The notes under the pieces were generated by a model, which ran no database searches, was not told the origin of the DNA, and saw only the letters and a list, made by a program, of their open reading frames with translations. Shown here in pieces: positions 1-64,000 of a stretch of DNA of 64,000 nucleotides. A program made the translations under genes and the position numbers. The DNA is from Halichondria panicea. Its lineage: Eukaryota; Porifera; Demospongiae; Suberitida; Halichondriidae. Positions within the stretch are counted from its first letter, which is position 1. Each line of letters begins with the position of its first letter. The DNA lies in NCBI RefSeq assembly GCF_963675165.1, contig NC_087392.1:3555442-3619441 (forward strand), in the 5' to 3' direction.

Positions 1-3000
1 TTAACATCGAAATCTGCCACTTTAAAAACTAATAGCATTGTTATGTGGAGGCTGTAAACGCAGTGCTATAATTATGTCTGGTGAGTAGACTTGCATATTA
101 CAAACACCAACGTACTACTATACCCGTGGCCGCTCACGCGCCTCGGGTAATAATTTGTCAAGCTGATATCTAGCCATCTTCAGAGCTTAACAGCTTGCAC
201 AAGAAATTGCTAAATCTTCATGCCGTGGCCAGCAGTAAACCCATGCTGTAAACGCAGTAGTATGGCAGGCATATTCCTCGAGGCAAATTAGCCTATGTAG
301 GATCGAACTTTCACTTAAAAGTAGGGGTGGGCGTAATCTTGGTCGAGTATGGTACATGTAAGTACTGTAGAGTCGTTATTTGGGGTCCTGTCGACTGAAC
401 ATACCGATAATAATTGCAAATGCTTATTCTCAACTTAGGTCTATGGTCAGAAGAAACAATCGTGATGCTGATTTTGTTCTGTTTTTACATTAGTGTTGTG
501 TCTGTACAGTGGAAATGTTTTCTTTACTTGTTTGTTTTTGCAGTTGAATTATTAATCAATACGAGTGAATAATTGACATAATAATGAGATTTGACTTTTA
601 TGCCTCGGTACGCATGCGCAAATGAGGTATATATAATTATACCGTATATATAGCTGCATGCATGCATGGTTAATTATCACTAAGTTTTCAAGGATTGACT
701 TTGAACCTAGCTTAAGACCTAATATAATTATAGGGGTGTGGTTATTTGAACCTCAATATTAATTAGCATAGATGTAGATGATAATAATTATACAACTTAT
801 AAACAAACTATTGTGGTATCTCTGTCAACACAAACATGCAACGTACTCCAAATTTTATTTGCATGTGCAACTTAATGATGATCGATAAACTATTTTCACA
901 CAGTTATCGGCACAGGCCTATATTTGCATGGGCGTAGGTCTGACAAAATGCCTCTTGTGTACGTCAGCAATAATAATTATTATATTATATGCAAAGAATT
1001 AAAGATTTGTGTTGGTTGTCGCTGTGCATGCATGTTTGCACAATCAGTTCAGCTACAGCAATAATTATACCTCACAGTGCCTCTATTATATATGCACAAC
1101 AATCTGACGTCTTTTATACTAGCTATGAAGTGATTTCTCCGTAAGTGCTTTTGACAGGCCCAACCAGAGTTTTACCTTCCCTTGACGGATCCCCTCCTCG
1201 CTCCAAAAAAAGATTGTTGTATGGAAACTGCCTTGGTACCTGTTCAAACAAAGGACATCGCATAATTATATACCTTAAGGTGACATAATTATTTTTAAAG
1301 ATATAATAATTATTTCTCCAAGGGCGTATAAAGGAGAAGAGGTTGCGAGCAAAAACTAAAGTGGGCGGTGGAAAAGTACATGTCTCTTAATATTGTTATA
1401 GTCTATGGCTTTATTTTTTGCACGCACGTAGCATAGGGTTGATAGTCAGTTGCATGCCCTCTTCTCGATCCCTTAAATGCCTTTGATTTCACTGTTATTC
1501 AGTAAATACTCACGTGGTGGTTTTAATGAGAACAGGAAGCAAATTTATGAGCACTTAGGGTTTGACATAATTATTTGTACATAGCAGGTTGATACAGAAT
1601 CCGCGTCGTAAGACACTCCATCTCCTCATATGCTCTTGCTATTGCTAATACATACATGATTGTGATATCAAGATAAACATTAATTTTTTGTTTGCATTAA
1701 TTTTGCGGCAGAATCACAGGGAAACGCAAAGAGTGGGACATGATTGTTACTAAAAAGGATGCCAAAAGTCTAAAAATTAATGGCTGAAATTAATGGCTGC
1801 TGCATCAGTAGCTAGAGTAGCCTCCTTGCAGCTCTCTTCTCACTCTTTGCACCTACCAGCTAGCGTTCTAGTGCAGAGCTAACTACTAAGTAGAGTATAG
1901 TAACACTCAATGGACAAGTTTTGCTACGCACTCTTCTAAAAAGACTGCAATAGTAATAACTAAGCTAAACTCGAGAACGAAGCATTATTATTTTTGCCAA
2001 TCCATTAATGACTAGAAAGCCTATAGAAACTCTTACATTGATCCTTGAGCAGCTGTAGCAGTCTACACACACACACACACGTACGCACCCACCCATCCAC
2101 ACACACACACACACACACACACTACCGTATACCTTGATTGCGTATAATAATTATTAATATGTCGTGCAAAGTAAGTGCTCTGCTGGTTTTTTAAACTGTT
2201 GGTCCATATGCTGCTTATGTATAGGAATACACATGAAACCGAGGTTCCTTGTCACACTACACTCTACTTGAGTATGTGAGCCAATAATAATATTTGACTC
2301 AATTAATGCACACATAATTATACGTAAATTATAAAGCTCATTCTTTCAACCCATACCAAGAAGACAGTAGTCTTTTCAGTCTATCTTTTCACTCACATCG
2401 TTGGGGTATTGTGGTCACTTATGAATATTCATGAGTTTATTATGTCAACTTTTTCTCTTTTGCAGATTCAAAGAAGTATGCTGTACTTATAATTATTGTA
2501 TGAATATCAAGCCATTGTTTTGTGTAAGAATGCTATGATTATGAAGATGCATGAATGAGACAAGAGAGCATCAAAACCGCAAGTACCATACATTTTCTAA
2601 TTTATCGGACACTTCTAATTACCCCAGACACTCTTTAGGGCAATTTTCGTTGTTCTAATACAACGGACACTCCAGTGCTTTAATAATACATTTGTTCTAA
2701 ATATCCGGACAATACCTTGAAAAGTTGACATAGACGGCAGGCAAGTAAGACTTAGAGTGCTGCAGTTGGATAGCTTTGAGTAGCTAGTTTTAGATAGCTA
2801 GTGCAACTTTTCAGTCGCACACTGTTCTGTTAAACTTAGCTAGCTCGCATGCAGCTGCTTGCTTGTTCTAATTATTCCGGACACTTCGCGTGCTCTATAA
2901 AAAATCTGTTCCAATTATACCCGGACAATTTCCAAAATAATTATTTTTTGCTGTCCAAACATAATTATACGGTAATATATTATTTTTTGCATCAATTTAT

Positions 3001-4412
3001 AAGAGCAGTAAGTACTTTAAGCAAGCTTTATTGGTATCTATAATTATGTAGCTAAGTACCCTTCAGAAGGCCAGACGAAGAGATATCCGTTGTAAGTATC
3101 TAAAAATACACACAAACAGGGAGCTAGCTGCAACTGGCTTGACTTTTTTCAACATTTATCTTCGTCTGGCCCTGCCCCTACCTTTCTTTAATTGAAGCCC
3201 TCAGTAGAAGATTCCCGGGTTTATCCATGCTAAGAATTGACGCAAGAAAACTCGTACAAGTTGTGTGATGCTCCACTAAAAACATAGCGAAAACGATATT
3301 CATATTCCATAAATTTCGCGGGGGGGGGGGGTGGGTGAAACACAATACCCTAACCTTAATTACATCGTCGTGGACCCACCTGTATTTAGAAACTATCATA
3401 ACTAAGTCTTGGCAGGTAACCTTATTTTATCATTTATAACTTTGTTTGTGTTTTGCTTTAGCTACTGGCTGGTCTGTTCCACGGCTGAAATCCACAGGCT
3501 GCTAAGGAGTATCTAACCAAACAGTTGAATATTATCAATGGATTTCGGCCTGTAACGGGCCCCAGGAGCATATGAGGGATGGAGAGTCTTTAGTATTGCG
3601 GATTCACTCGTCTTAACCACATTTCGTAATGTGCAAAGTGCTCTGTACATGTGTGGCTGAAACACGTTTGATCTAATAATAGTGAAATCATCAAGTACAA
3701 TAGCACTTAGCAGTTTAACACAGAGGAGGTAACGGTATACACCAATGTCAAAAGGCAACAAATTAACGCACCACGTGGGCTTATGTTTTACATGTAAAAC
3801 TGAGTTCATCCTCGCGCCCCTGGGTTTATAAACCACCACTAACTTCATCCTCTTCATAATCACAACAGAAATCAGTTGAGATATCGCGCCCCAGACGAAC
3901 CAGCTTGAGAGAGAAGAGATCCCAGATTTAATTGCAACCTTTGACATTCTTCGAAACCACAAGATATGGAAAATTAGTCTTCCGTAGCTATAAGTATAGC
4001 ACAAGCTTTCCAAGCAGGCAAATAAACCATCAACAACAACAGAAGTGGTAGCTGTCAAGAACCCAGGACAAGATGTTCATTAAAAGTGACCCTATTGACC
4101 TTGGCTTACCTCCTGGGTTTGACATATTATTATGGCATGATTTGTACATAGCTAGACGATACAGAATTCGCGTAGTATGGCGCTTAATCCCCTCATATGC
4201 TCCTGCGGGCCCGTAACAGGCATGAAACACCCTGTGGATTATTGGCTGTGTACAGGCTTGACAATGGTAAAAAACAAAGTTGTTGCTAATAAGGCTTTGA
4301 TTAATGTTTTTCTTGAGGCAAAGTTTTGGTTTAGCCACCAAGGAATAGATCATGTGAATTCGGCATCAATTTTATGGCTATATACATAGTATCCTTCGGG
4401 CTTTGGGACACT
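1..4412. other. Gene-free stretch of transposon debris
   Basis: I see no exon that joins to anything in this stretch. It holds the 3' end of a family F element (1-152, ending at a CCTCGGGTAA motif), a reversed family A element (about 1660-2156), a CA microsatellite (about 2067-2122), a complete family B element (about 2585-2980), a short inverted repeat at 3069-3172 (GGCCAGACGAAGA against TCTTCGTCTGGCC), and an inverted-repeat-bounded block at about 3540-4230. A poly-G run lies at 3321-3331. Short open frames here have no splice context or recognisable family. Confidence 0.7.
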
Positions 4413-7400
4413 CTAACACATAGATACCTCATGCCCATGATCTAACCATTGCATGTATGGCCACCTTACCGCTGGATTTCTAGAAGGTGCGTCGTACACT
4501 GACGAGAGATAGTAGACACCTCCCAATATTGTGAACATAGTCACAAGTTGAGCCAGGGCTTCCCAACGTGTGTACTTGCCATTATTTTCTACTGCATCGT
4601 ACATCCACACATTCAGAGCATCCTCTTCCTCATGAATCTACACACATGCATGAATTTAGAAAATTGAAAAGGGATGTCTGTGATATTTTACTATTAAATG
4701 AAAGCACCGTGAGTGCTGATGCCTCGGTATATACACACATTACCGTATATCTTCTAATTCATCGAACAGCAAAAAATAATTATTTTGAAAATTGTCCGGG
4801 TATAATTGTAACAGATTTTTATAGAGCATGCAAAGTGTCCGAACAAGCAAGCAGCTGCATGCGAGCTAGCTAAGTTTACTAGAACAGTGTGCGACTGAAT
4901 AGTTGCACTAGCTAGCTACTCAATGCTATCTAACTGCAGCACTCTAAGTCTTACTTGCCGTCTATGAAGTAACTCAACTTTTCAAAGTATTGTCTGGATA
5001 TTTAAACAGTAAATATCCAGACTGGAGTGTCCATCCATTGTATTAGAACAACGAAAATTGAACAAGAGTGTCCGGGGTAATTAGAAGTGTCCGATAAATT
5101 AGAAGATATACGGTATAGCACAATGAACATTTTTAGAAATGTTGCTGCATGCAGGCAATAGAGAAACTCAAAGAGTGGGTAATGATCAATCATGATTGTT
5201 ATTAAAAAACGATTGATGCCAAAAGTCCGAGTCTAAAATGAATAGCTGCATCAGCAGAGCCTTGCAGCTCTCTTCTCCCTCTTGCAGCTACCAATAGCTA
5301 GCGTTCTAGTGCAGAGCTAACTACTAAGTAGAGTAGCAATGCTCCATGGATAAGTTTTTTGTATGCACTCTTTTCAAAAAGGCTGCAATGGCATTCTAAG
5401 TAAGCAAAGCTAGGCAAAACTCGAAAACGAATTAAAATCCAGACTAGAAGCCTATAGAGACTCTTACTTATACTTCATTGATCCTTGAGCAGCTGTAGCA
5501 GTCTACACAGACACATATACAGTAGTGTGTTTATGTACCTTGCTTGCGCATGCGGTCTAGCCACTTGAGTTGGTACAAAGGCAAACGTTGTCATGAGTCT
5601 CTACACTGAGTTTGCCCAGTCTCTTTTTCGTGTGCAAAAAGTGCTGGCTTTGTGAGTCTTACTATGGGCCGGATTGGCTATATAGTTTCGCTTACTTTGA
5701 AGGCCACATCGGTCTCTTTAGACCAGTGCGTAGAAAAATCTTTTGACATAACTTAGCTATTCTACTTAGTAATTAGCTCTGTACTAGAACCAAGAGTGAG
5801 AAAAGAGTTGCAAAAAAGCTGCACCATTATGGACTTAGAACTTTTGGCGCCTTTAGCAATGGTCGATCATTTCCCACTCTTTTGCAAACTTTTCTTTCTG
5901 GGCGGGCGTATTTTCCAGTCAAAAGTACCCTTGTGCAAGTAAAATAGGGGATGGGTGTATTTTCGCGAGGTACGTACAGTATGCAAAACAGAGGATATTT
6001 TAATGCAGGCATGATTTTACATGTAGGCTAGCTCATAGCTTTTAATTCCTACACAACAAACAAACAACTTACTAGAGTTTCTTTGTCTCTACGATCCTGA
6101 TCATCCCACCAACCTTTAGGGGCATTCTCTTGAGCAGATTTCCATGGTAATTGAGGGTAGTCACCCAATTGGAGACCTTTGTCTACTGGATTCACATAAC
6201 CTGTGCAAAACGTAGTAGGAACTCTTAAAGAGGTCTGCATAATTTCCAGCCACTGCACTGTTTGCAAGATTGCTGCATTGTTGCACACCTTTGACTCAAC
6301 TGCCACAGCAGAATTAGTATAATTGTGCCTCGGTGTGTGCATGCGCAGCATTGCATACCTTAATGTGTTGGTCTGTCTATACTGCTACAGCTTCTCAATG
6401 ATTAATGTAAGAGCTTGCATGTACATGTACAAGGCTTCTAGCTTTGAATTTCATTCTCGAGTTGCAGCTTTTCTTATTTGGAATGCCATTGTAACCTTTC
6501 AGAATATGTGTGTAGAAAAAATGTGTCATGGTTTTATACTCTACTTAGTAGTTAGCTCTGCACTAGAACGCTGCTGGTAGCTGCAAGAGTGAAAAAATTA
6601 AGCTGCACTTAGTTCATGCAGCAGCCATTAATCTAAATGAACTTTGAACCTTTCAGCTACGATCAAGGTCGACCATCCCACTTTTTTCACCATTCTGATT
6701 CCCTGGCAAAATGTTGGTGCCATGTGTATTTAAGCTAGTAGCTTCATGTCGTAAAGCTTTGGCGCCTCCTCCACTGAGTTATCAGCAACTTAAACGCGGC
6801 GCTTTCATTAATAGTTACACTCCTTTGAATTATACAAACATAAATAGGCTCCTCGCTCTTAGTTATGTGCATAATGCCTATGTCTCAGTTTGCACTATCA
6901 TTCGCAGATTACAAGAAGGTATGTCATAATTTTATTATTAGACTGGATTAAACCACTCCCCTTCTCTCTGGGCTGGCAAGCTGCCGTATTGAGAGTTGTC
7001 ACGTGTGAAGAATGTCACACTCCCACAAGAATGCACACAAATACGTACTCATGTGCCACCCACCGCCCACGCGCTAACTATTACTGCACAAAAATTAATA
7101 ATTATTATCGGCCTCGAGATAAGTACATCACTAGCGGTGTGTTCTCGAGGCTAAAGTAATATCACCCACGCATTATGCATTGTGTGGTTTGTTCTATTGC
7201 ACTCTCAACACGGTAGCTTGCCAGTCCCTTTCTCCCAGAGAGAAGGGGCCAGTCTAGGTATAATTATGGTGACCAAAGGTATACTAGGTATTAGAGAGAT
7301 CATTGATTTGATACAAGAGATCATGCTTATAAGAAGCCCCACAAATCTTTAATTGTCGAATGTATGTGGACTAGATGGGATCGGATTTATAGGTAATTAA

Positions 7401-7514
7401 CAGAAACACAGTGCCAACATGATCTGGCATTTTACTCTTACCTCTAGACAGACTTCTGGCAGAGATTAATTTTACCCCTTGTGACAAAAACCCTACCAAA
7501 CGACGGCTAAGCAT
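4413..7514 (-). CDS. NDUFB8: NDUFB8-like subunit of mitochondrial complex I (3 exons)
   Basis: Exons, in transcript order: 7514-7442, 6200-6073, 4637-4413. Phases agree (1, then 0) and the model closes at 141 residues. Residues 1-24 are basic and hydroxylated (begins MLSRRLVGFLSQ), as expected of a mitochondrial presequence. Exon 2 carries LGDYPQLPWKSAQ, matching the GDYPKLP-type signature of NDUFB8. Exon 3 starts IHEEEDALNVW, then has one hydrophobic segment (LAQLVTMFTILGGVYYL) that would span the inner membrane. NDUFB8 is an accessory subunit of the membrane arm of NADH:ubiquinone oxidoreductase. Human NDUFB8 is 186 residues; this protein lacks most of the segment between presequence and GDYP, so an extra exon in the 1.2-kb intron 1 is possible. 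Intron 1 contains foldback and family A elements; intron 2 contains nested A and B elements. It is head-to-head with the PI3K gene. Confidence 0.8.
4697..5555 (-). mobile_element. Family A element with a family B element inserted in it
   Basis: The left end (4697-4740) reads as the reversed family A terminus (GCTGATGCCTCGGT, then a run toward TACCGTA). It is interrupted by a complete family B element at about 4742-5118, bounded by TACCGTATATCTTCTAAT and its inverse. Family A sequence then resumes (GAAACTCAAAGAGTGGGTAA and so on) to about 5555. B must therefore have arrived after A. The whole nest is in intron 2 of the NDUFB8-like gene. Confidence 0.65.
6941..7257. mobile_element. Foldback element in NDUFB8 intron 1
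   Basis: The ends are inverted copies: TAGACTGG at the left and CCAGTCTA at the right. Longer imperfect arms pair CCCCTTCTCTCTGGG with CCCAGAGAGAAGGGG and GGCAAGCTGCCGTATTGAGA with its inverse near 7201-7225. It is about 318 bases long with no coding capacity. An inner inverted pair (GCCTCGAGA, TCTCGAGGC) lies at about 7110-7150. Confidence 0.6.
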
Positions 7515-7850
7515 GACGTCTTGATACCCTGGTAAAAGGTAGAGCACTCCCGATCCCAGCGATCAGAGTCAGGATCACTGTACTGTATTAAATAGCAGAG
7601 CTAGTGGACGTTCGTACGTACGTACGTGGAGGGGCCTTGCCAGTACCAGCTAGAGGTCAGGTTTTCAGTTCAGGTCGGACCACGCCCAACTAATCAAGAC
7701 CAGGTGTACGTGTATTGTTTATCTCCGCCTTTAGCGTCACGTGATGTAACGTGAAGCGCTTTTATGTAAAAGAGTCTGATCGATCAGATCATAGCTAGCT
7801 AGCTTGCCAGTTGCTGCACTATCCGTACAAGATAGATAGGCTCGCAAAAA
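7515..7850. promoter_or_regulatory. Divergent promoter between NDUFB8-like and PI3K p110
   Basis: The 336 bases between two opposed start codons must hold both 5' UTRs and both core promoters, unless undetected 5' exons exist. Visible features are a CGTACGTACGTACGTG run (about 7613-7628), which is palindromic in part, and a CACGTGATGTAACGTGAA stretch (about 7739-7756) with an E-box (CACGTG) and a near-CRE half site. No clear TATA box is seen on either strand. Compact divergent promoters are common in small animal genomes. That the two genes share regulation is inference. Confidence 0.5.
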
Positions 7851-20653
<12,803 letters not shown>

Positions 20654-20748
20654 ACTTAGTGTTTTCTTGTTTCATGAACTTCCTATGTTACATCACTTTA
20701 GTAAAAATCGAGTCATTTTTTATAATAATTACACTTAGAAACTTAATT

Positions 20749-20754
20749 TTTATT
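20749..20754 (-). terminator. Poly(A) signal for the CNBD2-like gene
   Basis: AATAAA reads on the minus strand 67 bases past the CNBD2-like stop codon and before the PI3K stop. On the plus strand, the first clear AATAAA after the PI3K stop is at about 21070, inside the CNBD2-like gene. If both are used, the two transcripts overlap at their 3' ends. Confidence 0.4.
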
Positions 20755-20820
20755 GTTAGATTTACAATTTTTACAAAACAATTATCGTATCTTGTTTTAA
20801 TTCATTATGTACCAATACAG

Positions 20821-23800
20821 TCAAAGCTTTCTCTTGGCATGTTGTACTTGCTTTAAAGTGTTCCATGTGTAGTGATCTCTGATGCGTTTTCTCATAGATT
20901 CTTCAGAGGGGTATTCAACAACCTGTACAACATTCGCACAATAATTGTATTGCACTAAATACATATTCTAACTTACTTGTCTCCTTAGTTTATTTTGGAG
21001 TGATTCTGTCATGTGAGTCGATATGAAGGATTTAGCCAACACCACAAGCTCGGCTCCATTGCTCATCTGAATAAAGTCGCAATTATTGTAATGTAATTGA
21101 CCTATAACTACTACAATTGGAAGTTAAACTTACGAGTGTAACGCTTGGCTCATGATCATGTACAAGTGTTGACAAACCCTACAGATATGTAAACACCATA
21201 GTATAATTCCAGTGTGCGTTAATTTTTTTTATTGAGCTTACAAAGATATCTTTTGGGTGTAGAATGTCAAGTTGCACTAAGAATTGTTTCCTGGCTGGTG
21301 GTCTAGGACTTGCTTCCATTGTCTGTGTACAGAATGAGTGTATATCCTATGACCAGTATTGAATTGTTACCTCATGCGTGCGTAGCTAACCCTAACCCGC
21401 AAGGGTAGAGTGATTGATGTGTGTACACAAAATGAGCTATTATGAGCGAACTAGTGTTGAAAATATATAATAGGCTGCTTATTGAAACTTGAAAGCGACA
21501 AAAACGCTTTTTAATCAATAGGTTAACGATCATTCCCCATAATATTATATATACGGTTGTCTTATAATTATGTTTTGCTTGTGCGATGAACTCATGCACA
21601 TAGCGATCGGCTTGATCATATGCAATTTAAGTAGACACACACACAGTGTACATGAACAGCCCAAGGTATAACAAGACAATGTGTGTACAATACGTAAAAG
21701 TATATAATTGGTTTTCTATCTCTCAAAGTGAAGGCGATTATAATTATTGTGGAGACACCTAGTAATTGATTACTGGTATACTTTATAACCACTGTATAAC
21801 CAGCTCATACTCAATTCGTGATCAGTGCAGGGGAGCTGGTCAACATTAACGTTTGTTACCTGGATATTTCCTGTGGTATATGAGTGCCTAAGTCGATCAC
21901 GTGGCCGTTGTACGAGTGTCTGCTCAGTAAGAAGGGGAGACTCTGGTAGCGTACCTCCCTTTGTGGGTACCTTTCGCCCTTCACCTGTCAATAGCATACA
22001 GTGTACTATAAATTCAATTCGAGCACTGAAGGTGCTAAGGAGTGCATGTTGCAACACCTTAATTAATATGAAAAGCAGCTAGTATAGTTATAGTTAGCCT
22101 CGATCCCAGGCCGCACTTCCTCAAAGAGTGGGCCTGGTATCGACTGCTTGCGCATTCCGCCGGTATCTGGCGGATTCGGATAACAACGTGTATGGTCAGT
22201 AAAATAATGACGTCACAACAAACGGAAGTGGATTGAAGGAACTGGAAGTAGATAGATATAAAGTTCGATTGAAGATTTCTAGCCCATTTGACAGTATTCT
22301 GATAGCTACCCCTAGCCTGCTATGTTAACTAAAGACTTCACAGCCAGCAACAGCTAGTGTGGATGACAATCGTCTGACAAATAGCCTATGGACAGGCCAC
22401 GCCCATCTAATACTAACTTCGGTGAAGAGTCTGCTATACTAATGCTACAAACTCTATCAGAAAGAAAATAGCTATACAACAAACCTACAGCTCTGTCTCT
22501 AGCTAGACTTTCAATGCTTTGCAGAATATTTTCGTGATAAATTTGGTATTATAGGATATTTTACGGAAACAAATATCCAATAATTGTGCGCATGCGCAAG
22601 CAGTCAGTAGCAGGCCTTTTCTTCAGGGGAGGCCAGTGAAGGAGGCTAAGTTATATAGTATGTATGGGTACCCGGGTATGGAAACCTGGCAACAACTAAC
22701 AGTGGCAGCTAGAGCACTGAGGCTAATTATAAGTTATAGTGTATGGGTATGGAAACCTGGCAACAAGTCAACTAACAGTGGCAGCTAACTAGAGCACTGA
22801 AGTGCAAACCCTCAGCGTTTATTTGAGTTTACAGCCTCAAGTCAAAGCTAGGCCAACGAGCAGGTTTGCGTTTTTCTTAGCTTTTGCTCGCTTTTATTCA
22901 ATAATGAAGCTTTAAAACTACTACCTTGTTGTGTTGAGGCTATCCATGGTACAAACACAGTGCTATCGCATACAGGTGAGTAGACTCAGAATACACAGAA
23001 CGACAGACAGACAGACAGACTGATCTGACCGACTACTATAACCTGTGGCGCTGCGACGCGCCTCGGGTTAAAAGTAGATGAAGTTCAGTTGTTAGAAATT
23101 ATGATTGTAAACGCTAACACTATGTCAACGGCAATGCTGCAATACATAAAATCCTTACAAACAGGGCCTGTATGTGTCTTCTGAGTGTGCTCACCTCATG
23201 CATATGGATAGCCTCTATACATGTACATTTTGTACAGGGAGGATTTTGTTGTCAAATAAAAGTCAGATATTTACTGACTTTGTGTGATCCTAGTCCTGCT
23301 CCCAGTGCCACTGCGTATCGGGAGCAGGCTGTGACAAACAGACAGAGAGCACTGAGCTGACTACTAATTGGAGAAGCTTTGAGCCTCGATAAAATTAAAT
23401 CATAGACCATTCCATGTATACACATGGAAGGCAACACAAACAAACTGTATCATTCTACTTACCTATAGAAAAATTGTCTGTATTTATCCTAAATTGGGCT
23501 GCCATAAATATGTTTGGGTATTTGTGTTCATGCTATATTGGGGGTAAAAGTAAGGATAGCTCCTTATTTTCCATGAAAATATGAAGCACTTGTTAATTAG
23601 CTATACAGACGAGCTGTAGGACTGCCAGTGCTGTCCAATGGTCAGATGGTAGTAGCTGTTTGTACGTCAGAGAAAGAATTAAGTTTAGGGCAATTAGGCT
23701 CACTGTCTGCAGGATCAGCACTACATTAAATTTCCTTGGCAGAGTACATTTCAAGACAAGATAGATCATGCACACAGTCCACTAACTCAGTGGTTAAGGT

Positions 23801-26800
23801 TGATTCACAAATAAATAAGGGCCATAATGAGGTTCATTGCAAACAAAATTCATGCATTAATTGTCATTGTGAAGTTAATGATTGAGTGTGTACCTGAGAT
23901 TTATATTAGATACGTGACAATGATCAGGAGATAACATCGTTGCCGTGGTTACTGTCATGTTGTATAAAATTATGTTAACTGACTACCGTATATAGTGCGA
24001 AATTTTCGAGGCACTTATATTTCGTGGATTGGCCTCTAAAAGCATTTCGTTGCACAATGTTCGCGGAATGACTGCTTACCGGAAGCCACGCCTTTAAATC
24101 TTTGCATGTTATAGCAGATAATTTTAATTAAAGAATAATTTTCGTGTAGGATTGCTAACCAACGAAACCCGCGAAAATTAAGCCCCTCAAAAATTTCGCG
24201 CTCTACGGTATTTACTTTAACCAAAGAATGCCGCCTCCAATAAACACTTTCATGACCCAATCATATACTGAAAGCTCTTACTACAGTGCAATAGAAACTA
24301 GGTGGGGCTGCTATTGTACAGTAAGCATACAATTACACATTTTTTGAGCATTTTTATCAATAAAGTTGCTGTAATCAGAGCTAGAATGACCTCATACCAA
24401 ATATCCACCTGGTTTCTAGTAGATTTCACTAAGAGCTTTCTTTTTAATACTGAATAATTGCTCTTGGATCAAAACTATTGGTGAAGGTAAGTCGTTTTTG
24501 GTCACAGCTATTGCACATAACAAGATAGTAACCATGGTAATTAATGTTATCATATGAAAGGTATTCATCTTAGTAATAATTATATACATTTTGGTCACAA
24601 GCTAGAAGGTACAATGTACAATTGACGAGATATTTTACAAGAAATGGTAGTAGTTTTTAGGACATCTTTTCTTCAAAAAACAGCCTTAACAAATCTATGG
24701 TTTGATTGACGAAGCAAACTTTCTTTCAACACAATATAGTTTGATCGAATGTGATGAGTTGGAATGCAGGACAAGATATATACCGTATATCTTCTAATTT
24801 ATCAGACACTTCTAATTACCCCGGACACTCTTTTGGGAAATTTTCGTTGTGGACACTCCAGTACTTTAATATTACATTTGTTCTAAATATCCGGACAATA
24901 CCTTGAAAAGTTGCGTTACCATTCATAGATGGCAAGTAAGACTTAGAGTGCTGCAGTTAGATAGCTTTGAGTAGCTAGTTTTAGATAGCTTGTGCAACTA
25001 TTCAGTCGTACCCTGTTCTATTAAACTTAGCTAGCTCGCATGCAGCTGCTTGCCTGTTCTAATTTTTCCGGACACTTCGCATGCTCTATAAAAGTCTGTT
25101 CCAATTATACCCGGACAATTTCCAAAATAATTATTTTTTGCTGTCCAATAAATTAAAAGATTACGGTATAGCTGATTATGGTTCCTTTAACATGGATTTA
25201 AACACGCCTTGCACTCGGAACTAGGTTTAGAGTTAGAGTTAGGCAACATAGATCTATTAATAATTATATGGTGGCATAATTATGGTATGCATGAGCATGG
25301 AAGCCGTGTAGCAGCAATGAACAGGGGTAATAAAACAACAGAGGCATCCTGCTGTCAGATGTGAACATGTGCGTATGGCAAGGCTTCAAGAACGGCATTT
25401 AAGTGATGCATGACACATGCGCTGCATGGGACTAGGATCATAGCAGAGTCAAGCCCCATGAACAATGTTATAATGAAAACACTGCGGGTGCTGATACCTC
25501 GGTGGAGGTGCCAAAGCTACATAACATAAAAAGCTACTAATAGCTAGCTTTTATACACACATTGATTATAATTATCATGATGAACATTTTTGCTTTTGCT
25601 GCATGCAGAATCCGGCCAGAATCACAGGGAAACTCAAAGAGTGGGTAATGATCGACGATGATTGTTGCTATAACGATTGATGCCAAAAGTTCAAGTCTAA
25701 AATTAATGGCTGCAAGTCAGCAGAGCCTTGCAGCTCTCTTCTCACTCTTGCAGCTACCAATAGCTAGCGTTCTAGTGCAGAGCTAACTACTAAGTAGAGT
25801 AGCGACACTCAGTGAACAAGTTTTGCTACGGACTCTTCTGAAAAGGCTGCAATGGCATTCCAAGTAAGCAAAACTAGGCATAGCTCGAGAACGAAGCTTA
25901 TTTTGCAAATCCACAAATACCAAGCCAAGAAAACATGACTAGAAGCCTATAGAAACTCTTACTTGCACTTCATTGATCCTTGAGCAGCTGAAACAGTCTA
26001 CACAGACACACAGACACACAAACACACTACCGTATACCTCGCTTGCGCATGCGCACCGAGGCATAATTATTAAGAATGTATAATTATGCCCTTGGTTATA
26101 TTAAGGCTATGCAACCATTAAGGCACCCAGGTGAGCAGACTCAGAATACACATGCAGACAGATAAACAAAAGTTGAGCCTCGATTATCCGAACCCCGAAG
26201 TTTCGATTATCGGGATGAAAGATTCAATGATATTCATAGCAAACACCTACTCACACATGCGCATGTGTGAGTAGGTGTTTGCTATGAATATCATTGATGT
26301 GCGTGGCTCACTCTGGTATCCGAATATCAGATGAGGTGGGGACACCAGGTGTTTGGATGATCGAAGCTCAACTGTACTATAATCCGTGGCCTCTGCCTCG
26401 GGTTAATTAATTACTCTTTCTAACCATTTGGAATGACTTGCATTGATGTTCTCCTAGGTGGAGTGTCCACAAACCTCTTGACCACACGACAAGTTCCCTA
26501 TGATCACGATCTGTACACTATACAGGTACATGTACAATCAGAGAACTTACTGTCATGACTATGTAGATCCAGTCTGACTTCTTGCTGTCTTTCACAACAA
26601 CATGGTTCGCCCTAGAACAAAATTAAGGTACAGATTGCATGTCTGTACATATCCAATGACACTGGCTATGGTTGATCACCTGCAATAAAATATCTTGCAC
26701 ATATCCGTCTGCTTCTCTAAGTCAACCAAGGGCCAATACTTTAGAAGGTTGATTGATCTGCAGTAGCTATAATATATGCGTGAATTTGCAATTCAACATA

Positions 26801-28043
26801 CCGACAAAACTCATACGGCTTTGCTTTTTGATAGCTCTTTCGAGCTTGGCGTAAGCCGATATCAAGATAGTCCTGTGAATTTCTGGAATAATATAAAATA
26901 AGCTACTATTAATGAGGCTTACACTCTTGCTAATGACTAGCAGCTCTGTGGAACCTGACACAGTACACGTGCTCAATCTTCTTGAGCCAGAGTTGATTTC
27001 AATATCCTAGAAAAATACACAATACAAGAGTTAGTGTAATAATTATCGTTATAAAATTATAATATGCAAGTGGCACCCCGAATGTGTCTCCTCCATGTAG
27101 TGTATTCTCTCCAGCCTCGTGGTTAGTGATTATCACTGACAAAACAATGACAATAACATTTTAGTTAATTGGTGTGCTTAATTGGGTCTAGAGCTACCTT
27201 TTCCAGATAGAATGATGTAGAAAGCTGACGCCCGATCACCAGCTCTAATGAATGTTCTGCCATCAGTTAAACTATAAATTCACCAATATTTAATTAAGCT
27301 TATACACAAGTAACAAACGTACTATTGATACCAAGCCACTCTACATAATGCTGTCTGAAAAACAGAAGGGTAGTCCTGGAATGCATAACTCTTTTGGAGA
27401 TCCTTTCTAACCTGTGTATAAATATAAATGTACAAGTTCTTCAGATCATGTAAACTCACCACTTCAATATCCATCATAGTTCTGTTCCAGGGTGGACAGC
27501 AAAGAATGTCTTTCACTTGTTGTGAAAATCCTATGAGCTGTGCATAAGTATACTGCTAATACTATTATAGATCTAGTAACTGCTTGATACATGCTTGATA
27601 CATGAGCCGTTTGTAGACCTATAGCTATCTTTGTCAGCATATCAACCACATTGACTGGTGTATATTGCCTGTAATGCGTTTAGTTACTCACTACTCACTT
27701 GATAAGCATGTTGGCTTGCAGGACCTTCAACTCCCTGATCTTGAGATTGGACTCTTTGCAACCTCTGATGTATGCCCTCAGCAATCATATGTAGTCCATC
27801 GTAAAGAGCTAGCTGCTCAAGATTAAGATGCCTCCTAGGACTTTCATATACACTGATGCTGCATGCATAATGATGCACATGCGATGGATTTACCTGGTGT
27901 TCACTGACTTGTGTGGTGTAAACACTCTTAGAATCAGTTTAACGATATGAGCTACCCTCCTGAAACGACTTTTATCCTGTGACTACAATGTCATAAGGTT
28001 TATCAACTGCATAGTGAGGTTGACTCACCTTTCCCTCAGCCAT
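20821..28043 (-). CDS. CNBD2: CNBD2-like cyclic-nucleotide-binding-domain protein (18 exons)
   Basis: Exons, transcript order: 28043-28029, 27976-27894, 27858-27699, 27628-27602, 27537-27460, 27411-27323, 27271-27198, 27135-27077, 27006-26923, 26872-26802, 26757-26680, 26611-26551, 26517-26475, 21984-21860, 21322-21242, 21178-21134, 21066-20977, 20922-20821. All phases agree; the model gives 454 residues. The basic start (KDKSRFRRVAHIVKLILRVF) is CNBD2-like. A first cyclic-nucleotide-binding fold follows: FRAGD-type FIRAGDRASAFYIILSGK at about 158-175, then GGDTFG near 195 and SRRLSTCTV beyond it. A second, degenerate fold has VQLDILHPKDIF and SNGAELVVLAK. The C-terminus (EYPSEESMRKRIRDHYTWN) also fits the family. 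CNBD2 binds cAMP and is linked to sperm flagellar function in mammals. Exons 4 and 13 are the least certain. Intron 13 is 4.5 kb of transposons; other introns are mostly 50-130 bases. Confidence 0.85.
22095..22320 (+). mobile_element. Family H element segment, copy 1
   Basis: It begins with TAGCCTCGATCCCAGGCC and includes TGACGTCACAACAAACGGAA and AAGTTCGATTGAAG. The same series occurs in reverse order and orientation at about 56801-57012. A GCGCATTCCGCCGG/CCGGCGGAAT-like inner hairpin is visible near 22150-22180. It sits in CNBD2 intron 13. The right boundary is not resolved. Confidence 0.45.
22787..23070 (+). mobile_element. Family F element
   Basis: It starts at ACTAGAGCACTGAAGTGCAA and ends at GCGCCTCGGGTTA, the same ends as the pair at 62099-63220 and the fragment at position 1. 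Immediately upstream (about 22668-22740), a TATGGAAACCTGGCAACAA block is duplicated. Confidence 0.6.
23986..24212. mobile_element. Family C element
   Basis: The ends are TACCGTATATAGTGCGAAAT and the inverse TTTCGCGCTCTACGGTA. A diverged copy (GCTCTAAAAGCATTTCGTTG shared) lies at about 60594-60774. It is about 227 bases long and non-coding. Confidence 0.6.
24781..25168 (+). mobile_element. Family B element
   Basis: It starts TACCGTATATCTTCTAATTT and ends AATTAAAAGATTACGGTA. The same element occurs at about 2585-2980 and, reversed, at 4742-5118. The interior marks are GTGTCCGG-type repeats (CCGGACAATACCTTGAAAAG) and GAGTGCTGCAGTTAGATAGC. There is no coding capacity. Confidence 0.7.
25468..26068 (-). 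mobile_element. Family A element, full-length reversed copy
   Basis: It runs from GTGCTGATACCTCGGTGGAG to TTGCGCATGCGCACCGAGGC followed by ATAATTAT. It is about 600 bases long and in CNBD2 intron 13. It is the reverse of the 36997-37560 copy. Confidence 0.7.
26173..26371. mobile_element. Inverted-repeat element built round a perfect 72-base palindrome
   Basis: The outer ends are TTGAGCCTCGATTATCCGAA and the approximate inverse ending GATCGAAGCTCAA. At its centre, 26225-26260 and 26261-26296 are exact reverse complements with no spacer (centre CACATGCGCATGTG). It appears to sit inside a family F remnant (26075-26407). Confidence 0.7.
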
Positions 28044-29023
28044 CTAGTCGATCTCTTGACATAATATTAGGGGGAGGGGCTGGTTACAGTAAGATGCCAG
28101 GGTCAATAGGGTCACGTTTAATGAACAAAAATTATAACCACACACTTAGCCTCTATCCCAGCCCCTCTCACTAGAGGTCTTTCTCAGAGGAGGCGCGAAG
28201 CACTTAACCTTTGCTCATTAGATAGATAGATAGATAAATTTTCATTTGGATAGGAATGCTGCATCCACCATAATGGTAGGTTTTCATGCAGGTCCTATAT
28301 AAAAGAAGAAAAAAAAATATATATATATAAAACATTATTATAGATAATTAGGTCTCTAATTGCCGTTTGTGTTAAATAATAGTTATAGACTGAGTCCAAG
28401 GTCTCTATGGGGTTTTGAGACCTGAAGGCCCGAGGCTGTAGCATCTCGAGCGTAGCGAGGGTGCTACTAAGGGCCTGAGGGTCTCAAAACTCCATAGTGA
28501 CCGTTGACGAGGCCTATAACTGGTTTAGAATAGTGCTAAGCAAGCTAGGCTATATTAACACAAAGAAGACTCTGAAACCAAGAGTTTCTACAAGCCTCAA
28601 GCAACGTTAAAGCTTTGCTCTGGCTAGTCTACATAAAAAAACTCACATTGATGAAGGCAGTTTCTGTTTCTTGAGAATCACGCATTGCAAATAAAAAGTT
28701 GCTATTGTCATAGTAGTTAGCTCTGCACTAGAGCACTAGCTATTGTAGCTGCAAGAGAGAGATAAAAGCTGCAAAGCGGCACTGCAGAACGCAAAACTTA
28801 AAAAAAAATTAATTTTTAATCATGCACTGTATCATCGTTACTATGACTTCAACATAAACTGTGTGATGTTGCCATGTTCCATACATGTTAATCTTGACAT
28901 CATCTTGCCTGTAGGCATAATCAGTATAATAGACCTACTTAGAAGACCTCAGGTCCATAAGTGAAATAATGGACCTCTCAGTGACCTATCAGATTGCAGT
29001 ATTACTACAAGCATTTTCTAATT

Positions 29024-29905
29024 CATAGATATAAGAAGGGAGAGGGATGGGTAACGCAATGTAAAGGGCATTGACGATCCGCGTTGCGGTCAACGTTTCT
29101 TCTTTATTTCCTCCAACCCATGCTTTTAGCTAGTACTAGGCTATAAACTAGCTATTGAGCTCCATGTATTAGCAATGGCTAGTGGAACAGTCACAACAAG
29201 GTAGCAGCAATAGTTAGTGAGACCCTCCAAGCAGTAAAAAGCAGTTTGGACAGGCAAATTCTTGAGAGGAGCTCTGTCTGTACCGTTGAGTATTCCAGTA
29301 CAGTCACAGACATGATAGAGAATTATAGAAATGTAGCAAAGTTCTGTCGTAAATTACTGTGCCGATACGATGAACCAACTATCAATGAATACAAAGAGAC
29401 ATTTACCTACATTCAATCATTGATGTAACTTTCTAAATGGGTACACAAAAAGTCTGCTTTTAAAAACCAGCTTACTAAGACAAAAATGAACATTACTTAC
29501 CAACCTAAAGCCAAGTGGCTTTGATTTTACTTGCATACAATGCCCAGCTACTTAAGAAAGAGGGAATCATTAATATTTTGGGCTGTAGTCTCAGCCTCTC
29601 CTTGTAGAAGGTACACAAAGCCACTAGATAGAGCCGAAACGATAATACAACACTCAAAAAACTGCCTTTGAAAGTTTTCAAGCTCTTGGTGAGATACGCA
29701 ACGCTTCTATATGATGCACAGTAGATGTGGATGCTCAGCACAGTACTAAGAGTCCCAGTGGGGAGCTGTGAATGATAGTAATAACATTTCCCGCTGGGTT
29801 GGCGGGGTGTCTAGAGCCGCAACTCGGATCAACCTTTTGGCATTACACAGAAGTGATTGTGCGCACGTGCTCCGTTTCCCATCCCTCTCCCTTCTTATAT
29901 CTATG
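29024..29905. mobile_element. Family K element, 882 bases, perfect 28-base inverted ends
   Basis: The left end starts CATAGATATAAGAAGGGAGA and the right end is its exact reverse complement over 28 bases. It abuts the inner edge of the left arm of the larger element. Flanking 7-mers (TCTAATT, GTTAATT) match at 5 of 7 positions. Two short open frames inside (29246-29428 plus; 29505-29741 minus) are unrecognised. Relatives are at 40613-41340 and 53237-54459. Confidence 0.65.
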
Positions 29906-29919
29906 GTTAATTGCATGCC

Positions 29920-29984
29920 AGTCTCATGAATTAGCCGCCCTTCCTAAGTGAGAGACCTAGGAAGGGCGGCTGATTCATGAGACT
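29920..29984. repeat. 65-base hairpin (family J)
   Basis: AGTCTCATGAATTAGCCGCC and its inverse bracket a loop of about 14 bases, with only one or two mismatches. The same arms bound the block 31701-32347, and a related hairpin is at about 40038-40105. Confidence 0.65.
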
Positions 29985-30392
29985 AACCTTAACCAACAAG
30001 CTGAAAGACATCATGCATGCAAGACAGCCTGGAGCAAAGAGCTTGCCATCAATATAGAATCATGTCAGGGAACACTCCAAAACAACCAGCTATAAGAAGC
30101 CATCATCTATGATTAAAAGAAGTTATATCCAGGACCATGCATGTACCACAGCAGAAGAGCCTGAGGCCTCCTTTACAATGTATATACGTATAAAGTGGAC
30201 CGTACATGCATGCTACATGCAACAAAGGCCAGCTATTGAGAAGCCTGGCCAAAATCTCATCCGCCCTGTGTTCGACTGTGGGAGGGAGCAGCTCAATACT
30301 TGACTGAAAGTGGTCGCAAAGCAGCTAGGCTAAACGCACAAGTTAGTTTTATTCTCTGTTTTACGTTTTAATAATTTATTCTCGTTCACACA

Positions 30393-30990
30393 GTTAATGT
30401 GCATGTGACGCTCATTCAACTCCAAAATGATCTTGTTGTTGCCAAACCAGTTCAAGATACGACAAGAAATGAAGATTTTGATGAGCTCGAGCATTCTTCC
30501 TCATTAGTATTCACACCTGAGTTTGCCAATGTGGTCAATGTCGATGGATTGAGAATTAAAGACGGCAAGGTGTTTGTTATTTGGAAGTGGCAGGTGCTAC
30601 ATCCACAAGACAAGACGGTAATAATAGTGAGGGGAATTGCTGCTTGTTTTCGGCCAACGGAACCCCGGACTATTTAGATGCAGAGTCTGAAACAGTCACA
30701 CACCATACCTTTCAAGGTGATCGGATGTATTAAGGAAAAACTATATCCAAAAGTACTCTGAAAAGCAAGTGTACTTATTGACGAAGGTGTCCCTGTACCT
30801 ATTATATAGAAGTACATATTGAACCTGACAATCCTGTGACTCCAAATGCAATTGCGTTGTAGACGGTTCCTTTGGATACGTAGTGAAGGAAGCACGGGAT
30901 GCTGTGTACGATGCCCTCATAAGGAATGACATTACTGTTGTAACAAGTGGGTCAAATATGTCAGTGACTGGTATATACCGTATGGGCCCA
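30393..30990 (+). pseudogene. Decayed coding region with a HIRAN-like C-terminal half
   Basis: An open frame from about 30393 reads through LVVAKPVQDTTRNEDFDELE and VFVIWKWQVLHPQDKT to a stop at 30675. The same frame continues past that stop with FKVIGCIKEKLYPKVL, another stop and KASVLIDEGVPVPII. After a frame change come VHIEPDNPVTPNAIAL, then VDGSFGYVVKEARDAVYDAL. The order (FKVIG; EPDNPxxxNAIAL; GYVVKEA) resembles a HIRAN domain, a DNA-end-binding fold found in helicases and as a stand-alone domain. At least three stops and one frameshift mean it is not functional as read. I do not recognise the upstream half. It lies inside the 28375-33135 transposon and may be captured cargo. Confidence 0.4.
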
Positions 30991-31700
30991 GGGTTTTTTT
31001 GCTAACATAGCAACGAAAGGTGTATGGCCATCAAATTAATGTTGAAATACACATTAAGTACTGTTGTCGCCTAACCTAATTTTGCGTTGATCGATTTCCA
31101 ATGACTGCATTAATTTAATTGTATAACACTCGCACAACTATAAACAATCATGTTCTAATAGCACTGTTCACCGCTCATGTCATTTTTTGTTGTACATTTC
31201 TATTGAAATTCGACCAAGTGCAGCAATAACATGCATCATATAATTATACACGTATTAATAGCTGTTAGCCATGAATATAATGCTGCTCATAATTATCAAT
31301 GTCCAATTTATAAATAGTTGTGGTCAGTTATATTGCAATAACTTGTGAGGGAGGAGGATGATCAACTGGCACATTGTAGTTTATATTCGCACGTACATCA
31401 AATTAAGGCATTTGATAAAACAGTAATAATTGATGGCAACGAGGGATTTATTTGTTTGGGAGAACTTTCCTCCAATTTTACTTGACTGTGTGAAGTGTAA
31501 AATGTGCCCACCATATCTCTGAAGAAGCATTCCACATCTCACATCTTCAGTTGTGAAAGCTCTTGAATGCTTGATATCTCCTCAGTGCAAGTGAGAGAGA
31601 TCTTTATAGCAGTTCACTCCTGTGTACCATGGTTTAGCCTCGATTCAAGGCCGCTTTAGAAGCTGTAAAGCGGACTTGAGTCGAGGCTAACCATGGTTAG

Positions 31701-32347
31701 GCTCTTGAATCAGCCACCCTTCCAGGGGCGTAGCTACCATTGTTTCCTGGTTGCCCAGGAGCTGCTGAGAAAATTGGGCAGGGCTCTCCTATAATTGAAA
31801 TCAAGCAGCCCTGCCCATCTTTTCATGCACGTGGCTGCAAATCAGCTAGAGATGGCACCATGAAGCGTTTCACTTTGGCTTTGTCTCAGCTAGTCTCAGC
31901 TAGCTAGCTAGCTACCTCAAATAAAGAAGACCAAGACTTAAGTTCTAGTAGATCTATCAATCCCAGTATTCTCAGACTCAGCTCTAAGCACAACTTTATT
32001 CAGGAAGTATAAGTTTAGAACAATCTCAGCCACATGAAACCTCTCAGGTAAATGACATTTAATTGTGCTCAGCTAGACTAGCAATACACAATTAATTAAC
32101 ACCTGCCTTTTAGTATGTCTATAGCTAGCTAGCTAGCTTCTCACAAACATGTAAAAAAAGTCAATGAGCAGTAGGTGTGCCCCAATCAAGAGGGTGTGGC
32201 ACCGGACGTGGGCGTGGTCGAAAATTTCGCGGCACTACCGCGCCGCTGATTTTTCTAAGGAAACCCCTGTCTCAAAAGTCTGGCTACGCCCCTGCCTTCT
32301 CAAGGTCTCTCCCCCTCAGGTAGAAAGGGCGGCTAATTCATGAGACT
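31701..32347. mobile_element. Family J element split by an inserted GGGGCGTAGC-type element
   Basis: The outer ends are GCTCTTGAATCAGCCACCCT and the inverse (AGGGCGGCTAATTCATGAGA). Within it, 31724-32293 is a separate element with ends AGGGGCGTAGCTACC and GGCTACGCCCCT, a terminus common in animal hAT-like non-autonomous elements. This makes three levels of nesting with the surrounding 4.76-kb element. Confidence 0.6.
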
Positions 32348-33137
32348 GGCATGCAATTAAACGGCAATTAGAGACCTAATTAGCAAAGGTTAAGTGCTTT
32401 GCGCCTCCTCTGGGTCTTTCTCAGAGTCTTTCTCAATTAAGAGCGGCCTGGAATCGAGGCTACCACACACATCTAAGATAATTATAATTAGAAAATGCTT
32501 GTAGTAATACTGCAATCTGATAGGTCACTGAGAGGTCCATTATTTCACTTATGGACCTGAGGTCTTCTAAGTAGGTCTATTATACTGATTATGCCTACAG
32601 GCAAGATGATGTCAAGATTAACATGTATGGAACATGGCAATATCACACAGTTTATGTTGAAGTCATAGTAACGATGATACAGTGCATCATTAAAAATTAA
32701 TTTTTTTTTAAGTTTTGCGTTCTGCAGTGCCGCTTTGCAGCTTTTATCTCTCTCTTGCAGCTACAATAGCTAGTGCTCTAGTGCAGAGCTAACTACTATG
32801 ACAATAGCAACTTTTTATTTGCAATGCGTGATTCTCAAGAAACAGAAACTGCCTTCATCAATGTGAGTTTTTTTTATGTAGACTAGCCAGAGCAAAGCTT
32901 TAACGTTGCTTGAGGCTTGTAGAAACTCTTGGTTTCAGAGTCTTCTTTGTGTTAATATAGCCTAGCTTGCTTAGCACTATTCTAAACCAGTTATAGGCCT
33001 CGTCAACGGTCACTATGGAGTTTTGAGACCCTCAGGCCCTTAGTAGCACCCTCGCTACGCTCGAGATGCTACAGCCTCGGGCCTTCAGGTCTCAAAACCC
33101 CATAGAGACCTTGGACTCAGTCTATAACTATTATTTA

Positions 33138-34985
33138 TTTACTGATTCAGTCCGTATCCTAGGTGATGTCCAGTAATTATATTATATAATTACTTCCCCC
33201 AGGCACTATTCTTATAATCTACTTCCCCAGCAGATTTGAATTGCATCTTGACAAAATTTGGTACATGCAAGCAATAAAATTCAAAAATGTTGTGTAAGCT
33301 TGACAGTATTGAACTGAGCTAGCTGAATCTTGTAGTTAAATTCTTGCTCTGTGCTTTCTTAGTAGTCAAGGCTGTGACTCAGAAGTAGAGCATTACAAGC
33401 ATACTGTGGTGTTGTTGACAATAACAGACTAGTTCAGAGCTACAGTATAGTACAGCTAGCTAGCTAGCTACATGTATATGTACAAACCTCAGCAAAGTGC
33501 AGCTGCATTTAGTGGTGGGCGGGTCTGGTCAAAGTTTATGCATGGCTTCCAGCTAGCTGAACCTAGCTAGTTAGCTAGCTCATGTAGCTCCACAGTAGTA
33601 CTGCTAGTTCTGTGCCTGTAACTGTTCTAACTGCATAATTCTGAGGCTGTGAGAGCAAGTTTGACTGTCTCCACTGATGTTCAAATGACTGTTTTGCTGT
33701 TTTTGCAGTAAATAAATCAGTTGTTGACTGGTTGCCTAGTAATTATGGTTTATAAACAACCTCAGCCTCGGGCTGTGCCCTCGGCATTGGTTGGTTATAA
33801 GCCATAATTACTAGTCAACCAGTCAATAACTATAACTTATAGCCCTTTCCTTGCCATTCGTGAAATCTGGAACAGGAGCGTCTTTAGGTCGATCAATTAG
33901 TGTGGATCCGGCCTCACCACGCCTCCAAGTCATTCTATTAGTCTAGATCCGGCTAGCAATTCTAGCTGGGACTCCCAGTTCTAGCTCCTTTTGTTTAGCG
34001 TGTCAGAGACTGGGAGAAGATGATTGGCACTCCCTGGCTCCTTTGGATGTACAGCTGTCCAGATCCCTAGAACATACCCTCCATTCTGACGAGTTATCAG
34101 TGCATAGGGTGCTTACTAGATTCTTGCCAGCCAGTACAGTTCAAGCTACACACAGCACCGCTCAACTATTCTCTACCCCATTATCTAGCTAAATCTGGTC
34201 CAACTAGACAGCAGACACAGCTAGTTAATTCAGTAAAGCCAGGGGTAGCCCTACTTCTACGGTTGTTCAGTACCCACGGTAACAATTCCTCTGGGCTGGG
34301 CTAACTAGTTGAGCCACGCCTCCCAATTCTCAAGGCTAGGTACATGTCTCTGTCTAGCTGCTTCTTCAGCTTCTTGCTCAGTTTTGTGGCTTAGAGAAAG
34401 GCCAGCTACTCAGGGGGAAGAGTCCAGATGAAAGTCTGGCAGCCAGGTGACGTCCAAACGGTCAGTTATTCTTTCCACCAACTTTTTAATCTAGTCTAGT
34501 CCTGCTTGCACTGCTACTACTACTGCTGCCTACTGCTGCTACTCTTCCTAGCTAGTCAAAGGTTTCTTTTTTTTTTTTTTTTTTTTTTATAACTACATAT
34601 GCACAAAGAGACATCAAAGCTTACATCAAAGGACACAGATTTTTAGCCTACTTGACTGATAAGGCGGTTACCTAGACTACAGTTTGTTTGTCAGGGAGGA
34701 GCTCACATACAACTTCATCTAATTCATCATAACGATTCCTTACCCATTGTTGTAATTTCTACAACAGATTGCCAAGGAAAGAGATAATCTCGCACTAGCC
34801 TCGATCCCAGCCCATCTCACTAGTCAATTGAGAGCGGCCTGGATTCGAGGCTAGTCTCGCACCAGCCCCAATTAAAATGGGATAATTAATGACCTTTTGA
34901 CCCTGGACTTTCTGATAATTAGGCTAATTATAATACTTAATAATTACAATGTTGACAATTGTCAATACATTACTAGGAACAATAA
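33138..34985. other. Gene-free stretch with one foldback and a poly-T tract
   Basis: I see no exon. A foldback occupies about 33722-33825 (TTGACTGGTTGCCTAGTAAT and its inverse). A T-rich run lies at about 34562-34588. A short hairpin of the TAGCCTCGATCCCAG type is at about 34797-34855. AGCT-rich simple sequence (TAGCTAGCTAGC) recurs at about 33455-33470. Confidence 0.6.
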
Positions 34986-37900
34986 CTATACACTATATTG
35001 TTCTCTTCTTCTCCCAGAGGTCAAGGGGTTTTTCACGATATGCCAATACTCCAGAATGTTAAGCATCACTCCTCTGTTGAATGGGTTCTTGTACTTCCCA
35101 TCCATTGTCTTGAAATGCCGGTACCGGGTGTAGTTTACTTCCTCATTTATAGTCAGGTTGGTCAGCATGAGCTTGAACTGGGAGTGTGAGTATTATGCAT
35201 GCATCAGTCAACTTATCTCGCAAATAATGGCATTGCTCTACCTAGTCTTAGTGCAGACTGAGTTAACAATCATACACATGTTCTGTGAATACAATAATGA
35301 TGGTGTAATAAACATTGACAACCTGATTACAATACACAAACCCAAGTAAGATCCCTAATACTGTAGACTTCTGAGCCACAGAACTAGATATACTTATGTA
35401 TGTAAGCACACAATACGTATAGTTGTACTGCTCACATTGTAGTACAGCATGTACGCTCCACTGAAGGAGAATAAAATGAAGAGTAATATAGCCACAATCA
35501 TGAGTACATCCAGACCAGTTATCTTCACTACGTAGTAATTAAAATAGGCTCCAAACAGTCCGTTCACAAAGAGAACCCAGAGAAAGAAAGTAAATTGGAT
35601 TCTGAAATAGAAGGTCGTGTATACCCATTAGTTTTTGTAACCGAAAAAATGTACCTGTTTTTGACACCAACACAGTTGTTGAGCCACCGGCAATGGTGGT
35701 CAAATTCCTCCACACAGCGGTTACAGTCTCTGCAGTGCTTTGCCCTCACAGGACGAACCGTCTTGCATGTATGACAAATGTTATATATCGGGTTGTTGAT
35801 GTCATTGAAATCACCCCATAAAGATGGGTTGCCAATCTATGCAAGGACATGTAAACATTCAAACATTATTATATAGCTAACACATAACCAGAGGGATGTA
35901 ATTTCAACTTACAAGTTTAACAGCTTCCTCATACGTACTCCTGTTTGTTTTGATAACCCCTGGATCGGAAAACTTCGCCCAAGGAAACATTACCCACAGT
36001 AACACACTAAAGATCCAATAACCAATATGCATATTGTAATGGTCGGCCAATGTTGGAGGGACAACCTGCACAGAATTCACAAAAGAGCTTATTACTGTTA
36101 TAGTACGAACAGTTTACTGAATCCTTACCCTCAGAAAGTAAATGGGATATGTCCAAAAGAAGAATATCACCACAAAGAACAAAGACGAGCTCCTATTCTT
36201 GCCTCCGGGCCCAAACACCAGAGTCCTACATGTTGTTCACAGTATACGATTGCAATTGTATATTATCTATACCTCCAATCACAAAAGTTGGATGAGTCCT
36301 TGTTGTCTAGGTACTTTAGGACTATACGATGCCTCCTGCCCTCAGCAAGCTGTCTAGGTGTTTTGTTATTTCTATCCAATTCGTCAATCAATGCTCCCTA
36401 TCATGTGAACAATGATGATAAATACCATTAACATAAATGTAAGTGCTGGCATCAGACATCCAAGGAAGATTTAGCTATCACCAACACTTGCGTGTCTATA
36501 GTTGGAAACTGCGAATTTTGGAATGCATCATCACATGTCAACACATCTACTGTGTGCAAAACAGCTATTTATAGCAGCAATTACTGATAACACTTCATTG
36601 TGGTATGCTAAGTAAGCAATGAATTTTATTTACTTACATGCTCCAGCAACATTTCACAGCACTGAACATCTCCTTTCAGACAGGCGGAATGAAGAGGAGT
36701 CTGCACAAAAGATTTTCTTTTATGCCTATAAACAACTGATTCTGAAACGTTAATCCCTGTAATAGTTGGGAAAATGATCCAGCAAACACTGATTGTGTGT
36801 TCGCAGCTACACCCCTACATGGAAATGAGTATGTATATACCTGTCCAAATGCATCCTTCTCCTTTGCACTCAGTCCAGCTGCTAGTAGTAAGTACGCAGC
36901 CTCTGGATGACCTACATGTACACAATGACAGTCAATACTGCTTATAATGAAGTGGAGGCGTCAAAGCTACATAACATGACATAAAGCTACTATATTTATG
37001 CCTCGGTGCGCATGCGCAAGCGAGGTATACGGTAGTGTGTTTGTGTGTGTGTCTGTGTAGACTGCTAACAGCTGCTAAAGGATAAATCGAATGCAAGTAA
37101 GAGTTTCTATAGGCTTCTAGTCATGTTTACTTGGATTTTGATTTGTGGATTTGCAAAATAATGCTTCGTTCTTGATAGTTTTGCTTACTTGGAATGCCAT
37201 TGCAGCCTTTTCAGAAGAGTGCGTAGCAAAACTTGTCCATGGAGTGTTGCTACTCTACTTAGTAGTTAGTTCTGCACTAGAACGCTAGCTATTGGTAGCT
37301 GCAACAGTGAGAAGAGAGCTGCAAGGCTCTACTGATGCAGCCATTAATCTTAGGCTCTAACTTTTGGCATCGATCGTTTTGAACAACAATCATAGTCGAT
37401 CATTACCCACTCTTTGAGTTCTGGATTCTGCCTGCATGCAGCAAAATTAATCGATGCAAAAATGTTCATCAAATATTCATGATATAATGTGTGTATAAAC
37501 GTTTTAGTTATGTAGCTTTGGCACCTCCACCGAGGCATCAGCACCAGCGGTGCTTTCATATAGCAATAACTTTTATACACACATTATAATTATCGTGATT
37601 ATCAGTTAGAGAACCTACTAGTGCCCTGATTCACTCTCCCCCTCCCCTTGGCTCAAACAGAGCATTTCCACCCACAACAATTGTAAAATGGAGGCTCACA
37701 ACACAATTCCCAAGGGACCCTAAACAACAATTTAAAAAAAACAATGCTTTGGTTCCAGCCTAGCCTCGGTCCCAGGTCGATTTATAACGGAAAGAGCCTG
37801 GTATTTATTGCATGGGTGATAGTGCGCACATGTATTTAATATCCAGAATCAGGGCAATCCCTATTCTCCTTTTTTTTTTTATCTATGATTCTATATGTTC

Positions 37901-38987
37901 AGCAGCGAGCTCCTATAGCATTGGTCAAGAAGGCTTTCACACTCTCATCTACCTCTATGATGGTCGTATGGTCGGGATGTCTGAGCTTGGTTCCATAGAG
38001 GCTATGGCAAGTCTGTGGTGCTTCCAACTGCTGCTTGTGAAGACAACTCGACCATACGACCACCGTAGATAGCCTCTTCTGGCTTCAGACTAGTGTGCAA
38101 GCCTTCTAGACAAACGTAATAGATGGCATAAGCCACAGCTTCATGAAAATCAGTCACAGAGGTTAATGTAAACGGACTAGTTTATGCACTGAAGGTTCGC
38201 AGTACGATTACCCATAATTATTCTGGGTAAGTTGAAGTGCACACGCATCACCCCTGCAATAGGTACAGGTCCTCTTTTCTACCTAGAGAAAAGTAGGGCC
38301 GGGAACAAGGCTAGTTACAGCCCATCTTTGAAAATGATGTTTGTTTTGATGATTAGCTCCCAAAAATTGAACACTCACCTTTGAAAGCTGCCCAATGAAG
38401 AGCACTGTCACCATTTATGTCAAGCAGGAATTTGTTGGCTCCTTTTTGTAGTAGGTAGCTGATACACAGCGACTGACCATACTGAGCTGAGATGATAAGT
38501 GGACTGCATCCATTTGCATCTAACGAATCGATGGGAACACCCCTCTCCAGGAACAGATCAAGGGTAACAGCATGACCATGCACACACGCCCAGTGAATAG
38601 GTTTTGGCCCATATTCATTTCTACTTTGCTCGTTAATGGGGCATCCACGATCAAGTAAGAACTCTAGCACATTGTTTGCTCCTCCAAGAGCTGCCCAATG
38701 CACAAAGGTGTGCCCCTCAGGATCTCTCTGCTGCAGAAACTGGTTTCCTTCCCGCTCCACTATTTCACGAACCTTGTTTAAATTGCTGTGACGTAGGAAA
38801 ATAACATAGCCAAGGTCTTTCATTTTTTGAACCAGCATTGCCTACACAATCTGTCCAGACAAAAAGCTTTTATAATTTATAAGCCTCACCCATATTTGCA
38901 AGCGTTGATAAAGGTGGTGACAACGCTCTCATCTGAGACTGGTTCAATCTCCACTTCACTGTCGTCTTCGAAGTCACTGTAAGACAT
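34986..38987 (-). CDS. ZDHHC17/13-like: Ankyrin-repeat DHHC palmitoyltransferase (10 exons)
   Basis: Exons, transcript order: 38987-38890, 38785-38379, 36911-36841, 36700-36638, 36397-36273, 36225-36129, 36065-35913, 35836-35655, 35601-35436, 35177-34986. All phases agree; 517 residues. An acidic N-terminus (1-30) precedes five to six ankyrin repeats (about 34-245; for example [20 protein letters not shown]). Two membrane segments follow (about 268-285 and 300-318). The cysteine-rich domain at 355-398 has all its cysteines and DHHC at 384-387. Two more membrane segments (about 400-450) and a soluble tail complete it. Ankyrin-DHHC enzymes S-acylate cysteines of client proteins at the Golgi; the ankyrins recruit clients. 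After DHHC this protein has R-W-L-N-N rather than the P-W-V of ZDHHC17, so it may belong to another ankyrin-DHHC lineage. Intron 2 (1.5 kb) contains a full family A element. Confidence 0.9.
36997..37560 (+). mobile_element. Family A element, best-preserved forward copy
   Basis: The left end is TTATGCCTCGGTGCGCATGC and the right end CGAGGCATCAGCACCAGCGG followed by TGCTTTCATA. GCCTCGGTG and CACCGAGGC are therefore inverted termini. A TATACGGTAGTGTGTTTGTG stretch sits just inside the left end, so TACCGTATA reads inward on the other strand. It is about 564 bases long and non-coding, in intron 2 of the DHHC gene. Confidence 0.75.
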
Positions 38988-39314
38988 ACTGACTCTGCTG
39001 ACTCATTTGTAATTGTACAGTACAGAATGTAGGAGGAACCGAAGAACCTCTGACCCGGGACCCAAAGGAGGTGCAGCTCAGGCTTTGATTGTTTGATAGC
39101 CTCGATTCCAGGCCACTATTGAAGGGGCTGGAGTCGAGGCTATGTATGATTGAGCAATAATTATCCACCCATGCCCCGCCCACGTCGTATGTTTTTGCTG
39201 AGAGTAAAGGCTAATTCCTTTATATCGTAAACTTATACACAAGTGCAGTTTCATACATGTACAAAAAATAATTTATAAATAAATTTATCACACTAATTGT
39301 GAGGTTCCAGTTAG

Positions 39315-39840
39315 TTACAGCCGATGAGGCCACATTCGGCACTCATTTAATAGGTCTACAGGAGATCTTATGAAGCATCCCGAGTGCGAGCGTGCTCCCC
39401 TGATGTAGCGAATTGAAGATCTCAACCAGGAGAAGGTGAGGCGACATCTCAGCCAGTATATGGTTCTATTATAAGGATCGTCTCTCTTGGAAGCCAGGAG
39501 ACAGACTAGGCGCTTATAAAAAGTAATTGCCTCAGTTCCGAGTCCACCTGTTGCCGAGAAAACCAGGGGTGTGAACGAGGCATGCTCTACCTCCCTGACT
39601 CTTTGTTTATAGGCGTTCTTCTTCAGTCTTTTGTATTTCCGATAGCATTGAAGCGGTGAGATTAGTGTTTCTGTTTGAGCGAGCATGTGGGTTGAACACT
39701 CTCACGCCACAGAAGGTTCTTTCATGCCTACCTCCCCAGAATCCGCTCATGGCGACGTCTAGTTTTGCCCCATCTTGTGATGGCGGAGGCTCCCTGATAA
39801 AGAAAGAAGATAAATCGTTTAAAGAATTTCACTAATTAGA
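39315..39840 (-). pseudogene. C-terminal fragment of a retroelement reverse-transcriptase polyprotein
   Basis: The minus strand reads AMSGFWGGRHERTFCGVRVF then NPHARSNRNTNL in one frame. A one-base shift follows, then CYRKYKRLKKNAYKQRVREV and EHASFTPLVFSATGG, WLRCRLTFSWLRSSI, ending at a stop at 39315. This block is familiar as the C-terminal end of reverse-transcriptase-bearing repeats in sponge and cnidarian gene sets. The frameshift and missing upstream part show it is a dead fragment. I base the family call on remembered resemblance, not a search. Confidence 0.55.
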
Positions 39841-39917
39841 GCCAGAGTCCAACCTCCTCTGAACTAGAGCCAAGGTTAATCGTGTCCTCCCTATATAGCC
39901 CTCCCTCTAGTACGGCA

Positions 39918-40346
39918 CCAGAGGAGGTCGGACATCACTTGAACTTTCACTAATTATGACCTTTTAATGACATTCGATATTCCAGGCCAAATTGCTTTTC
40001 GTTTTTGCTGACTCAGCAGTAGCTCTGCTAGCTCTATTTAGCCGCCCTCTAAAAGTTGGGCGGCCTAATCACGAGTCTATGTTATAGAGGGCGACTGATT
40101 CACGAGACAATACTTCTGCACTGTTTCTGTCGCTAAATCTGTTGACAGCTAGTTGTGTTTGGTGTCTATTTAATATAGTTACTGGACCTAACCCTATCAG
40201 CACATAATAGCCATACTAGCTAGATCCGCCTAGATCCAGTCATGTTCTACTGCTGAGTCAGCAAAAACGAAAAGCAATTTGGCCTGGAATGTCATTAAAA
40301 GGTCATAATTAGTGAAAGTTCAAGTGATGTCCGACTTCCTCTGGTG
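39918..40346. repeat. Long inverted repeat with about 105-base arms
   Basis: Left arm about 39918-40022 and right arm about 40247-40346 are near-perfect inverses, for example TTGCTTTTCGTTTTTGCTGA against TCAGCAAAAACGAAAAGCAA. The spacer contains a family J hairpin (about 40038-40105). It is probably a foldback element, directly upstream of NDUFA2. Confidence 0.7.
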
Positions 40347-40474
40347 GTACGGCACACTCCCCAGAGCCCAGAGCGAAGGGAGTGGTTTCCAGTCTAAGTG
40401 TTTCGTGTATCTATGGTTAAAGTTTTTGGGACACTTATTGTCGTTTGCACTGCACTGTCGTCTGTCGTCATTCA

Positions 40475-42908
40475 ATGGCTTGGAGGCAAGCCCTCAGTAT
40501 AAATCTGAAGGAGGTTCGTTTGCATCTATGCCAGACATCAAAGAGCAGTCATGGAGTGAGGTGAATTTACGGGCTGTTTGTTGATGCTTATTAATTGGAG
40601 AACGTATAATAGCATAGATTGAAAAGGAAGGGGATTGGAAACGACCAGGCCACCCTGTGTCAACAGGTGAAACACTCCGCGTTATGATTTCGCGCTCGCT
40701 GAATGCTTTAGTTTTTACCGTACTCAGGTTGTATTTCAACTGTTTCTAGCTCTCCTATCCACTATCAATCACTCAGAAGCTGGGAGGTACTCTAGAGAAG
40801 TAAGTTTACACCACTGACAAGCTCTAAGTCCCTTGTCTTTACTCTGTTTTTACTTTTTGTTGAGTTTAGCTGCTAAAGCCGAAACAGCAAAGGACATTGC
40901 TTGACTTGGTTATTATGTATCTAAGTGCTATATAGGATGGTTTCATGCTATAGATAAGCTGTACTGTTCATAAACGTTTGCAGTATAGTCCTTCAAACTG
41001 CTTTAGTATACTTTTAGAGACACCACGGGCCTTGACCTCTCACGACTTCATAGTAAGAGCTATTCCTTCTTGTATAGCATTTATTTGTTTAGTGATAGTG
41101 GCTGCGTTGCTTAGTCTACCTTTTAGAGCTAGATTCTCTTTGCTTTTTAGAATAATCAACATTAAAAGTGAACAATTTCACCATTTCTATGTACAACACA
41201 TTGTACTTGTATGGCAGCAAGACAGGTAATGAGCATGCTGACTATAAATATAATCCTTTGTAGTTTTAGCCACACCCTATAATGGGGAGTGTTTCATGCA
41301 AACATTTTTGTTTTTCCAATCCCTTCCTTTTCAATCTATGATAATAGGAGGCACTAAATTTTCGCGGATTGCCCAAACTAGGATTAGAGGTTCAGATGAC
41401 CATACCCCTACAGTAGAGGTTTCAATACCGGATGTACCGTAATTGATGTAATTACAGCGCCACTCTGAAATTCGAAATATTCATTTCTGATACATAGTCT
41501 CGCAAAATTCTGGCGCTGTAATTACGGTAATCCAATTTTCGAAGCACCGGCTAAAAGTTCATGTTTCTGGGTCCATCTCGAAAACCTCGAAAATAACCAC
41601 CTATGTATAAGGTACTTCTCTTTCTCAGGGAGTTCATTGAAAAGTACTATGTTGATCTGAAACACCAGAACCCAAAGTTCCCTTTTCTGGTACGCGAGTG
41701 CAGTGGAGTTGAGCCCAAATTATACGGCAGATTCGGTATGATACACTATATCCATGTACATAAATATGCATTATCAAACAAGAATCACATGACATAGGAT
41801 ATGCATTTCATTGGCTCTGGCCACATTCCGCTAGAGCACACGAAAATGCTGCAAGAGTCTCCAGACCTAATCCTAGCTCTCTAGACTTTGCCCCCCGAGC
41901 TATTAGGTCTGGCCCCCCAGACTAGACAGAAGCCTATAGAAACTCTTACTTACACTTGATTCAGCCTTGAGCAGCTGTAGCAGTCTACACACACGCACAC
42001 ACACACATACACGCACGCACGCACACGCACACACACACACACACTACCGTATACCTCGCATGCACATGCGCACCGAGGCATAATTAAATATGGAGTGCCG
42101 TTTGTGTTAAAATCCAAAAAGAGTTGATGTTATGAGATAGAGTCAGTCGACGTTATAAAAGAGTTAGGTCGATGTTTTAAAAAGGAGCCGATTTTATAAG
42201 GGGTGGCCATTCGTGTCAAAATTACTATTCTAAAATCGGTCGATGTTTACACAGTCTACCTTGTTATTATTACCTTAAAACAGTACAGCGCAGTTGGTAT
42301 AGCAGTTGGAGTCGACGTTATAAAAGGGTCGACGTTACAAAAGAGTCTATGTTATTTCTAGTAAGTCGACCTTTATTCAATTTAACAGTAAACTGGAGAG
42401 TCGAGTGTAGGCTAGGAGGAGTGGGGCTGCACAGGGCAGGCTAACCTTAGTAAGCCTAAGGTCACTTCATTGGGTTTCTCCAGTCTGTTCTGTGCAGCAC
42501 CCCTCGGCTCCAGCTCTCTATACTCTCCAGTTTACCGTTAAATTGTAAAGGTCGACTTACTACAAAACACAGGATAGGCCTACTCTAGGTAAACATCGAC
42601 TCTTCCATAACATTGGCTTTTTTTTAAAACATTAACTCTTTTATAACGTCGACTCCATTTTCACTCTTTTTGGATTTTGACACAAATGCCACCCCATAAT
42701 TAAACCCTCACATGTTTGTGCCAATACAAGTAATTCTTCATGAACCCTCTTCCTGAATTCGTATAATTATAGATATACTTTGCTGTTGATATGTTTTATC
42801 ATCTTCATTTCAGAATATGGCCAAGAAAGATGTGTTCTTCTGGCAGACAAAAACTCTGAGCAGGTCCTTGAGTTACTTAAATCATTAGTACAAACTGGGG
42901 AGAAGTAG
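40475..42908 (+). CDS. NDUFA2: NDUFA2 (B8) subunit of mitochondrial complex I (3 exons)
   Basis: Exons: 40475-40560, 41629-41735, 42814-42908. Phases agree (2, then 1), giving 95 residues against 99 in human. Exon 1 encodes LKEVRLHLCQTSKSSHGVR, matching LREIRIHLCQRSPGSQGVR of the family. Exon 2 has REFIEKYYVDLKHQNPKFPF and LVRECSGVEPKLYGRF. Exon 3 ends LLKSLVQTGEK. NDUFA2 is a thioredoxin-fold accessory subunit on the matrix arm of complex I. The family's two conserved cysteines are present (in HLCQ and RECS). The coding sequence is 288 bases in a 2.4-kb gene because intron 1 contains a family K element and intron 2 a palindromic element. It converges on TMEM165, with stops 140 bases apart. 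Confidence 0.92.
40613..41340. mobile_element. Family K element with a 7-base target duplication
   Basis: The ends are CATAGATTGAAAAGGAAGGG and its inverse. The element is flanked by ATAATAG on both sides (directly before 40613 and directly after 41340), a perfect 7-base duplication. It is 728 bases long, in NDUFA2 intron 1, with no recognisable product. Confidence 0.75.
41430..41535. mobile_element. Short palindromic element with a TACCGTAATT end
   Basis: TGTAATTACAGCGCCA at the left faces TGGCGCTGTAATTAC at the right, with TACCGTAATT and ATTACGGTA at the outer edges. It is about 100 bases long, in NDUFA2 intron 1 just after the family K element. Confidence 0.55.
42092..42704. mobile_element. 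Palindromic element in NDUFA2 intron 2
   Basis: The ends are TTTGTGTTAAAATCCAAAAA and the inverse of TTTGTGTCAAAATCCAAAAA, each followed inward by GTCGAC-rich repeats (GTCGACGTTATAAAAG and similar). An inner inverted pair (TAAACTGGAGAGT / ACTCTCCAGTTTA) lies at about 42390-42535. It is about 610 bases long and non-coding. Confidence 0.6.
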
Positions 42909-43048
42909 CTAAGCTACAGTACATGTAACTGTTTATCTCAGTCCATTGTTGGAGCTACAAGAAACATAATAATTTATTATAGTCATAAATAATTGTTGCA
43001 GAGAATAATTACGATCATTTTTAATGCATGCTGACTATTGAATCAATT

Positions 43049-44589
43049 CTATTCGGTTGCTGTTGGATCGTGAAAGAATGCTGTCAGTGCAAACACTAGG
43101 AACACAACTCCTCCAATTATAGTCACTGCAAACAAGGTTGATTTTGGTAAACAAAGGTTGACACACATTTTAAATACTACACAGTACCTGTTCTGACTGA
43201 TATCCGCTGTGCTACAATCTTCCCACCAATAACAGCAAGTGCAGTACACAAGGCATGACCCATAGTGCCACCTATTGTTACTCCTATTGGGTCCTGGGGA
43301 GGTTAAGACTGGCTGTTCACAATGTATAACAATCAGGCACACTTTTATACAGACAACTAATTGTACAAAGAGAACAAACCTCTCTAGCCCCTAGAACAAT
43401 GGTTGTGAGTTGAGACCTGTCACCCCACTCTGCGAGGAAGGTGAGGGTGAATGCCTGAACGAATATTGGGGACACAAAAGGTCTCAACAGACGCAATCTT
43501 CTTCTTAAAGGTGGAACAGTGGTCAGACCTTGCTCTGTATCTGTGAGACCCGGTTGTGACAGCTGTGAAGGCAAAGTAACATACAAGTGTGTACATGTTC
43601 ATCCACTTCATTATTAATTATATTACATACAGCTCTCTGCCAGTCCGATAAAACCAAAAACCAAGAGACAACTAACTGTTTCATCTCTCTTTCTGAGCTC
43701 TTCCGAAACTTCTTCAAATTCCTCCTGACCCTCATCTGGGCTCATATTGTATCCTTCATACAACATTTTCACCCCAAACAGTGCCAGAAGCGCAGTACAC
43801 GTGTAAAATGTGACTGATCGTGGAACGATCAGTGTTGCATAACCAAGGCACACAGAAAGGAATGTCATTAGACCTAGTGCGGACAATGCTCCACAGAATA
43901 CCAGCAGTCTAGAAAAGAAGGACACAATAGTCTACATTCAATCCACTTGGAGAGGTGGGCACATGTAAAAAGACTGTAAATGTACGCCTCACACAATGAA
44001 TGTTATTTACAGCAAAGGCATTGTGAATATACGTTACTATCAATAAAAGAAACAGTAGAAAAGACGTATAACAAGGCTAACATTTATAGTCCGTAGTGAA
44101 CAGAGATATAGATAGAATGCTTACCTAGAGTGCTTCATGGCCATAATAGCAGCAATAAAGAAAGTCTTGTCTCCAATTTCAGACACAATTATTACAGAAA
44201 TCGAGGCCAAGAACGCATGCACAAAACTCAGCCCCTCTGTCACCTGGTCTTTGCTGTCCTCTATTTTATCCGCTGGTATAATATCCTTGGAAAAAAGGAT
44301 GGATAATCAGGGATTTTATGAACACATGATAATGTACCTTTATAACATGGACTCCATCTTGTGGCTCCAAATCGAGGTCATCTGGTAATCGCTCCGCACC
44401 AGCCTTTAATTCTACTTGTTCTTCAACAGTATCTAGGCCTACATCTTTAAGATCTATAAAAGGCAAGTCCCTTTCCTGTCTCTTCAGTGGCTCACCTTGA
44501 GCTAGCTTCTGCTCCTCACAATTGATACTCACAGAAAACAGCCAAAAAATAGAAATACAGATGAGCAATTTGAACTGCTGCCCAGGCAT
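43049..44589 (-). CDS. TMEM165: TMEM165/GDT1-family Golgi cation transporter (6 exons)
   Basis: Exons, transcript order: 44589-44338, 44285-44125, 43908-43677, 43562-43380, 43293-43188, 43125-43049. Phases agree; 336 residues (human 324). Residues 1-24 look like a signal peptide (LLICISIFWLFSVSINC). Both signature motifs of the UPF0016 family are intact: EIGDKT at 120-125 and EWGDRS at 260-265. The MSPDEGQEEFEEV acidic stretch between the halves matches the vertebrate cytosolic loop. Six or seven membrane segments are evident, in two homologous halves. The family exchanges Mn2+/Ca2+ for protons in the Golgi and supports glycosylation. It is head-to-head with MICU and tail-to-tail with NDUFA2. 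A minus-strand AATAAA about 75-80 bases past the stop is a plausible poly(A) signal. Confidence 0.93.
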
Positions 44590-44832
44590 AACTAACTAAC
44601 TATAAAAGAGATAGAATAGGACCGGGCACAGTGCTAGTGCAGTACAGTACAGTACCTTACTTTTACATCAAAAATAATAGCAAACCTAGTTGGGCGTGGC
44701 CCGACTTCAGAGCTGGGCGTAGCCTATCATATCCCACATTAAAAAAAAAAAAAAAAAAAAAAATCATATCCCACATAGTGGGTTGGGTTGGGCACCGCCC
44801 AACTTGGCTAGGACACTCGACTCAGCGTAAAC
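44590..44832. promoter_or_regulatory. Divergent promoter between TMEM165 and MICU
   Basis: These 243 bases separate two opposed start codons. The stretch contains a 23-base A-run (about 44740-44762) flanked on both sides by TCATATCCCACAT, and nearby GGGCGTGGCCCGAC and CACCGCCCAAC GC-box-like motifs. The flanking 13-base direct repeats around the A-run suggest a small retroposed insertion or slippage. No TATA box is obvious. Confidence 0.45.
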
Positions 44833-47143
44833 ATGTCTCTGAGGATTGTTTTTAGAATTAGAAGTCTTTGCCATTCCAAGGCCAAGGAGAGCAAGCAGTG
44901 TGTTTGGAGAAATCTTCAAACGAGAGAAACAAGAGGAAGCAGCTTGCCAGTTCTAAAAAATGCTTGGAAATATGAGGGAGGGACTTGGAGATCTAGTTGG
45001 GCCTCTGCTGGTGCTTGTACTACTGGTTTTGCAGTCCTTGGATGGTATCTTTTCGACAAAAGAGAAAGGTCATTAAGGAGTGTGCACACACTTCAAGCTG
45101 CTGAGGATGAGGCAAAAGTGAGGAAAGTTTCTCTAAGGGAAAGAAGGTACAAAGATTTCTCTTCGGTGATGTACCACGGAGAGCCATACATGACTGGCAG
45201 GGATTTCCTAGAGGCTATTACCAAACAAGCCCCTAGATGTGAGTGTTGTTGTTAGTTTAGTTAGTTTGAGCACAATTTCCAAACTACTTTCATTCTTATT
45301 TTCTTTTTCACTCTATGTACGTGTTGTGTGTAGCATTTGAGCCTGTGTTTGTGGATGAAAAGACATTGAATAAGATCGTACAGGGGGCTCCATCTCGTTC
45401 CAAAGGCTCTCAACACCTCTTCAGAGACATGTGGAATGATGGTTGGTCTTATCTAGTCAGTGTAACAGTTGTACTTGGTTTTACTAACATTTTTTGCCTC
45501 AACTTGCAGCTATTCTTACGTATGCTGATTATCTATTTCTGTTGACAGCTCTTGTCAGTAAGTGTGCGTGTTTGCAGTGTGACTGAATTTAGTTTATCTC
45601 CACAGAAACTAAAAGGCAGTTTGAAATAGCTTTCAAAATGATTGATGCAGACCAGAATGATTATGTTGACTTTAAGGAGTTTCAAAAGGTAATTTCTCCA
45701 AAGCGTTACTTGTATGTGTTTGTGATTTTGTGATATTTACTCTAATTTTTCGCTGATAGGTTCAACAGTCTGTGACGCGGCAAAGAGATCATGCTGTAAG
45801 GATTACCTTCATGCTGCAATGTAGCTTATAATGTGTTGTGTACTCGTGTGTACAGTTAATTCAGCAGCAGCTCTCTCAAAGCTCACTCACTGTGCACTTA
45901 TTTGGAACTAAAGGAAACCAGAAGCTCTACTCGAAAGATTTCTACAAGTTTGTATTCGTTTGCATACCCATACCATAATGATACGTGTACATAGTAGTAT
46001 GTATGATGTGTGAGTTTTAGCATGTTTAAACAGATGCCACACATAATTATGTAATTGAGTTATATTACCATTGCCATTTCCTTTCTTTGAAAGATTATTA
46101 CTATGCCCCGATTTTTTGTATCAGGTTCATAGACGATTTGCAAACAGAAGTCTTAGAGATCGAGATATCCTTCCTCATCTTATGGTAGTGTCCAATGTGC
46201 ATGTAACGTGTATCATCTAGCTCCCTCTTCCGACCTTAACTTGTAATCACTTCAATCAGTATTCAGGAGGAACACCAACAATTTGTGCTGAGGACTTTGC
46301 AAGAGTTTTGCTGAAGCACACCACTTGGGATTTGGAGGGAGTCTTTGGCAGGCTGAAAAAGAGACCACGTAGTGAAACAGTTAGTTTTACCAGTCTTTGT
46401 CTATGTACTACATACATATACATATATGCATGTGGTCCTACGGCTCTTTCTGTATAATAACTATAGTACAATCTAATAGGGTGTTTCGTTCGAGCAGTTC
46501 AAAGACTTTTGTCAGTTGCTTAACTCACTGGATGATTTTGAGACAGCAATGGCTATGTACACAATAGCTGGCACAGCCGTGGCAAAGGAGGAGTTCAAGA
46601 GAGCTGCCAAAGTATGCATTGGGAGACCTCTAGATGAGACAGTTGTCAGCACAGTGTTCCACATATTTGATGTTGATGGTGAGCATGCATGCAGTCTCTT
46701 GGTGGTCATTTTATTGAGTCTGGTTTTCTTGGACAATTTGTAGGAGATGGTAAACTAAGCCATCGTGAGTTTATGGCTGTTATGAAGAACTGGAAACTTA
46801 GAGGATTCAAAGTAAGTTCTGGTTACATTGTACAGTATAACAAATTAATTGATGCAATATTATTTTATTACAATATAGATCAAAATTTAATGCATTCCAC
46901 TAAGTCTACCAAATTTCAATGGACGTATATATGTTGCAAAATGTTAACAGCTGGCCTTCTCTGCCAAACCTTTGTCTATAATAATAGAAGGTATACATTA
47001 TGCACCCACTAATGTACAGCAATTCAAACATGTAAGTGATTGCTATGTGATGTAACCACACACAGATGATGGAACACAAGAAACTGGGAGTGTGGGACGA
47101 ATTCAAAACCTGTATTAAGATGGAAATGAGAGAAAGGGCATGA
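44833..47143 (+). CDS. MICU: MICU2/3-like regulator of the mitochondrial calcium uniporter (11 exons)
   Basis: Exons: 44833-45238, 45334-45441, 45510-45557, 45606-45688, 45760-45795, 45856-45947, 46125-46164, 46251-46379, 46498-46678, 46744-46811, 47066-47143. All phases agree; 422 residues. The N-terminus is basic (MSLRIVFRIRSL), with a hydrophobic stretch at about 57-70, as in MICU presequences. Two canonical EF-hands are present: DADQNDYVDFKE (201-212) and DVDGDGKLSHRE (372-383), each with all calcium-ligand positions filled. The middle has VLEIEFNQYSGG and AEDFARVLLKHT, closest to the MICU2/MICU3 pattern. MICU proteins sit in the intermembrane space and gate MCU by calcium. The intron at 46165-46250 is AT-AC and looks U12-type. 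Without that reading, the VLEIEF junction cannot be spliced sensibly. Confidence 0.92.
46165..46250 (+). other. U12-type AT-AC intron in MICU
   Basis: The donor is ATATCCTT directly after the GAG codon. A CCTTAAC branch-site match lies at 46234-46240, and the intron ends AC at 46249-46250, about 11 bases past the branch adenosine. Using these borders restores the reading VLEIE-FNQYSGG, which matches the family. Using the nearby AG would lose two conserved residues and require a non-canonical donor. It is 86 bases long. Confidence 0.85.
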
Positions 47144-47422
47144 TACAATCTTAGATCTAAACATAATTATCTAGACATGACTGTGTTATGTGTGTCTGTG
47201 GTTTTAGTCAATAGTTTTAGTGATGTTCTAATTACAAGAAATTGTCTAGGTTGTTCACTGTAAAATGTAAAATTAATACCTCCAAACAAACCGTCACTGT
47301 GAGAGTGTATATAGTGGTTTTTGATTTGATTTCTCCGATTGTAGTCGGACACGAGTAAGAGTAGCTGTAGCTTGTGTGAATCTGATCTATATACTATAGT
47401 CCGATGAGAACATTGAAGTGAT
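47144..47422. other. Short spacer between MICU and the scaffold gene
   Basis: There are 279 bases between a stop and the next start on the same strand. I see no exon and no strong poly(A) signal on the plus strand (no AATAAA). It presumably holds the MICU 3' UTR and the promoter of the downstream gene. Confidence 0.4.
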
Positions 47423-50400
47423 ATGGATTTAGATGTAGATGAACGCAGGGAGATCGTATCAACCACCATAGAGCGACTCTCTCTGGTGATAGGGGCATCA
47501 GGAAATGCAGAAGAACTGGTTAGCCTTGTCACTCAGATTGTCAAAGCCCTGAAAAAATTGATTGCGGGAGCGCCTGATGCAACCAAGACAAGAGGCACAA
47601 GTTCTCTAGCTGAGTTTGTTTTCGCAGCTAAAAAAATCGCTAAGGATGCCCGAGCAGTGGACTCTGCCTCACTGCAGCAGTTGTCCAGAACGAAAAAGGC
47701 CGTGGAAAGTCTAGTGAAAGAGGTGAACTTGTTTTATGAGTCTCAACAAAGTTACAGCAGTGATGTAGAGCTTGAGAGCCTGCTTAGACAAACCAGTCTC
47801 CCCTCCAGACCAGCAGAGCCAGTGAATGATGTGGGTAGAGTGAGCCCCACTGATGCACCACCTACCACAGAGACTGAACGACGACTAGCAGCTGAGCTGA
47901 GGAGACATCAAGAAAGTCTTCAAGCTAAGACCGAACCACAGAGAAACCCAGTGCAACATGGTCAACCATCAGATGTATTGCGGACAGCTATGGTAGGATT
48001 GCAGCGTGCCACAGGAGCATTGGTGGACGCATCCGGGCATAAGGCACCTGCCAAGGGCTCTGTGCTGGAGCCTACTCTACTCCTTACTAAGATGGTATCT
48101 ATGCTCATGGACTTGGTGGACAGTCTGTTTGTAAGCAAGTACCCCATGAGAACACAGGTGTGTGGAGTGGTCCATTGTTTACGCTACCTTTTATGCCTTA
48201 ACTGTTCTCAAACTTGTAGTTACTCCTTTCACTAATTAGCTCTTGCCTCTTTGCCCAATGTTCTGCTTATATGGTGTGGCTGATATTGAGTAGTGAACTG
48301 TCAATCATGAATATTTGTGTAATGTAGCATGTTATCGCTGGAATGTATACACCCATCAGGTTTGCTTTGTTCAAGAAAAGAGTATCCTAATAATTATGAC
48401 TATCACCACTTTGTCTTTCGAAATTGGCAGTTCAGAACCTGACATGCACAAAACTGTACTTAGATAGGCGTAGTTGAGCCGGGCCAGGCTGTTGATCTAT
48501 TATTAATTGACACCTAATCCTCACTTTTATGTTTCTGTCCATCTGGTTCTATTGACTAGTCTACTGACTAGTAGGACACTAGTTTCAATATCATTTTCTT
48601 TCCCCAGGTCCACTCATTCTGTTGTATGTTGATCGACAATGCATTGGTGTATGGCGAGCAATCTAAGACTGATGATGCTGCCTCTTTACGTCTCATCTCC
48701 ACCCAAGCCCCAGCTCTTATGAGTGCCATAGAGGTCATGGCCGAACAGTGTTATAAGAGGTATGCTGTAATTACATGTGTGGGCCCATGTTTACTTGTAT
48801 ACCTGCAAAACAGTGGAAGCAAGCTGATCGATGAAGGCCTTATTATGCCTCGGTGTGCACACGCGAGGTATACGGTAGTGTGTCTGTGTATACTGCTACA
48901 GCTGCTCCATGACAATGAAGTGCAAGTAAAAGATTCTGTAGGTTTTTAGTCACTGGATTGCAATTAGTGGATTTAACATCGAGTTATGGCACTTTGAAGG
49001 CTGCTGCAGACTCTTGCTTAACAAAATCTGTTGATATAACTTAGCTATTCTACTTACTTCTGCACTAGAGGTGGGGTCAAGAGTGAGAAAAGGGCTGCAA
49101 AGCCATTAGCTTAGCAGCCATTAATATTACTTTCAACAATCATGGTCCATCTTTCCCACTCTTTTCTGCATGCGTAACTAATTGTTAATTATATGTGTGT
49201 ATTTAACTAGAGCACTGAAGTGCTAATCCTCGGCTGTTGACATAATAAATAGAAACCAGAGGAGTACAGAAGCAACAATCTACAATAATAGAGACCGCGG
49301 TAAGGATCACTTCAGCTGCAAGTATGTAGATCCACCTCGAATAAAGGTCGCATGTAGAGCTAGGCAACATGCAGTTCAAGCTTCTTAGCTTCTTAGCTTT
49401 TGCTCGCTTTTATACAACAATTAACTAAGCTAAATCTACCAATATAACTTGTTGTGTGACCATTTTTACTGGCATTAGATGATGATTTCTTCCAACTATT
49501 TGGCCTGATCAATGACTCACATTAATTGTGTATCTGCATGTATTATACCGTAGACAATTGTATAGTCTCTCATGTCGCCTTGTTACAGTAATAATATTGC
49601 TCTGAACAAATTTGCAGATCAGAAAACATCAGAGAGAGTCAGAAGATGTCTATACAGCGTGGAGTTGACCTCCATGATCTTGACTTGAATGGTCCTGGTC
49701 ATACAAAGAGTCCTGTGGTCAGGAAAAGAAAAGATCCCCCATTGCCCCCAGCGAAGAAGGAGCAATTGCCTCCACCACTACCAAAGGTAGTGTTTGTACG
49801 TAAATATTTTTTGTGTGTTTTTTCTTTCAATACTTTACTGTGCTTTGCAGCTTACTTGGAAGTTTGGGGCGAATAATCCCAAAAAATAGTTTTGAAAGTT
49901 CATATAAAACCTTTGATAGAGTGCATGGTGCCATAATTATGTTGAGCCGTCACACTTATTGCCGAGCAGGAAGCGAGTTGAATAATCGTGCTACCTGATT
50001 CTGGCCCATGTGGATATAAATTGTAACGGATGTGGGTTGGGCTCCCCCCGGGGGCGCTTTAAGGCAATAAAGAAGCAAACGATGCACTTCCTTAGATGGG
50101 CGTGGCCGCTGTAGCTCTGCAAACCAGTACAACTTTATATGCTCGATCTCGTAGGCTTTTAGCTGTCTCTATAGCTCTTTGTACTGTAACAGCAAATACA
50201 AGGGAGGGACAGAAGAGCTAGAGCTAGACGACAGCAGGCAGATTAGCAGAGGTCAGCTCATTGTAGGTATCACAAAGTAGATCTACACTGAAATAGTGTC
50301 ACACAAACAGTCATGCCTGACATTTTAGTGTAGTTCCTATAAAGGCCTACTGTACAGATGATATAAAAGAGAACTTTTCATTTTAGCTGTTATTATCAAA

Positions 50401-53400
50401 CATAAACAAAAATCAGAGCTTCCCGCGAGGCGCCTGCGTATATGTATACATATGCCCTAGTATAATATATATAAACTTCCAGGTGAGCTGCAAAACACAG
50501 TACTCGTACTATTCATCACTATTTTCATATATGAACACAAGTCATTTTTGTTTGCAGGAATTTGAAATTGGGTGTATGATCTGTACAAATGTGGCTGTGG
50601 ATAGAGAGAGCAAGGAGATTGTGAGTGCACATACTCGTTGATAGCTTGTTACCTCTTTGTTTGAACACTCCGTGTGGTGAAGTGTGTACACGGTTAGTTA
50701 CGTGTACGTGCATAACAAATGAAGTTTGGTCTTATATTTACATATGATGTATTGTGAATTGCAGTGCTTACATTGAAGTGACCGTAATTACATTTGTCCT
50801 TTTAAGGTATTGGTAATTAGTGTGGCTGTATCTATTGCTAATTCTCTGGTATGCTTTGATCATAGCGGAGTGCAAGGTTGTTATGTGGGGGCTTGTTTTG
50901 TTTTTACTTTTTTGATTTTAGAATGCAATAATCACTCCTTCTCATAGCTGACTAAAGGCTCTGAGATTAAGCTGTGTGTTAATGAGAACAATCGAGTTGG
51001 CGATGTAAGAAAAATGCTTACCAAAAGAACAGGGCTACCACTGGAGCACATTCAACTCCGATTTAGAGTAAGTATCCTCTAGGTCCTTCCAACTTCAGTC
51101 ATGTATTGAGCGAGCCCTGGACCGTTTTTAACTGTAAAGCAATGGTCCAAACAATTGTGTAGTATTATCGAAGTGTATGCCTGGTTTCCTGCTTGCTCAG
51201 ATTCACTCTTTACCCGCTTACACGTAGGGTGACGATGTACTGCTGGATGAAGTAAAGGTAACACCGGACAATGCCATCCCTTATTTCATGTTCAACAAGT
51301 TTGAACCTGGGGAGGAGGAACTGCAAGACTTCAAAAAAAAGCATCGCAGGGAGCGAAGAATAAGGATTGACAATGCAGACTGGTCAAAAGTCCCAAAGTA
51401 AGTCTTTGATTCTGGTTGTTTTGCAACTAAAAGTGTTGTCATGGCTACACAGTTTTAACTTACATAGGTGAGTTGCATGTAGTAGCCCTTACAAGTAGTG
51501 GCAGTACACGTTTTACGCTCAGGGAATCAGGATATACACTCACTGAGTCCCTTTCTCTTGGGTGCATGGTTTCCAGTCTATGCAATGCATAGGCAGGGCT
51601 GCATTGAGGGGGGGGGGGCGAGGGGGTATTTCTCCCCCCTGGGCCTAGCTTTGCCCCCTGGGATTTAATTTTGATACAATAGTAGGAAGCTGAGGTAGGT
51701 AGTCAGTTTAGTTTTAAACAGCTATTCTGTGCACCTAACACTACAATCATGTAATGATGATATCACTAAATTGATAACTATATGAGCTGAAATTACGCCA
51801 GAATTGATCTATGCCCCCAAATATCTAAATTTTTATGCTCCCCCGGACCCCCTTAGTTTGGAATAATTCGCATCGGGGGCTTTGCCTCCCCCTATATTTT
51901 TCATTTGCCAAATTTGCCCCCCTGACCCAAAGTCCTGGATGCAGGCATCCTGTGACTTTGTTACCTGCCAGGCTCTGCCCATCGACTGACAGCCTACGTT
52001 CATTTTTACTGTGCCACCGTCACATAACTAAGCGAGGCAGGCTCTCCTTTAGAGGAAGCTGGACACGCGTCATTAACTGTCATCCTTTAGGTCTGTAACA
52101 TAATAAATTATATAGAGCTGGAATACACTATGACTTAACTAGCTATGATTTTGTATCCAACACAGTACTGTATTTCCATACCGTAGAAGCTGGATTATTA
52201 TAGCACATTACTCGATTATAAGCATATTAATTTACACACGCTCAACTGCTGGTTTTTTCCAATGAAAGTTATAGCTAGTACTATTCTTGGTAACTGGTGA
52301 TCGATATCAGTTTGGAAGGACTTTTTGTGTGCACTCAGCTGTTATAATGAGGTGCTGATACCTCTTATACAAACGTTATAATTATCGTGGTGCGTTAATT
52401 TGTTTTGCTGCATGCTAGGCAGAATCACAGAATCACAGGGAAACTCAAAGAGTGGGACATAATCGACCATGATTGTTGTTAAAAAGGATCGATGCCAAAA
52501 GTCCAAGTCTAAAATTAATGGCTGCCTCTCTTCTCACTCTTGCAGCTACCAATAGCTAGAGTTCTAGTGCAGAAGTAACTACAAGTAGAGTATAGCAACA
52601 CTCTATCATGGACAAGTTTTTCTACACACTCTTCTGAAATGAAAAGGCTGCAGTGGCATTCCAAGTAAGCAAAACTAGGCAGAGAACCAAGCATTATTTT
52701 GTAAATCCACGAATTAAAATCCGAAAACATGACTAGAAGCCTATAGAAACTCTTACTTGCACTTCATTGATCCTTGAGCAGCTGTAGCAGTCTACAAACA
52801 CAAACACACAAACACATACCTCGCTTGCGCATGCGCACCGAGGCATAATTATATGAGATGGACATGGACCCCTTCTGTTTCATATATTAAATTGGAGGTA
52901 CATGTAGCAGGGTTCTGCCCAGGAATTTTGAGAGGTGGGTAAAAATGATGGGGGAAAATTCGCCCATGTAGGGGGTGTGTATGGGAAGGGGGACACAAAT
53001 TTGAACATGCATGTGTTGTAAGTATATAGCTGAAATAATTATATATGTGCATTGTTGTACTTGCATCAGTACAGTATGGTGCTATACTAAGATTTCTTCA
53101 TCACAGGGTCATAATCAGTATACTTGGAAGTATTAACTGCATGCACCCAGTTGCTCACTCTCTAGCTTGTCTTTCCCTTAGCAGGTAGTCCAACTCCCTG
53201 TTTTAAGGCAGAGTATAGCTAGCTAGCTAGCTGCAGCATAGATAGAGTAGAAGGGGATTGGCAACGGAAGTGGTTCACGTGATGTTTTACAATGAAGTCT
53301 ATGTAGAGCTCAGAAACAATCCGTGTTTTGCTTTCTACCCCGGGTAAGTTTACCGGGAAACTTATTGAGTCTAATCATAGTCTATGCATGCGTCTCAAAG

Positions 53401-56400
53401 ACCCCTCTAACACTTAAACAAATGCCCCCTGATGGTGAGTATCATTTGGAAACGAAGAAAATACAATCTTGATTGTCATGAAGTAACTAGTCTAACACAG
53501 AGTGATTTTTCATGCTTGTGTCAGTTTACCTACTGCCCTTTGCAGCTCACTAGAAAGTTTAGGGAAAATAGTAAATTGCAAAAAACCACTTGAGATAAGT
53601 GTAACAGTTTACATAAGTAAACCACAATACTATAGAGCCCTCTAAGGACCAAGTTAAAATTTTGGAATAGACCAGATCTTTATGTTTTGTTGTTGTAGTT
53701 TCTCACACTATTTGTTGTAGCTCACGTAAGCTCACGTGAAGTTTTGGCAAATAGTATTACTGTAAAATGCAAAAAACCACTGTGTAACAGTTTACAGCTA
53801 AACCACAACTTGGCCAAATCTCTATCTATAAGTACTAAGTTTGGGCTGTAGGAGTAGCTTGATTACAACATAACTGCCTGTTCGTCTAGCTATTTTTTGT
53901 TGACTGAGAAACAGCCTGCTGCTGAACCAGTCTCCAATTCTCTGCCACAATGACATAGTACGCCACTTAACTCCTCTTGATAAGGATTAGTTTTTCATGG
54001 TTACCCAACTACAGTAGTTTATGCTGAAAACTGTACTAAGGTATATACTATATATCCACATAAAGATCTGAATCTTCTGTTCCAAAATTTATACTTGTCC
54101 CTTGTTCTATAGTATTGTGGGTTACTTGTGTAAACTGTTACACTTATCTCAAGTGGTTTTTTGCAATTTACTATTTGCTCCAAACTTCCAAGTGAGCTGC
54201 AAAGGGCAGTACTACGATATAGCTAAGGTTGTGTCACTAAGTAGTGTGCTGTGTCCCAAATGGCCACAAGTATTTGATGAAGTTGATGTTTAGCAGCAAA
54301 ACTGCTCGTGGACTTTTTACAGCTAGACAGCAAAAACAATTCTCATGAATTATTCATGTTTAGACCCCATGTTGGAAATAAGCCTCGATTAAAACTGCGG
54401 GAAACACGGATGGTACTTCGAGGGTACCTCGTTTCCAATCCCTCTCTACTCAATCTATGGCTGCAGTACTCCTCGAACTCAACAAAGCCATGCTGGAGCT
54501 TCAATTAATTGTTCTGGTCATGCGCAGTAGAGTTCAATTAATAGTTAGCTCTATATAAGGCACATTAAGACAGTAAAACTGGTAAGCGAAGACTAGCAGC
54601 TAAACTGACAGTACTTGTAGAATGTAAAGCAGTGGTCGGAAAATATCTAGTGGTGGTCGCAGCTTACCTAAACGACCACTGTAGGCAGAACTCTGATGTA
54701 GGTGGTACTTCAGAGGATTTGCCTCTTTTAAGAATGACCTGTTTAAGGTTACGATAAACCGTTTGCTCATTAATTATTCATGAGCTAGTGATCTTGAGCA
54801 GCTACATGCACAATCATGTTGAAAGTCCGAAGTCCAAAACATACAGTTAATCCGGTCACCCTTGGGACAGTGCAGCTTGGCCGGAATAGCGAGGTGGCCG
54901 GCTGTATTTCAGGAAATAGCCAAGGCTTAAAAACGACCTTACCTCGAATCTAATGACTAGTTTTGCTGCGGTTCTTGTCTCGGGGATAATGAAAGATATT
55001 AAATCATCAATTTTATTTGCCAAACCACACCCAAAACGTCATATCCGGCCGTAATAAACGTATAAAATTACATTGAAAACCTAGTTTGGGGCAGCCAGTA
55101 CTGGCCAGCTCAGGTGCAGTCTACTGTAGCTTGACTATAATATGCAGGGCCACACAAGGATATATTTTTTTTAAAGGCTACTGAAGCTCACAAGAGGCTG
55201 TTTTCTTTGGCTCCATCAGCCATTTTAAGTACACGTTCTTGTTTTGTGATAGTTACTTGACCTGGAACGAAAAAACACTTCGTGTAGCCCTCCAAAAAGT
55301 ATCCTATAAGAGCAAGAGCACAGAGGTAGAAATAACATTTATAGTTTCACAAAACTCATTTTAAATATAAAATCATGAATATTCATGAGCAAACAGTTTA
55401 CCATTAACCTAAAAAGATTTTCAGGAAATCTAACTATTAATGGCACAGTTAGGAGCTTGCTTAGCTCACCACTCCATTGGTTTCCATGCCGTTAGCTTAG
55501 TTAGCTATTGGTGTCATCACTCGTCACAGAGACATCCAGGTACTGGGTGGGACTCGAAGATGACTGCGCATTATAAGCGCATCCTGGAAAATAAACGCAT
55601 AGAGCTCTATAGCTGCTATATGTATAATAATTATATTGATCCCACGCTAGTACCAAGATAATTCCGATGTGTATATAATTGTAAAATGTTTTGTTGTGGC
55701 ATCGGCAGTGATTGACTGTCTGATTGCCTTGGCCAGTTTGGCATTTTGTGTTGGCATCGGTCACCTTGATATTGTATATGCATGTGCATTGACCCCAGAA
55801 TGAATTGATTGCTTCATTTATCGTATAGCGGGTATATTTCGAGGGTGTAACTTTGGCGGTTTTGTTGTTGCGAATTCACAAAGTTTGCATATGTTTGATA
55901 CTCACAAAACATTCTAGTAATAATATTATGATAATAGAGACCCCATTATTATACAGTAAAATTAATCAATACTACATGTTGCAGTCTTGTTGCTGTGGCG
56001 TTGTATGACTACGAGAGTCTTGGTGATGGAGAGGATGACAGTTTGGAGTTTGTGGAGGGGGAGTTGATTGAGGTTAGGAGTGTGTGTATTGCCTTATAGG
56101 TGCCTATGCATAGTGCATTACAAAATGTATATTGTTATAATATCGTTTCATACATGTACATTAACCCTTTATGCGCCGTAGGCCACGATTGTGGCTCGTT
56201 GCGGTAGCTAATTACTAAAATACGTTATCTTTCTACCTCAGGAGCAGTGCCGGATCCAGGAAAAGGGAAAGGGCGTTCTAAACGAGCGAGCACTGAAAAT
56301 CGCGCAGAGCGCGAAATTTTTAGAAGGTTACGCCCACTTTTCCAGTCACACGTTGTGCAGTAAAACTAGCAATTCTTACTCCCATCTTACTAAAGCCGTA

Positions 56401-59400
56401 TTAGCTAGACTGAAAGGAGGTTTCCATGGCACCCTGGGGTCCCCCTCTGGATATGCCACTGAGGAGTGACATCATTCTGTAGCTAATTGCATATTGCTGC
56501 GATTTTATTATTGCATGGTCAAGCAGTGGGTGATACTACAGGAATTTTGCAAAACTAGCAAACTCATCGTGGTCTAAAATCGTATGCTGTTTGATTTTAC
56601 TCGAGAAAAGACACCCTTGTGAGATCTCTTTGTTACACATAGTGTAGCAAGGTTTAGCTATAATTATAGATACAAATCTTCAGCAAACATCTTGAAGTTC
56701 TGGATATTGATTAGCCTCCTTCACAAGGCCTCAACAAGCTAGGAGGCCTGCTACTGACCGAGAAATATCCTGAATAAAATATACAGACAAAGAATACTAT
56801 TAAGGGTAGCTATTAGGATTCTATCGGACGGGCTAGAAACCTTCACAATCGAACTTCTACTTTCTTCAATCCACTTCCGTTCGTTGTGACGTCATTGTTT
56901 TACTGGGCATATACGATGCTATCCGGAGTCCCCACTTTCTGGTGATTATGTGGCGTATGCGCAAACAGTCGATACCAGGCCCATCTTCAGTGCGGCCTGG
57001 AATCAAGGCTAGATATTGATGGATCAATGCTTGCATGCTTTTGAAATTCTCTTGTTGAGGTGGCTGAGAAAGATATCCCATACACCGTATGTGTCGCACT
57101 GAAACTCTTCATCACTGTAGCGATACTCTGATCTGACCCACTCACTATTTTCATTTGCACATAAAATGTTATGTACTCGTAAATGGCTCCTTCTATAGCT
57201 ACTTCTTGTCTGAAATCTCCTCGCCCGGCTTTAAAGACATATCTTCATTCAATTTAGGTTGCTAGGCAATCAAAACGCATTCCTTACCAATAATGAGTTT
57301 CTGGCTTTAATTTTTCCATATTAATTGTCTAGTGAATTAGTACACATCCATCAGGTGTGCAGTGATCTAATTTGACGGCAAAAGGGTTAATGTGTAAATT
57401 TAAAACAAGCGTGTATAATATACTATGTGTAAGTAGAGGCACCAACTCAATAAGTACATGTATTATGTAATACTATGCAGTTATCAGGTCATTCTTTCAC
57501 AGATCGTAGAGAAGAGTGGGGATGGCTGGTGGACCGCTAGAATTGATGGGCATGTAGGAGTCATCCCTGCCAGTTTTGTGGAGGAGATTGCAGTACCACA
57601 ATCCAAAGATGAGGCGAAGAAACTCGTAAAGAGGTTCAAGCAGGGAAGGCTGGGTGCTGAAAACCACACCGAGGCCAAAGCAGAAACGATGTTATGTGAG
57701 TTGGCCAGACTTACAGTATAATGCTTCAGTGCATGTATACTAAGTGCTAATTTTTATCGTCAAACTGAGAAGCCGTAATTTACATAACTGTGTATCATTT
57801 ATTTCTTCCTGTAGTTGATGATGATCCACGAAGCCACACGTCGTCACCATCACCTTCCACTGCTGCCCCTTCCCACAATCCTCTGTCGGGTGTTAGTAAA
57901 GCCCTTCGGCGAATCCACAGTGGTGGATCCCATGACTACAGCAAGCTAGGCAACAAGAAGAACATTGAGCCATTAGTCAAAGAGAAAAAAGATAAGAAGA
58001 GAGGCAGTTTGTTTAAGAAGAGAACAAATTATGACCCGATAATGGAATACAAAGAGGTTCGTCGGTCCTCTGATACACAAGTGTCGCCTCTTCTCTCTTC
58101 ACCGAATAATCGTAAACATGTGGGCTCTGTCCTCGAGTACAATCAGGAGCCACAGACATCACCCCGTATTGCAGTCAAGCGATTAAGTCGTCCTGCCTCT
58201 TCTCCACGCTTAGTTAGAACTACTGAAAAGACACAACTCAGTGAGAAGCACAGCGATTCATCCACTTCACCTCTCTTATCTCAAGCTAATGAGACACCTC
58301 AAGTTGGAAACAACTCCCTCAAAGTGAAAAGACGTCCTCCTCCCCCACCACCGCCCTATCAGAAGACCTATCCCAGACGCGCTGTAGAGGATATTGACCC
58401 AGACTCAATTACAGTGCATGTGGCTGCACCAGAGAATGATCCTGAATTGGAGCCACTCCCAGTCAAGTCTAGCTCTAGTATGGAAGATCTTTTGAGGAAT
58501 TTGGAAGAGTTTGATGAGCTTGCCAGCCCATCTCCTCTGAATGAATGGAATTTGGATGTAGAACGAGGAAAAAGAGACTTTGCAACAATACCAAGGAACG
58601 AGCTGCCCCCCAAGTTTGACTCATCTGATTCATCCCCTGACCTGCTAAACACACAGACAAATGACTCATTAGCTCCGCAGAAACCTCCTCGAAAACGCTC
58701 GAAGAAGAAACCTGAGCCCTCATCATCGCTCCTACCGCCTCCTCCCGAGTCACCCCCTGAGACAACTACTGAAAATAGGCTGCAAACTAACATTGTGGGT
58801 GGTGAGGGTCGGGATAGTCCCGTGCCGCAACCCCCTCCTCGGCGCAAGTCACGCAAAGGAACCACCGAGAGAAAGAACGAAGATAATAAAGGGCAAGCCT
58901 CTCCTGTTCCACCTCCCAAACCACTTTCTCTCTCAAGAGAAAAAGAATCACCATTACTATCAAGTAGAAAATCACCGATTGTGCCCCATAAACCTGGAAA
59001 ATCTTCTCCTATCCCACCGCCAAAACCTAAGGGTTTTTCAAAACCTATTCCGGGATGGCGTGTTAACTTGGAGAAGCCTGTTTGTTCGAGTGCCCCTGTC
59101 TCACGTACTGTATCACCCGAGGATCAGAGCTGCCTCTCTGCCAGTTCAAGAGAAACCTCTGTGTCTACTGACCTGCTAACAAGCTCCCCTGTAGTGATGC
59201 GCAGGACTAATGCTGTTAATGCAAGACTGGACCCTGACTTCTCAGATGATGAGCTTGAGGATTGCACTGTGAGTTACCTTTCATTGTCAAGGTTATAAGT
59301 GTGTGATCAGTCCATTCCCTGTTATATTATTTTATTACACAGTCGCGTAGCCTCGAGGCATTACTGGGTAAGGGGTCGTCGTGTTTTTATGTAATATACA

Positions 59401-61633
59401 GGCAACTCGCCCTCGTGCTTGCATGTGCCTGTATATTTTATATACAATATAAAACATTCGGTCTCATGCTATATCTATTACTACTTAGGTTCCTGCTTTA
59501 AATAGTTAATCATGTTTCTACTAACAGTTAGCATAACTATTAAGCAGCTTAATTTCCACTTCCATGATTTTAAGTGTTTTTCAAGGGAGATTTTCAGCTA
59601 TCTACACGTTATCTATTTTTATAGGGTATTGGCAAGGAAGGTGTTCTACATAAAGAAGGAGCTAGAAAGGTGGAGTGGAAATCTCGTTACTTCAAACTCA
59701 CTGAGAACACCATTGACTACTTCGACAGAGCCATGGAGGCAGACGTATGTTGCTGACATAAGTTATAGCTATGCATGTAATGAGTACTCAGGAAAGAGAA
59801 TTATCATTATTATCCGGACAGATATGAAAAAATTCATTTTTTTTTTATTAGCCAATGATTTTAATTATTGTTTTCATACAGTCCTCACCTGCCTTGGGTC
59901 AGATTCTGGTGAGCCGGATGCAGGGTGCCGTACCATTAGGAAAGAAAGATGGTTTCCTGTGTTTCGCCATCAACATGAAATATGACACTAGTGTGGTCCT
60001 AGGATGTCACTCACGGACTGTAAGTACACAACGCTGTGCAAATTTAAGGACGTGTATTTTGCATATACAATCCCTATACGAAACAGTGTGCATGTAAACA
60101 TGCATGTAGTCTCACACATCCCATATGTGTATGTAATGTTTTCCCTCTCTACTACCTAACTTATACAGTACACTCATTGTGTGCCCAAAGTATGTATAGA
60201 TTTATGTGTGATTTACTGTCAGTATACGTGCACGTGTTTGCATGTGAGCAGGACATGGATGATTGGGTGAAGAGCATCAACAAAATGGTCAAAGGAGCAA
60301 AGTGTGGAGGTAATATTACATGTAGCAAGGTTTGTTTTCTACAAATTGACTCTGTTTGTGAGATCTACATAATAGTTTATGGAAACCCAAAGGGCTGGTT
60401 CTAAATCCATTGGAAACTTCCTAGCATTTTAGATCATACATGCAGGTAGCAACCATGTGTCTCTAGCCAATCAGATTTGAATGTTCTTATCTACATGATT
60501 GTCTAAGTGAGCACATTATTTCTAAGTTGGATAGAATGCTATACTTTTAGCCAATCACATTGCAGAATTTATGGCTAACATGATTTAATACTGTATAGTG
60601 CGCTCTAAAAGCATTTCGTTGCATAATGTTCGTGGGTTGACTGCTTACCAGAAGCCATGCCTTTAATCTTGGCATATACATGTAGCAGATAATTAAAGAA
60701 CAATTTTCGTTTAGGATTGCTAACCTACGAAAACAGCGAAAATTAAGCTCCTTAAAAATTTCGCGCTATACGATAGTCACATGATAATGATGTTGATTGT
60801 ACATGATACGTATTATGTAGGTCAATTAAGAAACCTCTTTCTTTGTAGAGATGATTCAGACTTTCTCTAGTGCCTATAATATTGCTGTCAAGTGTGTGGA
60901 GTACCTGTCCTCTCATGTGATTGAGGAACGAGCCCTCACGGTTGCCACTGCACCCAGCTCCCGCGTCAACCGATGGCTAGAATCTATAGACAAGGGACAA
61001 GTTAGTAATCTTTTTGCTTTGTACGTACATGATTTTGCCTTGAATTTATTACAATTTGTGTTTTTAAACTTTTGCTCAAGCCTCGACCCTATTGTAATGT
61101 CAAATGCTATCATAATGCATGTCATGTACATGTAGCTAGTTGACCTTCTTAGGTAAAGCTTATGCTAGACAATAGACAGCAATTCGCTACTGGTATGTAG
61201 GCACTTTGAGTTACTATGCACACATCGCTACTGGTATGCAGGCACTTTGAGTTACTATGCATACATCGCTACTGGTATGTAGGCACTTTGAGTTACTATA
61301 GGCATACATACATACACACATGTTCATGTATAGCTACATGTGCATCTTTTAGCCTCTCGTTGTAGCACAATCTCTTTCTAGCATACAAATTAATCTCCAC
61401 CCACATAGGAACCAGACATAAGCAAGATGCCTGATGCCACTACTGCTGCCTGTCTGCTGCGCTCTTTGTTCAGGAAAGGTCGACTGGGGTGTCTTGTCAA
61501 GTACAGTCTCGCTAAAGAGGTGGCTGAGCTCACTCAGAGTGCCAACCCTATCTCTATTCTTAGCACTAAGTTGAACAAACTCTCACTGGAAGCACGTGAT
61601 CTGCTCAAGCAACTACTTAGATTGTTTTCAAAG
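47423..61633 (+). CDS. Ubl-SH3-PH-RhoGAP-like scaffold protein, 3' end beyond the window
   Basis: Exons: 47423-48157, 48608-48759, 49618-49786, 50558-50620, 50948-51067, 51228-51397, 55985-56072, 57503-57695, 57815-59268, 59625-59744, 59882-60019, 60252-60309, 60849-61000, 61409-61633; phases agree over 1279 residues. Residues 1-300 are alpha-helical, loosely like talin or vinculin bundles; I do not recognise the family. A PPLPP-rich linker (325-352) follows. Residues about 374-440 have a ubiquitin-like pattern (EIKLCVNENNRVGDVRKML; LEHIQLRFRGDDVLLDE). The SH3 domain (about 472-545) has ALYDYES, GDGWWTARI and GVIPASFVEEI. Residues 564-1048 form one long Pro/Ser-rich exon with many PxxP and RRK motifs. 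The PH domain (about 1049-1153) has KEGVLHKEG and a C-terminal DMDDWVKSINKMV helix. A RhoGAP-like domain starts near 1155 but lacks the arginine finger. It probably links actin, Rho and phosphoinositide signalling; this is inference. Confidence 0.85.
49206..49445 (+). mobile_element. Family F element, 5' part only
   Basis: It begins ACTAGAGCACTGAAGTGCTA and shares TTAGCTTTTGCTCGCTTTTA with the other F copies, but lacks the GCCTCGGGTAA end. It is in intron 2 of the scaffold gene, right after a partial family A copy (about 48843-49180). Confidence 0.5.
51594..51946. mobile_element. Family I element with G-run and C-run ends
   Basis: The left end is CAGGGCTGCATTGAGG followed by a long G-run. 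The right end has TCCTGGATGCAGG, the imperfect inverse. The interior alternates C-runs (CCCCCCTGGGCC) with AT-rich sequence. A second copy is at 61669-61865. It lies in scaffold intron 6. Confidence 0.6.
52341..52852 (-). mobile_element. Family A element, reversed copy
   Basis: It runs from GGTGCTGATACCTC (truncated left end) to TCGCTTGCGCATGCGCACCG followed by AGGCATAATTAT. Interior landmarks are AAACTCAAAGAGTGGGACAT and ACTAGAAGCCTATAGAAACT. It is in scaffold intron 6. Confidence 0.65.
53237..54459. mobile_element. Family K element, 1.2 kb, with a 7-base target duplication
   Basis: The ends are CATAGATAGAGTAGAAGGGG and the inverse of CATAGATTGAGTAGAGAGGG. GCTGCAG sits immediately outside both ends. 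Inside, about 53535-53635 and 54105-54215 form large inverted arms (AACAGTTTAC and AAGTGGTTTTTTGCAATTTA in opposite senses). It is in scaffold intron 6. Confidence 0.65.
54743..55412. mobile_element. Inverted-repeat element (family L)
   Basis: TTAAGGTTACGATAAACCGT then TTGCTCATTAATTATTCATG at the left faces the inverse at the right (CATGAGCAAACAGTTTACCA, then TTAACCTAAA). It is 670 bases long, with about 40-base ends. It lies in scaffold intron 6 and has no clear open frame. Confidence 0.6.
56801..57012 (-). mobile_element. Family H element segment, copy 2
   Basis: It reads as the reverse of 22095-22320: TTCAATCCACTTCCGTTCGT, TGTGACGTCATTGTTTTACT, and finally GCGGCCTGGAATCAAGGCTA. It lies in scaffold intron 7, which splits the SH3 domain. 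Confidence 0.5.
60594..60774. mobile_element. Family C element, diverged copy
   Basis: It shares GCTCTAAAAGCATTTCGTTG, TGACTGCTTACC and the TTTCGCGCTATACG end with the copy at 23986-24212. The terminal heptamers have drifted (TACTGTA). It is in scaffold intron 12. Confidence 0.5.
61184..61300 (+). repeat. Tandem repeat, about 2.9 copies of a 41-base unit
   Basis: Units start TCGCTACTGGTATGTAGGCA at 61184, 61225 and 61266 (exactly 41 bases apart), with one or two substitutions between units. It is in scaffold intron 13, in the middle of the RhoGAP-like domain. Confidence 0.85.
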
Positions 61634-61668
61634 GTGCGTACATGACATTGTACACAATTGTGTTTAAT

Positions 61669-61865
61669 GCAGGGCTGCATTGAGGGGGGGCGAGGGGGGT
61701 AATTCGTCCCCCCCCCTGGGCACAGTTTCTCCCCCCCCCCCCCCCCCTAGGATCTGGCAGATTCATTCGTACTGCTATAATTCTGATGACTTCACCCCTC
61801 CTACATTTTTAAATTGCCCAATTCGCCCCCCCCCCCCCTGATCCAAAATCCTGGATGCAGCCCTG
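61669..61865. mobile_element. Family I element, short copy
   Basis: GCAGGGCTGCATTGAGG plus a G-run at the left, and a C-run then ATCCTGGATGCAGCCCTG at the right, give ends that are inverse copies. The G-runs (GGGGGGG, GGGGGG) and C-runs of up to about 17 could form quadruplex or hairpin structures. Confidence 0.65.
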
Positions 61866-62098
61866 TAATGCACCCGATACTAAAGTTCTATAGTCATATT
61901 TATATTTGATTCACTTTACTGGCAACCTACCCAATTCATTAGCAGCATTTAGCATTTCAAGTAATTGAGGGAATCGAACAAGTATCCGTAAATGTCTGGG
62001 GTAATTAGAAGTGCCTAGAACATTATTGTAGGTAGTACCGTCACCCTGGAATTGACACTGAATCAATATTATAATAGATATGCATGCTTACCTGTATT

Positions 62099-63220
62099 AA
62101 CTAGAGCACTGAAGTGCAAACCCTCGGCTGGTGCCATGATTATAAGAGTATATAGTGATATAATGCAGTGCATGCATGTAGCAACTCAAGAGCAATCAAA
62201 CTAAACACTGGAGAGGCATGCATGCTGAGAACAGTGGTAGTACATGAGGCATTGTGGAAACCTGGCCATGGAGTCTTAGAGAAGTATGGCTCCTACCAGG
62301 CTGCTGCATAGATAAAAGAGCTACTGGAGTATAAGAGGATCGATCCAGAGTCAGTTAACAACCAGTCACAATTCTAGCTTTCTACTTTAGTGACCCTATT
62401 CCATTGTTCCTGGTACGGGATCACTTCAGCTGCAAATACGTAGTCTACCACGTGTAGCTAGCCAACGTGCAAGTTCAGGCTTCTTAGCTTTTGCTCGACA
62501 AAGAAGCTTTAACATCAAAAGCTGCCACTATTTAAAACTAAGATATTGTTGTATGAAGGCTATCTGTGCTGTAAACACAGTGCTGTGGTACCTAGGTGAG
62601 TAGATATACCTGTGACAAACAAACTAGAGCACTAAAGTGCAAACCCTCGGCTGGTGACAAGAAACCAGAAGAGTGATATAATACAGTGCATGTGGTGATG
62701 TTATCTATGGCTTAACTGTCCTAGCACAGAAACTCAGGAACAATAAACAGACTGGAGGCATGCTGAAACATTTGATAACAGTGTTTTAGTGGCACATAGA
62801 TATATGCACTGTGGACTAGGATCACAGCAAAGATGCCTGGAGTCTCAGAGAAGTATGGCTCTTGCATGGATCCCAGAGTCAGCTAACAGGGCCAGGGACA
62901 ACAAACCAGTCACAATTCTAGCTTTCTATTGTAGTGACCCTTTACCATTGTTCTTGGTACAGGATCAACTCAACTGTAAATATGTAGTGTATCTCAAATA
63001 AAGGCCGCGTGTAGTTTGCTAGCTGCCACGTGCAAGTTCAAGCTTTTCGCTAGACAACGAAGCTTTAGTAACATCGAAATCTGATATTGTTGTGTGAAGG
63101 ATATTATTATATGCTGCAAACGCAGCGCTATGGCATCCAGGTGAGTAGAGATACTCGTGACAAACAGACAAACAAACCAACGGACTACTATACCCTCTGG
63201 CCGCGGCACGGCCTCGGGTA
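62099..63220 (+). mobile_element. Two family F elements in direct tandem
   Basis: Both begin ACTAGAGCACT(G/A)AAGTGCAA (62099 and 62623) and share TTAGCTTTTGCTC-type and ACAGTGCTGTGG/GCAGCGCTATGG blocks. The second ends at CGGCCTCGGGTAA, after which a second end-like block (GACTACTATACCCGTGGCCG) is repeated to about 63265. No coding capacity is seen. Confidence 0.6.
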
Positions 63221-63371
63221 ACAAACCAACAGACTACTATACCCGTGGCCGCACCTCGTGTAATAACATACATAACTCTTGGTTATGTGACTGTTTGCCA
63301 CTGTAACCCTTGCACCTAAGTGTGTGAAATATTGTGTTACATCTTGTTTATCAATTTAAAAAAGTGCACTC

Positions 63372-63555
63372 TACCGTATAGCGGGTATAAATGTTCGTGG
63401 ATTAAGCACGTACCACCACAAACATTTATAACCTCGAATTTAATATCGCATGCAAGCAATGCTGCAAAGAGTCCAATGCTGCAAAGAGTCTGCTATTCCA
63501 CGAAAATTAAATCCGCGAAAATGTATACCCTCGAAATATACCCGCTATACGGTAT
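63372..63555. mobile_element. Family D palindromic element
   Basis: The left end is TACCGTATAGCGGGTATAAA and the right end its approximate inverse, ending ATACCCGCTATACGGTA. Inner segments also pair (ATTCCACGAAAATTAAATCC with AT-rich counterparts). A partial relative (TATAGCGGGTATATTTCGAG) is at about 55822-55845. Confidence 0.65.
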
Positions 63556-64000
63556 TTTGCTGATACATGTGGCTGTATGTATAGCGGGAAATTTTCGCAT
63601 TTTGGCTTCAGAGCCCTCAGCAGAAATGTTTGTGGGTACATTTCAATGCAAGGAAACCGCCTACCGATAGCTTTGCATGTGAAATACCAGTGCGTGGGAG
63701 TTTATCCCAGTTTTAATTTTCGCGTTAACTGCCCTGCCCTCGAAAATGCGTTAATATTGACCCGCTGTGTTACCCGGACCGTAGATATTTACGTATCTAT
63801 GTCCGGACCTAGCTACTTATTCTGGCCTACTTTCCAGATCGCCGGAGGTCACGTGATCGTCGGCTCCGTAGGGCCATTGCCAGAATGCGTATATTGCTAT
63901 TCCGGATCTAATTAGTTGTATGGGGGTCCCAACTGGCCCTACGCATCTGGAAATCTCACGTCAGTAGACGGAACTACAATAAAAACAGGTGGAAGATGAG

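Follow-up and report, generated by a model that had tools for sequence, protein, structure and literature searches.

The gene at 47423–61633 on the plus strand of the window (the whole 64,000-nt stretch of Halichondria panicea DNA that was analyzed) is best explained, with moderate confidence, as a single gene for a phosphoinositide-recruited scaffold, a membrane adaptor in which an SH3 domain and a proline-rich region are combined with a PH domain and a pseudo-RhoGAP. The predicted gene is long, rich in exons and animal-like, and its product would be a modular signaling scaffold whose RhoGAP domain no longer has the residues expected of an enzyme.

The 14 exons were rebuilt from the sequence, and their span matches exactly the coordinates given in the earlier note. 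All 13 introns are of the GT..AG type and their phases close, leaving a stop-free spliced frame of 3,837 nt (1,279 aa) that begins with the ATG at 47423 and extends up to a GTGCGT donor (61634). The open frame starts two codons upstream of this ATG, directly 3′ of a stop. For the coding test, the six frames of each exon were scored with a codon model trained each time on the other 13 exons, and 2,000 draws of random intronic windows of equal length served as the control. No stop interrupts the annotated frame in any of the 14 exons, and in 13 of them its codon score is the highest of the six; in exon 13 it scores 0.11 versus 0.12 for a frame with four stops. For 13 of the 14 exons the score is matched by at most 2% of the intronic windows, a value reached for exon 2. 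Exon 4, with 21 codons, is the weakest in this test and its score is equaled by 9% of the draws. The coordinates and reading frame proposed earlier are correct, and the in-phase 14-exon model is borne out by both the GT–AG exon chain and the codon scores. An Rfam scan of the whole window returned nothing at gathering scores. The exons and their predicted contents are listed in Table 1.

Table 1. Exons of the predicted gene and its longest intron, with the protein segments assigned to them
Feature	Position	Strand	Content
Exon 1	47423–48157	+	Start codon, predicted four-helix bundle A (aa 5–107), Pro/Ser linker, first two predicted helices of bundle B (aa 182–239)
Exon 2	48608–48759	+	Last part of predicted bundle B, to about aa 296; putatively helical
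Exon 3	49618–49786	+	Linker with proline motifs DPPLPPAKK and LPPPLPK
Exon 4	50558–50620	+	Likely first strand of ubiquitin-like domain
Exon 5	50948–51067	+	Core of likely ubiquitin-like domain, aa 374–413
Exon 6	51228–51397	+	End of likely ubiquitin-like domain (to about aa 440), then basic linker
Intron 6	51398–55984	+	4,587 nt, phase 2
Exon 7	55985–56072	+	SH3, first half
Exon 8	57503–57695	+	SH3, second half, and basic tail
Exon 9	57815–59268	+	485 aa, Pro/Ser/Lys/Arg-rich, probably disordered, SH3-ligand motifs
Exons 10–12	59625–59744, 59882–60019, 60252–60309	+	PH domain
Exons 13–14	60849–61000, 61409–61633	+	RhoGAP domain without arginine finger

The PH domain is matched by Pfam PF00169 at aa 1052–1146 of the spliced protein (E = 1.7e-10), where its 41.8 bits lie above the cut-off of 25.1. 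When the PH–RhoGAP piece is searched against the PDB, 49 solved chains are matched at E up to 10; the best PH chains are those of KIAA0640 (which we take to be SWAP-70), pleckstrin 2, TAPP1 and DAPP1, and the next are those of SET binding factor 1, Akt and GRP1/cytohesins. The name of the DAPP1 record itself refers to 3-phosphoinositides, and the domain retains a WKxRYF stretch that is common to TAPP1. Several of the matched proteins, namely TAPP1, DAPP1, Akt and GRP1/cytohesins, bind lipids produced by PI3K. By analogy, this set of relatives suggests that the ligand of the PH domain is a PI3K-product phosphoinositide.

The SH3 domain is similarly clear, with a match to SH3_1 at aa 474–522 of the spliced protein (E = 2.1e-11; 43.7 bits, above the cut-off of 22.9) and a match of the exon 8 open reading frame alone to SH3_2 (7.1e-6). 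Potential ligands for such a domain are found in exon 9, where six starts of class II SH3-ligand motifs and five of class I compare with averages of 1.62 and 1.64 in shuffled sequences; these counts are reached in 0.65% and 2.35% of 2,000 shuffles, respectively. The excess is modest: three of the five class I starts belong to one proline run and two of the six class II starts overlap. The stricter PxxPxR pattern shows no excess in exon 9 (2 versus 0.79, reached by 18% of shuffles), and no Pfam family matches this region at E up to 1. The exon 9 motifs may be bound in cis by the SH3 domain.

Pfam PF00620 places the RhoGAP domain at aa 1166–1278 of the spliced protein (E = 5.3e-6; 26.8 bits, above the cut-off of 24.5), with the match covering profile positions 4–119 of 148 and the C-terminal part lying outside it. 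An alignment with four solved chains (ARHGAP12, ARHGAP35, ARHGAP15 and chimaerin) locates the changes that matter for activity. The GIYRVSG segment present in three of the four chains (GLYRVSG in chimaerin) reads ALTVATA here, so that a valine occupies the position of the arginine finger and the flanking glycines are also lost. The LPxPL motif, found in all four chains, is lost as well, and an arginine takes the place of the second-helix lysine; the arginine that follows this position (FFRE in ARHGAP12 and ARHGAP15) is kept. The domain scores only 6.8 bits with a profile built from the four chains, and when its single sequence is searched against the PDB, nothing is matched at E up to 10. The domain is probably a catalytically inactive pseudo-RhoGAP. 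A RHO review (PMC8305018) describes human RhoGAP proteins that lack the arginine finger as catalytically inactive, OCRL1 as binding GTP-Rac1 without stimulating hydrolysis and p85 as RhoGAP-like with no detectable GAP activity. Because the catalytic arginine is lost, the sponge protein probably serves to assemble signaling proteins at membranes and not to switch off Rho enzymes, and its RhoGAP domain is so highly diverged that it might not bind any Rho protein.

These features can be combined into a working picture of the protein. The PH domain would bind phosphoinositides, probably PI3K products, and thereby bring the protein to membranes. The SH3 domain could engage the proline motifs of its own 485-residue tail, an arrangement that might hold the protein closed and self-inhibited, or else the proline motifs of partners. 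Both helical bundles and the ubiquitin-like domain would act as protein-binding modules, and the RhoGAP domain, with its catalysis presumably gone, would offer a surface on which partners dock, perhaps a Rho protein in its GTP-bound state. The overall role would be that of a scaffold, whose way of working we compare with that of p85 or OCRL1 and not with that of ARHGAP9/12/15/27. The earlier note had proposed a scaffold linking phosphoinositide, SH3-ligand and Rho signaling. The scaffold idea and the domain order are both supported, the phosphoinositide element is strengthened by the PH matches, and the RhoGAP element should be understood as a pseudo-RhoGAP. The replacement of the arginine finger and the loss of LPxPL had been missed, and the incomplete 3′ end is a further correction.

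The gene most likely runs past the 3′ end of the window. In the remaining tail (61634–64000), Pfam finds neither a RhoGAP nor an SH2 match among the 12 plus-strand open reading frames of at least 40 aa, a size limit below which a shorter exon would escape. The four-chain RhoGAP profile detects nothing convincing among 111 tail segments, but this profile is narrow and gives the real exon 14 only E = 0.81, which makes its negative result weak. With the gene open at this end, the RhoGAP domain would be cut, the C-terminus would lie beyond the window and further domains could follow.

Upstream of the SH3 domain, a Pfam ubiquitin match spans aa 376–415, with E = 0.022 in the spliced protein, 0.0054 for the block alone and 0.024 for the exon 5 open reading frame alone. 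At 14.9–16.9 bits it falls below the cut-off of 25.4, and PB1 (0.14) is the second family matched by the block alone. A PDB search with the same block returns six chains at E up to 10, with values between 0.014 and 1.2: two ubiquitin variants, polyubiquitin, SUMO2, the design Hydra-1ubq and one ADP-ribosyltransferase record. We consider a ubiquitin-like fold likely. The PDB alignments place an arginine at what we take to be the Ile44 position of ubiquitin and the block shows no di-glycine end, which argues that the domain is probably a binding module rather than a modifier. The domain chain put forward in the earlier note keeps its order, with SH3, PH and RhoGAP above their Pfam cut-offs and the ubiquitin-like block below its own with agreement from the PDB; its last element is better called a pseudo-RhoGAP.

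Residues 1–298 look like two four-helix bundles, which we designate A and B. Single-sequence AF2 models contain helices only, both for exon 1 (mean pLDDT 50.5, pTM 0.25) and for the first 123 residues alone (mean pLDDT 64.9, pTM 0.53). The low-confidence model covers exon 1 only, so that bundle A is represented by its four helices and bundle B by its first two. The two bundles can be aligned locally with a score that 13 of 1000 plain shuffles equal; this hints at duplication, but a common helical pattern could produce it too. Profile searches of the N-terminal half, which had been suggested as a check, return no Pfam family above any cut-off for the head (aa 1–352), in keeping with its description as unrecognized, and for the ubiquitin-like block a sub-cut-off ubiquitin match accompanied mostly by ubiquitin and SUMO chains in the PDB. 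Readings of the N-terminal half as PX, BAR/F-BAR or MyTH4 were dropped, as no such Pfam match was found.

Two questions bear on how far this picture extends: (i) does the head belong to a known class of helical proteins and (ii) is the exon chain one gene with one kind of product. For the first, the head could be a focal-adhesion-type helical rod, making the protein a talin/GIT/FAT-related scaffold of adhesion sites. This reading is compatible with the best explanation and we regard it as doubtful. Five Pfam families match bundle A when it is searched alone, all below cut-off: I_LWEQ (0.0063), GIT1_C (0.011), DGKD_4H (0.011), EFR3_ARM (0.038) and a talin rod segment (0.13). The presence of I_LWEQ, GIT1_C and the talin rod segment in this set favors adhesion, as does the fact that none of these three models is matched by any of ten controls, made up of nine shuffles that preserve the hydrophobic pattern and the reversed sequence. 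DGKD_4H and EFR3_ARM fit the bundle about equally well, however, and the controls are themselves prone to matches: some Pfam family is matched at E up to 1 by seven of the ten. Two of these seven match unrelated families at E-values below that of I_LWEQ (4.3e-5 and 4.7e-4), and two others match models of helical families, one for a spectrin repeat (0.024) and one that is VBS-like (0.051). With the whole head as query, I_LWEQ weakens to only 0.87. Foldseek, run with a low-confidence AF2 model, matches nothing at E up to 0.001; the matches listed (50 of 549) begin at E = 0.29. Among them are sponge vinculin and Pyk2 FAT, which would suit an adhesion rod, but also cytochrome b562 and GPCR fusions. 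The internal A–B similarity points in the direction of a rod, whereas a PDB sequence search with bundle A finds three designed helical proteins and one ribosomal protein and no adhesion proteins. Since two controls outscore I_LWEQ, we treat adhesion only as a lead.

For the second question, the exon chain is predicted to be one gene, a conclusion that we hold with high confidence. The competing arrangement is improbable: two adjacent genes, one for a helical-bundle/ubiquitin-like protein ending near exon 6 and the other for an SH3–PH–RhoGAP protein starting in or after intron 6. Such a division would account for intron 6 being by far the longest (intron 7 has 1,430 nt), for the immediate termination that an unspliced exon 6 would undergo (open reading frame end at 51401) and for the AATAAA/ATTAAA motifs in intron 6 at 52102 and six other places. 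It is at odds with the splice signals, as exon 6 ends at a full GTAAGT donor and exon 7 begins after a TTGCAG acceptor, both in phase 2. Moreover, the open frame of exon 7 contains no ATG from its upstream stop as far as the SH3 domain and therefore needs an upstream exon, possibly an unseen one within intron 6. Part of the length of this intron could be explained by a 106-nt inverted repeat (53531–53636/54106–54211; 93% complementary, 469 nt apart). Within a single gene, the product might instead be a working RhoGAP of the SH3–PH–RhoGAP kind, as in ARHGAP9/12/15/27, with extra N-terminal parts. The identical domain order, the Pfam score above cut-off and the retained arginine after the lysine position are what one would expect of such a protein, but the loss of the arginine finger, its flanking glycines and LPxPL, together with the lysine-to-arginine change, leaves this highly improbable.

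Comparison of the proposed scaffold with known systems reveals partial likenesses. ARHGAP9/12/15/27, human RhoGAPs with SH3, WW and PH domains, likewise have an SH3 domain before a PH domain that directly precedes RhoGAP. The sponge protein differs from them in its helical bundles, ubiquitin-like fold, long proline-rich spacer and missing arginine finger, and no WW domain is matched in Pfam scans covering the protein in pieces. The GRAF/oligophrenin proteins (ARHGAP10/26/42) consist of a helical N-terminus that forms a BAR head, PH and RhoGAP domains and a C-terminal SH3 domain; they share the helical N-terminus, PH, RhoGAP and SH3 as parts, but the order differs and no BAR domain is matched here by Pfam. 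To our knowledge, p85 has no PH domain, ubiquitin-like domain or helical head. OCRL1 has a PH domain and, as far as we know, neither SH3 nor ubiquitin-like domains, and we know of no human protein with the present domain chain. The likeness to p85, the PI3K regulatory subunit, consists of the SH3 domain, the proline-rich stretches and a RhoGAP-like domain that the RHO review gives as lacking detectable GAP activity; the SH2–iSH2–SH2 portion of p85 is not seen here, where the 3′ end lies outside the window. OCRL1/INPP5B are alike in combining a PH domain with a RhoGAP domain that, for OCRL1 in the same review, is without an arginine finger, and unlike in that no phosphatase domain is seen in the sponge protein.

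In the main text of a compilation of human SH3 proteins, the words ubiquitin-like, UBL and Ub-like are absent, and it places the human SH3–RhoGAP proteins with BAR, PH or FCH partners (PMC10453029). The domain chain does not appear in the available text of this compilation or of the RHO review (PMC10453029, PMC8305018), and, judging from titles and the openings of abstracts, none of the papers listed in the literature searches describes it. Among viral contigs, the spliced ubiquitin–SH3 block has 10 pattern matches and exon 1 has 17, and exon 1 has a further 51 in prokaryote genomes; tblastn confirms none of them. In such scans of contigs and genomes, a pattern that crosses an intron has no chance of matching.

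A broader possibility, to which we give a rather low probability, is an as yet undescribed family of scaffolds in early-branching animals that fuses a talin/FAT-like helical rod and a ubiquitin-like domain to SH3, PH and a pseudo-RhoGAP and couples adhesion sites to PI3K lipids and Rho proteins without GAP activity. If the scaffold reading holds across a lineage, it would add a further pseudo-RhoGAP scaffold linking lipid, SH3 and Rho signaling, in an arrangement unlike those of p85 and OCRL1, and it would illustrate the mixing of signaling modules by animals. Annotation pipelines will probably label the seemingly inactive domain as RhoGAP.

Pfam was also applied to ten other open reading frames of the window. 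Exons of a class I PI3-kinase catalytic subunit, with p85-binding and kinase domains, lie at 7836–19635 (plus strand). This PI3-kinase shares the window with the scaffold gene, whose PH domain probably binds PI3K lipids and whose RhoGAP domain is p85-like and probably inactive, a link that may be chance. DHHC palmitoyltransferase and ankyrin-repeat exons at 35567–38841 (minus strand) belong to a gene that presumably resembles ZDHHC13/17. The region 43052–46740, just upstream of the gene, holds a GDT1-like piece at 43.6–43.9 kb (minus strand) and EF-hand pieces at 46.5 kb (plus strand); both are below the Pfam cut-offs and presumably resemble TMEM165 and MICU, respectively. The open reading frames at 30375–30674 and 44812–45252 have no Pfam match. 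A 17-base tag of the ctagagcactgaagtgcaaaccctcggctg-type repeat has no match in viral contigs; within the window, stretches of this type recur at 62090–63190 and near 49210 and probably represent a dispersed repeat. The inverted repeat of intron 6 (53531–54211) resembles a small transposon-type element.
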